From Tetmemena sp. SeJ-2015 (Eukaryota; Ciliophora; Spirotrichea; Sporadotrichida; Oxytrichidae), in NCBI GenBank assembly GCA_027382625.1, contig JAJKFJ010022155.1, forward strand, positions 1-64,000: DNA of 64,000 nucleotides, written 5' to 3'. Position numbers and translations under genes: made by a program. Below, one piece after another: positions 1-64,000 of the stretch (positions are counted from its first letter, which is position 1; the number at the start of each line of letters is the position of its first letter). Under the pieces are notes generated by a model. It saw nothing but the letters and a program-made list of their open reading frames with translations, searched no databases and had not been told where the DNA came from.

Positions 1-230
<230 letters not shown>

Positions 231-2222
231 CAGCGTCTGTTTTGTCTTAATTATTCTTTCCCTAAGGTGATCATTTTTGGCGAGAATAAAAGTTACCTTG
301 TTTTAACTCTGCAAGGGACTGACTCACTTTTCTTGACGAACTCAGTTTCAAGGAAACTTAATTAAGATTGAAAATAGCCAGCATCTTCGATCTTTGATTT
401 AAATCTATTTTCCATAAGGTGATCATTTTTTGGGCTGAGAATAAAATGTACACTTTTTTTACTTTGCAAGTGGACTACCACTTTTTCTTTTGGAAAACTT
501 CTAGCATTAAGATCTGAAAAAATAGCCAGCCATCTTCGATCTTGATCTTAAATCTATTCTTTCCCATAAGGTGATCATTTTTTTGGGGTTGAGAATTAAA
601 ATGTATACACTTGTTTTTAACTTCTGCAAAGTGGACTGACTCACTTTTATCTCGACAGGCACTCATGTTTTTCAGGAAAACTTTACATTAAGATCTGAAA
701 AAATAGCCCAGCGATCTTCGATCTTTGATCTTAAATCTATTCTTTCCATAAGGTGATCATTTTTTGGGCTTGAGAATTAAAATGTATACACTTGTTTTTA
801 ATTTTGGAAGTGGACTGACTTACTTTTCTCTCGACAGGCCAAGTATTTTCAAGGAAACTTCTAGCATTAAGAGCTGAAAAAATAGCCCAGCGATCTTCGA
901 ACTTTGATCTTAAATTTATTCTTTCCCATGAAGGTGATCATTTTTTGGCTTGAGAATTAAAATGTATACACTTGTTTTAACTTCTGCAAAGTGACTAATC
1001 ACTTTTCTCTCGACAGGCAAACTCAGTTTCAAGGAAAATCTTCTAGCATTAAGATCTGAAAAAATAGCCGCAGCGATCTTCGATCTTTGTTCTTAATTTA
1101 TTCTTTCCCATAAGGTGATCATTTTTTGGGCTTGAAAATTAAAATGATACACTTGTTTTTAACTTCGGCAAAGTGGATGACTCACTTTTCTCTCGACAGC
1201 AAACTCAGTTTTCAAGGAAGACTTCTAGCATTAAGATCTGTAGCCCAGCGATCTTCGATTTTTGATCTTAAATCTATTCTTCATAAGGTGATCATTTTTT
1301 TGGGCTTGAGAATTAAAATGTTCACTTGTTTTAACTTGCAAAGTGGACTGCTCTACTTTTCTTCGACAGCAAACTAGTTTTCAGGAACTCTAGCATTAAG
1401 ATCTGAAAATAGCAGCAGATTTGTCTTTGATGCTTTAATCTATCTTTCCATAGGTGATCAATTTTTTGGCTTGAAGAATAAATGTATCCTGTTTTTAATT
1501 CTGCAAAGTGACTGATACTTTTTCTCGACAGGAAACTCAGTTTTCAAGAAAAATCTCTAGCTTAAGATCTGAGAAAATAGCCCAGCGATCTTCGAGCTTT
1601 GATCTTAAATCTATTCTTTCGCATAAGGTGATCATTTTTTTGGGCTTGAGAATTAAATGTATACTTGTTTTAACTTCTGCAAAGTGGACTGACTCCTTGT
1701 TTCTCGACAGCAGAAACATCAGTTTTCAAGGAAAAGCTTCTAGCTTAAGATCTGAAAATAGCCCAGGCGATCTTCGATCTTTGATCTTAATTCTAATCTT
1801 TCCCATAAGGTGATCATTTTATTGGGCTTGAAATGTAAAATGTATTACACTTGTTTTTAACTTCTGCAAAGTGGATGACTCACTTTTTCTCTCGACAGGC
1901 ACTCAGTTTTCAAGGAAACTTCTAGCTTAAGATCTGAAAAAATAGCCAGCGATCTTTTCGATCTTTGATCTTAAATCTATTCTTTCCATAGGTGATCATT
2001 TTTTGGCTTGAGAATTAAAATGTAGTATCACTTGTTTTAACTTCTGCAAAGTGGATGACTTCTCTCGACACGCAAACTCAGTTTTCAAGGAATTTTTAGA
2101 TTAAGATCTGAAAATAGCCAGCGATCTCGATTTTGACTTAAATTATTCTTTCCATAAGGTGATGCATTTTTTTGGGGCTTGAGAATTAAATGTATACACT
2201 GTTTTAAATTTTCTGCAAAGTG

Positions 2223-2242
2223 GACGTGTGCTCTTCCGATCT
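2223..2242 (+). other. Illumina adapter remnant in satellite
   Basis: The 20 bases equal the 3' end of the TruSeq read-2 adapter (GTGTGCTCTTCCGATCT preceded by GAC) and replace the normal monomer sequence. They are foreign library sequence left in the assembly. Confidence 0.93.
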
Positions 2243-5200
2243 AGTTTTCAAGGAAAACTTCTAGCATTAAGATCTGAAAAAATAGCCCAGCGTTTCGATC
2301 TTTGATCTTAAATCTATTCTTTCCCATAAGGTGATATTTTTTGGGCTTGAGAATTAAAATGTATACCTTTTTTTAAACTTCTGCAAAGTGGAATGACTCA
2401 CTTTTCTCTCGACAGCAAACTCAGTTTCAAGGAAAGCTTCTAGCATTAAATCTGAAAAATAGCCCAGCGATCTTCGATCTTGATCTTAAATCTATTCTTT
2501 TCCATAAGGTGATCATTTTTTGGGCTTGACAATTAAAATGTATACAACTTGTTTTTAATTTTGGCAAAGTGGACTGACTCACTTTTTTCTCGACAGGCAA
2601 CAGTTTTCAAGGAGAACTTCTAGCATTAAGATCTGAAAAAAGCCCAGCGATCTTCGATCTTGATCTTAAATCTATTCTTTCCATAAGGTGATCATTTTTG
2701 GGCTTGAGAATTAAATGTATACACTTGTTTTAACTTCTGCAAAGTGGACTGATCATTTCTCTCGAAGGCAAACTCAGTTTTCAAGGAAACTTCTAGTACA
2801 TTAAGATTGAAAAATGCCAGCGATCTTTCGATCTTATCTTAAATCTCTTTCATAGTGATATTTTTTGGGCTTGAAATTAATGTATACACTTGTTTTAACT
2901 TCTGCAAAGTGGACTCTCACTTTTCTTTCGACAGGCAAACTCAGTTTTCATAGGAAAACTTCTAGCATTAAGATCTGAAAAATAGCCCAGTCTTCGATCT
3001 TTGATCTTAAATCTATTTCTTCCCATTAAGGTGATCATTTTTGTGGGCTTGAGATTAAAATGTATACAGCTTGTTTTTAAACTTCTGCAAGTGGACTGAT
3101 CACTTTTTCTCGACAGCAACTCAGTTTTCAAGGAAACTTCTAACATTAAGATCTGAAAAAATAGCCAGGATCTTCGATCTTTGATCTTAAATCTATTCCT
3201 TTCCATAAGGTGATCATTTTTTGGCTTGAGAATTAAAATGTAATTTTTTTAACTTTTGCAAAGTGGACTGACTCACTTTTTCTCTCGACAGGCAAACTCA
3301 GTTTCAAGGAAAACTCTAGCATTAGATCTGAAAAAATGCCAGCGATCATTCGATCTGTTGATCTTAATCTAATTCTTTCCCATAAGGTGGATCATTTTTG
3401 GGCTTTGAGAATTAAAATGTATACATTGTTTTTAACTTCTGCAAGTGACTGACTACTTTTCTTTCGACAGGCAAACTCAGTTTTCCAGGAAATTTAGCAT
3501 TAAGATCTGAAAAATAGCCCAGCGATCTTCGATTTTTGATCTTAAATCTATTCTTTCCCAATAGGTGATCATTTTTTGGGCTTGAGAATTAAAATGGTAT
3601 ATTTGTTTTTAACTTCTGCAAGTGGACTGATGCACTTTTCTCTCGACAGGCAAACTCAGTTTTTTCAAGGAAAACTTCTAGATCAAGATCTGAAAAAATA
3701 TCCCAGCGATCTCGATCTTGATCTTAAATCTATTCTTTCCCATAAGGTTGATCATTTTTTGGCTTGAGAATTAAAATGTAATACACTTGTTTTAACTTTG
3801 CAAAGTGGACTGAACTCACTTTTTCTCGACAGCAAAACTCAGTTTCAAGGAAACTTCTAGCATAAGATCTGAAAAAATAGCCCAGCGATCCTTGATCTTT
3901 GATCTTAAATCTATCCTTTCCCATAAGGTGATCATTTTTGCTGAATTAAAATGTATACACTTTTTTTAAACTTCTGCAAAGTGGACTGACTCACTTTCTC
4001 TCGGACAGCAAATCAGTTTTTACAAGGAAAATTTAGCAATTAAGATTAAAAATAGCCAGCGATTTCGATCTGTGATCTTAAATTATTCTTTCCATAAGGT
4101 GATATTTTTATGGGCTTGAGAATTAAAATGTATACATTTGTTTTTAACTTCAAAGTGGACTGACTCACTTTCTCTCGACAGGCAAAACTCAGTTTCAAGG
4201 AAAACTTCTAGCAGATCTGAAAAAATAGCCCAGCGATCTTTCGATCTTTGATCTTAATCTATTCTTTCCCATAAGGTGATCATTTTTTGGGCTTGAGAAT
4301 TAAAAATGTATAACTTGTTTTTTAACTTCTTGCCAAAGTGGACTGATCACTTTCTCCTCGACAGGCAAATCAGTTTTAAAAAGGAAAGCTTCTAGCATTC
4401 AGAATCTGCAAAAATAGCCAGCGATCTTCGATCTTTGATCTTAATCTATTCTTTTCATAAGCATTTTTTTTGCTTGAGAATAAAATGTTATACACTTGTT
4501 GTTTAACTTCTGCAAAAGTGAGTGATCACTTTTCTTCTAACAGGCAAATTTCAGTTTTCAAGGAAAACTTCTAAGATTAAGATCTGAAAAATAGCCCAGC
4601 TATCTTCGATCTTTGATCTTAATTCTATTCTCTTTCATAAGGTGATCATTTTTTGGCGAGAATTAAAATGTATACAATTGTTTTTAACTTCTGCAAAGTG
4701 GACTGCCACTTTTCTCTCGGCAGGCAAACTCAGTTTTCAAGGAAAGCTTCTAGCATTAAGATCTGAAAAAATTGCCCAGCGATCTTCGATCTTTGATCTT
4801 AGTCTATTCTTTCCCATAGTGACTCATGTTTTGGGCTTGAGAATTAAAATGTATACCCTTGTTTTTAACTTCTGCAAAGTGGCCTGATTCACTTTTCTCT
4901 CGACAGGCAAACTCAGTTTTCAAGGGAACTTCTAGCCATTAAAGACTGAAAATAGCCACGCGATTTCGATCTTTATCCTTAATCTATTTCTTTCCCTAAG
5001 ATGATCATTTTTTGGGCTTGAGAATTTAAATTGAATACACTTGTTTTTAACTTCTGCAAAGTGGAGTGGACTCACTTTTCTCTCGATAGGCAAACTCAGT
5101 TTTCAAGGAAACTTCTAACCCTTAAGATCTGAAAAAATAGCCCAGCGATCTTCGATCTTTGTCTTAATCTATTACTTTCCCATAAGGTGATTCATTTTTT

Positions 5201-6179
5201 TGGCTTTCGAGAATTAAAAATGTTACACTTTGTTTTTTAACTTACTGCAAAGTTGCGACTGACTCACTTTTCTTCTCGGCAGACTAACTCTAGCATTAAG
5301 ATCTGAAAAATAGCAGCCAAGCGATCTTCGATCTTTGGATCTTAATCTATTCTTTCCATAAGTGATCATTTTTGGCTTTGAGAATTAAATGTATCACTTT
5401 TTTTCACTTCTGCAAATGGACTTGCTCACTTTTCTCTCGACGGCAAAATTTTCCTTCAGTTTTCAAGAGAAAAACTTCTAGCATTAAGTCTGAAAAAATA
5501 GCCCAGCGATCTTCCGGATCTTTGATCTTAAATCTATCTTTCCCATTAAGGGTGATCATTTTTTTGGGGTTGGAGAAATTAAAATGTTATACATTGTTTT
5601 TAACTTTCTGCAAAGTGGACTGGACTCCACTTTTCTCTCGAAGCAGGCAAACTCAGTTTTTCAAGGAAAATTTCTAGCATTAAGATCTGAAAAAATGGCC
5701 CAGCGATCTCGATCTTTTGATCTTAAATCTATTCTTTCCCAATAGGGTCATTTTTTTGGGTCATTGAGATAATTATACATCTTGTTTTAACTTCTGCAAA
5801 TGGCTGACTCACTTTTCCTCTCACAGTCAATACTTCATTGTTTTCAATGGAATATTCTATGCTTAAGATTTCTGAAAATAATGCGTCGATCTTCGTATCT
5901 TGATCTATATCTATCTTCATTATAGGTGATCATTTTTTTGGGCTTGAGAATTAATATGTATACTTGTTTTTAACTTCTGCGAAGTGGACTGACTCACTTT
6001 TTCTCGACAGGCAAACTCAGTTTTCAAGGAAACTTTCTAGCATTAAGATTGAAAAAATAGCCCAGGATCTTCGGATCTTTGATCTTAACTATTCTTCCAT
6101 AGGTGATCATTTTTTGGCTTGAGAATTAAAATGTATAAACTTGTTTTTAACTTCTGCAAGTGGCACTGACTCACCTTTT

Positions 6180-6189
6180 CTTCCGATCT
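6180..6189 (+). other. Probable Illumina adapter remnant
   Basis: CTTCCGATCT replaces the expected monomer bases and is followed by AGTTTTCAAGG, as at the longer remnant at 2223. Confidence 0.75.
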
Positions 6190-7485
6190 AGTTTTCAAGG
6201 AAAACTTCTGCATTAGATCTGAAAAAATAGCCAGCCGATCTTCGATCTTTGATCTTAAATCTATTTTTTCCCATAAAGGTGATCATTTTTTGGGCTTGAG
6301 AATAAAAATGTATACACTTGATTTTAACTTCTGCAAAGTGGACCGACTCACTTTTCTCTCGACAGGCAACTCAGTTTTCAAGAAAACTTCTAGCATTAAG
6401 ATTTGAAAAAATAGCCCAGCGATCTCGATCTTTGATCTTTGTTAAATCTATTCTTTCCCATAAGTGATCATTTTTTGGGCTTTGAGAATTTAAATGTATA
6501 CACTTGTTTTCTAACTCTGTAAGTGGACTGATCACATTTCTCGAAGGCAAACTCAGTTTCAAGGAAAACTTCTAGCATTAAGATCTGGAAAAATAGCCCA
6601 GCGGTCTTCGATCTTTGATCTTAAATCTATTCTTTCCCATAAGGTGATCATTTCTTGGAGGCTTGAGAATAAAATGTATACCACTTGTTTTTTAACTTCT
6701 GAAAGTGGATGACTCAACTTTTCTCTCTCTCGAGAGGCAAATTCATTTTCAAGGAAACTTTAGCATAAAATTGAAAAAATAGCCCAGCGATCTCGATCTT
6801 TGATCTTAAATCTATTTTTTCCCATAAGGTGATCATTTTGAAGCTTGAGAATTAAAATGTATTCACTTGTTTTTAACTCTACAAAGTGGACGACTCAACT
6901 TTTCTCTCTCTCGACAGGCCAATTCAGTTTTCAAGAAAACTCTAGCATTAGATCTGAAAAATAGCCCAGCGATCTTCGATCTTTGATCTTAAATCTATTT
7001 TTCCCATAAGGTGATCATTTTTTAGGCTTGAGAATTAAAATGTATACACTTGTTTTTAACTTCTGCAAAGTGGACTGACTCAATTTTCTCTTCGACAGAC
7101 AAACTCAGTTTTCAAGGAAACTTCTAGCATTAAGATCTGAAAAATAGCCCAGCGATCTTCGATCTTTGATTTTAATCTATTCTTTCTCATAAGGTGATAT
7201 TTTTTTGGGCTTGAGAATTAAAAATGTATACACTGTTTTTAACTTCTGCAAAGTGGACTGACCTCACTTTTCTCTCCGACAGAAACTTCTAGCATTTAAA
7301 GATCTGAAAATAGCCAGCGATCTTTTGATCTTTGTCTTAAAATCTATTCTTTCCATAAGTGATCATTTTTTGGGCTTGAGAATTAAAACGTATACACTTG
7401 TTTTTACTTCTGCAAAGTGAAATTACTCACTTTTTCTCTCGACAGGCAAATTCAGTTTCAAGGAGAACTTCTAGCATTAAGATCT

Positions 7486-7498
7486 AGATCGGAAGAGC
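7486..7498 (+). other. Illumina adapter remnant (reverse orientation)
   Basis: AGATCGGAAGAGC, the universal start of Illumina adapters in read-through orientation, interrupts a monomer after AAGATCT. Confidence 0.9.
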
Positions 7499-9118
7499 CA
7501 GCGATCTTCGATCTTTGATCTTTAATCTATTCTTTCCCATAAGGGAATCATTTTTTGGGCTTGAGATATAAAAGTATACACTTGTTTTTTAACTTCTGCA
7601 AAGGGACTGACTCACTTTTCTTCGACAAGAGAATACCAGTTTTCAAGGACTTTCTAGGCATTAAGGATCTGAAAAAATAGCCCAGCGATCTTTCGATCTT
7701 TGATCTTAAATCTATTCTTTCCATAAGTGATCTTTGGTTGCAGCTTTTCTTGAGAATTAAAATGTATACATTTGTTTTTAACTTCTGCAAAGTGGAACTG
7801 ACTCACTTTTCTCTCGATAGGTAAACTCTTTCAAGGAAAACTTCTAGCATTAGATCTGAAAAAAATAGCCAGCGATCTTCGATCTTTGATCTTAATTCTA
7901 TTCTTTCCAATAAGGTGATCATTTTTTTGGGCTTGAGAATTAAAATTTATACACTTGTTTTTAACTTCTGTAAAGTGCTGCAAAGTGGACTGACTCATTT
8001 TCTCTCGACAGGCAGACTCAAGCTTTTCAAAGGAAACCTCTAGCATTAGATCTGAAAATAATAACCCAGCGGATCTTCGATCTTTGTCTTAATTATTCTT
8101 TCCATAAGGTGATCATTTTTGAGGCTTGAGAATAAAATGTATACACTTGGTTTTTAACTTCTGCAAGTGGATGAACTCACTTTTCTCTCGATAGGCAAAC
8201 TCAGTTTTCAAGAAACTTCTAGCATTAAGATCTGAAAAATAGCCCAGCGATCTTCGATCATTTTTTTTTTGATCTTAAATCTAATTTTTCAAATAGGTGA
8301 ATCATGTTTTTGGGGCTGGAGAATTAAATGTATACACTTGTTTTTCACTTCTCATATGTGCGACTGATCACTTTCTCTCGACAGGCAAACTCAGTTTCAA
8401 GAAACTTCTAGCATTAAGATCCGAAAAAATAGCCCGCGATCTTCGATCTTTGATCTAAATCTATTCTTTCCCATAAGGTGATCATTTTTTTGGGCTTGAG
8501 AATTAAGTATACACTTGTTTTTACTTCGCAAAGTGGATCTGACTCAAATTTTCTCTCGACAGGCCAACTCGTTTTCAAGGAAAACTTATAGCATTAAGAT
8601 CTGAAAATAGCAGCGTCTTCCGATCTTGATCTAAATTCTATTTTTCCCCATAAAGGTTGATCAATTTTTCTGGGCTTGAGATTAAAATGTATACACTTGT
8701 TTTTTAACTTCTGCAAATTGGACTGACTCACTTTTCTCTCGACAGGCAAACTCAAGTTTTCAAGGAAAACTTCTAGCATTCAGATCTGAAAAAATAGCCC
8801 AGCGATCTTCGATCTTTGATCTTAAATCTATTCTTTCCATAAGGTGATCATTTTTGGGGCTTGAGAATTAAAATGTATACACTTGGTTTTAACTTCTGCA
8901 AAGTGGGCTGACTCACTTTTCTCTCGATAGGTAAACTCAGTTCAAGGAAACTTTCTAGCATTAAGATCTCAAAATAGCCCAAGCGATCTTGTCTTTGATC
9001 TTAAATCTATTCTTTACCATAAGGTGATCATTTTTTGGGCTGAAGAATAAATGGTATACAACTTGTTTTTAACTTCTGCAAAGTGAACTGACTCACTTTT
9101 CTCTCGACAAGAAAACTT

Positions 9119-9130
9119 CTCTTCCGATCT
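9119..9130 (+). other. Illumina adapter remnant
   Basis: CTCTTCCGATCT sits where the monomer should read through AAACTTCTAGCATT, again an adapter 3' end fused to satellite. Confidence 0.8.
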
Positions 9131-12100
9131 AAAAATAGCCCAGCGATCTTCGATCTTTGATCTTAAATCTATTCTTACCATAAGGTGATCATTTTTTGGG
9201 CTTGAGATTAAAATGTATACACTTGTTTTTAACTTCTGCAAAAGTGGACTGACTCACTTTTCTTCTCGGCAGGCAAATCTGTTTTCAAGGAAAACTTCTA
9301 GCATAAGATCTGAAAAAATAGCCCACGATCTTCGATCTTTGATCTTAAATCAATTCTTTCCCATAAGGTGATCATTTTTTTTGGGCTTGAGAATTAAATT
9401 GTATACACTTGTTTTAACTTCTGCAAAGTGGACTGACTCACTTTTCTCTCGACAGGCAAACTCATTTCAAGGAATACTTCTAGCATTAATCTGAAAAAAA
9501 TAGCCCAGCGATTCGAACTTTGATCTTAAATCTATTCTTTCCCATAAGTGATCATTTTTTGGGCTTGAGAATTTAAATGTATACACTTGTTTTTAACTTC
9601 TCTGCAAAGTGGACTGACTCACTTTTTCTCTCGACAGGAAACTTCTAGCATTAAGATCTGAAAATAGCCCACGATCTCGATCTTTGATCTTATATCTATT
9701 CTTTCCCATAAGGTGAACATTTTTTGCTTGAGAATTAAAATGTATACACTTTTTTTTAACCTTCTGCAAGTGGATCTGACTTCACTTTTCTCTCGACAGG
9801 CAAACTCATTTTTCAAGGAAACTTCTAGCATTAAGAATCTAAAAATAGCCAGCGATCTTCGTTCTTTGATCTTAAATCTATTTTTCCCATAAGGTGATAA
9901 TTTTTGAGGCTTGAGAATTAAAATGTATACACTTGTTTTTAAATTCTGAAAAGTGGACTGACTCACTTTTCTCTCGAAAGGCAAACTCAGTTCTGGAAAA
10001 CTTCTAGCATTAAGATCTGTAAAAATAGCCCCCCGCGATCTTCGATCTTTGATCTTAAATTTATTTTTTCCCATAAGGTGATCATTTTTTTGAGGCTTGA
10101 GAATTAAAATGTATAACACTTGTTTTTAACCTTCTCAAAGTGGACTGTACTCACTTTTCTCATCGACAGGCAATTCAGTTTTTAAAAGGAAAACTTCTAA
10201 CGGAATTAAGATCTTAAAAAATAGCCCCAGCGATCTTCGATCTTTGATCTTAAATCTATTCTTTACCATAAGGTGATAATTTTTTGGGCTTGAGAATTAA
10301 CATGTATACACTTGTTTTTAACTTCTGCAAGTGGACGACTCCACTTTTTCTCTCGCAGGCAAACTCAGTTTTCAAGGAACTTTCTAGCATTAAGATCTGA
10401 AAAAATAGCCCAGCGATCTTCGACCTTTGATCTTAAATCTATTATTCTTTCCCATAAGGTGATCAATTTTTGGGCTTGAGAATTAAAATGTTAACACTTG
10501 TTTTTTAACTTCTGCAAAGTGACTGACTCACTTTTCTCTCGACAGGCTCTTAGCATTAAGATCTGAAAATAGCCAGCGATCTTCGATCTTTGATCTTAAT
10601 CTATTCTTTCCATAAGGTGATCATTTTTTGGGCTTGAGACTAAATGTATACACTTGTTTTTAACTTCTGCAAAGTGGACGACTCACTTTTCTTCGACAGT
10701 TCAACTCAGTTTTTCAAGAAACTTCTGCATTAGATCTGAAAAATAAGCCCAGCGATCTTCGATCTTTGAACTTAAATCTATTCTTTTTATTCTTTCCCAT
10801 AAGGTGAACATTTTTGAGGCTTGAGAATTAAAATGTATAACTTGGGTTTTAACTTTGCAAGTGGACTGACTCACTTTCTCTCGATAGGTAAACTCTGTTT
10901 TCAAGAAAACTTCTATTAAGATCTGAAAAATAGCCCAGCGATCTTCGATCTTTGATTTAATTATTCTTTCCCATAAGGTGATCATTTTTGGGCTTGAGAA
11001 TTAAAATGTATACACTTGTGTTTAACTTCTGCAAAGTGGAATGACTCACTTTTCTCTCGACAGGCAATATCCAAGTTTTCAAGAAAAACTTCTAGCATTA
11101 AGATCGAAAAAATAGCCAGCGATCTTCGATCTTTGATCTTCTGTTCTCTTTCATAAGGTGATCATTTTTTTTGGGCTTGAGAATTAATATATACACTTGT
11201 TTTAACTTCTGCAAAGTGGCGGACTGACTCACTTTCTCTCGATAGGTAACTCTGTTTCAGGAAACTTCTAGGCATTAAGAATCTCTCATAAAAAGCCAGC
11301 GTCTTCGATCTTGATCTTAAATCTATTCTTTACCATAAGGTGATCATTTTTTGGGCTTTGAGAATTAAAATGTATACACTTGTTTTTAACTCCTGCAAAG
11401 TGGACTGACTCACTTTTCTCTCGACAGGCAAAACTCAGTTTTCAAGGAAAACTTCTAGCATTAAGATTTAAAAATAGCTCAGCGATCTTCGATCCTTTGA
11501 TCTTAAATCATTCTTTCCCATAAGGTTGATATTTTGGGCTTGAGAAATTAAAATGTCACTTGTTTTTAATCTTCTGGCAAAGTGGGTGACTCACTTTTCT
11601 TTCGATGGCAACTCAGTTTTCAAGAAACTTCTCTAGCATATAGATTGAAAAAATAGCCCGCGGAATCTCGATTTGATCTTAAATCTTATTCTTTCCATAA
11701 TGTGATCATTTCTTTTGGGCTTGAGAAGTTAACATGTATACACTTGTTTTTAAAACTTCTGCAAAGTGGACAGACTCACTTTTCTCTCGACAGAAATTCT
11801 AGCATTAAGATCTGAAAAAGCCCAGCGATCTTCGAATCTTTGGATCTTAATCTATTCTTTACCATAAGGTGATCATTTTTTTGGGCTTGAGATTAAATGT
11901 ATAACTTGTTTATAATTCTGGCAAAGTGGCTGACTCACTTTCTCTCGATAGTAAAACTCTGTTTTCAAGGAAACTTCTAGCATTAAGATCTCAAAAAATA
12001 GCCCAGGGATCTTCGATCTTTGATCTTAAATTTAATCTTCATAAGGTGATCATTTTTGGGCTTGAGAATTAAAATGTATACACTTTGTTTTTAACTTCTG

Positions 12101-12400
12101 CAAAGTGAACTGACTCACTTTTCTCTCGACAGGAACTATTCTGAGCATTAAGATCTGATATATATACTCAAGCGAATTCTTCGATCTTTGATCTAAATCT
12201 ATCTTTACCATAAGGTGATCATTTTTTGGGCTTGAAAATTAAAATGTATACATGTTTTTAACTTCTGAAAAGTGGACTGACTCACTTTTCTTCTCGGCAG
12301 GCACTTCTAGCATTAAGATCTGAAAAATAGCCCAGCGATCTTCGATCTTTGATCTTAATTATTCTTTCCCATAAGGTGATCTTTTTTGGGCTTGAGAATT

Positions 12401-12408
12401 TCCGATCT
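12401..12408 (+). other. Short adapter-like remnant
   Basis: TCCGATCT replaces the expected AAAATGTATAC after GAGAATT. It is only 8 nt, so it is supported mainly by the other adapter scars in this array. Confidence 0.55.
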
Positions 12409-14159
12409 ACTTGTTTTTAACTTCTGCAAAAGTGGACTGACTCACCTTTCTCTCGACAGGCAAATTCAGTTTTCAAGGAAACTTCTAGCATTAAGATCTG
12501 AAAAAATAGCCCTGCGATCTTCGATCTTTGGATCTTAAATCTATTCTATCCCATAAGGTGATCATTTTTGGGCTGAGAATTAAATGTATACACTTGTTTT
12601 TAACTTCTGCAAGTGGATGACTCATTTTCTTCGATAGGCAACTTGTTTTCAAAGGAAACTTCTAGATTAAGATCGTCAAAAATAGCCCAGCGATCTTTGA
12701 TCTTTGATCTTAAATCTATTCTTTTCCATAGGTAATCATTTTTTGGGCTTGAGAATTATAATGTATACACTTGTTTTTAAACTTCTGCAAAGTGGACTCA
12801 CTACTTTTCTCTCGACAGGCTAACTCAAGTTTCCAAGGAAACTTCTAGCATAAGATCTTAAAAAATAGCCCAGCGATCTTCGATCTTTGATCTTAAAACT
12901 ATTCTTTCCATAAGGTGATTATTTTTTGGGCTTGAGAATTAAATGTATACACTTGTTTTTTAACTTCGCAAGTGGACTGACTCACTTTTCTCGCTCGAAC
13001 AGCAAATTCAAGTTTTTCAAGGAAAACTCTAGCATTAGTTCTGAAAAAATAGCCGCGATCTTCGATCTTTTTGATCTTAAATCTATCTTTCCCATAAGGT
13101 TGATCATTTTTTGGGCTTTAAGAATTAAAATGTATACACTTGTTTTTAACATCTGCAAAGTGGACTGACTCACTTTTCTCTCGACAGGCAAACTCAGTTT
13201 CCAAGGAAAACTTCTAGCATTAAGATCATAATAAAATGCGCGGATACTTCGAATTCTTTGATCTTAATTTCTATTTCTTTCATAGGTATCAATTTTTTGG
13301 GCTTGAGAATTACCAATGTATACCTTGGTTTTAACTTCTGCAAAGTGGAATCACATTTCTCTCGACAGGCAAACTCAGTTTTCAAGGACACTTCTAGCAT
13401 AAGATTCAAAAAATGCCCAGCGATCTTCGATCTTTGATCGTAAATCTATTTCCCATAAGGTGATCATTTTATTGGCTTTAGAATAAAATGTATACACTTG
13501 TTTTTACTTCTGCAAAAGTGGACTGACTCACTTTTCTCTCGACAAGGCAAATTCATTTTCAAGGAAAACCTTCTGCATTAAGATCCTGCAAAAATAGCCC
13601 GAGCTGATCTTCGTCTTTGATCTTAATCTATTCTTTACCATAAGGTGACATTTTTGGGCTTTGAGAATTAAAATGTATTCACTTGTTTTTAACTTCTGCA
13701 AGGTGGACTGACTCACTTTTCTCTCGACAGGCAACTCAGTTTTCAAGGAAAAACTTCTTGCATTAAGATCTGAAAAAATAGCCCAGCGATCTTCGATTTT
13801 GATCTTAATCTATTCTTTCCATAAGGTGATCATTTTTGGGCTTGGAGAATTAAATGTATACACTTGTTTTTTAACTTCTGCAAAGTTGGATGACTCACTT
13901 TTCTCTCGATAGGTAAACTCTGTTTCAAGGAAACTTCTAGCATAAAGTCTCAAAAATAGCCCAGCGATCTTCGATCTTTGATATTAAATCTATTCTTTCC
14001 CATAGGTGATCATTTTTTTTGGGCTTGAGAATTAAAATGTATGACACTTGTTTTTTCACTTCTGCAAAGTGGACTGACATTTTCTCTCGACCGGCAAACT
14101 CAGTTTTCAAGGAAAAATTCTAGCATTAAGATCTGAAAATAGCCCAGCGATCTTCGATT

Positions 14160-15350
14160 TTTGATCTTAAAAATCTATTTTTTCCCCAAAAAAAGGTGAT
14201 CATTTTTTGAGGTTTTGAAAAATTAAAAATGATACACTTTTTTTTTAAACTTCTGCAAAGGGGACTCACTTTTCCTCGACAGGCAAACTCAGTTTTCAAG
14301 GAAAAACTTCTAGTTTTTAAAGTTTCTAAAAAAAACCCCCAGCGATTTCAAATTTTTTATTTTTAAAATCAAATTTTTCCCCATCAGGTGATCATTTTTT
14401 GAGGCTTGGAATTAAAAGTAACACTTTTTTTTAACTTCTCCCCAAATTGGACTACTTTTTTCCCCGGACAGGAAAAATCTTTTCAAAAAAATTCGTTTAA
14501 AACCCTGAAAAAATACCCCAGCAAAATCTTCGTTTTTGATCTTAAATTTATTCTTTCCCATAGGTGTTTTCTTTTTGAGGTTAAAATTTAAAAATTTTTA
14601 ATACACTTTTTTTTAATTTCCCTGCAAAGTTTTTCCATTTTTCTCTGGACAGGAAAACTCATTTTTAAAGGAAAAAATTTAGATTAAGATCTAAAAAAAT
14701 GGGGCCACCACCCGACTTTATCTTAATCTATTCTTTCCATAAGGTGTTTCATTTTTGGGGGCCTGAAAATTTAAAATGATAACAATTTTTGCAAATGGAT
14801 TCTTTTTCTCCGACGGGCAAACCCTCAGTTTTCAAGGAAACTTCTGGGCTTAGACTGAAAAAATGCCCAGCATTTTCGATCTTTGATTTTTAAAAATCTT
14901 TTTTTCCCCCGGGGTGATCTTTTTTTAAAAGGTTTTAAAATTTTAAAATGTATACACTTTTTTTTTAACTTCTGAAAAGGGGCTCACTTTTTTTCTCGCC
15001 CGGGAAAACTGTTTTAAAGGAAAAATTTCTACCCCAAGTCTAAAAAATTACCCCAGCGATCGGTCTTTGATTTAAAACCCTTTTCCCTTCCCCATCAGGT
15101 GTTTATTTTTGAGGTTTGAGAATTAAAATTTATAAACCTTGTTTTTAACTTTTTGCAAAGTGGACTCACTTTTCTCCACAGGAAAACCTCATTTTTTCAA
15201 GGAAAACTTTTCTAGCATTAAAGATCAAAAAAAATACCCCAGCGATCTTCGTCTTTGATTTTTAAATCTATTTTTTTCCCATCAGGTATCTTTTTTAGGT
15301 TTGAGAAAAAAAAAATGTTTTACACTTTTTTTTAAACTTCTGCAAAGGGG
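14160..15350. repeat. Degraded distal end of satellite
   Basis: Monomers remain recognisable, but homopolymers are inflated and bases drift toward runs of A, T, C or G (TTTTTCCCC, GGGG, AAAAAA). This is the texture of a poor consensus rather than ordinary divergence, and it overlaps the last units of the array. Confidence 0.7.
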
Positions 15351-15838
15351 GAACTAATCAATTAAAGATAGCTTAGAACAAATACAACCTTTATCAACAA
15401 AAACTTTTAAAACAAATCTACTCTTCAACTCCAAAGAAAAATATCGTAAGGCTTACAGATGAAGAATGTCAACAGAACTAACTACACAAGGGTCTTCATG
15501 AAGATTTGCATAATACTGAGTCCTTCCATTAAAAAATTAAAAGCATCATACAATTAAAAAAGTTATATATTATACATCAATATTTTTTAAGTTCATCTCT
15601 ACTTGATCAGTTTATTATAGCCGACTTTTTTTAAAATTCTCTAGTTTATTAGGATTATAATAACTTATATAAACATCAATTATTTTATAAAAACACTAAA
15701 TTGAAATGTTATGATAAAGATAGGCTTTAAATATAATGAAGCAGATATGCTTCTTATTCTCTTTAAAAAATAATATAAATCTAATATCTTATGTATACAA
15801 ACATTTAGGGGGGAATGATATGAATTTATTTATAAATA
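15351..15838. other. AT-rich sequence, no gene seen
   Basis: Unique AT-rich DNA between the satellite and the first coding island. No open frame with protein-like composition was found. Confidence 0.6.
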
Positions 15839-16434
15839 TCTTGGACCAGGAGGAGACCCCGCATTAGCTTAGAGTCCAATCAGCTAGATCCCTATCAAAA
15901 ACTCATCCCCTACCTCGAGAGCTACTGCGGCGCAGATGGCATTCACAAAGGGAAGAAGGGTACCCCTCTGTTTTTTAGGATCCAGATGTCAAACTCACAG
16001 GATCAGGAGCTCTTTGAGATCATGCAGAGCCAGGGAAAGCTCAGCCATGACAAGCACATACTCATGAGCTACACCCAGGTTGCCATGGTCACTGGAATCA
16101 AGCAGAGCACTGTGGCTATCATCGTCCAGCTGTGGCGCCGCAACTTTTTCCCTTTTTAACAAAATTGGGAGGCGCATAAAAGAGGCAAAGTGGAAATTCA
16201 CCCTAGCGATCGAGCAGAGCATCACTACGGCCAAGCATCTAAGCGATACTGGCCACATGAGTCTCAAGGTGCGCATCCATTTCTATCACGAGGAGTTTGG
16301 AGCTCCACTTGTCTGCCTAGCCAGGTTGGCAAAGCTCTTCAGCCGCAACAAGGTCTACTACCAATCCAGCTCTTACAAGTACATACACAAGGACCAGAGG
16401 GAGCGTGAGATCCAATACAGCAGCAGATCAATTT
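15839..16434 (+). pseudogene. Coding island of unknown function, frameshifted
   Basis: G+C-rich relative to its surroundings. One frame reads LESNQLDPYQKLIPYLESYC and continues through LSHDKHILMSYTQVAMVTG to about 16150. The sense then passes to another frame (IGRRIKEAKWKFTLAIEQSI to YKYIHKDQREREIQY) that ends at a TGA near 16434. TAG inside the first frame is read as Gln. The change of frame occurs around a T run (ACTTTTTCCCTTTTTAAC), compatible with a one-base error or decay. No family was recognised. The downstream neighbour is coding on the opposite strand, so the two meet tail to tail, or are segments of one rearranged gene. Confidence 0.5.
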
Positions 16435-16800
16435 GATGGCTATAACGAGATGGGTGCACGCTGGCTTCGAGGTCGGGTAAATAGGCTAGTCAACCTTTCA
16501 ATGATGACAGACAATAACTGCTCGTCAAGGTCGAGAAACCTCTATTCGCGCACATCAACTTCATTAAGCTTCGGGAATAGCATTTCGAGTGAGGGTGGGC
16601 AAGAGAAGGGCAGCAGTCTTATTTTTTCATACTTGGCGCACCTTTTGGTTTTCACGTTGAGCAAAGCAGTCCTCCATTTCCTCCTAGCTCTTCACCATCT
16701 GGATGAAGTAGCCATTTGTCTGAGTCGCCTCATTCAGCTAATTTTTTAAATGATGAAGGTGCTCACCTAGCTCAGGGAGGTCTTGCTCGAAGGTTCCATA
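16425..16800 (-). pseudogene. Coiled-coil coding island, unknown
   Basis: Reading right to left with TAA/TAG as Gln gives FEQDLPELGEHLHHLKNQLN and then MVKSQEEMEDCFAQRENQKV, closed by a TGA. A second frame carries on with LEMLFPKLNEVDVREQRFLD and LLSVIIERLTSLFTRP to a TGA near 16426. Charged heptad-like composition suggests a coiled coil. A frameshift lies between the two parts. The island abuts the plus-strand coding island at 15.84-16.43 kb. Function unknown. Confidence 0.45.
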
Positions 16801-17700
16801 TCTAATGGATTGAGATATTTATTTTAATCGGGGGGTTAAAATTTTTTAAATATTGAGAAGAAATAAATATTCAATAATCAGTTAAGTATTAATTTACGGT
16901 TGTATAAATATTTTATCATTCATACTTTTATTGATCTTTCTTTATTCTGAAAAACCACTATATCTTTATGAAGATAGGTTATTTAAATAGAACATGATTA
17001 TCTGCTTCTTAATAGTTGGGTTTGGGTTTTTGGGGCTATTATGAAAGGAAACACCTTTAAATAGTAAATGCTTTGTTTATTTAGTTAACTTAATTGATAG
17101 CTATGAATTTTCTCAAAAACTCTTATAAGCATTTTTTAAATTTATAAAACACGATTTCTAGTCCTTTGTACTTCATTCAACTAAAGTACCTTAATTTTAT
17201 TTTATGGACTATCAAGAGAAATAGTTTTCAGCTAAAAGATTTAAGAATAGTATAGACTCTTAATTAGATCGGATTTTCTTAAAAAAAATAATAACTTGCA
17301 AAATAATTATGTTTTCTCGAAAATCATTCCAACTTTAAATTTACTTGAGATAATAACAAAAATTCAATGGTCAAAGTAACAATGGATCTGGAAACTCTTG
17401 GGTAGATTTATTTTCATTAAGGCTCATAAATTCTATTCCTGGGATTACAACGCATAAAAATTTTTTTTGATTAATTAAATTTTTAAATTCTTAATTAAAT
17501 TGAATAAACACTACTTTTTATTTTAATTAAGATAAATTTAAATTTTTAATTACCGCCTTTTTAAGAACTGAATTGTAATTTAAATTATTCTCACTAAACT
17601 ATGAGAGCGTCTGCTAAAATGATAATCAGAAATCTTCGATTGGGGAAAACCCAAAGGGAGAACACATATAAAGTGATACCCCTTCTCGGAGTGGGAAACC
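16801..17700. other. AT-rich sequence, no gene seen
   Basis: Low-complexity AT-rich DNA without supported coding sequence. Confidence 0.55.
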
Positions 17701-18245
17701 TAAAATAAGAAAAGATGCATCCTCAACCTCAGATTGCAATGAACTGGTTATCAGAAGGGGCAGGAAAAAGACTTATAATGGGCACTCTTTCCTGACTAGT
17801 AGAGAAGGATAAGTTGATACTTCCAACTGTGAATATGAATTGGCAAGGTCTTACACATTGTATGAGTTTCAGAAGCTTCTAAATACACAGGCATTTCCCA
17901 GATTTTTAGCAAGTTCATTTTTAATCAGAACACTAAACGAAAACTCAAATCTACAAAAAATTTTAAAGAATAGGAGCTTAAAAGCAAGCGGGTCCTTTAA
18001 AAGAACTTCAGGAGCCTCATCAAGACTGTTCGCAGCAGAATTAAAAATAGATAAACTTTAATGCAAAAATAAAGTCTGAGTAACTTAAAATATATTCGGG
18101 AGTATTAGACTAGTATAAAACATAAACTTGCTATCAAAGTCGAGCCTCAGATAAAAGGGAAAGCTTTTGTGATCTCATTTCTCTACTAAATTATGAAATG
18201 ATTGAGGTTCAGCTGAGCTACTCTAATTAGCCTTAATTTTGATAG
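17700..18245 (+). CDS. Uncertain open region
   Basis: Two overlapping frames stay open when only TGA is a stop. One reads YEFQKLLNTQAFPRFLASSF and ends near 18080. The other starts at an ATG at 17836 and runs to a TGA near 18245 with many TAA/TAG codons. Composition favours the first for its opening 75 residues. No family was recognised and neither frame has independent support, so this may be a decayed segment. Confidence 0.3.
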
Positions 18246-18639
18246 CCATGAGACCATATACAGAATAGGGATTGGCCTTGCCAACTATATTTTTTGAACG
18301 AGCCTGAGTGCCTCTCTAAATTTTAAGAGGTATTCCTAAAATTTGATAGAAGTTATATAAGCATCGTTAGACTATAGCTGAGAGTTTAATAAAAAAGAGA
18401 ATTAAATTAGATATTAAATTATAATGTAATAAATTAGCGAAAGTTTAAATGTGTCCAATTTAAATAATTATAAGACCATTCGATTCAGCATCAAATTCTA
18501 AAAACGTTTTATCCTTGCAACTTTTGTGTGGGAGTGCTCATTAAAGAGTTATAAGCGACACAAGATTTAATAAAGAGGATGAAGATGAGTGCATGAGTCA
18601 TATTCATTCGGATTTAAAATGAAGTTAAAGAAGAAACTA

Positions 18640-18860
18640 TTTAATTTTTTAACATAAAATAATATTTAAATTTTTTAAAAAACTTTCCCTTTTTAAAAAT
18701 AAAAAATTAATCCTTTTTAATTTATTTTTTTTAAAATTAAAAGATACCCTTTTTAATCTTTTTTGTTAAATAAACCTTTTTTTTAAATGTTTATTTTTAA
18801 ATTTTCCAAGTTCCCAATTTTAAAATTTATTTTTAAATAACCCTAATTCCAAAGAAAAAA
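18640..18860. other. Low-quality-looking A/T run tract
   Basis: Almost only runs of A and T with occasional CCC, like the degraded satellite end. Probably poor consensus. Confidence 0.5.
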
Positions 18861-18863
18861 AAA

Positions 18864-19585
18864 TGAATGATCTTTTTACTTCAAGGTGGGACTTTATCGA
18901 AAAAGAAGAATTCATAAGACATTTTATATAAATTTCTAGCGAGATATAGAGTAGAAACCCCGGATGTTATGGATATTGTATCAGAGCTGATTTCACGATG
19001 CAAAACGACTCAAGTAGCTACAAAGAAAAGTGGAGGATATCAATGAGTCTGAAACTCTAAAAATTTTGGATGAATTCAAAGCATTGAATGAAGAAGCAGG
19101 GTAGCACTTGAAGGCTATAGTAACAAAGAATAATGCTCTGGCCTAGAATATACTCGAGCTCCAAGGGTGCAAAGTCGTTAGGATTTGAACTGATGACCTT
19201 GCAAACCTTTGTCTAAATTTTTGCTTATGAAGATAAGTTCAAATTCGTAAGTTTTGGTATTTGAAATGTCAAGACCTACTCTGTACATCATTAGCAATAA
19301 TATTAGCTAAAAGACATAGATGTCCTGTATATCATGAGAAAGAACAATCAACTTATATTAAGAGAAGAGAAAAACTTTGGTCCTCATCTGCTCAAAATTG
19401 GCCTCGAGAATGCAAATCAGTACCAGAAAGAAATCGGAATTTATTATCTACTTCAAAAATTTTTCGAGAGCCTCTTTTAAGTTGAGAGCTATAACGAGAT
19501 ATGGAAGCAATCAAGATGCATGATTGACTAGTTAGACTGGATATTATTTGAAGGAAGCGTCAATCAAATTAAAAAAAATGCTTGA
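18864..19585 (+). pseudogene. Unknown helical protein gene with intron, frameshifted
   Basis: Begins with an ATG at 18864 (MNDLFTSRWDFIEKEEFI). A second frame carries KVEDINESETLKILDEFKAL and HLKAIVTKNNALAQNILEL, and a third LMTLQTFVQIFAYEDKFKF. The last leads into a GT-AG intron at 19247-19294. After splicing the frame continues QLKDIDVLYIMRKNNQL, LKIGLENANQYQKEIGIYYL and ends IKKNA before TGA at 19583. At least two one-base shifts are needed before the intron. The composition is that of a helical or coiled-coil protein. It neighbours the MT-A70-like gene. No family was recognised, and whether the shifts are errors or decay is open. Confidence 0.5.
19247..19294 (+). other. Intron, 48 nt
   Basis: GTAAGT donor, ATTAG acceptor. 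Removal joins KFKF to QQYQLKDIDVL in frame. Confidence 0.65.
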
Positions 19586-20530
19586 AGCTATATAAGTTAC
19601 CTAGGCTCGGAGACCACGCAGTTAGCTATTCTTGCTAAGTTATTGTAATTTTAATCAGACCTTTCGGTAATGATGCAGGGAAGTTCACTCCGTTACAATT
19701 TAAAATTTAGTGAAAGAGATTTCTATTTTTATGGAAGTTTTGATTTACCTCTCTATCTAAATTAGTCTTAATAAAAAACTGAAAGTTTTATTTATTTCTA
19801 TTGCATGCTTTTAAGTAAATAAAAAAGGATTCGATTTATACCAAGTTAGAAATATTCAACTTACATTTTATTTAAATTAAAACTTATGAGCTCTGATGGA
19901 TTTTTAAAAAATAATATTATAAGGTAACAGTAGTTATTCTTTTTCGCAAAAATTATTTTAATATTCAAAACACTAAAAAAGTCAAACATTTAAAAAAAAT
20001 TATTAAAATTTAAAGCTGCGTCCTTAATTATATTATAATAATTATTTACTTATTATAATTATCAACTTGATTGCTCGAATGATACTTAGAGGCACTCATG
20101 AATAAACGTAAAGTTATTCTGCGGGAAAGAATCGGAATATCCTACTTAACAATCAAAGCCTACCCTCCTAATCTTGAACTTTGATAAAGTTGCCTTAGAC
20201 CTATTAGTTATTCAGCTAAGCTAATGATTTTGCTTATCATAGCCAGACTCATTTTCCCAAACCTCAGAATTTCTAATAATCGCAGCTTATTTAACAATAT
20301 CAAGCTGGAGTGAGAAACCCAGGTTTAGCAGAAGAATAGTTCTTGATTAATCAAACACCAAGCTAAAATAAAAGCGAGGAATTTAACTCCAGTCAACTAA
20401 TTCTCAACATAATCAATATCAAAGAACAGAAATTTTTGCTACCTTCCCAAGAATAAACAATATAACTCAAGTTATCAGAATTAGTAACAAATGAATGGAG
20501 CTGATTAAAATTCAAAGAGGAGATTCGCTT
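19586..20530. other. AT-rich sequence, no gene seen
   Basis: AT-rich with no supported open frame. Many TAA/TAG/TGA in all frames. Confidence 0.5.
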
Positions 20531-20537
20531 GATATTT

Positions 20538-20760
20538 ATGGCCACAGGCACAAAGTATACAGGGAGTATGGATAATCAAGAAAGCAAGTATACAGACTAT
20601 GCTCGCATTTTGATTGCCTTTCTAGTTTTGGTAAATGGCATCAATATTATAAGGGTGAGTTTTAGGATTTGGTTTTAGGTTAAAGAGAAAATCACTTCAT
20701 GTCGAAATCTGAGAATTTAATTAAAAAAAATGCCTTGATTTATGATTAAATAGAGAGAGA
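20538..20760 (+). CDS. Small ORF with one hydrophobic segment
   Basis: ATG at 20538 opens MATGTKYTGSMDNQESKYT followed by a hydrophobic stretch ARILIAFLVLVNGINII that could be a single membrane helix, then continues to a TGA near 20760. It overlaps the start of the MT-A70-like gene in another frame. No homology was recognised. It could be a 5' piece of that gene or a chance frame. Confidence 0.3.
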
Positions 20761-21813
20761 ACTCCTCATATTAGAAGAAGCTGCAGAATAGATTAGGCTT
20801 TCAAAGCTTTAGTATTATAACAATAAGGTAGCAGTGCAATATATCAATAGAGGCGATAAGTTCGTCAAAGCCAGAATGCATTTTCTTTTTATAGAAAAGA
20901 GTTAAATTATTGAGGACCTCAAATTTAAGTTGAAAATAGTGATTTAAGAAAACTTTGATTTAAAGCAGCAGCATCTCGAACAGGTATAAACTAGAGTGTA
21001 GTAACTGAAGATTGAAAACCAGAGATATAATAAGCTTAAAGTGAAGTCACAGAGTCAGCAAAATAGTATAGAAAGCTTGAATTGTAGCAAGAACTTGGAT
21101 TCAGAGCACTAATAAATGAGTCTAAGAAATAGAGGCAATGCGTTTTGCTCGAAAAAGTAAATCCTCAGTAGTACGTGAAAAAATCTGAGTCCATAGAGTA
21201 TCTCACTGAACGGACTAAGTGGAGCATGTAGAGATCTAACAACAAATAAACTCAATACAAAGGAGACGTTTTAGACGACAGAATGCGGGATGAATTTATT
21301 TACGATAAAGCGATAGAAATCGACTAATATGATTTCATGGCTACGGTTTTCGATCCTCATTAGCAGGGTACTTGCATGAACTTCAACTTTTCACATTGAA
21401 CGAAAAGACTTTATTCAGCCGAATACCCTTAAAAAATCTATAGAAAGATGGCTACATTTTTATGTGGGTTATTTAAGCATATTTTGAGGCAGAATTAGAC
21501 TATCTGAGTAAGCAGGGCTCCTAAAAGAGTGATCTCTACACTTGGGTAAAACTTAACCCATATAAAATCATAAAAGAGGGAATAGGTTTCAATACTAGCC
21601 ATTGCACCGAGTTTTGCATAAAAGCAATGAAAAACGGGCCGATGACCTACCTGGGAGAGATCTGTCTTATATTATGTGAGAAATGTGATAATAGAAGAGG
21701 TAAGAGAAACCTCGTTGAAGCCAAACTCTTTTTATGAATTAGTGGAAACTCTAATTCCCTAATTATGGTACTTCGATGTGTTTAGGGGACTATACAATTA
21801 AAGAGGCAGATGA
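20699..21813 (+). pseudogene. MT-A70 family (METTL3/METTL14-like) adenine methyltransferase relative, frameshifted
   Basis: Translation with TAA/TAG as Gln gives a helical N-terminal part from ATG 20699 (SKSENLIKKNALIYDQIERE) of about 160 residues, then the MT-A70 fold. At the catalytic position it reads ATVFDPHQQGT, followed by IPLKNLQKDGYIFMWV, LYTWVKLNPYKIIKEGIGF, HCTEFCIKAMKNG, EEVRETSLKPNSFYELVE and LWYFDVFRGLYN. These match in order the family blocks DPPW, the G-F-x-F-x-W-V strand, W-V-K, the H-C-L-V-G-x-K segment, E-V-R-x-T-S-x-K-P and the F-x-R-x-x-N end. The signature tetrad reads DPHQ, so Pro-Trp is missing, as expected for a non-catalytic partner subunit. Three frame changes (near 21165, 21397 and 21690) break the gene. 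Ciliate MT-A70 proteins deposit DNA 6mA. Whether this copy is expressed is unknown. Confidence 0.78.
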
Positions 21814-22078
21814 GCCACAGCAGGAAAATAATATATAGATATAGATCCAGCCATTTAGTGCCAATAAAAAAAAGCTAAAATTAAAAGGAGCTGAAATCAT
21901 CTTTTTAAATATTATTAAGTTTTAAAACTCACAGGAACTGACTGTTATTTATCGAATATTTAGATGCATAATATAGATTCTTTAATTGCTATAAAAATTT
22001 TCTTCAAGGGAGTTTTAAGTAAAAACTTAGTGAATTAGATTTCAGGCTCTTAAGTAGATATAAAATTCACTCTTGAAA

Positions 22079-23790
22079 TCAATAAATCCTATTGTTCTTG
22101 GCTTACCTCTCTGCCTTTTACGCATCGCCATCTTCTTAGTCTTTTCTTGATAGATTTAGGCAATGTAGGAAGCGAATGTCATGATCTCGATTGATCTCGT
22201 CCTCATTTTCAAATCTCAGGAAGATGTCCTTGTTCTTTATTTGCTCGAAAATCTCAGGCTCCCTGTAGACCAAAATGCACTGATCCTCTAAACACTTATC
22301 CTCGCCAATTATTCTTAGGAACTCATGTTGACTATCAGCGGCTCTATCAGGTGTAGCTATTATCATGTACAGAGCTTTGTCCCAGATGTGATAAAAGCTC
22401 TCCTATAAGGTGCAGCTCACCATCCTCGTGGTCTTATTCACGAAGAGATTCACTCCATCGCATCTCTAAGTCTTTGGAACACCTAGGCCTGAGTATGAGT
22501 CGATCGCTTGATATTAAAATGAAAGCTGCGTATCATTTCTGTCATCTTCAAGTCGGTAGATGAAATTATTATTTCTGTAAAACTAGACCATGTCCCTAAT
22601 CTTATTAAGAGGTTGTCAATGACATGCCGAATCAACTTCTATTGTCTTTCAAGATAGAACTCTTCCTGTCTCGTCATCCTCAATAGTTGGACGAAGTCTT
22701 TAACACATTCTACAATCCTAAGCGATAGATTGATCAATTAATATAAACTTTGCCTCTCTTTTCTCACTCGCTCGCTATAGATAGCCTGACCTCCTTGAGT
22801 TACCTTGAATATTCGCTGCCTAGTAGGTACAAGATCGTCTCCATCAAGAACATCTCCTAGGCCGAATGCAAAACAGCGTGACTAGTAGCCTCGCGCATAA
22901 TAGCTTAACATAAACATACAGAACTTCCCCCTGCAAAGTCTGGTGATGTCGATTACCTTTTAGGTGATTGATTTCAAGAGAAGCAGGATGCGGCCTGCGT
23001 CATCTCTCAGGGCTTCTCTTAGTCCGTCGTCGCTCTTCTTGGTCACCTCATTTAGCTTAGTGAAGCTCTCGTGTGCGTCAATTGCAGCATTGGCTAGGAT
23101 CTTTGAATTACGGCCATCAAAGCTCGGAGATGGTTTGAGTCTCCAAAAAGAATGAAATTTTTTATGATTTTCCATCACTCCATCGATTGCCTGAAATAGA
23201 CCTTATTAGCGACTTCAGCAAGTCACTTTTGTCTCAAGAGCTCTGGCCCACTAAAACAGAGATGGGTAGATTGGCGAGGCTTAAATGCGTTTTCTAATAT
23301 CAAAATATCTTTTTAAGAGTAGACGTATTCTTATGGCTTGATCATACTTGACTCCACTCTCACTCTTTCTCTCAGTCTTTCATTCAAGCTGGAGTTGCTC
23401 ATCTCGATAAAGCATGATGTTCCTCCTCATTTCGTTAAGCTGGGCCTTCCGCCCACAAAAGGTGAGCTGATATGACAGAGCGCCCCACACCTGCGCTGAA
23501 CTACTTGGACGAGTTTAGGACTCCTTACAGAGCATTCGACTTCCCCAAAGCAAAGATGAGGGAGAAGAAGGTTACGTGGCTAGAGACGACGATACTATGA
23601 TAGAACAATGAGGCGATAAAAGACTCGATCATCTCCATTTTTAGAGCGAGTAGATCTTTGATTTGATAGGATAATCTCATTAACTCATGCGAAATATAGT
23701 TTGGGCAGAGGTCACTGCCTTTGTGCTTCCATAAGATATCCAGGAGGTCTGGGACCTTGCTAAGCTTGGAGATGTGTGCTTACGAACTGT
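22079..23790 (-). pseudogene. Long degenerate gene, large protein of unknown family
   Basis: Reading the minus strand from about 23790, the frame gives KVPDLLDILWKHKGSDLCPN and ELMRLSYQIKDLLALKMEM, then shifts near 23480 to QLNEMRRNIMLYRDEQLQLE. It goes on through HKKFHSFWRLKPSPSFDG, SITQKVIDITRLCRGKFCMF, FGLGDVLDGDDLVPTRQRIF, RMTRQEEFYLERQQKLIRHV, a second shift near 22610, then MVQFYRNNNFIYRLEDD, YSGLGVPKTQRCDGVNLF, YMIIATPDRAADSQHEFL and FLRFENEDEINRDHDIRF to a TGA at 22079. Two in-frame TGA codons occur in otherwise good coding sequence, after QLQLE and after TKVTC. Over 500 residues, mostly helical, no family recognised. Decay, missed IESs or consensus errors could explain the breaks. 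Confidence 0.55.
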
Positions 23791-23799
23791 TCGGGAACT

Positions 23800-24190
23800 A
23801 AAGGAAGCGCTGGAAATTCAAGTCTCCATCTAGAAGGGGCCTGGAGGTGTAGGCCTGGAGGGTATGCTACACATTTGAGAACGGAAGGGATGATCAGATG
23901 GAAGGACCTGAGAGTGAAGCTGCCTCTCTCTGCCTACATGGAAAAAAGCAAGATAACGCAAACTACTCGCGCGTGGGAAGGTCGGCGTAAAGTCTATATC
24001 CTATATTCTTGTTTGATATATGCTTCGCGCTTGGCATATCATGAAGGAGTATGGGTATGGAGTGACTCTAAATCCAATCTTGATTTCTGGAATCGACGAA
24101 ACAACAAGAGCTGAGGTTCACCTCAGATTGGGAGCTCGTAACGTCAGGATCTCTTGTGTCTGGCGGTCGGGGTTGTCATAGTGGCTGTGA
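23800..24190 (+). other. Coding-like island, unknown
   Basis: Plus-strand frames include MKEYGYGVTLNPILIS followed by TTRAEVHLRLGARNVRIS to about 24188, and an overlapping open frame from 23776 to 24114. G+C is raised as in neighbouring coding islands. No family was recognised and the frames conflict, so only coding potential is claimed. Confidence 0.3.
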
Positions 24191-24199
24191 TCAAGTTAT

Positions 24200-25200
24200 C
24201 AAATATTAGTATGAGTCAGCCAATCAAATCTCATCAAGTAGAGTGACCCCCCAAAAAGCTAAGTGTGTTTAATCGTTACTTCTACTACTACTACTAGACC
24301 CTTTCAACTCTCAGATTTTTCAAACACCTCTTATATTAGAATAGAAGAGATAAGTTTTCACTATCTTGGATTTAACTTAAACACTCTCCTCTATGTTTCT
24401 AACCATAAGTTATAAGCAAAATTAATTATTATTTTTTATAATATGAATATTTTTAAGGATTAAAAACCTTTAAGATTCTGTTTTAACAAATTACATATTC
24501 TAGTCAAACTAAAATAACTTGCTTTAAGAATTTTATAATTAAAAAATATTATTCATTTTCTATTTTAGCATTTATAATTTATATTGAATTGCTTTTGGAT
24601 TAGTTAATTAAGCAAAAATAAATTTAAGTTAAATGAAATCGATAAATAAGTTTAAAAATATGGAATAAAGTTATATAAATTTTATTTATTTGTATTTTAC
24701 CAGAACTTCTGGATATGATAATCTTGAATGTCACATTTTACCAGATAAAGAGTAAAAATTGTAATTAATATGATTTTATTTGAGTTAGTGCGTTGATGAA
24801 TTGATTAAGACTATTAGATCTCTCAAGTTCAAATATATGTTTACTAAATTCAATGCATTTGGACATCTTCTCTCAGCTGTGCTCCATTAAATAATATTTA
24901 TGCTCTCTCAAGAGTGCTCAAACAATTTTAATATCAATCGAATACATTTAATATGCAAGTTTGTATGAAACTAAGAAAAATATAAATATTATATGTAGTG
25001 GATATTATTATTTATTTTTAAATTTATTCATTAATTTTTTTTTAATTTTAAACAAGCTCATTATAAAATTTAAAGCCTTTATTAACTCTTAAATTGTAGG
25101 ATTTATAGATATTGAGAGAACATAAAAACAAAATTATGCAATTAAATAATTTTTATTTCACTACTCTAAATAAATAAAATGAGATAAATATTTAAAAGAA
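24200..25200. other. AT-rich intergenic or eliminated DNA
   Basis: About 1 kb of AT-rich DNA between the degenerate islands and the 3' end of the TPX2-like gene. No gene seen. Confidence 0.6.
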
Positions 25201-25204
25201 TTAT

Positions 25205-28031
25205 TAGAATAATATCTAGGTATATGCTGAGCTTAGGAGCTTGAGGAACAGTGAGGGCTCTTTCTGGAACTCTGGATGAGTCAAGTTCTTTGAATTTCTT
25301 GATAGGAGTTGCTTTGAAGTTAGCCATCTCTCTGAACTTTCTTAGATCTTCCTCTGCCTGTCTTAGGCGCTCTTGCTCCTCCTATCTTTAGAGTTCTTCT
25401 CTCTCACTCTGCTTCATTTTTAGTCTTCTGTTGAATTCTTCACGCTATTAGCTCCTAGCTAGAGAGTAAAGTCTCACTTCAGATGGGAGATTAAATTTAA
25501 ATTTAATTCATTTTAAATAAAACTAATTTTATATTTTATAACTTCATAATTTCACGATGTGTTTTAAATCATTGAATAAATATTGTTACAATCAAGAAGT
25601 GACACTAAGGCGCTTTATTTTTAAATATAATAGAGATCTTAATTAATAATATAAAAAATAGGAGCAATTTATTCTATTATAAGCAAATATAAAATATATT
25701 TGAAAACCATTATTTTATTTTTGTTTATGGAAATTTTAAAATTTGAAATTATCTCAGTAGATTTATCTGATGCTTTATAATAAAAAGGTTCAACTATAAA
25801 TAGTAAATGAAATAGCTAATTAATTTGAGAGTAGGGCATTTGGGAGTGCGTTTGGCAGATGCACTAAGTCTTGCGCTGAGAGGGTAGAAGCTGCTGGTCT
25901 CAGACATCTGGTCCATGCTTTTAGCATCAAATGACTTTGCTTCTGAAACTGGAGTATGGGATCGCTTGAACTCATAATTTAAAAACTCTCTAGCTTTAAA
26001 TGTAGATTGTGCTTTCTGTTTCTCCTACTCTTGCTCTAGCTTGGACAAGAATCTGACCTGCTTGTCTCTGCCTCTCTTTTCAGTGGTTAACATAAAAGGT
26101 TTGAGATCCTGCAGTCTCTGCTCTGCATTTCTTGAAATGCTCTTTCTGCAAGTCTGTGGCTTCTAGTTTGAGAAGTCAGGCATGGGAAGTGCATGGAATT
26201 CAAAATGCTCCTCTAAAAATTATTAAATATAATAATGGTCAACTCTTGAGTTTCAACTCTTCTCCTTGAGTTAGACCTTGCTTGAGAAGCAAGATTAAAT
26301 TCTTGGAAAACAATTTGCTTCTTTGGCTCATGCTTGAGTTCAAAGAATCTATAATCAGGCATCTCTCTTGCTTTAAAGAGGGGATTACTGCCCTGTTGGG
26401 AAGAGCTGCTTCTGTTGGTGTCAACCTGCTTGAGCTTTACTCTCTCCTCTGTCTTGAAATTGAAGGGACTGCACTCAGTGATTCTTGGAGCAACTGAGTG
26501 GGAGTCACCAGATTCTGATTGAGTTTTTCCTCCTGATTTCTGATTCAAAGCATTCAAATACATTTAATTGATCAATATAATTTTGAGATATAATGGGCAG
26601 AATATTAACAATACAAAGATACAATTTTCTTTTAAATTTAGTTTATAAAAATAAAGAATAATTTTTAAATTTTTTTTGGGAATTACTTTCTAGAACTTTA
26701 ATTAAGAATTAAAAAATAAAAATATGGGATTTGATTTTTGTCAAAGGGCCTTGCCTTGAAGGAATTAGTAAAAGAATAAAAGTGCAAGCATTTTCTTTAT
26801 TGATGACATACTCAACCACTGTCTTCTAGGCAAGCTTAGCATTTGATTTAGACAGCTTAAACTCCTCAAACTAAACTGCTGCTTTCTTCTCTATCTTAGG
26901 TTGGAATGGCTTCTCAACTACTTTCTTATTATACCTAAAATAAGTAAAGACATATAATATTAATAAAATATATGTAAGAAGAATAAAAGGCCTTGCTTTG
27001 AATTCATATATTGATTATCTTGGTTTATCATGACTTTTTTCACCACTGGCAACTTGAATATCACCTTTGATCTTTTGTCTTTCCAAAGTCTAGAGAGTGG
27101 GAGACTTTGGCTTAGTAAGTATTCTCTTCTTCTTGCAAGAAGTAGTAGGCTCCTAAGGATCGCCATCTATTCACTAAAATAATCAGATATCTCTCAACTT
27201 GAAACTCTTTTAAATCTGCTTCCATAGTGGCTCGTACTCTTATTGTGTGTCTCTTGTGACTTCATTTCCTTGGATGTCTAGTTTCAATCTCTTTTGCGTT
27301 TAGAGGTCGAAGGGAGCCATGACTGTTAAAGTCTTCTTTTTATTGGTCTTGGGCTGAGATCTTTTGAGCATCTTTCTGGCGGATTCTAACATTTAAAATA
27401 CACTTAACAACTACTGCTTGGTGCCCTCTTTCTCAGCTTGATCTAGAATTTGCCTTCCCTTCTCCAGAATAGACTTCAGCAAAGAACCCTTGTTCTGACT
27501 GGTCAAAGGCTCTTACTTGAAGACTTCTGGGAATTTGTTTTGGTCGGTGGCCATCTTATTGACAACCTTTCTTAAAATCTTGTCTTGTCTCTTTTTGTTA
27601 GCCTTCAGCTATTGCAGCTCTTACTCTGCCTTCTCCATTTGCAGCTCCTCACTGCTCTTTAACTAGGCTATTTGCTACTGCTGCTTTGATTAGACAAGCA
27701 ATAATTGAATTATATGATTGGAAAGAAGAAGGTTTGAGGAGTGTATTGGGAGTAGCTGGTTTAGAAAAACCATCAGATGTGATTTCAGGCTAAGTGAATT
27801 TGATAGCTGATTGCTCATGATTGCAAGCTGATGGGGCTTATTCTGAGAGCTGGTGTTGAAGATTTTGAATGTGCTCTTGAGTCATGCTCTGTTCCAAGTA
27901 ATTAGGATTTGCGAAAGACATCTCGAAAGGTGGTTGCTGTCCTAGTGCGTACTTTAAAATGAATATGTTAACTAGAATTAGTGAAGAGATGACTTCTAGG
28001 AGTTAGGTGGTTGCTGTTATTAATGTGACAT
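25205..28031 (-). CDS. TPX2-like spindle assembly protein (nine MDSs, eight IESs)
   Basis: TPX2 family proteins bind microtubules and activate Aurora A at the spindle. Start ATG at 28031 lies in the first segment and reads MSHQQQQPPFEM across the first junction. After eight IES removals a single frame of about 690 residues results. An N-terminal Gln-rich coiled coil (MEKAEQELQQLKANKK) is followed by repeated TPX2 modules: LTVMAPFDLQTQKRLKLD, IYEFKARPF, VEKPFQPKIEKKA, NSFKARPFDKNQ, LFKAREMPDYRFFELKHEPK, HFEFHALPMPDF, and the C-terminal TPX2 block LPSEVRLYSLARSQQREEF to FKATPIKKFKELDSS and ERALTVPQAPKLS. No TGA follows in frame before about 25055, so a last small segment with the stop codon is probably elsewhere. 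Divergent neighbour: the striatin-like gene, 421 bp between the starts. Confidence 0.85.
25491..25830 (-). other. IES 8 of TPX2-like gene, 340 nt
   Basis: Pointer GAGA at 25487 and 25827. Removal joins KRTPKCPTL to PSEVRLYSLAR, the expected TPX2 block. Confidence 0.85.
26215..26246 (-). other. IES 7 of TPX2-like gene, 32 nt
   Basis: Pointer CTCT at 26211 and 26243. Removal joins RRVETQE to EHFEFHALPMP. Confidence 0.85.
26546..26736 (-). other. IES 6 of TPX2-like gene, 191 nt
   Basis: Pointer TGATT at 26541 and 26732. Removal joins ARPFDKN to QKSGGKTQSESGD in frame. Confidence 0.85.
26775..26782 (-). other. Micro-IES 5 of TPX2-like gene, 8 nt
   Basis: Pointer TAAAAG at 26769 and 26777 with only 2 nt between. 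Removal of 8 nt restores the frame to NACTFTNSFKARPFDKNQ. Confidence 0.65.
26941..26988 (-). other. IES 4 of TPX2-like gene, 48 nt
   Basis: Pointer TAAAA at 26936 and 26984. Removal joins EFKARPF to RYNKKVVEKPFQ. Confidence 0.85.
27169..27192 (-). other. IES 3 of TPX2-like gene, 24 nt
   Basis: Pointer ATCT at 27165 and 27189. Removal removes a TGA and joins FKLRD to GDPQEP. A 3-nt alternative pointer (ATC/GAT) also keeps frame. Confidence 0.75.
27692..27719 (-). other. IES 2 of TPX2-like gene, 28 nt
   Basis: Pointer TGATT at 27687 and 27715. Removal restores PSSFQSKQQQQIAQLKSSEE. The minus-strand insert lacks GT-AG ends. Confidence 0.88.
27941..28017 (-). other. IES 1 of TPX2-like gene, 77 nt
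   Basis: 13-nt pointer AGGTGGTTGCTGT at 27928-27940 and 28005-28017. Removal joins the segment with the start codon to the rest, giving HQQQQPPFEMSFANPN. Confidence 0.9.
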
Positions 28032-28452
28032 AATTGTAGTAAGTTAGTTGCTATTTAGACTATTTTGATTTATTATAATTTAACGGAAACTTACATTTCA
28101 AATCATCTCTTTAGAGGACTAAAAGTTAATTATGAAATATAAAATATTAGCCTTATTCAAGAGTTGAGAAACTCTTTAAAAGGGTTAAGGGGAGAGTTCA
28201 TGATAATTTGATTTAAAAGTGTAGTGATCTATAATTGAATTAAAGTGGAGCATAAATATTAAAATTTTAATTTGAATTAAGTAAGATGGACAAAGGCATT
28301 ACAGATAATAGTATACTTCATTAATTAAATTATTCAAAATACATTAATATTTTTATTCGTAAAAAAATACATACAATAAATGAAGATATATCTTTTACTT
28401 ATATATGAATTGAATGAATTAATTTGTATTGAAGAATAATATAAATTATAAA

Positions 28453-31400
28453 ATGAGCTCATCTCACCAACCCCTCAATCAATAATAGCAACAGTCTATG
28501 ACTTTTGCACAAACTCCTATATCTCAAGGCAATATAAATAATTACTAACCTGACCTTCAAGTCAACCCGTCTTTCATTCCTCATTCTTAAAATAATTAAT
28601 ACTCAATTATATATATTAAGCATTCTTAGCAGGTATAATATTCTCAGTTATTTTAATTTTGAGTTGAGTTAACAGAATCAATAGTAGCTTCTGGGAGTGC
28701 AATCATACTTCCCATATCTTACTTTTTAAATTTTAAGTGCAAGGACAAAACTAGAGTTTTATGGGAGCTACAAATATGACATCGATGCCTGCTCCTTAAA
28801 TATAGGGAGCGCACCACTTATCTCAATTCATGGAAAGACTACAGAATAGCCAAATTCAAAACGCATAGCAGAATAATCAAACTGGGTTCTCAGGTCCTCA
28901 CAGTGGACAGATAGGCAACAACTAGGGTTTGTCTCAGCAGCATATACAACCCCAACAGTCTGATTTATGTTTAGTATGGATCTCATAGTCAGACGCATTC
29001 AAACTAATTCTCAATGGGAGCTCAGCTCCAATAATTCAACAATCAGTCAATGCCTGCAAACCAAACTGCTAACTTATCAATGAGTCTCAATCAATCAAAT
29101 TTGAATTTCAATGCTGCCAACTAACCCTCCACCATCAACAACCACTTCACTAACAATACAAACAACATGTACTCCTGGAATGGAGTCATGGACTTCCTCA
29201 GAGATCAAGAGAGAAAAGCTCAAGACAGGGAGCAGAAACTTATTAACGACAAGAAACTCATAGAAGATAGAGTCAAGAATCTGGAGGACGAACTTAGGAA
29301 TCAAGTATCAAGTAAATAAGGACTTGGTAAAGAAGGTGAGGTTAATGGAGTACCAGATGCTCCAGCAGAAGAAGAGAATAAAGTAATGCGCACTAAACCA
29401 CAATCACTAACACTAAAGCTCTCATTAAGGTATAATTGGAACGATAGGTGCTTCTGGCGCTTCAGGAGGTAGTGGTAGTAACGGAACTGGTACCATCATG
29501 AGTTCTAATCCAATAAATCAAACTGCAACTAGTGGCTTGCTTGCAGCTATGGGGGCAGGATTCGGCTCTTCTTCAATCAACCAACTGCTGAGGAGACCTA
29601 AGAATGCTCGCCATCAAAGAGGAAACTCTGATGGAATCCAAAATATAGCAAGCAGGTTATTCACTAGTCATCACACTAGAGGTTCATCAGGTTCAAACGG
29701 ATAACTTATGAAAACCTTTGATGAAAATATAGAAGCAGGAGCTGCTTTGTTATCTTAAACGCTTGAGTTGGTTTAGGAACAAGCGAGCAACTCTAGAACC
29801 ATGGCTTAGCAATTCGCCAACTATCACAATGGAGGTCCTCATCATAACAAGACTCACTCCAGTGAAACTCAAGAGACAGTGGAAAGTCAATAAAACCTCA
29901 ACACCAAGATATTTAATAAACCTGAAACTTAAAATACTATGATTAACACAGGAAGTAAGTCTTAAACTTTAATGCTATATAAATTAATACTATAAATTTT
30001 AAATATGTTTTACATAATTCCAAGCAGTGGAACTGTGGCAGGAGGTAGTGTGAGCATCCCTCAAAAGAGAAGGCAGATAAGCAATGGATCGCAGATAAGC
30101 CAGCAACTTCAAATGGCAGCAGCTGCAGTTCATGAACATAATCAAGTTCAACCTTCAAGAATGAACACTTAGAATTCTCTTTAAACTAATAACAATACAG
30201 CCACCAACAACAATTAAATAACTACGATTACTACAACTACAACAATAACTCAGAGCACAGTTCCCAAGAATGGAGAGCCAGCCTAAATTACTTCTTAGAT
30301 TATAGGTCAAAGGAGAAAGTGGCTTGCTGATAGCTAACTCAGTACCGACCAGTCATAGCTCATGGACTCTCATATTCATGATAACCCTATCATTCAAGGC
30401 TCTCACTCGCTTGGAGCAGTCACTAATCCAAGAACTAGTGGATCTTATAATTTAAATATACAAATTAAAAATGAAATGTATTGTAGTAGACAAGGGCGAA
30501 GGGATAACTAAATTAGATAATTTAGATGCAACATGAAAGGAATTCAAAGCTGGACAGATCGAGCAATGCCCTAAATACTTCTTCAAACTCAGCTATATCA
30601 GGTGGAGCACTTCAAGTATGACAGTCAGCAAGAAGTCTTAAGCCTTCAGAAGATAAACCCTATTCCCAAAGTCTAAGTGTACTCTCAAGTCTCACTTTGA
30701 TTAAGTCAGAGGGATCAAAATTAAATAACTTATTTATGATCCATTTCTTGCCTTTATTCAATTCATTAGTGTCTGCAAGTGAAGATTGCACTCTGAAAGT
30801 GTGGGATGTAAACAAATTTTGCAACATCAGAGATGAAGAAGGAATGCTTAACTTCGAGCCTTACATTCATCTGAGAGGACATGTGGCTCCTATCTTGTCT
30901 CTCGCAGGAGCAGAAGCAACCAACTAAAGATCAATCCAAAATGTGATATTGAGTGGAGGCATGGATGGAGTTATTAAAATTTGGAAAGTGCCACAGACTC
31001 ATCAAGCAGAGATTTATGGAACAAACCAGGACAAGAGCAATATGAAAAATATAAATTTTTGTTTATCAATTGCTTCTGCTCTTGGGAAATGGCTCATGAG
31101 AAAGGAGCCTATTTGGGATTTGAGACTCCACTTTAAGCAGAGAACATCTTCTTGAGTTGTGCTTCTGACTAGTCTGTAGGATTGTGGCAGATTCCAAATG
31201 AGTTCTCAAGCTTTTAACTCGATGGAGCAGATGAGAACTACCTCAAACCCAGGAAGTCCATTAACAAGCAGTTACTTCTAGGTAGATTCAGAAAGCAGTT
31301 TGCTCACCAGATAAATAATTTATAGTTTTTGAGATTCTGTCACCAACAAGTGTGAGTTGGTTGCACAAAGATTCAACTCAATTCATAGTGAGCTACACTT

Positions 31401-31964
31401 AACCAGCGATATCAGTGTTCGATGCATCTACTGGAAAAGATATCTCTTTGATTAGTTTTCCCCACGACGATAGCAAACCTGCTAACTTACAGCAGATCAA
31501 TAAACTCATAGTGAGTGAGTCAGAGAAGCTTATTATTGCAGGTACTGAGGATAATCTCATCAGGTTATTTGATCTTAACTCTCACAAGCAAGATATATTA
31601 TATTTTTAATTTGATTAAGTGAAAACTATAGTGGCACACACAGATGCTGTCACTTCTCTCCTGATTAGCAAACGAAAAGTTGCTACTAATTAGCATTCTT
31701 TAATATGAATGGTTTAATTTATATTCTAGTTAAGAGATGTTGATATCTGGTGGACATGATGGAGCAGTCAGAGCTTGGGACTTAAGAACTTTCTAGTGCA
31801 TTTACGATACTGTTGCTCATAGGAGAAAGTATGACGAAGGTGTCCTTTCTCTAGCTCAAAGTCCAACACTTCCTCTTCTTGCTTCATATAAGTATTATGT
31901 GATTGTTATGTGTTCCGGTGGAGGAGACTCGCTGATAAAGATAATGCACGAACAACAATAATGA
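28453..31964 (+). CDS. Striatin-like WD40 scaffold protein (12 IESs)
   Basis: Striatins are scaffold subunits of the STRIPAK phosphatase-kinase complex. From ATG 28453 a Gln/Asn-rich head (MSSSHQPLNQQQQQ) leads to the striatin N-terminal signature MYSWNGVMDFLRDQERKA, a coiled coil EDRVKNLEDELRNQ and KDLVKKVRLMEYQMLQQKKR, then a long low-complexity linker. The C-terminal half is a WD40 propeller: CTLKSHFDQVRG, LVSASEDCTLKVWDVNK, ILSGGMDGVIKIWKVP, LSCASDQSVGLWQIP, KLIIAGTEDNLIRLFDLN, VAHTDAVTSL, LISGGHDGAVRAWDLRTF, LASGGGDSLIKIMHE, TGA at 31962. Roughly 1,040 codons. The reading frame at 30440-30690 is not fully resolved (two or three frames alternate), so a further IES or consensus error remains there. 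Tail to tail with the MFS gene. Confidence 0.9.
28590..28628 (+). other. IES 1 of striatin-like gene, 39 nt
   Basis: Pointer CATTCTTA at 28582 and 28621. Length is a multiple of three. Confidence 0.85.
28648..28675 (+). other. IES 2 of striatin-like gene, 28 nt
   Basis: Pointer CAG at 28645 and 28673. Removal avoids a TGA and gives QVQYSQNQQQLLG. Confidence 0.75.
28703..28742 (+). other. IES 3 of striatin-like gene, 40 nt
   Basis: Pointer AGTGCAA at 28696 and 28736. Removal gives LLGVQGQNQSFMGATNM. Confidence 0.88.
28959..28992 (+). other. IES 4 of striatin-like gene, 34 nt
   Basis: Pointer CAG at 28956 and 28990. Removal gives HIQPQQTHSNQFSMGAQ. Confidence 0.78.
29307..29313 (+). other. 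Zero-length IES (7-nt tandem pointer) in striatin-like gene
   Basis: ATCAAGT is repeated head to tail at 29300-29306 and 29307-29313. Removing one copy restores LEDELRNQVNKDLVKKVRLMEYQ, the conserved coiled coil; keeping both shifts the frame. Confidence 0.7.
29957..30028 (+). other. IES 6 of striatin-like gene, 72 nt
   Basis: Pointer AGT at 29954 and 30026, multiple of three. A GTAAGT occurs at its left edge, but splicing from it breaks the frame, so IES is preferred. Confidence 0.6.
30717..30741 (+). other. IES 7 of striatin-like gene, 25 nt
   Basis: Pointer GATC at 30713 and 30738. Removal joins SHFDQVRGI to HFLPLFNSLVSASEDC. Confidence 0.88.
31042..31070 (+). other. IES 8 of striatin-like gene, 29 nt
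   Basis: Pointer CAAT at 31038 and 31067. Removal gives DKSNCFCSWEMAHEKGAY. Confidence 0.87.
31313..31335 (+). other. IES 9 of striatin-like gene, 23 nt
   Basis: Pointer AGAT at 31309 and 31332. Removal gives FAHQILSPTSVSWLHKD. Confidence 0.88.
31593..31619 (+). other. IES 10 of striatin-like gene, 27 nt
   Basis: Pointer AAG at 31590 and 31617. Removal gives LNSHKQVKTIVAHTDAV, without the extra residues absent from the family. Confidence 0.8.
31693..31732 (+). other. IES 11 of striatin-like gene, 40 nt
   Basis: Pointer TTA at 31690 and 31730. Removal gives KVATNQEMLISGGHDGAV. Confidence 0.85.
31886..31915 (+). other. IES 12 of striatin-like gene, 30 nt
   Basis: Pointer TTC at 31883 and 31913. 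Removal gives LPLLASGGGDSLIKI, the expected last WD repeat. Confidence 0.85.
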
Positions 31965-32240
31965 ACTATAAATCTCTGATCAATCGATCAGGAGTTGCAC
32001 ATTAGATTGAAAGTAATTATGCTTGTGTCGATGTGCAACTTAATTTTTCGACAGCACCAGCTGCAATTTATATTCCATGTTTAACAACAATTCACAGTCA
32101 ATCACGTCTGAATGCTTTGCTGAGATATTCTGACTTATAGCCAGATAATTATTCTCGCAAAGCTATTAGACATTGTTTGACAGAGTTAACAAACTAGTTT
32201 GATTTTTAAGTTTATTAGTTTAAATAAGAAATTACAAATT
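31961..32240 (+). CDS. ORF overlapping the striatin stop, unknown
   Basis: An ATG overlapping the striatin TGA opens a frame with protein-like composition: SLINRSGVAHQIESNYACVD, LNFSTAPAAIYIPCLTTIH, RLNALLRYSDLQPDNYSRK, AIRHCLTELTN. It loses that character after about 32220. The family was not recognised. It could be a small gene or a segment of another gene placed between the striatin and MFS loci. A 9-bp inverted repeat (GTTGCACAT/ATGTGCAAC) lies inside at about 31997-32041. Confidence 0.4.
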
Positions 32241-32288
32241 ACAATTTTATTCAAGTGAGTTTACTAGAAAATAACATTTATAAAATGA

Positions 32289-34130
32289 TCATTTTTCGTT
32301 AGCTTCGAGAGTAGTGGCATCTTAACTATTTTATTATTCCTCTGTCTTAATTTAGAGTCTGCTCTCATTTTCTAAAAACTTTTGGTACTCTTTAGAAGCC
32401 CACAAGAACATGGGGCAGCAAGTACAATAACTGAACAACACAAAAGCAGTGAGACAGTAGCCAGAAAGCTCCGGATAAACCTTAGTTTGGAAATGGTCTC
32501 CAATTACTCCCAAGAGATAAGTAGCCAGAGCACCTGCCATGGCACCTAACAAAGTGAAGATAGCTACTGCAAGTCCTTGAAGTTCAGAACTGAAAATAAA
32601 CATACTTAAATAAATAATTTGCAAATCCTGTTGACAGCAGCATGAGCTGGTCCATACCACATCTCAGCTGTTAGATATGCTAGAAACAAGGATACCATAC
32701 TTAAGTAAAAGTTGACTTGAACTGAGTAGCAGAGAACGATAAACACACAAGAACTAAGGGCTCCATACCCACTAATGTAACCTTTAATTCTACAAATATT
32801 TAAACATATATTTTATTCTTGGGTATCTTGGCTCATAGAGATCAGTAATATACCCTCCCAAGTACGAGGAAGTAAGTCCTCCTACAATAACCACGAAAGC
32901 ATTCATAATAGAGTACTCATTAAATAAATGTATTAGTGTAGGTGGGGAAGTTGCCTTGAAAGAAAGTAGGTGACCAGAATCCAATTGCATAGCCTCCAAA
33001 GAATCTCAATGTAGAAGCTGTCACGTATAGTATATACACCTTACTTGAGAAAAGGATCTAAAAATTAAATATATCTTAAGTTTCTGAGAGAGTGGCATTA
33101 TTTTATCATCCTTTCTCTGTTTTAAATTAATGTGAGTAGTATTCTAAGTTTGAGTAGATTCTTTAGTTTTATTTTCTAGTCAATTAAAATAAATTTGCTA
33201 GTCCCACATGTTGATATTTGTTTTCCGATAAAGGACTAGCTTGCTAATAAAGTTGCTGGTAAACAGGAGATCCTTCAGTTACCCTCATATTTAGATGAGT
33301 CTTAGTAGTTTGGGTGATTCTTTTGGGTTCTTTGAATAAGATTATAGGTAAAGCGAAAACTATATTGATGGAGCAGACTATGATTACTGAGTTCCTCCAG
33401 CCCAGATACTTGTCCAGCAAGAGAGTAAGGGAACTAAGTCCTCCACCCAGATAAATTCCAAATGCAAAGAGACTGTTAGCTCTTCCTCTTTCTTTGTGAG
33501 GGAAGTAGTCATTTATAAGACTCACACTTACAGGGATGCATGCACTCATCAGAAAAGAGAAACCCATGCGAGGCAATAGCACTTACCAAAAGTTATGGGT
33601 GAAGGCAGTGGCCAAGCTCATCAAAGTCCAGGTCAAGGAAGTCACGAATAAAATGTATTTGCGATTGTACCTATCAGCATAGTATCCCATCAGTAAACCA
33701 AAAACTGAATTGGTCAGAGTAAAAACTGTTCCAGTCACAAGTCCATAAGTCTCCTGAGATAGTCCCAAGTCAACTCAATAATAAATTATGGTATAACTTG
33801 CATGTTAGTGTAGCCATCAGTGCCTGAAACCAAGTACACAAACACTATAAACATGAATCATTAAATTATATGTTTACAGTAAGTTTGCCACTGTGCTGAG
33901 ATATGATTAAGGAACAATACCCATATGTACAAGTTCTTTCTTGCAAAGCTTATCTCTTCGTTCTAGTTCTTCAAAGCTTAGTCTAAGTCATCATTAGGTG
34001 GTGTGATTATTTTTGAAGTATCAGATTTATTGTGTTAGAGATGGTCTTAATCCATTTTTGAATGAGAGGAGTGATCAGCTATTTGTAGTTTCGTTGATGT
34101 GTAAGGTGTATAATTTGTAGAGATATTCAT
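32289..34130 (-). CDS. Major facilitator superfamily transporter, spinster-like (7 IESs)
   Basis: An integral membrane transporter of about 565 residues and roughly 12 membrane segments; substrate not predictable. Start ATG at 34130 gives a hydrophilic Q/D-rich head (MNISTNYTPYTSTK) and then FARKNLYIWVLFLN. The N-terminal half carries VFVYLVSGTDGYTNMQVDLG, LSQETYGLVTGTVFTL and the MFS A motif GLLMGYYADRYNRKY, then LLPRMGFSFLMSACIPVS and the helix GRANSLFAFGIYLGGGLSSL. After a charged central loop the second half has LRFFGGYAIGFWSPTFF, GLTSSYLGGYITDLYEPRYP, AEMWYGPAHAAVNRIFSSE and LGAMAGALATYLLGVIGD, ending in an acidic tail with TGA at 32289. Seven IES removals are required, each giving continuous transporter sequence. 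Head to head with the HMA gene, 142 bp between the starts. Confidence 0.9.
32598..32626 (-). other. IES of MFS gene, 29 nt
   Basis: Pointer AAAT at 32594 and 32623. Removal gives HAAVNRIFSSELQGLAVAIF. An 11-nt alternative also keeps frame but leaves a longer, less family-like segment. Confidence 0.72.
32792..32819 (-). other. IES of MFS gene, 28 nt
   Basis: Pointer ATTCT at 32787 and 32815. Removal gives EPRYPRIKGYISGYGAL. Confidence 0.88.
32925..32928 (-). other. Zero-length IES (4-nt tandem pointer) in MFS gene
   Basis: TAAA is doubled at 32921-32928. Deleting one copy gives YTNTFNEYSIMNAFVVIVG; both copies cause a frameshift. It could also be a consensus insertion. Confidence 0.55.
33060..33076 (-). 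other. IES of MFS gene, 17 nt
   Basis: Pointer ATCT at 33056 and 33073. Removal gives SQKLKILFSSKVYILYV. Confidence 0.82.
33182..33203 (-). other. IES of MFS gene, 22 nt
   Basis: Pointer CTAGTC at 33176 and 33198. Removal keeps the central loop open: YQHVGLENKTKEST. Confidence 0.87.
33775..33797 (-). other. IES of MFS gene, 23 nt
   Basis: Pointer AAC at 33772 and 33795. Removal gives TNMQVDLGLSQETYG. Confidence 0.85.
33850..33870 (-). other. IES of MFS gene, 21 nt
   Basis: Pointer TATA at 33846 and 33867. Removal eliminates a TGA and gives TYCKHIVFVYLVSG. Confidence 0.78.
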
Positions 34131-34271
34131 CACATTTATTTACTTTCTTTAATGTTTATTAAATGAGTTACAGGTGTGTAAATAATTGGAGAGTGATCGG
34201 TGACAAAGTATAAATGAGTGATATATTTAAATTGGAGAATTGAGTTATTAACAGTATATATTTGATTTAAT
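34131..34271. promoter_or_regulatory. Shared upstream region of MFS and HMA genes
   Basis: Only 141 bp separate the two divergent start codons, so any promoters must lie here. The sequence is AT-rich and I see no specific motif. Location is the only evidence. Confidence 0.4.
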
Positions 34272-34777
34272 ATGGAGGCAAGTGATTCACCCCAATTGTT
34301 CACCTACCACTTCAAAGTTGGAATGACTTGCGATGGATGCAAGAATGCTATCACCAAGTTGCTCGGCACTGAGCAATGTAAGTTTAGCCAACCTAAATAT
34401 CCTCAAATCTGCCGAAATCACAAATAAAATCATAACTACTAGGAACTTTTTATGAGATTATATGATTGCCCCAATTTATTCTTGACCAACTTCGAATAAA
34501 CACAGAACAAACCAATAATTTACTTAAATTCATTAAAGATGAATAACTTCTTTATAGACGTGAAATCATTTGAGACAGCAGTGAAGGACTAAAGAGTGTA
34601 TGTTGTGGGACCAGAAGGAATTGAAGACCAAGTTATTCAGCGTCTCAGCAAATGGGTAATCATCAACATTCCTGATTTTACCTTTTCTTTTTTAAACTTG
34701 TGTCTAACATTTTAAAATAGGCAACAGCAAGCAAGAAATAGTTGGAGTATCTCCACAAGGAAGAACTTGCTAACTGA
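34272..34777 (+). CDS. HMA-domain metal-binding protein (copper chaperone, ATOX1-like), two introns
   Basis: Small soluble metallochaperone-type protein of 86 residues. ATG at 34272 opens MEASDSPQLFTYHFKVGMTC. The metal-binding motif is MTCDGCKNAITKLLG, with both cysteines of MxCxxC present. Two GT-AG introns are removed (34378-34557 and 34656-34720). The spliced product continues EQYVKSFETAVKDQRVYVVG and GIEDQVIQRLSKWATASKK and ends LHKEELAN at a TGA at 34775. The length and a single domain match ATOX1/Atx1, which hand Cu(I) to P-type ATPases. The exact metal is inferred. No IES is needed in the exons. It shares a 142-bp upstream region with the MFS gene, suggesting a common bidirectional promoter, and ends tail to tail with the radial spoke gene. 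Confidence 0.87.
34378..34557 (+). other. Intron 1 of HMA gene, 180 nt
   Basis: GTAAGT donor and TATAG acceptor. Splicing gives GTEQYVKSFE. It could also contain an IES. Confidence 0.8.
34656..34720 (+). other. Intron 2 of HMA gene, 65 nt
   Basis: GTAATC donor and AATAG acceptor. Splicing gives LSKWATASKKQ. Confidence 0.8.
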
Positions 34778-35099
34778 AGTTGCAATCATATAGATTATCT
34801 GAAATAATTCAACTAACAATCTTAATCGCAACCTAACTTAATTCTTTATCTCCAAGCTAATTTAAAATCTATAAGGATACTTATTTAGGATAATAAGATT
34901 TGAAGACCTTTTAATTAAAATTATAGCTTTGGAATTCAATACATGATTAGCTTTGTTTTGTGTTATAATTTATCCTACTCATCTAAGTTTAAATTATAAA
35001 TGAATTGCTTGTATCTATAATATTGATGATAAGACTGAGAGAATTCTAAACAATTTTTGAATAAAATTGGTAATGTTTCTTAAATATAGAGATATCATT

Positions 35100-36740
35100 T
35101 CACTCGTCTTCTTCTGCGGCTGCCTCTGGTTGCTGCTGATGCTCAACTATTTTAGGAGCATGTAGGGGAGTAGGCTATAAACAAGTTTAGAAGTTGAACG
35201 ATAAATCTTTTTAATATTCTAGTTGGATGAATAACTTACCTCTGGTTGTTCAATTTAGTCGATGGGATCTTTTTGGACTTCAGGGGGTTCAGTAGGGTTG
35301 AAGCACACATCACCTCTCTTGTGGCCGTAGCCCACGTAGATCGACTGGAACTTGCCAGTCTGAGAAACTGTGACTGCTCCAGGCCATCTCAAACTACGAA
35401 TAATGTTGACAGCATAAGAAACTGTGCCTTCCTTTGGAGGAACCTGAGCGAAGGGTTGAGGGTCTCCGCACACCTTAGAGTGCCATGCTGACTTGTATCC
35501 ATCAACAGGCACATCCTCGCTTGCTTAAATTAAATTATACTGTCTTGAACTTCTCACCCTCTGGGTCCTTTTCCTTAATCTTCTCATAAGCTTCTTTTTC
35601 CTCATCTGGTAGCTCTTCAAAGCCTGGAGGAACAATCAACACCAAACAACTATTTGAAAAATGAAGCTTAATATTTCTGTTGAACGTGAGTGACTCTTCC
35701 TGCCTTGAGAATCATGGGGTGTCTGTGGGTCCAGCTCTCTACACTTCTGAGTTCCTCAGTGCCTGGAACAGAGTAGTCTTCGCTGAACATCTCCTTGGCC
35801 ACTCCATTTTCATCCTCCTCAATCTTCAAGTAATCCTTAGGGACGAGGTGGCAACCATGAGTGATTCTTCCAATCTGAGCACGCAGGTAGTGTCTTTCTT
35901 TACCTGGGTATGGTGGGTTAGAGTCAATGGCAGCATTCAAATAATTTAAACTTATAATATATAAGGATCTGTAAATTATTTTGTGATTGAGGTTGCCAGT
36001 GAAGACGTGCTTGATCATCCTCGCAACTTGAATTTGTTCAGGAAGGAGGTCTGGTAGCTGTAGCCAGTCGTCAAGGATGTTATCAGTGACCCAGTACACC
36101 ATCCTGTTGACACCCTCTCCTCTCTTCTCCTGGTCGAAGCTCTGTCTGTTTTCTTCTTGAGTCTCTAGAACTCCCTCTGCCACCCAGTAGTCCTTCTCAG
36201 TAAACTTAAAATATGAAAAATTAATGGAAGCCAATTTATTGATTAAAGTTTACCATAGACTTTACCCCAGAATCTGAGTTAGCTTGCTCCAGAGAGAATT
36301 GCTAATCTCTTAAGAGAGTGAGCAAGCTTGGCAACTGTGTCCTCTCCAAAGACTACTCCAGCCCATTCAAACATTCGGTGTTCCTCTGCCAAATTGGGAA
36401 GTACAAATTGCTTGTTCCTTGAAAGCAAGTCCTTGTCGTCGCGGCTCAGCTAGTCATAAAATTAAATACTTTATTTAACTCAACGATCTAAAAGGAAGAT
36501 TAATTATTTGAAACATCCAAACGTTTCAAATTCAAAACAAACGCATAAAGATTCTTAAAACTTTTTTATAAAAGTGGGTATCTTAGTTTCAATATGATTA
36601 TTGCATTATTGAATGGTTGACTTACTCCTTGGATGAGGTTCTTGCTCTTTATTATCCACTGTTACTTTTGGGGGTCTCTCTGTTGGTGTTGGAGTGTATT
36701 GACTTCATGATCATAGGCAGGGTCTTTGATTTTCAAGTGA
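35100..36740 (-). CDS. Radial spoke head protein RSPH4/6 family, main body (scrambled gene)
   Basis: Radial spoke head proteins form the spoke head in 9+2 cilia. This minus-strand part begins inside the 15-nt inverted pointer at 36726-36740 and continues HLKIKDPAYDHEVNTLQHQQ. Family blocks follow in order: MFEWAGVVFGEDTVAKLAHS, QLRFWGKVYGTEKDYWVAEG, VNRMVYWVTDNILDDWLQLP, LPEQIQVARMIKHVFTGNLN, NPPYPGKERHYLRAQIGRIT, the acidic ENGVAKEMFSED region, then WHSKVCGDPQPF, SLRWPGAVTVSQTGKFQSIY and VGYGHKRGDVCFNP. It ends VEHQQQPEAAAEEDE at a TGA at 35100. Four IESs and two GT-AG introns must be removed. The first 60-odd residues are on the opposite strand at 36790-36989. Total about 485 residues, shorter than the human protein. 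Identification is strong. Confidence 0.93.
35175..35239 (-). other. Intron 2 of RSPH4/6 gene, 65 nt
   Basis: GTAAGT donor and TATAG acceptor on the minus strand. Splicing gives IEQPEPTPLHAPKIVE and the final acidic tail. Confidence 0.82.
35526..35541 (-). other. Short IES of RSPH4/6 gene, 16 nt
   Basis: Pointer CT at 35524 and 35540. Removal gives GEKFKTASEDVPVDGYKS. The 2-nt pointer makes the exact edge uncertain. Confidence 0.6.
35663..35672 (-). other. Short IES of RSPH4/6 gene, 10 nt
   Basis: Pointer AAT at 35660 and 35670. Removal restores the frame into SCLVLIVPPGFEELPDEE. Confidence 0.6.
35938..35988 (-). other. IES of RSPH4/6 gene, 51 nt
   Basis: Pointer ATT at 35935 and 35986. Removal gives HVFTGNLNAAIDSNPPYPG. 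Confidence 0.87.
36203..36252 (-). other. IES of RSPH4/6 gene, 50 nt, TA pointer
   Basis: Pointer TA at 36201 and 36251. Removal gives FWGKVYGTEKDYWVAEG, matching the family block exactly. Confidence 0.78.
36450..36625 (-). other. Intron 1 of RSPH4/6 gene, 176 nt
   Basis: GTAAGT donor and GACTAG acceptor on the minus strand. Splicing gives KNLIQGLSRDDKDLLS. Long enough to hide an IES. Confidence 0.8.
36726..36740 (-). repeat. Inverted 15-nt pointer, copy 2
   Basis: TTGATTTTCAAGTGA on the plus strand, the reverse complement of 36975-36989. It marks the 5' end of the second segment on the minus strand. Confidence 0.92.
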
Positions 36741-36789
36741 TGTATTTTTAAAAGTGAATAATTAAATTAAAATACAAGAGAGTTTAGAA

Positions 36790-36989
36790 ATGAGTGTGAA
36801 CCTGGACACCCTAGAGAAAGTTAAAGCCCAACTGAAAGAAGCCAGAGACCTAGGCGCAAATGTCAGCTTAGACCTGTACTAACACCTGACTGAGGTGTTC
36901 AATCGCATTATGCTCCATCACCCTGCTGATGCCTACCAAAAGTTTGAGGAGATCTCCCACCTCATCAAGTAGACTCACTTGAAAATCAA
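36790..36989 (+). CDS. First MDS of the RSPH4/6 gene, inverted
   Basis: ATG at 36790 opens MSVNLDTLEKVKAQLKEARD and the family N-terminal block SLDLYQHLTEVFNRIMLHHP, then AYQKFEEISHLIKQTHLKI. It runs into pointer TCACTTGAAAATCAA at 36975-36989. The same 15 nt stand in reverse complement at 36726-36740, where the minus-strand remainder begins. Joining through one copy gives IKQTHLKIKDPAYDHE without a gap. Read straight on, the plus-strand frame soon becomes AT-rich nonsense. The two parts of one gene therefore start back to back, 36741-36789 lying between them, and this segment must be flipped during somatic development. Confidence 0.92.
36975..36989 (+). repeat. Inverted 15-nt pointer, copy 1
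   Basis: TCACTTGAAAATCAA at the 3' end of the inverted first segment. Its reverse complement is at 36726-36740. This is the junction repeat guiding the inversion. Confidence 0.92.
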
Positions 36990-39900
36990 TGCTTTCCTCA
37001 TATTTATTTATTGTATATATAAAGACTTAGAGATTCAATTTTTAATTAAATAATTTTATTTAATTTAAGCTATAATACAAATGATATAACATATTAATTT
37101 TAAAAAATAAATAAGTTCTATCAGATTTTATAACGTTTTAATTTTGATCTGTCTCCACTTTTTTGGAGTAATTTGTAAGATCTAGAATTTAGTATTGATA
37201 AATTAAAACATGAATGATAATTCATTATAGTTTGGCTTTGGGTGTCATACTTCCTTAGTATTCTTTTTATTTCATTTTAATAAATTTGAATCTGCCTCTT
37301 ATCTGATTTGTTTTAGCAGCTTTTAAAATAAAATAACGATACCATGAGAGGCAATAGTAAACTATAGTTGCTAAAGGTACGAAATAAACTGCAACTTCTT
37401 TTCCTATCTACTCAAAACCATCTCTGATATTTAATTATTTTTAAAATAACTGGTTGACTTTTTTAGAATAATATTTAAGAAAAATATGAGTTGGTGGGAA
37501 TAGTACTTTAATTTAATCAGCGTGTCTATCTCTTTTTATTTATATTGATATACTAGTTTGGTAGTTTGATGTGTTGAGGAAGTGACTGAACTCCTTTATT
37601 TAAAGTAGATCTTCGAAACTCAAAAGCAATTGAGATTCTTAAAATTAAAAATAATACTTGGGTTAAAGTGGAATTTTGAAACTACTATTGCTATATAGTT
37701 TCACCGATTGTTCATCCTCAAAATTAATATGGTGTTTAACTTACTCCTACTATTTTAATTATAAAGTAGATAAATATTATGCTAAAACAATGTATTTAAA
37801 AATATATTCTCAATGAAAAGCCAAATTATTTTTTAAATTATTTTTAATTTTGCTGATTGATAACTTAATCTGTTCTTTATGATTTAGAATTAACTATTTT
37901 TTCTAAGATTTATTTTAGTACTATTTAGGCTTAAGTTTCATTAAAGTTTTTAAAATCATGTTTCTCTTAGTTGAATTTATTCAATAGAGTTAGTAGATCA
38001 GTATCAAGAAAGTAATGAGTCTCAGAGTAAAACTCATTATAAAATAGTAAATTAAAATAAAAGATAAACATTATTTACAGTTCGTTTGGTGTTAGTTTGA
38101 ACTAGCATTCTAAAATATTAGTTATATATATTTAAATTCTTTATGATCTAACTTGTCTAGATCACTCTCCTCGAGCCATGATCCATCAGTTAAGTCAAAT
38201 TCACAAGCATAACTAAATATATATTTTTGAACTGATAACCAACTCAAATATTTACTTTGTAGTCTTCTCAAATTTATTAAATAAATTATGGAGAAGCTTA
38301 ATCTAAAGAGTTTTTGAAATGCACTATTTTCTTTTTTACTAAGTCATAAATCTCTGAATTTTAACTGAATTCTAACCTTGCACTTTATATTTATAGATAA
38401 TTAAAAAAAGGCAATATAATTTTAAAAAATATGTATAAGAAGAGATTTATGTCAAATAAAATTACAATATAAGAAATTAATCTATGAATTTTTTCCTCTT
38501 GAAATAGCTGCATATCAATTAAATTAGTCTTTTATTTTTAAAATTAGGATTGCTCAATAAAATTATTTTTTAGTTTATTTCAGTAATTATCATTTGTATA
38601 ATAAATAATTTCTTAAGTGATAGTCTAGTTTTTTATCAAGATAATTAAAAGCAATTAATTCTCAATTTATATGAAATTATTTATTAAATAAATATAAACC
38701 GTAACCTGGAAAGTTTAAGCTTACGTTATCAGTAATAACAGGATTTACACATAGTTCTATGAATTGCAGGGTTAATTTATTAAATATAACTAAATAAATT
38801 AATTATTTTTGAATATTAACTTTCAGATAATTTCTACGAATCATTTCCTTGTTAATATGAATATTTTTTGTGATTAATCATCTTGCTATTTATTATAAAA
38901 AGAAAACATGAATGAGTCACCATCATTTTCCTAGTGAGAAAGAGGAAAAGATTATAAAACCAAAAGATCTGGAAATCCAATCTCAAAGTAATTGCTCTTA
39001 CTACTATCTATAAGTTCAAATGCTCAACTAAATTTAAAAATATATATTATAAAGCTTATTCTTAGAGCTTAACGGATCCATAATCGCAAGTTTGTAAAAA
39101 ATCTTCTACAAATTCTTTTTCTAAAGCTATTAAAATATAAGATTTAAAATAAAGCTAAAAGCCTTTGCGAGAAAGATTACTCGTTGTTAGTGAACTAAGT
39201 TTCTAACACCATTTAGTGTGAAGAACATTGTTTAAATTTAATTATGAATAACTAGTTTATCTTTAGTTTCATTCTTAGTTGAGTCTTATTCAAGTGATGT
39301 CAATAAAAACACATGTTATCTTAATGTAAAATAAGATTTTTAACACCCTAATATTCAATATATTTCTAAAAATTAAAATAAAGTTTCATTAGTATTTGTA
39401 TGATAAAATATACGATTTAAAAAATAAAATGACTGTTAAGTATAATTGCAATTGGTTATTAATTAATATGTATGTGATAATTAAATTATCCTTAATTGAA
39501 TGCAGTATCATATTTAAGCTTACTTTAAATTATTTATTTAATATCCAACATATCTAAAATAAGAAGATTCACCTTATAAATTGGTTTTAAATGTAGCAAT
39601 TTAAATAAAATATATATGAGCTATTTTTACTGTGTTCATAGCGATGTTAATTAAACAAAAATATGCCCAATTAGGGTTGCAATACTTTCTAAATCCAGTT
39701 ATCTATCTAAGTTATTTAATTTTATTCCATATTTGAGAGAGAGAATTCGCTTCTATCATATGCTTTTAGGTATATTTATCTGGGTCCTCAATGCTAAAAT
39801 TTGCCACCCTAAATCAATTATACAACTTAGAATTAATTTAGAAATCGATAATTAATTAATTAAAAAGTAAGATTTAACTTAAAATAAATGAATTTACTTG

Positions 39901-40830
39901 TAGAACAATCAATATACTCTATGATAAAAAGCTTAATAAAATTTTAGGATGGAATTTTCTGATTTAAAGCAATTTGAAATTATGTATAAACGAGATAAAT
40001 AATCTTCTCAACTTTCTTATTTTGAATATATCTGCACTAATGACAATGTAATCTTTTAATGATGGTAAATTGATTGCACCTATTAATGCATTCTATCGTA
40101 AGCTCTTTTTATTTAATTGTTTCAGATATGAAAGTCTAAACTAAAGCATCAGTACTTCAATGATTTAAGAATTTGATTTAATAAATATATCATTGGAAAT
40201 TATTAACTTTATCAATATATAATTGCTGAAATTGAAGGAATATGAAAATTTATTAAGATAGTAACTTTCAAGTCTTGAAAAATATATACTAAACTCAGAA
40301 ATAGAATGATTGGAGAAGCGCAATTAGTTATGATAAAATCTTAACTTTCTTTAATTTTATATCTATTAAACACTTATGCTTATATATTTATCAATTAGAA
40401 AAACCCGAAAACTTTAAAAATATTTTTTTTAAAATTATTTAATTAAACTTTTGTTTTGTTATTTCTATTTAAAAACAATTAAGATAAGAAAATATAAAAT
40501 TTAAGATTATTGGGGCTATTAAAAAAAAAAAAGTTATTATTTAACATTACTAACTTCAACTATTTTAATACTTTATTTTGAATAAGTTCTCATCTATACA
40601 TTTAAAATTTACCATGAGACTGCTTAAATCTTTGCATAGAGCTAAGAAAATAATGAAGCATGTCAGCAGATAGCAATGATGAAACCATTCTGATTAAAAA
40701 TAAACTTTTAAATTTTGTCAATTCGAATTTAAAGTATTAAATTATAAGAGGAATTAAAAACTTCTCTGGGCATAAATAAAACATATGCGTAACTTGAATG
40801 GCTACTTCTTGTGTATAAATTTCAGCCCTT
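36990..40830. other. AT-rich DNA, no gene seen
   Basis: Nearly 4 kb of AT-rich sequence with dense TGA in all frames and no protein-like stretch. Likely intergenic germline DNA removed during development. Confidence 0.6.
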
Positions 40831-40834
40831 AACT

Positions 40835-41475
40835 TCATTCTAAAGACCGTGATAAGCACTACCAACTATCTTATATATCAACGGCAGGGACCAAAAGTGG
40901 ACTCGAACATTCTGACTCCCCCACTCTCTCTGAGTCTTTAAATTTTACAGGAAAATGCTGAATCCAAAAAAACCTCATTTACTTTGGTTAGACTGAAAGG
41001 GGGGAAAATGACCAAGACCTACTAGCCAGACTAAAGACCTCCACGTTACTAGGTGCCATCTTCAAGTATCATGATGTGGAAAATGGCCAGTAGTCAAGCC
41101 CTTGCTAGACTTACTATCACGAGACACCAGCTAGGTAATGCAGTACGATAGCTTTACGTCTGGCTGGCTCGCCCTTAACTATTTAATCACAAGCATTATT
41201 CTTTAAGAACATTAAATCAGAGAGAGAGGAGTGCTAATCTTGAGAGACTTAGTCACGACTTGAAACGGAGTACAGTTCTCGCACGGCTTTGTGGCTCACC
41301 ATAATCCAAGCACTCCTCTATTACATATTCATACAATTAGCGACGGATTTATTATCTTAGATCGCCTCCAGAGGGATAAACGCAACATGAAAGAGATATT
41401 GAGTAATGGGTGGCTAATCTCGCTATACCAACAAAGCATAATTTGATGCCACGTCACGGGACCTAGATTATAATT
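40835..41475 (-). other. G+C-raised island with coding-like minus frames and an inverted repeat
   Basis: Raised G+C against AT-rich flanks. On the minus strand one frame reads AWIMVSHKAVRELYSVSSRD and ACDQIVKGEPARRKAIVLHY; another to its right reads SEISHPLLNISFMLRLSLW. No family was recognised. AGAGGAGTGCT (from 41227) and AGCACTCCTCT (about 41310) form an 11-bp inverted repeat around some 70 nt and could fold as a stem. The island may be a decayed coding segment or an RNA; neither is established. Confidence 0.35.
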
Positions 41476-41667
41476 TAATAATTCCATTTACATTTAAATT
41501 TATTAATTTTTAAATGTAATTTTTGTAAAATGTCTTAATTTAAAAATATTTGCATATGTGCACTTAAGGCAGCTTAATGAAAAACTCCTAATGATAGCTT
41601 AAGACAAATAAGCTTCTGTTTACTGTTTAAATCTAAAGAGCTTTCTAAGATTTGATCAATTAAATGA

Positions 41668-41900
41668 TCATTCAGCGAGGTCTCCCCTTGCTAAAGTTCT
41701 GAGGGTCAGGTTCTTCCTTCCTTTTCTGACCAAGGCTAATTCGTATGCTATATATAAATAAGATGTGGCTTCTTTTATACTTTTCTCCCTAAGTCTTAGT
41801 CTGCTTAACGAGCTCTTGTCAGAGTACTGTAGAGCAATTAGAAGTAAGGGGCAGCTTTGGAGGACTGGGCTTTCCACCTTATGCGTAAATCCAAATCTTA
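41668..41900 (-). CDS. Orphan coding segment, unknown
   Basis: Minus frame GFTHKVESPVLQSCPLLLIA, KSSLSRLRLREKSIKEATSY, LALVRKGRKNLTLRTLARGD to a TGA at the left edge. It is open for about 78 codons in otherwise stop-dense DNA. No start codon at the right end, so it may be a single MDS of a dispersed gene. Function unknown. Confidence 0.4.
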
Positions 41901-44900
41901 AACTATTAATTTCTTTTGTTATTCACTGAAGATTACTTCTACCGCTTTTTTTAGTAATTCTGTAAATTAATAATGTAAACGAAAGTAACTTATAATTTAA
42001 TTTGGATTAAAGAGAGTGACTGTTGAATTATCTCAAACTTTTAAAATATTATACTGATAGAATAAGTATTGAATTCTAAGAATATTTCATCTTTCAAACA
42101 TATTTAAAGAGCTTTGTTTAGATTTTTAAGCAACATTAGCTTGATGGAAGAAATAATATTGATAAAGATGAGAGCTTAAAATATAACAGGAGCAGAATAC
42201 TAGGAAACTTTTAAAACAATAAATATCACTTACTGCTATCAAAAATATTAAATCGTAAAAAATAAAGGTATTCACTTGCTCTATATTAAAAACCTTTTTA
42301 TTATTTTAAACAAACATCTTTTATTTTAATTAAATTTTGAACTTTATTAAATTTATTATAGAGTAATATTCTGATATAAGAGCTTTCTAAAGGTGTCTTT
42401 TCATTTGGTGAATTTTATAAAATAAAGTATGCCTTATTGAATCTGGAAGTGTAAAAAGAAAATGATATTTATTTAAACTTAACCCTATTTTAATGAAATA
42501 TGCCTTCATTAAATTATTTATTATTTGCAACAACAAAAAATTAAGTCATAGTTAAAATTAACTTTTACTCATTCTAAAATTTACACATTTTAAAATTAGA
42601 AAAACAGAGATAAACCTAGTTTAATATTTTTGAAAGCATTAAATAGTAATTTATCAATGCATTATCTAACAAAACTTTTCTATATTTCAAGTTGTTAATA
42701 GCTGACAATGTTGAAAGATTTTTCTAAGAATAGCAAGCTTGCATTTTTAGAGAATACATCCTTATGATTCTTCTAGATATTCTTAAACAAGAATATGGAA
42801 ACAATCTCTACATTTATTTAGCCATAATTTTATATTGAATGAATTATAATAATTGAGTTGAATTTATTTTTCAACGTAAAGGGATAACTTTTTTCATATC
42901 GAAGCTCAGGATCAAAATATTGAATAATTGTTATTCGAACTTTAAATAGAGTCCTTAGTGAATGAAGCTCCATTTCCTTTATATTAAAATTAAGAATTTA
43001 ATTAATACTGATTTGAGAATTATCTTAGTAATGATTAAGCTGAATTATGAGATTATCTATAAATTTTAAATTGAATTGAATGTCTATCTGGCAAATACGC
43101 TTTAAAATATTTATATAAACTGATCAATAGTATTTGTAAATTTCAATTTCTTGTACTTTAAAACATTTAGCTCCTGCCAAATATGTCTTTGCCTCTTTAC
43201 TTTAAAGATGAATGCCTTTTGGGAGCTCATAAGTTCCACCTATACAAGCTTAATTATTGTTTTATTCGTTAGCTTCTGCTTTAATACAAATGTCGAAACT
43301 AGACCCAAACATAAAGACAAATCATTCAATCAGAATATGTATTACATTAATTAAAATACATTTATAGGTGTTTATGGAAAAATTTGGATCAAACCAACCT
43401 ATTTAGAGTCTCAGTTATTCAAAAGTAGTAACTTCCATTTATATTAACGTCATCTTCTAAATTCCAATAGAAATTCAAAATAATTTTATACATAAAGGTT
43501 AAATTTATATATAATCTTTGATAAAATTAAAACGTTAAAACAATAATTAATATAAGTCAGATTTATTAGAAAAGATCTATTATCAATTTAATTTGTATAA
43601 ATAAATTTGACTTTAAGTAGTTCTTTATCCCAATACCTTAGCGCATATTGTTAATCTCTGTATTGTTTATGAATAGTTCTCTTGCTTAATTAGAATATAA
43701 AAGCGCCGCTATCTTTATACATCCCCTAATCTTTATCAGATTACAATTATATTCAATAAAGTTATTTAAAAAGAGAATAAAAATAATTAAAAAAATTAGT
43801 CTAATTTAGTTAATAAATAAGAGATTTTTAACAAATAATTCTTAGTTATTGTTTGCAATAATTTTAAAATAAATATATTATAGGAACTTTTCTATTTTAA
43901 AATTTAGCATATTTAAAAAAAATATTTTTATATATCAGAAGATTTATAACCTCTAGAAGTGAAGGCACCAAAAACATTAGATTTATTGGTCGTAATAAAT
44001 GCTACAAACGCCCCTTAATCATTTACTTTAGTTCTAAATTACTTTTTTGAGAAACCATCTTTAGTTCCCTTATAGATTAGTCTAAACTAACCACGTTCAT
44101 AATTTAAATAATTCATTTCAAATATAGCAATCATTTTATACATATCTAGTAATATTTGTAACGGTTTTCTCAAATAAAATTGAGTTAATTAAATTTGCAG
44201 ATCTAAATTTATTACCTAAATCTTTTTAAAAATTACAAAGTTTTAATATTAGAAAGTCTGTAAATAATCTATATTTTGATTACGTTAACAAGATCTAAAT
44301 CAATCTTAATTTGATATACTTCGTGAGAAATAAAAAATAATATAGCTTAAGTTTTGGATATAATAAGAAAATATTAAAAATATTATAATAGTTTACCCTT
44401 TAAAACTGATCTATCAATTTTTACGAAAAATTCATAATTTACTAACTTTTTCATTTTATTAATTCATGGCTTGTGAATTTGTTATTTTATAAGAACCTAA
44501 AATTAAGCTTCTAAAAGTATCTATTCATTCTAAATTATATTTTAATTTATTTTACAGGCTTTTTAGAAAACTTAGACATTTTATGGATCTAAAATGTTCA
44601 TATTTGCTGAAATTGTTGCAAATAAATTAAATAATATAAATATAAATATCAACTAGGACTTTTAAGAAACTGTTATTTAGGAGACCAGCTTGAAATAACA
44701 GTAAATAAAATATGTAGAGTTCTATTCTCTGAAATACAACCATTGAGATTTAAATTATATATCCACTACAAGAGGCAGAATTTCATTATGTGTATCATCA
44801 GCAAAATTAAACTTATTCATGTTGTCAGAGTATTTAATAAACAACATTTTTTTAACACTTCCGTTTCCCCCAAGATTTTTATCTATTAAATTGAATGAAA

Positions 44901-45290
44901 TATTTTAACTAATATTAACTATGAAAAATCAATTTTTTATAATTAAAAAAATAGTTATTCAAAGATTTATTGATTTTAGATTTTAATTAAACCTCGATTT
45001 TTTATTCTTAAGTAATTTAATAAGGTATAATATTTATAATTTGGCAATGCACTTTTGAGCAAAGAATTTGTTCCTTTTGAGATTTCTTAAAAAATAATAT
45101 CGCTTGACTCATCAATAATTTGTAATATGATATCAGAAAAAACTTATTAGATATAATAATTAATGTGAATTGAATTAAACTTCATAATGAATATAAAACA
45201 TTTGCTAATGTAATAATTTTGGTATAATCTTACTAATATTTTTTCATCCTATATAAAGATATAAAAACGAGATAATGCTTTTTATATTAA
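41901..45290. other. AT-rich DNA, no gene supported
   Basis: AT-rich throughout. One hydrophobic plus frame at 43151-43354 is open but has AT-biased composition and no recognisable domain. Confidence 0.5.
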
Positions 45291-45304
45291 TTACGAAAGA
45301 TTAC

Positions 45305-45640
45305 GGCAGGCTTCTAAGAAAGAAGAGATAGAGCACATGATGCGCAGTTGAAGATTCAACTGCGATGGGTGAAAGATACATAAATGGATTAAATTACAAG
45401 AAGTGAGTTAATCTAGTACTTTATAGTTGAAATCTTTTACTTTTTTTCCCTCAATCCTTCAAGTGAGAACAAATTAAGGACTCCAGGAGATATGTTTTAA
45501 GAGAGAACTTCTCCCATAGCGCCTTGATGTGCATATTTGACTTAAGCTTCGTTCAGAGCAGAAAACTAAATAGACACCGCAGGAAGGGGCTGAAAAAAAT
45601 TTACCATCCGAACTACCAGCTCATTCTGAAAATTAAATTG
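45305..45640 (+). CDS. Orphan coding locus with one IES, unknown
   Basis: Plus frame reads ERRDRAHDAQLKIQLRWVKD and TQMDQITRSE. Removal of a 60-nt insert with a 7-nt pointer then gives ITRSENKLRTPGDMF. A second frame continues YVLRENFSHSALMCIFDLSF and RKLNRHRRKGLKKIYHPNYQ to about 45640, so at least one more junction or shift is missing. The composition is basic. The ends lack start and stop codons, as expected for part of a dispersed gene. The family was not recognised. A perfect 9-bp hairpin GCAGTTGAA/TTCAACTGC lies inside the first segment. Confidence 0.5.
45408..45467 (+). other. IES in orphan locus, 60 nt
   Basis: 7-nt pointer AAGTGAG at 45401 and 45461 flanking AT-rich DNA inside coding sequence. 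Confidence 0.65.
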
Positions 45641-46169
45641 TAAGATCTTCTTATTAAAATAAAATAAAAAATTTTGCATTTTAGATTGACTTCTTCCAAT
45701 TTAAATTCTTCCTCTTCTGTTTTTCTAAAAAATTTTAGTTCGAAATTTTTAACTTATTTATGTTTAAACTAAATAAGGACGAATGGAAAACTAAATGATC
45801 AAAATTTAACAGAGAAAAGGAGGAAAAAGATATAAGATATTAACTTAATTTAATTTGTATCTTAAACATAATTTAATCATAATATGTTTATAAATCTGAC
45901 CTTAGGCATTTAATGAAATCTAGTTTTCCTCATTAGAGATGCACACTAATCAAGCATTCTGGAGGTAATTTATAAGTAGCAATTGTTTATATTAATCCTA
46001 AAAAAATATCAAACTCCGTATCAGTTAGCAAAACTCTATTTCATTATAGGAAGAATATTAATGCATGATCGTCGATTGGTATAACTTAGAAATGCATGCT
46101 GATCGATCCCTTGTTGTGTGATTCATATTATATCAAGCTTTAAATTAAATTAACTCTATATTTAAATAT

Positions 46170-46475
46170 CTACAACTACAACTAAATCAAGATCAACAAC
46201 TAGCTCAACTTCTAAAAATTGAAGTAAAAGCCTACTATGCAGGCGTCCAGGACAAGTAAAGTATCCCTCATGATCAACAGATACTCATCTTCTCAGGCAA
46301 GCTCAAAGAGTATCAAAAGTATGCTTCCCTTTGAGTGTTTTTGAATGACATCGAGAACATAATCACTCCCAAGCAGAACCCTTTCTGACTTTAACATTCA
46401 GAAGAAGTATGCCCTCATATTCAACAAACAACTGCTCAAAGAACATAATCTAAAACTAAAAGTGAGTAAGGTGTG
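46170..46475 (+). pseudogene. Ubiquitin-like domain fragments
   Basis: One frame gives a Gln-rich lead, then IEVKAYYAGVQDKQSIPHDQ and QILIFSGKLKEYQ. These align with the ubiquitin core (VKAKIQDKEGIPPDQQ and the following LIFAGK strand). About 75 nt later another frame reads SRTLSDFNIQKKYALIF, aligning with the GRTLSDYNIQ strand. The two blocks are in the right order with the intervening D-G turn replaced by extra sequence, so an IES or frameshift lies between. A short LNDIENII between them resembles the DTIENVK part of ubiquitin, hinting at rearranged order or a second copy. A GTGAGT at 46460 could be an intron donor. The C-terminal Gly-Gly is not seen. Diverged ubiquitin-like protein or pseudogene. 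Confidence 0.6.
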
Positions 46476-46479
46476 ATGC

Positions 46480-49400
46480 TCTTCATAATCTTCACGCTAA
46501 TCTGGTTGGAGCTGACACCCTATTTAAATTTAATTCATAATGTCTAAAAACTAATTCTAATTTAATATATAGCACTTTGCTCAAGAACTCCTATCTTCAT
46601 TAGGTTTTGTTTGCTCTCTTTCATGCTTTTATATTCATCCTATAATGAAAATATATTCTGTATATCAAGATTATTAATTAATTATTTAAAGATTTTTAAA
46701 TGATAAGTTTTTAATTAAGAATAAAAAATTATTACTTTGGTTTTGAGCATAAAATGTATCAAATTCATTATTTTTAATAATAAAGTTATCTAACTTTCTT
46801 GATAAATGCCTTCACTAAAAACTTAAATAAAATTAATGAGCTTTCATGTATTGTTTTCGTTGAAAATTAAACAAAAATTGGAGATTGGTTTTAAGTTAAT
46901 TTATTGTTGTATGTTTTGAATATGATTATTTTATAAATCAATACTGAGCATCTTGCTATTAGCGTTGATATAAACTGTTTTTTAATCTAGTTCTAAATTT
47001 ATAGATTTAGATATTTGAAATTTGAATATCGGCAACTACTACAATTCTCTAATATTAGCTTCCGTTATTTATATCTGCTCTATGATATTCTATTATTGTA
47101 AGTAATTCAATTAAATAGATAATTAATAAGTGTATTATCTATGAGCTTATATATTTAATTTAAGATAGTTAGTTAAAAAATAATATGAATTTAATTTTTA
47201 ATTTATTGATAGTGCTTTTCGAAAGCGAGATTTAATATTTTCAGTGCTCATAATTCACTATTTAGAAATTCTTTTCTCTTACAACAACTAACTCTCTGTT
47301 TCACAAAGAAGCATTGATAAAAATACATTTTAATTTGATTTGCAATAAATTATCAGGTATATGATGACGATCTTTGAGGAGTTTATATATGTATTTCAAC
47401 CACTTAAGAGTCTTAAGATAGATATTTATTCAAGTTAAGTAAAAGTAAATCTAATCTATTATTTTATTACATAATAATTGATTTTTGGATTTTCTCAAAT
47501 AATATTTTCTTGCTTCATTATTCTACTAATCTTAGCATTATCTACTTGCCTAATAAGTGGTGTTTAGAGATAAGAAAAATTAAATTAAATAGATAATGTA
47601 GCAGTTAAAGTATTGACTGTAGTTTAGTAGATAAATCAGCATTTATTTTTTTATAAAGAAACTCAAATTCCTCTATACTGCTCATTCAAATTTTAGCTGA
47701 TTAAAGTCTAATTTGATTTGAAGAAAAGCTAAAATTTTTAAACCATTTATACAATTAAGTTAATTCTCACGAAAGAATATTTAAGAATATCTGTATCAGA
47801 ATAAATTTAGCTCATCATTTTTTTAGAAATCTTCAAATATAAAAGTCCATTGCGTCTGGTTTATCAATTAAATTATCATCGCTCAATTTATTAGAAAGGC
47901 AATAGTTTATAATAAATTGCTTTACTCTTAAGTCGAATTTATTTTAAAATAGACATCTTGAAGTGAATGAAATTTGAGCTTGATTAAAATCTAAGGTTTG
48001 AATTTATATTTTTTCTTAAATAGGAGTATCTATTTTAAGGATCATTTATTCTACAAGACTATAGTCAATTATATCTTCATTTTCGTATTGTGTGTCTTTC
48101 CATTCATACACATTTATTTATATTAACATAGCTGATAATGCGTAGAAGTGCTTGCAAAAGCTAAATAATAAATTGAATGCTAAAATCTACCATCCTTTTA
48201 AATTTTTTTTTTTAAAAACATAAATTGATCCAAAAATTGTTAAAGTTTCCTTAAAATATAATAATATTTTTTCTTCAAAGTTTATTTTTTAACGGGAAAG
48301 GGAATATTTTTTTTAATTTAATTATTAATTAAAAAAAGTTTTTTTAAAATTAAATTTTTTTTCTTTTTTTAAAAGTATTTAAAATTTAGCAATAAATTTT
48401 TAATATATGGAAACGAAAATATAAAAAAAACAGTGATAAAAAAATAATTAATTACTGAATTATTTATTCCCTTAACAAATATATAAAATTTAAATTATTT
48501 TTTAAATTTAAAAATAAAAATATATGACTTTAACTACAACAAATTTACTTTTCTTTTTTTAAAAAACAACTGAAAACTCTACAGGGAGATTAATACTAGT
48601 TCTCATCATCGATAACATTTCTTATTCAGTAAATTGCAGACTTAATTATAATGCTAAAAAACGGTATCTAAATATAAGGGTTTTTTAAAAACCAGCAAAA
48701 AAATTTCTTTTATTTAAAAGTTTTATATTTATCCTAAAAATTTAATTTTTAAATTTTAATATTTATAATCTACTTTCAGATCATAAAGAATATTTTTGTT
48801 TAAAAAAAATTTTAAAAAAAATTTCCAAAATAAAAAATTTTTTAATAATATTTCAATAAATATTTTTTCTCCTATTGTGGTAATGTTGATTAATTTACTT
48901 TTTTTTGAGTATTTAATAATTTTTCATCAATTTTAATTTTTTTAGGAATTTTAATTTAAATAAATTAAAATTTTAAATTTCCCAAAATATTTTTTTTCCC
49001 TTTAAAAAATTTTTTTTTCTTAAAGAAAAAAAAAATATTTTAATTTTTTTTCAAAATTATTTGATTAAAAAGGAATTTATATGTGTATTATGTTTGAATA
49101 GATGAGGCGATTAAATTTAATTCCCTTTTTCTAGTTATAAATCTGAATATAATATGCTCAATAAGATTTATTTTATTTTAATATTGAAATTAATAATAAA
49201 GAATGAAGAAGAATCATATTGCCAAATTAAAAAAGAAATTAAAAAATATGCATATCTAAGTTTAGAATTATATTAACACATTAAATTGATCATAGTTTTT
49301 AAATTCTTAATTATTAATTAAATTCTAAACATTATAGTTTAAAAATTAATTAAATCCATAATTGGTTTAAATTATTGGAAGCTGTATCTTAGGAATATAA

Positions 49401-50520
49401 ATGGCTCAAATCACAGATCTACATATTTTTTTTATCGAATCAAAATATAATCAAAGTCAATACTTAAATTTACCCTTATTTCTCAAATCATGCTATCATT
49501 ATCAACATTCTCAGTATAAACAATATTTATTTATGGGCTTATAATTCACAGCTGCTGCAGCTACCTAAAATAAATAGACGAATATAATTTCTTAAATTTT
49601 TAGATGTATTGAATGATGCATTAATTATTTAAACAGGAGGAACATTAATACTCATTTTATTTAATTTATAACTTAAGTTTATTATCCGATGAGTTCTCTT
49701 TTATAGTTAGTCCACATAAGCGACAGCCAAGATCAATTAAGATAAATAAAGCAAAATGATTAGGAAACAAGCAGAGCATTATAGCTTTCACTTTATTTTC
49801 TGAACCCTTATAACTGAAGTATAAAAATTATCCTCTAAAATTCGCCTTGATTATCTTAATATAATTATTTTAATTATTTAATAATTTTTAATGATATAAT
49901 TCAAAAGATATATTCTTAAAACATGCATATAAACTATTAGATTTTAAAGTAATTATAAAAATTAAATCAAAGAAAATTGAGCTAAAAAATCGTAAATAAT
50001 ATAGGTTTAATATGAACATGGTTTTAACATCTAAATAATTATTATGCTGTTTCAAAATTATAGTTGATAAATTATCCCAGTTATATTTCTATATATTTTT
50101 TTTTTATAGCCAATATATTATTTTATCTTGAGAGATTTAAACATTTTTTGAGCTAATTTCTTTTACTTAAATTATTTTTTTTATATGTAGCTCTAAAAGG
50201 CCGAAAAATTTAAAGTAGGAAGAATTATTTATTAACAAATTTTTCTCATTTTATAAAAATAAAAGGAAATATTTATATTTAAAATCTTTAAAATTCTGAT
50301 AAACTCATTGGATCGCTATAATTTAATTTTTCAGCTATATTATCAATAATTGCACTTTCATTACAGGATGAAAAATTCTGGTATAAAGAGTTTCTATGAG
50401 AAAATATATTTTATGAACATAGCCAAATTTGTGGAGTTATTTGATCGCATTTAGCATCTTTATTGTTTGAGTCTAGATATTTTGAATCGATTCATGAGTT
50501 CCATTATTTTCCAGGTCAAA
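46480..50520. other. AT-rich DNA, no gene seen
   Basis: Long AT-rich stretch with no supported coding sequence. Includes the low-quality tract at 48.2-49.1 kb. Confidence 0.55.
48190..49080. other. Low-quality-looking A/T run tract
   Basis: Dominated by homopolymer A and T runs with sparse CCC/GGG, resembling an uncorrected consensus. Confidence 0.5.
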
Positions 50521-50639
50521 AGGTGAAGAGTCAACTTACTCTGTTTATATATAAAATATCAATAAATTTATGTTTGCAAGACAGCGTACGAGTACTTAAC
50601 GTCTTCATGCAAGTAAAATAAAGTGATCCAAAATGCTTG

Positions 50640-50715
50640 AGTGATAAACATATTCTTTTATTGGTAGAGACACTCCCAACTTTTAAGCTTGCAGGTTCAA
50701 TTCTTAAAAGTAAAT
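50640..50715 (+). other. Degenerate tRNA-Lys(UUU)-like sequence
   Basis: The order of ATTGGTAGAG (D-loop/A-box-like), ACTTTTAAG (anticodon-loop-like TTT) and GGTTCAATTC (B-box/T-loop-like) has tRNA spacing. Acceptor and anticodon stems do not pair, so this is at best a relic. Low confidence. Confidence 0.2.
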
Positions 50716-51362
50716 CATACAACTTTATCCTAATTAACTATAAAAAAATTTATAAGATATTTTCCAATAAATATAAAATTGGTTATTTAACTAAAATTGA
50801 AATTCTTAAAGAACCAAGTATATCAACTTCTTTTTAAAATAAAATTATTGTATGAAAATTCTAATAATTCATTAGATATGCTTTTATAATTTTTACTTAA
50901 ATCTGATTTTTAATTCTATAACCAATCTATAGTTTACAATACTATCATTTATTTGACGAAATTTGATTTTAATAAATATTTTATTTGACTTTAAATTGAA
51001 ATAAGTATTCTTTTTAAAGAATGTTGATTGTTTAATTCTTTGAGATTGAGGCATTAATTTTGGAAAGCATAAGGCTGAAATCTTAATTCTTTCTGAAGAA
51101 GGTGATGTTGTAGAGTTTGGTTGGCTCTTTTATGGATTTGAATACTGTTTAAATGCTCTCAGCACCATTGAAAGGCTATTATGAAATGACTTAGCTGAAT
51201 TAGAGTTTGACTTTGTTAAAATACACCTGAGAAGGCAATATTTTCTCAATCTTTTCTTCTTACTTCATGGAATAATAATTATGTTTACAAAATTTTAAAT
51301 ATGAATTACTTAATTTTGTTGTAATTATTACAACCAAATAAAGGTGGCGGAGAGCACGTTAT

Positions 51363-51645
51363 CACTGAGAGTCATTGTAATGAGCTAAGTTGAACTCCGC
51401 AGCTAAAAAAGCATAAAGAACTAAAGAGTTGTTCCTTGCAGCTGATTGTTCCCAAAACTCCAAGCGATAGACAGTGAAGGTAGACCACGCTTTCGGGAGG
51501 GAAGGTTTGAGGTATCGTGGAGGCTTCATCCAAGAGAGTGACCCAGCCTTGACGACTACAGTTGAAATGAGCCTGAATTAGAGCAAGCGACTTGAGAGTA
51601 GCTGCAGGAGGGTTTTCTCCAGTTAGCTTCCACACTTTGATTCCA
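51363..51645 (-). CDS. Orphan coding segment, unknown
   Basis: Minus frame VWKLTGENPPAATLKSLALI, QAHFNCSRQGWVTLLDEAST, PPESVVYLHCLSLGVLGTIS, ending LFSSLCFFSCGVQLSSLQ at a TGA near 51373. Open for about 90 codons in AT-rich surroundings, with raised G+C. No start codon of its own is obvious. May be a single germline segment of a dispersed gene. Family not recognised. Confidence 0.45.
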
Positions 51646-51729
51646 AGATCTTAAGTTTAAATAGTAAAAGCCCCTTTTTCTAGGTTATAATTATAATTTG
51701 GGATTTCTTTCCCCTAATCTATTCTACTC

Positions 51730-52180
51730 AGTTTAACTATTTCAGAAAAAGATTTTTTTATAAAAAAAAAAAATTATTCGAAAAAAAAGATAAATGTAGC
51801 CTATGAAGATTTTAATAATTATATTTATGAGAAATTTAAAGGAAATTATTAATTGTTTACTAAACAAGACAAGAAAAGGTTTAAATTACTAATTTAAGAT
51901 CATTTAAAAAAAAATTTTTTTAAAAATTTTTCAAATTTAAATTAAAAATTTTAATTTTAAAAATTTAATAATAGGTTATTTATAAATAAAAAAATTTTAA
52001 AATTTAGTATATTTTTATGTTTAATTTTAAATTTTGATTAATTAGTTTTTATTTTTTTAAATTTGAATGATTTCACTTTTTCTTTTATGATATTGTTTTA
52101 ATTTTTAATTATAAAAAATTTGTTTTTAAATAAAACTAATTAATTAAATAATTTATTTAATTAATTTGTCAAATTATGTT
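51730..52180. other. Low-quality-looking A/T run tract
   Basis: Runs of A and T only, as at 48.2-49.1 kb. Confidence 0.5.
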
Positions 52181-52432
52181 ATTTATAAATATTAAATGAT
52201 CTCGGAATAGTATACAAAATAGAAAAATTAAATTTGATTCTTCTAAAACCAATTGCATAAAGCAAAAACAATAAATTTTATTAGCTTAATGATAGAAAAC
52301 TTCCTTTTTTCAAAATAGCTGATTAAATGAAAAGGATTTGAATGAATCAAGTTTGATGAATTTTATTCATCGATAAGATTACTTATAATTTAAATATATT
52401 GTAATTAGTTAAGTTACATTTATAATTATTTA

Positions 52433-53640
52433 TCAATCGCAGACCTGAAGTTTTTGCCTCTTCATTAACACCTCAAAAAATTTATTGATTAGCTAAAATA
52501 ATACTCTCCTTCTTCTCTCGTATTCTAATGATGCGAAAATCATAAAGTGGCTGACGAAATATTGCATTAGCTAGTACTCCTCCTCGCTATTTTAATTTTG
52601 ATTTATCAGATTTTCCAGTATCTCCTGCTCGACAGAGTCAAAATCCTTAATCCTTTCTCATTTATTATGTTCCTCCTCGTTAATGATTTTATTAAATTTC
52701 TTATTATTCTGGTCTTTCTCTGTTCTTTCAGAGTTGATCTGTGCACATGCCACAAATTAGATTAAGTTAGCTAAGTTAAGGTTTTCACTAACTCCTCGCT
52801 TGTATCTAACACGTTACCCATGAAGTCGCACACCCTGACAAGTTGGCAATGGCTGCTCGAGTCCTGCTCAATTTAAATTAGCTTCCCTGACAGCAGAATT
52901 ACTTTTAGAATGAGATTCTTTGCTTCCTTGTGTGAAGCCTATTAGCAATGAAGTCTAATAATTAGCCGAGCAGCATTTTCACTTGCCTAGATGGTCGAGT
53001 ATTCCTGGTTCTCATGTTATTAAAACTGAATCTACCTCTGGAGAAACTCCTTCCTAACCCCTTGAGCAAATAAATTAGCGCATACTGCTTCCATTTTTGA
53101 ACCCAAGGGGCGACTCCATTCATGTAAAGATGATTAATATAGTACTCCAATTTCTTATGTCCACTTAGAGCATGTTTTAAAAGCCTAGCACAGAGAGCAT
53201 CATTCAGTTTATATGGATTCGGTCCCGTGCACGGTTTAGCAAGTTACAGATATCCAAACACTCTCTAAGATCGATTTTTTCTAGCCTGGCCGCCGCTATC
53301 TGTTTAAGCTTTCATGCATCTGTGAGGATCAAGGAGCCTGGAAAAGTCTTGCAAAGAGATGTCTTTAGTCAAATCCTTGTATTGATCCCCATCTATTTTC
53401 AAAAAGAGGTCAGAGGGTTAGTTTTTTGAGTTCTTCCCTTGAGAGGTGAGAGTTGGCAGTTAAGATCTATGGCATTCTTGAATCAGCTTCATCTTCATTG
53501 TTTCGCTGGAAGGTCCCATACTCAGCCTTGACATAGAGAGGAGGAAATCTTCCTCGTGAGTTATAGCTGTTGTTCTGGGTAGCTGGACATTTATTGTTCT
53601 TGAAGTTTGCGAAAGCTGGCCTTAAGCTTCTAAGGCTATT
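52433..53640 (-). pseudogene. Long degenerate gene, unknown helical protein
   Basis: From about 53640 leftward: LRPAFANFKNNKCPATQNNS, PPLYVKAEYGTFQRNNEDEA, then IDGDQYKDLTKDISLQDFSR, PYKLNDALCARLLKHALSGH and LEYYINHLYMNGVAPWVQKW. The sense moves to another frame at about 53100: EAVCANLFAQGVRKEFLQRQ, ENQEYSTIQASENAARLIIR, KEAKNLILKVILLSGKLIQI, LVRVCDFMGNVLDTSEELVK. A third frame gives RTEKDQNNKKFNKIINEEEH, an in-frame TGA, then FDSVEQEILENLINQNQNSE and QLINKFFEVLMKRQKLQVCD to a TGA at 52433. About 380 residues across at least three shifts. Helix-rich, no family recognised. It resembles the 22.1-23.8 kb locus in its manner of decay, but I could not show homology. Confidence 0.5.
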
Positions 53641-54239
53641 GTACAAAAATGGGGTGAGAGTTACAATTTCAAGAGAAAATTGAGACGATTAATTGGCTGT
53701 AAGCGCATAGAGTTTAAGGATAAGATACAACAAGAAAAAAGAGTCGAAAGAGAGGAAGAGTGGGGTAGAGGTACGGGATCCAGAATCTTTTATTCAAAAG
53801 CTGCTAACTAATTATTTCATATTAGCGCGCTTGGTAATTAATTCCAGATTCGATCCGAGTTTTGGCTCCAGTAAATTAAATTTTCGCTAGCTCTTGCTAC
53901 TCTTACTACTACATTACAGAGGGTCGACAAAATATCGAGATAAGATCTTTTCTTTATTTAAACTATTCCACTTACTCAGATCGATTTAATCCTTCACTAT
54001 AAATCTGAAAGAATCACATTATAAATTTATATTTAGATTGAAAGATATTATATTAAGACTAAAAATTAATTTTATGATTTCCTCCAAATTAAGACGTCAA
54101 ATTTGTTTATTAATTTTATATTTTACTTGAAGAAAAAAACTTTCAAATAATTTTTTAAAGGAAAATTAAGTGAAGTGTGAAATATATATCAATATAAAAT
54201 AAGCGTTTATATTCAAAATAAAAAAAATTCTAATAAGAA

Positions 54240-54480
54240 TAAACTCAAGAATTACCTATCAATTATTTTTTTTAAAAAAAATTTTTTAATTTTTTCTTTA
54301 AATTTTTTAAATTTGGAAAATTTTGGATATTTTTAAATTTAATTTAATTAAATCAATTTTCATTTAAAATTTTTAAATTGATCTAAAAAATTAATTTCCC
54401 AAAGATTTTTTAATGGGAATTTTAAATTTTTAAAAAATTTTTAATTTTAAATTTATGAAAAAAAAAAATTTAAAACTTTA
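54240..54480. other. Low-quality-looking A/T run tract
   Basis: Homopolymer A/T runs without structure. Confidence 0.45.
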
Positions 54481-54549
54481 TGGGATAATAGTTAAATTTC
54501 ATTAATTCAATTTATTCAAAATTTATCAAGAATTCTTATTTTAATTTAA

Positions 54550-55110
54550 TTGCAGATAGAGATAGTTAAGTAAGGGATATGAATCACAATTGTGAGTTAA
54601 AGAATTAAGGAATTAAGGTGTAACCCGCTGGGATAAATAAAGCACGATCACTAAAGGTGCAACAGGGCCTCTAATCTAGCGACAGCTCATGAACTCAGTT
54701 AATTAGCCATTATGCACCTCATTTATTGAAGGGAAAAAAATCAATAGTGGTACTAAATTTCATACTCCCATGGCTCCACTCTTAATACGTGTGAATCTGC
54801 CAGCTTACCAGTTGCAAATAAAACTAGATCCAGTTCTTGTTAAATTTCAAAAGCAAAGAAAAATGTTAAAATCTTAACAATATCTAGGCCAGTATGGCAC
54901 CTTAGTGATAGGCTTTCACCATTAAGTATCATGCGTGGTGCATACTGCAGTTGTCAGGCCTCATATACACCTTCAAGGTCAGCGCAAGAGAGTACTACTG
55001 CAACACACTCTTTCACCTAACCAATCGAGTTCCCTTGAAGATTTCTGCCGCAAACATTATTCCTTTATAGGGTCCCATAACTCCTTCACTGGAAGGTCAC
55101 TTTCTTAAAT
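54550..55110 (-). other. Coding-like minus-strand segments, unknown
   Basis: Three open stretches in different minus frames, right to left: DLPVKELWDPIKEQCLRQKS with SRELDWLGERVCC; then GESLSLRCHTGLDIVKIL and QQELDLVLFATGKLADSHVL with VEPWEYEIQYHY; then EVHNGQLTEFMSCRQIRGPV with LNYLYLQLNQNKNS. Raised G+C supports coding origin. The frames do not connect without unidentified junctions. No family recognised. Confidence 0.35.
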
Positions 55111-55129
55111 TAAAAAACTAATTATTAGA

Positions 55130-55520
55130 TGTTTTAAAACCCCAAAATTTTTAATTCTAAAATTAAATTTTAAAATTTGATTTTCAAACCACCCCGCTAA
55201 GGGATTTAATTATGGTGGCTAAATTTTTTAAAATATAATTTTATCCCAAATTTAAAATATTTTTTTTTCCCTTTTAAAGCCAAAATTTTTTTTTATAAAA
55301 TTTAAAAAGAATTTAAAAAAAGTCAAGAAAAAAATTTTTTCCTTTTTTAAAATTAATTTTAAAAAACAATTTTATTATTTTCTTAAATTTAAAATTTTAA
55401 CAAAAATTTAAAAAAAGTTTTTTGGTTTTTTTTAAAAAAAAATTTAAAACATTTATTTATTAAATTTTTTCGGGGTGGAAAATTTTTAAAAATATTTTAT
55501 ATTTATAATGAAATATTTAA
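55130..55520. other. Low-quality-looking A/T run tract
   Basis: Runs of A/T with CCCC/GGGG insertions. Confidence 0.5.
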
Positions 55521-55844
55521 TTTTTTTATTGCTTTGGCGAAATGAAAAAGGGTATTGGGATCAGCTGCTTTACGATTAAAATCAACTTGAAATTTGATAC
55601 ATTAAAATTTTTTGAAATTATGAAATTTGTAGAATTTCAAGGATTAATTCAGAAGTCGCTACCAAATTGATCATCAGGTCTTCTCCAGTCATTTTCTTTA
55701 ACTCTTCATTTTAATCTCTTACAGCCAGATTATCATTCTTGCTTGAGTTATAATATATAAAATCATTTGGATCTTATGAAATGATTATACTACGACCCTA
55801 TTTAAGATTTAAAGATGAATTATTGATTCCCAAATATATTAGTA

Positions 55845-56130
55845 TCAACACTAAACATACTTTTCTTTATAGATTTTAGAAATGGCTTTTAAAATATGAG
55901 CATATATAAGGTCCTTCTCAGCTCCCAAGCTAAAGTGCTACTTGTAATTTAGATTGCATTGACTAAGGATTTAACTACTGTCATTTTGATCGAATTCATT
56001 TGGAGCTTTGTCACTTAAACTTGAGTTTTGTATTCTTGTTATATCTCTTTTCCTAAGTACGCATTCTTTCCTAACTGAAAATATCCGCCACCAACGTTCA
56101 TGTTGGATTTGTGAAGAAATTGCCAGATTG
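55845..56130 (-). CDS. Orphan coding segment, unknown
   Basis: Minus frame KFNLAISSQIQHERWWRIFS, VRKECVLRKRDITRIQNSSL, SDKAPNEFDQNDSSQILSQ, HFSLGAEKDLIYAHILKAIS, KIYKEKYVQC, then TGA at 55845. About 94 codons with good protein composition and two or three TAA/TAG Gln codons. No start codon is defined, so it looks like a 3' terminal segment of some gene. Family not recognised. Confidence 0.5.
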
Positions 56131-56339
56131 AATTTTTAATGCTGGGTGTACAATAGTTGTTTATATCAATTTATATTTCTAGAATAATTATAAAAACTCT
56201 TTTATCAACTGAAGTTTGTTAAATAAATTAATATAGGTCAGAATTTAATGGGAAATAGAAGGTAGTAGAAAGATAAATAAATGGGAAGCAAATTAGTGAC
56301 AGTTGAGTTATCTGGTTTAAAGTCTCTATAAAATATGTC

Positions 56340-56830
56340 CCTTTTAGTTTTTATGGTTTTTAAAAAATTAAAATTTTTAAAAATTCTTTCCCCCTCTATA
56401 ATTTTTTTTCTTTAAAATTATAATCTAATTAAAAAAATTTTTAAAAAAACCCAAAAAATTTTTAAAAATTTTTGGGGGGGCCCCAAATTTTTTAAAAAAA
56501 AAGGATTAAAATTTAAAAAATTTAAGTTTCAAAGGAAATTCCCATAATATTTCAATTCCCCTTTTAATTTAAAATTAAATAAAAATTTTAAAAATTTTAA
56601 AGTTTAACACTTCCTTTTAAAATTTTAAAAAAAAAAAAACCTTTCCAAAAATGTAGAAAGGTTATGAAAAAGTGATTGCGCAATTAATTTTATAAATAGA
56701 ATAGTTGAAGCTTAATGAAGAAAAAAATTGGCAAATTGGGCAGAAAATTTTAAAATTTAAAAATTCTTTTTCTTCCCAAAAATTTAATTTAAAATTTTTG
56801 ATCCAAAATTTTTTTGAACTATATTAATGA
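56340..56830. other. Low-quality-looking A/T run tract
   Basis: A/T runs including a block of seven G and four C. A short ACCTTTC/GAAAGGT stem is visible but probably incidental. Confidence 0.5.
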
Positions 56831-57990
56831 ATATTTTCTCTTTACTAAATATAACTTTATTACTATAATGAAAACAAATCTTACCTTTGCAAGTATTTTT
56901 GCAGAGCACATATTTATTTAAATTATTGTAAAATTAATTAATTAATTAATTTACTATCAGCCTCTTGATGAAATTAATTGACTTTATCATTTCAGAAACT
57001 ATTAACCAGATTACCTAATAATATCTTAGAGAGCATTCTGGAAATAATATATATTCCTAATAATAATTTAATTTAAACACTTTATTTTCCTAATTATTTA
57101 ACTAAAAGATTTATAACTCTGTTAAAATGTAAATCTTCTAAAATAGATATGGCTTTAATATGTATTAAATCATAATTACTAATGAATGAAGAAAAGATAA
57201 AAAGAATGAAGTAATGTATGTAGTCTGAGTTTCTTATTAAAAAGAGAGAGTGAGAACTTGTTGATCTCATCACATCATAAAGATAGAGAGATTATTTATA
57301 AGTGTTAATTTATGAAATAATCTAGGCTCAATTAGACTTCATTCAGAATGTTACAAGATAAAGGATTCTAATCTATCGCTAAACCTCTTCTTCTATATAA
57401 TTATTATTGCTCTATGCGATCTCTCTCATTAGCAAAATCTTCACAGAAAAATTCAAGCTTTGAGATTAACACTAATTTGATATTACCACAGCCAAATCTT
57501 TCTTAACTCACATTCTACTAATTTCTGATAATTTATAGTTATAAATTAAATTAATCATAACATTTATTTAAAATTACTATACCATTATTTTAATTTTAAT
57601 TTATAATAATATTCTCAATATTTATTTTAAGATTCAAATAATAAAAAAATATGAAAAAGAAATTAAATTATAAAAAATACACTTATCCTTTGATCTTGAG
57701 AAATATTTAATGTTTTATTAAAATTTTATTTTTTCAATCTTGAAGGATATTTTAATAGAAAAATTAAATTGAATACAAGATATAATATTGTAATATTAGA
57801 ATTGAATGTTAAAATTTTTCCAGAAACCAATTTAATTCAATTAATTAATAATTAAAATATATAGTACCAAGAATATCAATACACGTTAAATCAAGTCATT
57901 ATGAACCACTTGTAACTGTGGTCTCTTAATCCAATGTCAATTATTACATAACGTTATAAACTTTAATTAACCGACTATTAAATGTTACAT
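56831..57990. other. AT-rich DNA, no gene seen
   Basis: AT-rich up to the compositional switch at about 58 kb. Confidence 0.5.
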
Positions 57991-58439
57991 GATTACATAC
58001 ATTACAATTACATATGCTTAAAATTATCTACTCTCAATTCACTACCTCATTTTACACTTGAATTTTCACTCAACTTTTTACCTTCATTTTATAATTGCAT
58101 TCACCGACTTCAATTTATACTCTCTCAACTTGGGTGTCAATTATCATGCAGATATTTATATGATCATTGGAAAAATTCTTGGTCTGAGATTTCAGAGTGT
58201 ATAAATGACACCAGTTTAAACGTCCCAACTTTATATACATTTATAGAGCACACTTTTACACAGTCATGACTTTGGCTATCAACTTCCAACTTAGTATTGT
58301 CTATGTTTGAGTTGCTCTGTTGAACCTTGCAACGAATGTTGTTCAACTTTGAACACGAGGTACAGAGTTGACCTTGTCAGTGGAGCAAGTTACTTTGTCA
58401 TCATTATATACAACGAGTTGAAATCGGGACAGTTCAAAC

Positions 58440-58810
58440 TTGGTCTTTGAAATGCACTCTCAGTTCGAGCACATGTTTACAACTTGTAAAGTCTCTGCAA
58501 ATTTTGGTCCAAGTTTCAAAGTGGTTGTAAGCAGACCTCACATTCACGAGTCGAGATTGAGGTGCAAAAGTTCGAGCTGTAAAGTCAGTGCCAAAAAACT
58601 GGGTTTCTTAAGTAGAGCCTTTTCAAGTGTATGTCCAAGTTTCCCAGGTCTGTGTGAACAACCCTGACTTACAAGGTCTGATGACATACTCAAGTTCAAG
58701 TTGTAATGTCGGTGTCAAAAGTCAATTCTACGAGGGACCCTTTGCAAGTCGGTGTCCAAGTTGCAACTTCAGAGTCGACAACCAACTTGGCAAGTTTGTG
58801 CTGAGTTGAA
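58440..58810 (+). CDS. Cys-containing imperfect-repeat ORF, unknown
   Basis: Plus frame with repeated units: FTTCKVSANFGPSFKVVVSR, KSSSCKVSAKKLGFLSRAF and, after a shift near 58640, SSSSCNVGVKSQFYEGPF and CPSCNFRVDNQLGKFVLS. The DNA itself repeats with a period of about 123 nt (AGTTCGAGCTGTAAAGTC at 58569 and AGTTCAAGTTGTAATGTC at 58692). Paired cysteines could bind zinc. It lies beside the decayed transposase copy and may be an accessory gene of that element, or duplicated non-coding DNA. A shift and a TGA interrupt it. Confidence 0.35.
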
Positions 58811-59119
58811 ATGTAGTGAGATCAGCTATACGCGAAAAGTGTGGGTAGCATTTATCAATCACTTTCAATAGTTGCAAAGGTCATTGCGAAGATACAGCAT
58901 GTCCAGAGGCACATCCTGAAATGGTTCGTCCAGAGTGAGCTGTCAGTGAGACATGTCAACACACAACATGCGTTTCAAAGTTCTGCTTCGAGCTGAGTCA
59001 TCTCTTACAGTGTCTATAGTTGATGAGAGTAAGTTCATCGACAGTCAAGTACAGGATGATAAGTAGAGGTAGGCATGCTCAACAAGATTCAACGTTGATA
59101 ACACGAACTAGAACTCAGA

Positions 59120-60457
59120 CATGACCGAATGTCAAAGTCTGTATCCAAGACTTGATGCTGAATAACCACAACGACTGCGTCTTTCTTTGGTCCAAGTCCT
59201 TGGATGCTCTGCGCTAAATCTGACCACGCTGCTCTCTAATAATAGAAAGGTAAACAATGACTTCACGACTGCTATGCTTGTACTTACTTGCCTCTCAAAC
59301 ACTGAGCGCTCTTGACTTTACGGCTTCAAGTATCCGAACAACTGCTCGACTGGGTTAACCAAGGTGAGTACTGAGCGTTGAAAGAGGACAATGACACTCC
59401 AACAACTTGCAAGTCTCGAGTACTTGCGAGTGGCGTGTAATGATGCGTTGGTCCATAAAGAGTGGATATCTTTGCCTTGCTCAGTGTGATAGTCTTACAC
59501 GTACAGCAGGTCCTGTTATTGAAAAAGTTGCTCAAAGACAGTTCGAGTCTACTCCTCCTCAAGATTTGAGTTGCAAAACTGGTGTGTGTCTTGAGAGATC
59601 GCTGATAGCAAGGACATGGAGTAACTACTGCTGTCGCTTCCTATCTTTCTCCCTGCACAGTCTCTGTGCCACTTGTCCGTACTTTCCCAGAGCTCTGCTC
59701 AACTCTGCGCGAGCGAGTTAAATTCTGTTGACCTCGTTGTCAGGTTGCTCCACTCCTGCATTCAACTCTTTGCTCTCATCTTCAGAGAGTGCAGCTACAA
59801 GTTCAACTTGCAAAGGTTTACCTTCAGAGTCATGTCAGCACTCTCTCGCTCTCTCTGTCTGAGTTGGACAGTGGTCCATTGGCTGATGAGTCCGATGAAG
59901 CAGCTCGTCTCTTAACGCTTGTAACTAGTTGAAGAAGTTGCTCCTCTCATCTTCTACCAAGGAGTGTAGTTGATTTGCCTGCATTTTTGAGTGGGACTGA
60001 CAGTTAGAACCTAATAACCAACATGAACAGTGCAAGTACTTTACTTGCGCGAACTGATCAAACTAACTAGTCAATCCTCCTCCTGCACTGCACACTCACT
60101 TTGTCGTTTGCTGCTCTCGCACCTGGGTGTCTGCGAGGTGTTGCAGAGTTCTGGCTGACGATGTCAAGTCCCTGCGGTGCGAGGTGTCTGTGGAACGCTT
60201 TGTTTCAAGACTGGTTGATACTTAGGCTCCTCATCTTCAAACTCATCTTCGTTATCCTGATCTCCACCTTGTACATTCTGAGATGCGAGCCAGTGCTCGA
60301 GTTGCTACTTGAGTTGGCGTTTAACAACTTTGGTAATTGATTGACCACGTGTGCGCTGTGTACTTACTAGTCCGAGCGAAGTTGCTCTCATCAAATGGCT
60401 GTATGATTATTGAACTTCAATAGAAACTGCCAAGCAACCTTGAAACCAAAGTGCGCT
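59120..60457 (-). mobile_element. Decayed DDE transposase copy A
   Basis: Minus-strand copy of the transposase encoded at 62.4 kb. It starts at the palindrome centre and reads, in shifting frames, the segment equivalent to the IDESNF region, WSIN, the acidic DEFEDEEP stretch, and further on TNASLHATRKYSRLA and NPVEQLFGYLK (59325-59358). The last two match the second Asp motif and the N-P-x-E-x-x-F/W-x-x-L-K motif typical of Tc1/mariner/IS630 transposases. Many one-base indels and TGA codons make it a pseudogene. It supplies the C-terminal part that lies beyond the window end for copy C. Confidence 0.75.
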
Positions 60458-60800
60458 TCCCTTTGCTCAAATCTCAAAGTACACAGGACAGATCAGCAGC
60501 TTAATGTATGGTGAGGTAAAGCGACTTTGGGTTGTCAAGGTTGCTTGGGCAGTTTTCTATTGAAGAGGTTTTCATAATCTATCAGCATTGATGAGAGCAA
60601 CTTCGGGTCTGATGCAATCAAGAAGAAGTAGACGACAGTGGTCAATCAATACCAAAGTTGTTAAACGCCAACATCAAAGTAGCAAGCTCGTGAGCCAACG
60701 CGACTCGCATCTCAGAAATGTACAAGGTGGAGAATCGCGATAACGAAGAATGAAATTTGAAAGGATGGGAGCCAAGTATCAACAGTCTTGAACTTTCACT
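60120..60800. repeat. Large imperfect palindrome of transposase copies
   Basis: The left arm (for example CATCTTCGTTATCC, CACCTTGTACATTCTGAGA) is the reverse complement of the right arm (CGATAACGAAGA, TCTCAGAAATGTACAAGGTG), with a centre near 60457. Confidence 0.8.
60458..60800 (+). mobile_element. Truncated DDE transposase copy B
   Basis: Plus-strand duplicate matching 63518-63810: the CTCAAATCTCAA, GCGACTTTGGG, CAAGGTTGCTTG and GATGAGAGCAACTTC landmarks and the AATGTACAAGGTGGAGA block are all shared. It contains insertions and frameshifts. It abuts copy A head to head, so 60120-60800 is an imperfect palindrome centred near 60457. Confidence 0.75.
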
Positions 60801-60807
60801 TGCTTCA

Positions 60808-60872
60808 TCCCTTACACCCGGGCCGCTTTTAAGCTACTCCCACCACTAAAGGCAAAGGGTGGTCCAGTTAGG
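60808..60872. repeat. Direct repeat, copy 1 (about 65 nt)
   Basis: Contains ACACCCGGGCCGCTTTTAAG, CTACTCCCACCA and AAAGGCAAAGGGTGGTCC. Nearly identical to 61047-61111, with a partial third copy at 60950-60985. Confidence 0.85.
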
Positions 60873-61046
60873 CTCGCTCCTGATCGAGGATCAAGGTTAA
60901 ATTCATACTAGCTACTATCGTCGTGTCATTTGCACCCTTAATTAAACTCGGGAGCCGCTTTTAAGCTACTCTCCCACCATACCACTGGCTATGAGCAGGT
61001 GTTTTCCCAACTACATTCACTAGCCCCCAGTTACTTAGCAGCTTTA

Positions 61047-61111
61047 TCCCATACACCCGGGCCGCTTTTAAGCTACTCCCACCAATAAAGGCAAAGGGTG
61101 GTCCGGTTAGG
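61047..61111. repeat. Direct repeat, copy 2 (about 65 nt)
   Basis: Differs from copy 1 at only a few positions (CATACACC for TTACACC, AATAAAGG for ACTAAAGG, CCGGTTAG for CCAGTTAG). GCTTTTAAGC within it is a short palindrome. May be a terminal or subterminal motif of the neighbouring element. Confidence 0.85.
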
Positions 61112-61189
61112 GCGTGGTACATAACCAGAGGAGAAAAGGGCGATTTTTCAACTTATTTTCATTATAAAATAATTTCATTATATAGAACA

Positions 61190-62404
61190 TTTCTCAAATT
61201 TTAAATATTCATATAGGGAGGACGACCACACCTGCGGACTACTTAAGCGCGGCGCCCACTGTAAGAGTTATAATTATTTATTTAAAATTTAGACGGCCGG
61301 AGGCTCTGCTTCTGACTTTGCTAGTTTCCATTCTTTGCATTTACTGAACCAATCTTTTGCTACTTTAATTAAATGGAACTTTCGCATTTAAAACCTTCGT
61401 CGCATTTATCTGAAGCCTGATAAGTTTGCTACTTCAATTAAATAAATCAAACTTTGGCTTTTACATTTAATGGAAGTTCAATTTATCTACAGCTTGATTG
61501 ACTCTGGGAGTTTCTCATTAAGCTTCTTCCATTTATGTAAAGTAGTCCAGGCTCTCATTTTCCATTTCAAACTTTTCAATTAAATAAATGGAGAGCCTAC
61601 AGGTGGAGTACTCAGCACTTTTAGATAATTTTCAATTCAATTAATTTCCACCTTTCAATAAATTAGATAAATGAGACTACAGCTATTTATGTGCGATACT
61701 ACTAACAGATTGATAAAAGTTATATAAATGCTGAGAGTGTCTCTCGTCTAAGCTCCATTTAAAATCTAAAACTCAATCAATAACAATAGTAAGTGCGCTT
61801 TTCATTGCATTTATTTTCTTCATTATTGGTCTTTATATTAACTTGGTCATTATAACTCACACTTATTTCAAACTCATTGGCTATATTTATATTAATCTAT
61901 TCAAATTTGAATTATAACTACGCAGCTCATTATAACTCTACTTTGTAGATAATAACCCCAACAGAGTACTGCCAACTACAACTAAGATGGAGACTTGCTG
62001 ACACGACGTGTGAGAGGTACCAAGCACGGTCAGCTCTATTTATATAAGTAAGTTGGGGGGAGTAGCAGCTTCGCGCGATAGTGGCCACATTAATATATTT
62101 AAAGCTACTGAGATCCCCGCTAAGCTAAATGAAAGGTGTGATTAGAAAGTTAGGGCTAGAGTTCAGAGTGAAGCTGAGTTGGAGTTGTAGTGAGCTCCAA
62201 ACAAGTTGAGTTGAGATGAGTAGAGTTGAGTTAGGTTGAGTGTGAGGAGTTAGCAGTTCACACTCTGTAAGTAGGGAGTGAGTTGAGCACTGTGAGTTCA
62301 AGTGGACTCTGCAAGGACTGCGTTCGAGTCACTGATTAAGATCGGGGTCAGTGGATACAAGGTAATCAAACTTGCTAATAATTATAATTATATTTATAGT
62401 AAAG
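61190..62404. other. Upstream region of transposase copy C
   Basis: Mixed sequence with a GAGTTGAG-rich stretch at about 62180-62260 and no supported gene. A short plus frame at 62302-62484 overlaps the transposase start and is probably a shadow. Confidence 0.4.
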
Positions 62405-64000
62405 ATGTGGACTCGCTTCAAGCGAACGGTGAACGCAGCCTCCAACCTCCTGGCCCGCAGTCCAGCCCAGAGCAACGAGAGTAGTCTCGATCGTACTCAA
62501 CTCAGCGACAGGAGTGAGTCAATCATCTCCAACGCTCTCCTCCAAACTCAAGCTCAAGGACCGGTGCGTGAGAGTCTGCTCCAGGACAAGCGCAAGACGA
62601 TCGTACTCTGGACGCCAGTCGTGATTGGCAAGAACTTCACTCACACTTTCACTGCCACTAAGAAAGAGTACTCGACAACCAGACAGATGCACCACATGCG
62701 CATACCAACTTCCTGCTTGGCCCTCGAAGGTGGGTTGATCATTGACTTGCCTCAAGTCGACGTTGAGAACAACTTGAACCTGATCCTTGAAGTTGGCAAC
62801 TTTGAAACGGATGAAGTATTGATCGAGTACTTGAGGACCTTGTACCTACGAATCAAGGATATGAAAGTGCAAGCTCGAACTGGCCAAGGTCAGCAGAGGC
62901 AGCTCGTACAACTCAGCTCCACGACAGGACCTCGCAACAACACGGAGGTATTTGATCCCGTGTAGAGAGCTCTTGATGCGATCCTCAACAGAGCAGTCCC
63001 AACATTGGAACCCGAGTTGGAGCAACTCATAAATCAACCCAGACTTAAACGCAGAGTTCAGAAGCGGTTTGAGAAGGAGTAGCTCGTTAAGCGTCTGTAC
63101 TTTCAAGAGCAAGTCAAACCCAAGCTGATTGCAAAGGAGGTGAAGATCTCACTTGATGTTGTCCGTGCCATCATAGTCAAGTGCAAGTGCATGCTCAAAG
63201 ATCAAAGCAGGAGGAGCAGAGGATAAGTCAGACCAGGACCACGAGGTTACAGTCGAGTAGAGTTGTGCGAAGCTATACAGAGGAGACTCGAACTTACTGG
63301 AGTTCATAAAGTAACTTTGGAAAGTTTGAGAGCTGGCATAGAGTAAGACATACTCAACAAGAAGATGGAACGAGAGTTAGCACTGGACGAAGAGATCAAG
63401 GATGAGCAAGCATCTCACTTGCAAGTCGGTAGTGCTGGCTCACGCTCACTTGCAAACTCAATCCCTTGCTAAGCAACTCTGGGCAAGATGCTGAAAGAGG
63501 ACTTCAAGTTGCAGTTCGGTGGCTTCCCTAGCTCAAATCTCAAGTACAAGGATCCTTAGTTTGATGAGAAGCGACTTTGGGTTTCAAGGTTGCTTGCGCA
63601 GTTTCTATTTGAAGAGTTCATAATCATCAGCATTGATGAGAGCAACTTCCGCTCGGACTAAATAAGCAAACGACAGTGGTCAATCAATACCAAAGTAGTT
63701 AAGCGTTAACTCAAGTAGCAACTCGAGCACGGGCTCGCATCTCAGAATGTACAAGGTGGAGATCGCGATAACGAAGATGAGTTTGAAGATGAGGAGCCAA
63801 GTATCAACAGTCTTGAACAAGAGCTGTTCCACAACACCTCGCATCGCAGCGGACTTGCTCCAGAGTAACTTGCAACACCTCGTAGACACCAGGTGCGAGA
63901 GCAGCAACGACAAGAGTTGAGTGCAGTGAGGAGGAGGATTGACTAGTTTGAGTTGATCAGTTCGGCAAGTAAGTACTTGCAATGTTCATTGTTGGTTATA
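62405..64000 (+). CDS. DDE (Tc1/mariner/IS630-type) transposase, copy C, cut by window end
   Basis: From ATG 62405 (MWTRFKRTVNAASNLLARSP) the frame is open for 532 codons to the window edge with TAA/TAG as Gln and no TGA. An N-terminal region of about 200 residues is not recognised. A helix-turn-helix-like part follows (KRLYFQEQVKPKLIAKEVKI, SLDVVRAIIVKCKCM), then PRGYSRVELCEAIQRRLELT, then the catalytic core start LLAQFLFEEFIIISIDESNF, in which the Asp of IDESNF is the first D of the DDE triad, and WSINTKVVKRQLKQQ. An acidic stretch (DNEDEFEDEEPS) lies inside the core. The remaining catalytic residues are past 64000, but copy A shows them. Open frame and Gln codons suggest recent activity. 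Germline ciliates carry such elements (TBE in Oxytricha). The C4A4 ends of TBE are not seen here. Confidence 0.8.

What the first reader, a model, noticed from the sequence alone, without database searches (positions are those of the whole stretch)
36726..36989. Scrambled gene: inverted first segment of a radial spoke protein with a 15-nt pointer
The N-terminus of the RSPH4/6 protein is encoded on + at 36790-36989 and the rest on - from 36740 leftward. TCACTTGAAAATCAA closes the first and its reverse complement opens the second. Joining through one copy gives a continuous family-like sequence (IKQTHLKIKDPAYDHE). The two halves start back to back with 49 nt between, so somatic DNA must be made by inversion, not simple deletion.
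Basis: partly seen in the sequence, partly recalled or inferred. Interest (0 to 1): 0.92.

Follow-up and report, generated by a model that had tools for sequence, protein, structure and literature searches.

The report
Ciliate gene with flipped first segment
In this ciliate DNA the first 200 coding bases of a radial-spoke (cilium) protein gene lie back to front beside the rest, with the same 15 letters at both cut ends, so the cell would likely have to flip that piece to build a working gene; scrambled genes of this sort are already well known in ciliates.

Summary
The first segment (MDS1) of an RSPH4/6 gene reads on + (36790-36989); the rest reads on - from 36740. TCACTTGAAAATCAA ends the first and, inverted, opens the second. 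Joined through one copy, with two introns and five short conventional IESs removed, the gene gives 474 aa, 69% identical over 476 columns to a Stylonychia lemnae protein that reads KQTHLKIKDPAYD straight through the junction. The flip alone, with nothing removed, restores the frame across the break. The 15-nt pointer contrasts with 1-4 nt at the five other IESs, as published averages for scrambled and non-scrambled pointers predict. The same assembly holds an HSP70 gene with inverted pieces and a kinesin gene out of order. A paralogue is split at almost the same codon, but in one orientation and over 7.1 kb. Inverted MDSs are a known kind (S. lemnae actin I), so this is a new, unusually simple member. 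Extra interest: only 49 nt separate start codon and second pointer, and two paralogues break at nearly one place in different ways.

The parts
36790..36989 (+). Coding part of MDS1 (residues 1-66 and two bases of codon 67), inverted relative to the rest; includes its pointer copy
   Evidence: tblastn of S. lemnae P0001 residues 1-66 matches here at 80% on +; the only other first-segment match of comparable identity in the assembly is the paralogue on C3013, 67%
36975..36989 (+). Pointer copy 1, TCACTTGAAAATCAA, end of MDS1
36726..36740 (-). Pointer copy 2, same 15 letters on the minus strand, start of MDS2
36741..36789 (+). 49-nt gap between pointer copy 2 and the ATG, 16% GC; predicted 5' leader (where the telomere would be added is unknown)
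36479..36740 (-). MDS2 with its pointer copy; holds GT-AG intron 1 (36488-36625, 138 nt)
36450..36478 (-). Conventional IES, 29 nt, 14% GC, pointer AG
36252..36449 (-). MDS3 (coding)
36202..36251 (-). Conventional IES, 50 nt, 18% GC, pointer TA, ends TAAACTT...AAGTTTA
35986..36201 (-). MDS4 (coding)
35935..35985 (-). Conventional IES, 51 nt, 16% GC, pointer AAT
35683..35934 (-). MDS5 (coding)
35631..35682 (-). Conventional IES, 52 nt, 27% GC, pointer GTTC
35538..35630 (-). MDS6 (coding)
35522..35537 (-). Shortest and least certain IES, 16 nt, 12% GC, 1-nt pointer; cutting one or two bases to the side gives a slightly different residue
35100..35521 (-). MDS7, coding to the TGA at 35100-35102; holds GT-AG intron 2 (35175-35239, 65 nt). 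Its 3' end beyond the stop is not defined

Best explanation
This is most likely the germline copy of an RSPH4/6-type radial spoke gene of a Stylonychia-like ciliate: its first segment lies inverted beside the rest, and it is predicted to be rebuilt in the somatic nucleus by flipping that segment at a 15-nt pointer. Shown in the sequence: the two orientations, the inverted 15-nt repeat at the exact coding break, five short conventional IESs, and that flipping 36726-36989 restores the frame across the break with nothing removed. Inferred from published work on Stylonychia and Oxytricha: conventional IESs go first, then an RNA template from the old somatic nucleus lines up the pointer copies, recombination through them inverts MDS1 (or, equivalently, the rest of the gene), and telomeres are added to give a gene-sized chromosome.
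For: Joined product of 474 aa with one stop, at its end, 306.9 bits to PF04712 against a cut-off of 25.7, 69% identical over 476 columns to S. lemnae P0001 and continuous through the junction. Of the 120 listed homologues (183 found), 48 align across residues 45-85 of the join, 37 of these without a gap at residues 56-76. Pointer 15 nt here against 1-4 nt at the five other IESs, where published averages are 9 and 4 bp and scrambled genes range over 3-19 bp (PMC2394655, passages and section 4). Other scrambled loci in the assembly: HSP70 on C2168 with pieces on the opposite strand and shared words of 9-13 nt, kinesin on C1665 out of order with a 13-nt shared word. The paralogue on C3013 is also split after about residue 66, with a 12-nt repeat.
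Against: No somatic sequence of this species was available; the junction was inferred through proteins of relatives. No second allele confirms the arrangement and no reads could be checked. Strand switches are rare in the sample: 1 of 65 multi-piece loci of three families (short inverted pieces would be missed). The organism is not identified.
Confidence: 0.9

Rival explanations
1. Misassembly: in the real germline MDS1 is colinear with the rest and a short piece was inverted at the 15-nt repeat by the assembler or by a chimeric read.
For: Single locus, no second allele found, no reads available; most multi-piece loci sampled show no flip.
Against: A 15-nt repeat is short to mislead an assembler (inference). 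Flips are not scattered: 0 of 20 actin-family, 0 of 41 kinesin and 1 of 4 HSP70 multi-piece loci, and the HSP70 flip has shared words of 9-13 nt at its borders. If colinear, the gene would need only an ordinary IES, yet the pointer has the length typical of scrambled junctions.
Confidence: 0.07
2. Two separate genes or a dead fragment: the plus-strand piece is a stand-alone N-terminal gene or relic, and the minus-strand gene has its own start.
For: Each piece is open on its own strand.
Against: Full-length relatives carry both parts in one protein. MDS1 read straight on runs into A/T-rich sequence, and the frame upstream of MDS2 shows no family-like N-terminus. Both pointer copies are in register with the same residues. 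No other copy of comparable identity for the first segment was found in the assembly apart from the paralogue's.
Confidence: 0.02
3. The 15-nt inverted repeat is a chance or unrelated repeat, and the halves are joined at another point or by trans-splicing of RNA.
For: Inverted 15-mers occur at six other places in 15401-64000.
Against: 0 of 3000 simulated neighbourhood pairs reached 15 nt, and the repeat lies exactly where the protein similarity switches strand. I know of no established trans-splicing of split coding exons of this kind in hypotrichs (recall, not searched).
Confidence: 0.01

Closest known systems
Scrambled actin I gene of Stylonychia lemnae (order 3-4-5-6-7-8-10 with 2 and 1 inverted, then 9; PMC2394655, section 4)
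   Same: The 5'-most segments are inverted relative to the body; long pointer at the inverted junction (19 nt between MDS 2 and 3) and mostly short ones at conventional IESs.
   Different: Actin I also needs a permutation (segment 9) and two inverted segments; here there is one inverted segment and no permutation. The actin-family loci sampled in this assembly were in order on one strand; orthology to actin I was not established.
Scrambled loci of Oxytricha trifallax and Tetmemena sp. (PMC9797194, abstract and sections 6, 7, 9)
   Same: Segments needing inversion, pointers kept in position while letters change.
   Different: Many of those genes are far more broken up; this one has a single scrambled junction.
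Inversion-type scrambled nanochromosomes of Strombidium cf. sulcatum, Halteria grandinella, Euplotes vannus and O. trifallax (PMC10901763, passages)
   Same: MDSs in different orientation (their Fig. 6B legend); inversion alone is 69.4, 37.7, 45.0 and 21.4% of scrambled nanochromosomes.
   Different: Different species; this gene was not named there in what I saw.
Nested (Russian doll) loci of Oxytricha and Tetmemena (PMC9797194, passages)
   Same: The paralogue on C3013 has other coding sequence, including an RCC1-repeat frame, between its MDS1 and MDS2.
   Different: The window's gene has only 49 nt between ATG and MDS2, so it is not nested.

Membership tests
Scrambled ciliate gene with an inverted MDS | Coding segments of one gene lie in opposite orientation in germline DNA | tested here: met
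[quoted passage not shown]
   15 nt, coding bases 186-200
Scrambled ciliate gene with an inverted MDS | Pointer length in the scrambled range (3-19 bp, average 9) | tested here: met
   15 nt
Scrambled ciliate gene with an inverted MDS | Joined order gives a conserved continuous protein | tested here: met
   474 aa, 69% to S. lemnae P0001
Scrambled ciliate gene with an inverted MDS | Somatic chromosome with a single pointer copy at the junction | not testable with these tools
   No somatic DNA of this species held; junction absent from the assembly
Scrambled ciliate gene with an inverted MDS | Germline (not somatic) origin of the contig | tested here: inconclusive
   72.4-kb contig with IES-like inserts and a 183-bp satellite points to germline; nucleus of origin not stated
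Scrambled ciliate gene with an inverted MDS | Telomere addition site before MDS1 | not testable with these tools
   Needs the somatic chromosome end
RSPH4/6 radial spoke head protein (PF04712) | Profile match over the curated cut-off for the joined protein | tested here: met
   306.9 bits against 25.7. The first 66 residues alone score 22.2, below the cut-off

The most novel reading that the evidence does not exclude
One conservative flip does everything: recombination between the two inverted pointers turns MDS1 round without excising anything, so the somatic chromosome keeps both pointer copies, one at the junction and the other, reversed, 49 nt before the start codon, against the rule that only one copy stays. 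The paralogue, broken at a site that overlaps this one by 3 nt, would show a shared ancestral junction resolved in two ways: inversion here, other genes in between there.
Probability: 0.2. Interest if true: 0.6.

Novelty: new member of a known kind. Interest (0 to 1): 0.33.

Why it matters
It is close to the simplest scrambled gene possible: one inverted segment, one long pointer, five conventional IESs as internal controls, and a paralogue broken at almost the same codon without inversion. That makes it a clean test bed for how inversion junctions arise and are resolved, and for whether the second pointer copy can survive into the somatic chromosome. It does not change what is known about scrambling.

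Tried and rejected
Actin as a positive control: I hoped to meet the published inverted S. lemnae actin I order, but 0 of 20 multi-piece actin-family loci is strand-switched, and the three loci looked at more closely (C2293, C3003, C3061) gave pieces in one order and strand. They serve only as a control against random flips. Kinesin C3003, flagged as order-changed, is two neighbouring genes and was not counted as scrambled.

A second inverted repeat in the window (CGAAGTTGCTCTCATCAA, 60377-60394 and 60588-60605) was considered as another inverted pointer. None of the eight ORFs tested from 58950-63998 matched a Pfam family, and the neighbouring translations look alike beyond the repeat, so I read it as part of a repeat element and dropped it.

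GT-AG introns were considered for the five short interruptions. At 36202-36251 a GT-AG cut is possible but breaks the frame (worked out by eye); at the others the removed stretch does not start with GT and end with AG.

The coincidence of the two paralogues' breaks: with about six breaks in some 1420 coding bases, an overlap with this pointer by chance is of the order of 1 in 10 (my estimate, no call), so shared ancestry is only suggestive.

Organism: not identified. Code 6 fits, and the closest named protein is from S. lemnae; 69% identity argues against that species itself. Rfam (gathering scores) and ARAGORN found nothing in the window. A genome search with PF04712 itself did not complete.

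Full report
What was checked. The window is the first 64,000 bases of a 72.4-kb contig (C3027) of an unnamed 146.2-Mb assembly in 5213 contigs. The gene reads with TAA and TAG as glutamine and TGA as stop (code 6). TCACTTGAAAATCAA is at + 36975-36989 and inverted at 36726-36740, once each in the window and 8 times in the assembly. The start codon is at 36790, so 49 nt lie between it and the second pointer copy. The coordinates of the finding are correct.

Gene model. On the minus strand from 36740 the rest of the gene runs to a TGA at 35100-35102. Aligned to S. lemnae P0001 it needs two GT-AG introns (138 and 65 nt) and five conventional IESs of 29, 50, 51, 52 and 16 nt, 12-27% GC, with pointers AG, TA, AAT, GTTC and A. 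The 50-nt one begins TAAACTT and ends AAGTTTA. The 16-nt one is the least certain. The product is 474 aa with one stop, at its end, and scores 306.9 bits against the radial spoke profile PF04712, cut-off 25.7. It is 69% identical over 476 columns to P0001, 92% over 317 to P0002 (a partial protein of an unnamed relative) and 58% over 474 to a second S. lemnae protein, P0003. P0001 comes from a 2233-bp contig, a size that fits a gene-sized somatic chromosome (inference), and reads EEISHLVKQTHLKIKDPAYDYEVN across the junction; the join in the window gives EEISHLIKQTHLKIKDPAYDHEVN. The protein search found 183 homologues and listed 120. Of those 120, 48 align across residues 45-85 of the join and 37 of the 48 have no gap at residues 56-76; the other 72 do not align across that stretch in one piece, and I did not sort out why.

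Is the join more than chance? In 3000 simulated pairs of 75-nt neighbourhoods none shared 15 letters; the longest was 12. Inverted 15-mers alone are no proof: seven lie in 15401-64000, the others A/T-rich or part of a repeat stretch. What sets this one apart is its place: it covers coding bases 186-200, from the last base of codon 62 to the second base of codon 67, and each copy is in frame with its own half. Flipping 36726-36989 in a script, with nothing deleted, gives one open frame across the break on the minus strand, which neither unflipped strand has.

Is the assembly to be trusted here? No second allele was found and reads are not available. But other loci show the same kind of structure. 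On C2168 an HSP70 gene has pieces on + at 8.8-10.4 kb and a piece on - at 13.06-13.15 kb (the last a weak match on its own, E 7e-4). At the borders lie shared words of 13 (AGGATATCCTTCT), 12, 11, 10 and 9 nt in opposite orientation. On C1665 the last part of a kinesin motor precedes the first, with a 13-nt shared word at the borders. Over three families, 1 of 65 multi-piece loci is strand-switched and 1 is out of order (after setting aside C3003, two adjacent genes). Short displaced pieces would escape this count, and only the best candidates were scored, so it is a lower bound. The joined junction does not occur in the assembly, as expected if somatic DNA was not assembled.

The paralogue. 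The closest relative in the assembly lies on C3013, with a second partial copy on C4824, 97% identical over the two aligned stretches, that ends before MDS1. Its MDS1 (ATG at 87240, minus strand) ends in TAAGAATCCCAT at 87043-87032, and the same 12 letters open its next segment at 79919-79908. The orientation is the same; 7112 bp lie between, holding other open frames, one of them with RCC1 repeats (67.1 bits to PF00415, cut-off 21.7). In protein register its pointer covers the last base of codon 66 to the second base of codon 70 and overlaps the window's pointer by 3 nt (by eye). Published work reports that pointer positions are often conserved while the letters change, scrambled ones most (PMC9797194, section 9; that is between orthologues of two species, not paralogues). 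A shared ancestral break, later inverted in one copy and filled with other genes in the other, is attractive, but a chance overlap has odds of roughly 1 in 10 by my estimate.

The leader. Feng et al. give a median of 54 bp from telomere to start codon in Euplotes woodruffi single-gene chromosomes, about half that of Oxytricha (PMC9797194, section 6). With 49 nt before MDS2 begins, either the leader is short, or it comes from one more segment, or the flip is conservative and the leader runs on through the second pointer copy, which after the flip stands 49 nt before the ATG. This is the most testable open point.

How it works. By analogy with S. lemnae actin I, whose MDSs 1 and 2 are inverted and where conventional IESs are usually removed before inversion (PMC2394655, abstract, passages and section 4), I expect conventional excision first and then template-guided recombination through the 15-nt pointer. 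Average pointer length there is 4 bp between non-scrambled and 9 bp between scrambled segments; the contrast within this one gene, 1-4 against 15 nt, fits. The steps of the process in this species are inferred, not seen.

Place among known things. Scrambled genes are established: 13.6% of Tetmemena and 15.6% of Oxytricha genes (PMC9797194, abstract and section 7). Inversion alone makes up 21.4% of scrambled O. trifallax nanochromosomes and 69.4% in Strombidium cf. sulcatum (PMC10901763, passages). A search of the held library for papers with radial spoke, scrambled, macronuclear and micronuclear together found none; genome-wide supplementary tables were not searched, so this gene may well be listed somewhere in a relative. 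Verdict: a true, tidy new member of a known kind.

Noticed in passing
G000 C2168:8786-10448 (+) and about 13059-13207 (-), locus L043: HSP70 gene with pieces interleaved between two clusters on opposite strands, shared words of 13, 12, 11, 10 and 9 nt at the borders: a more complex inverted scrambled gene.
   Followed up: partly
G000 C1665:3918-5719, locus L044: Kinesin motor with its last part upstream of its first part on the same strand, 13-nt shared word CTCTCTGCTTTGG at 3918 and 5707.
   Followed up: partly
G000 C3013:79908-87240, loci L021 and L022: RSPH paralogue whose MDS1 and MDS2 are 7.1 kb apart in one orientation (12-nt pointer) with other coding sequence, including an RCC1-repeat frame, between them: a likely nested locus.
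   Followed up: partly
G000 C4824:9391-10018 against C3013:79472-79514: The two copies of the paralogue differ by a stretch of about 585 bp next to or inside an IES, between two blocks of 96.6 and 97.3% identity.
   Followed up: no
window 492-15347: Satellite of about 183 bp in several arrays; the contig begins with 227 A.
   Followed up: no
window 60377-60394 and 60588-60605: 18-nt inverted repeat in a G+C-richer stretch (58-64 kb) without Pfam family; neighbouring translations resemble each other on both strands.
   Followed up: partly
window 36202-36251: TA-flanked 50-nt IES with short terminal inverted repeats TAAACTT and AAGTTTA.
   Followed up: no
window 30622-31152 (+) and 33109-33774 (-): Neighbouring open frames with WD40 repeats and with a major facilitator superfamily domain.
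   Followed up: no
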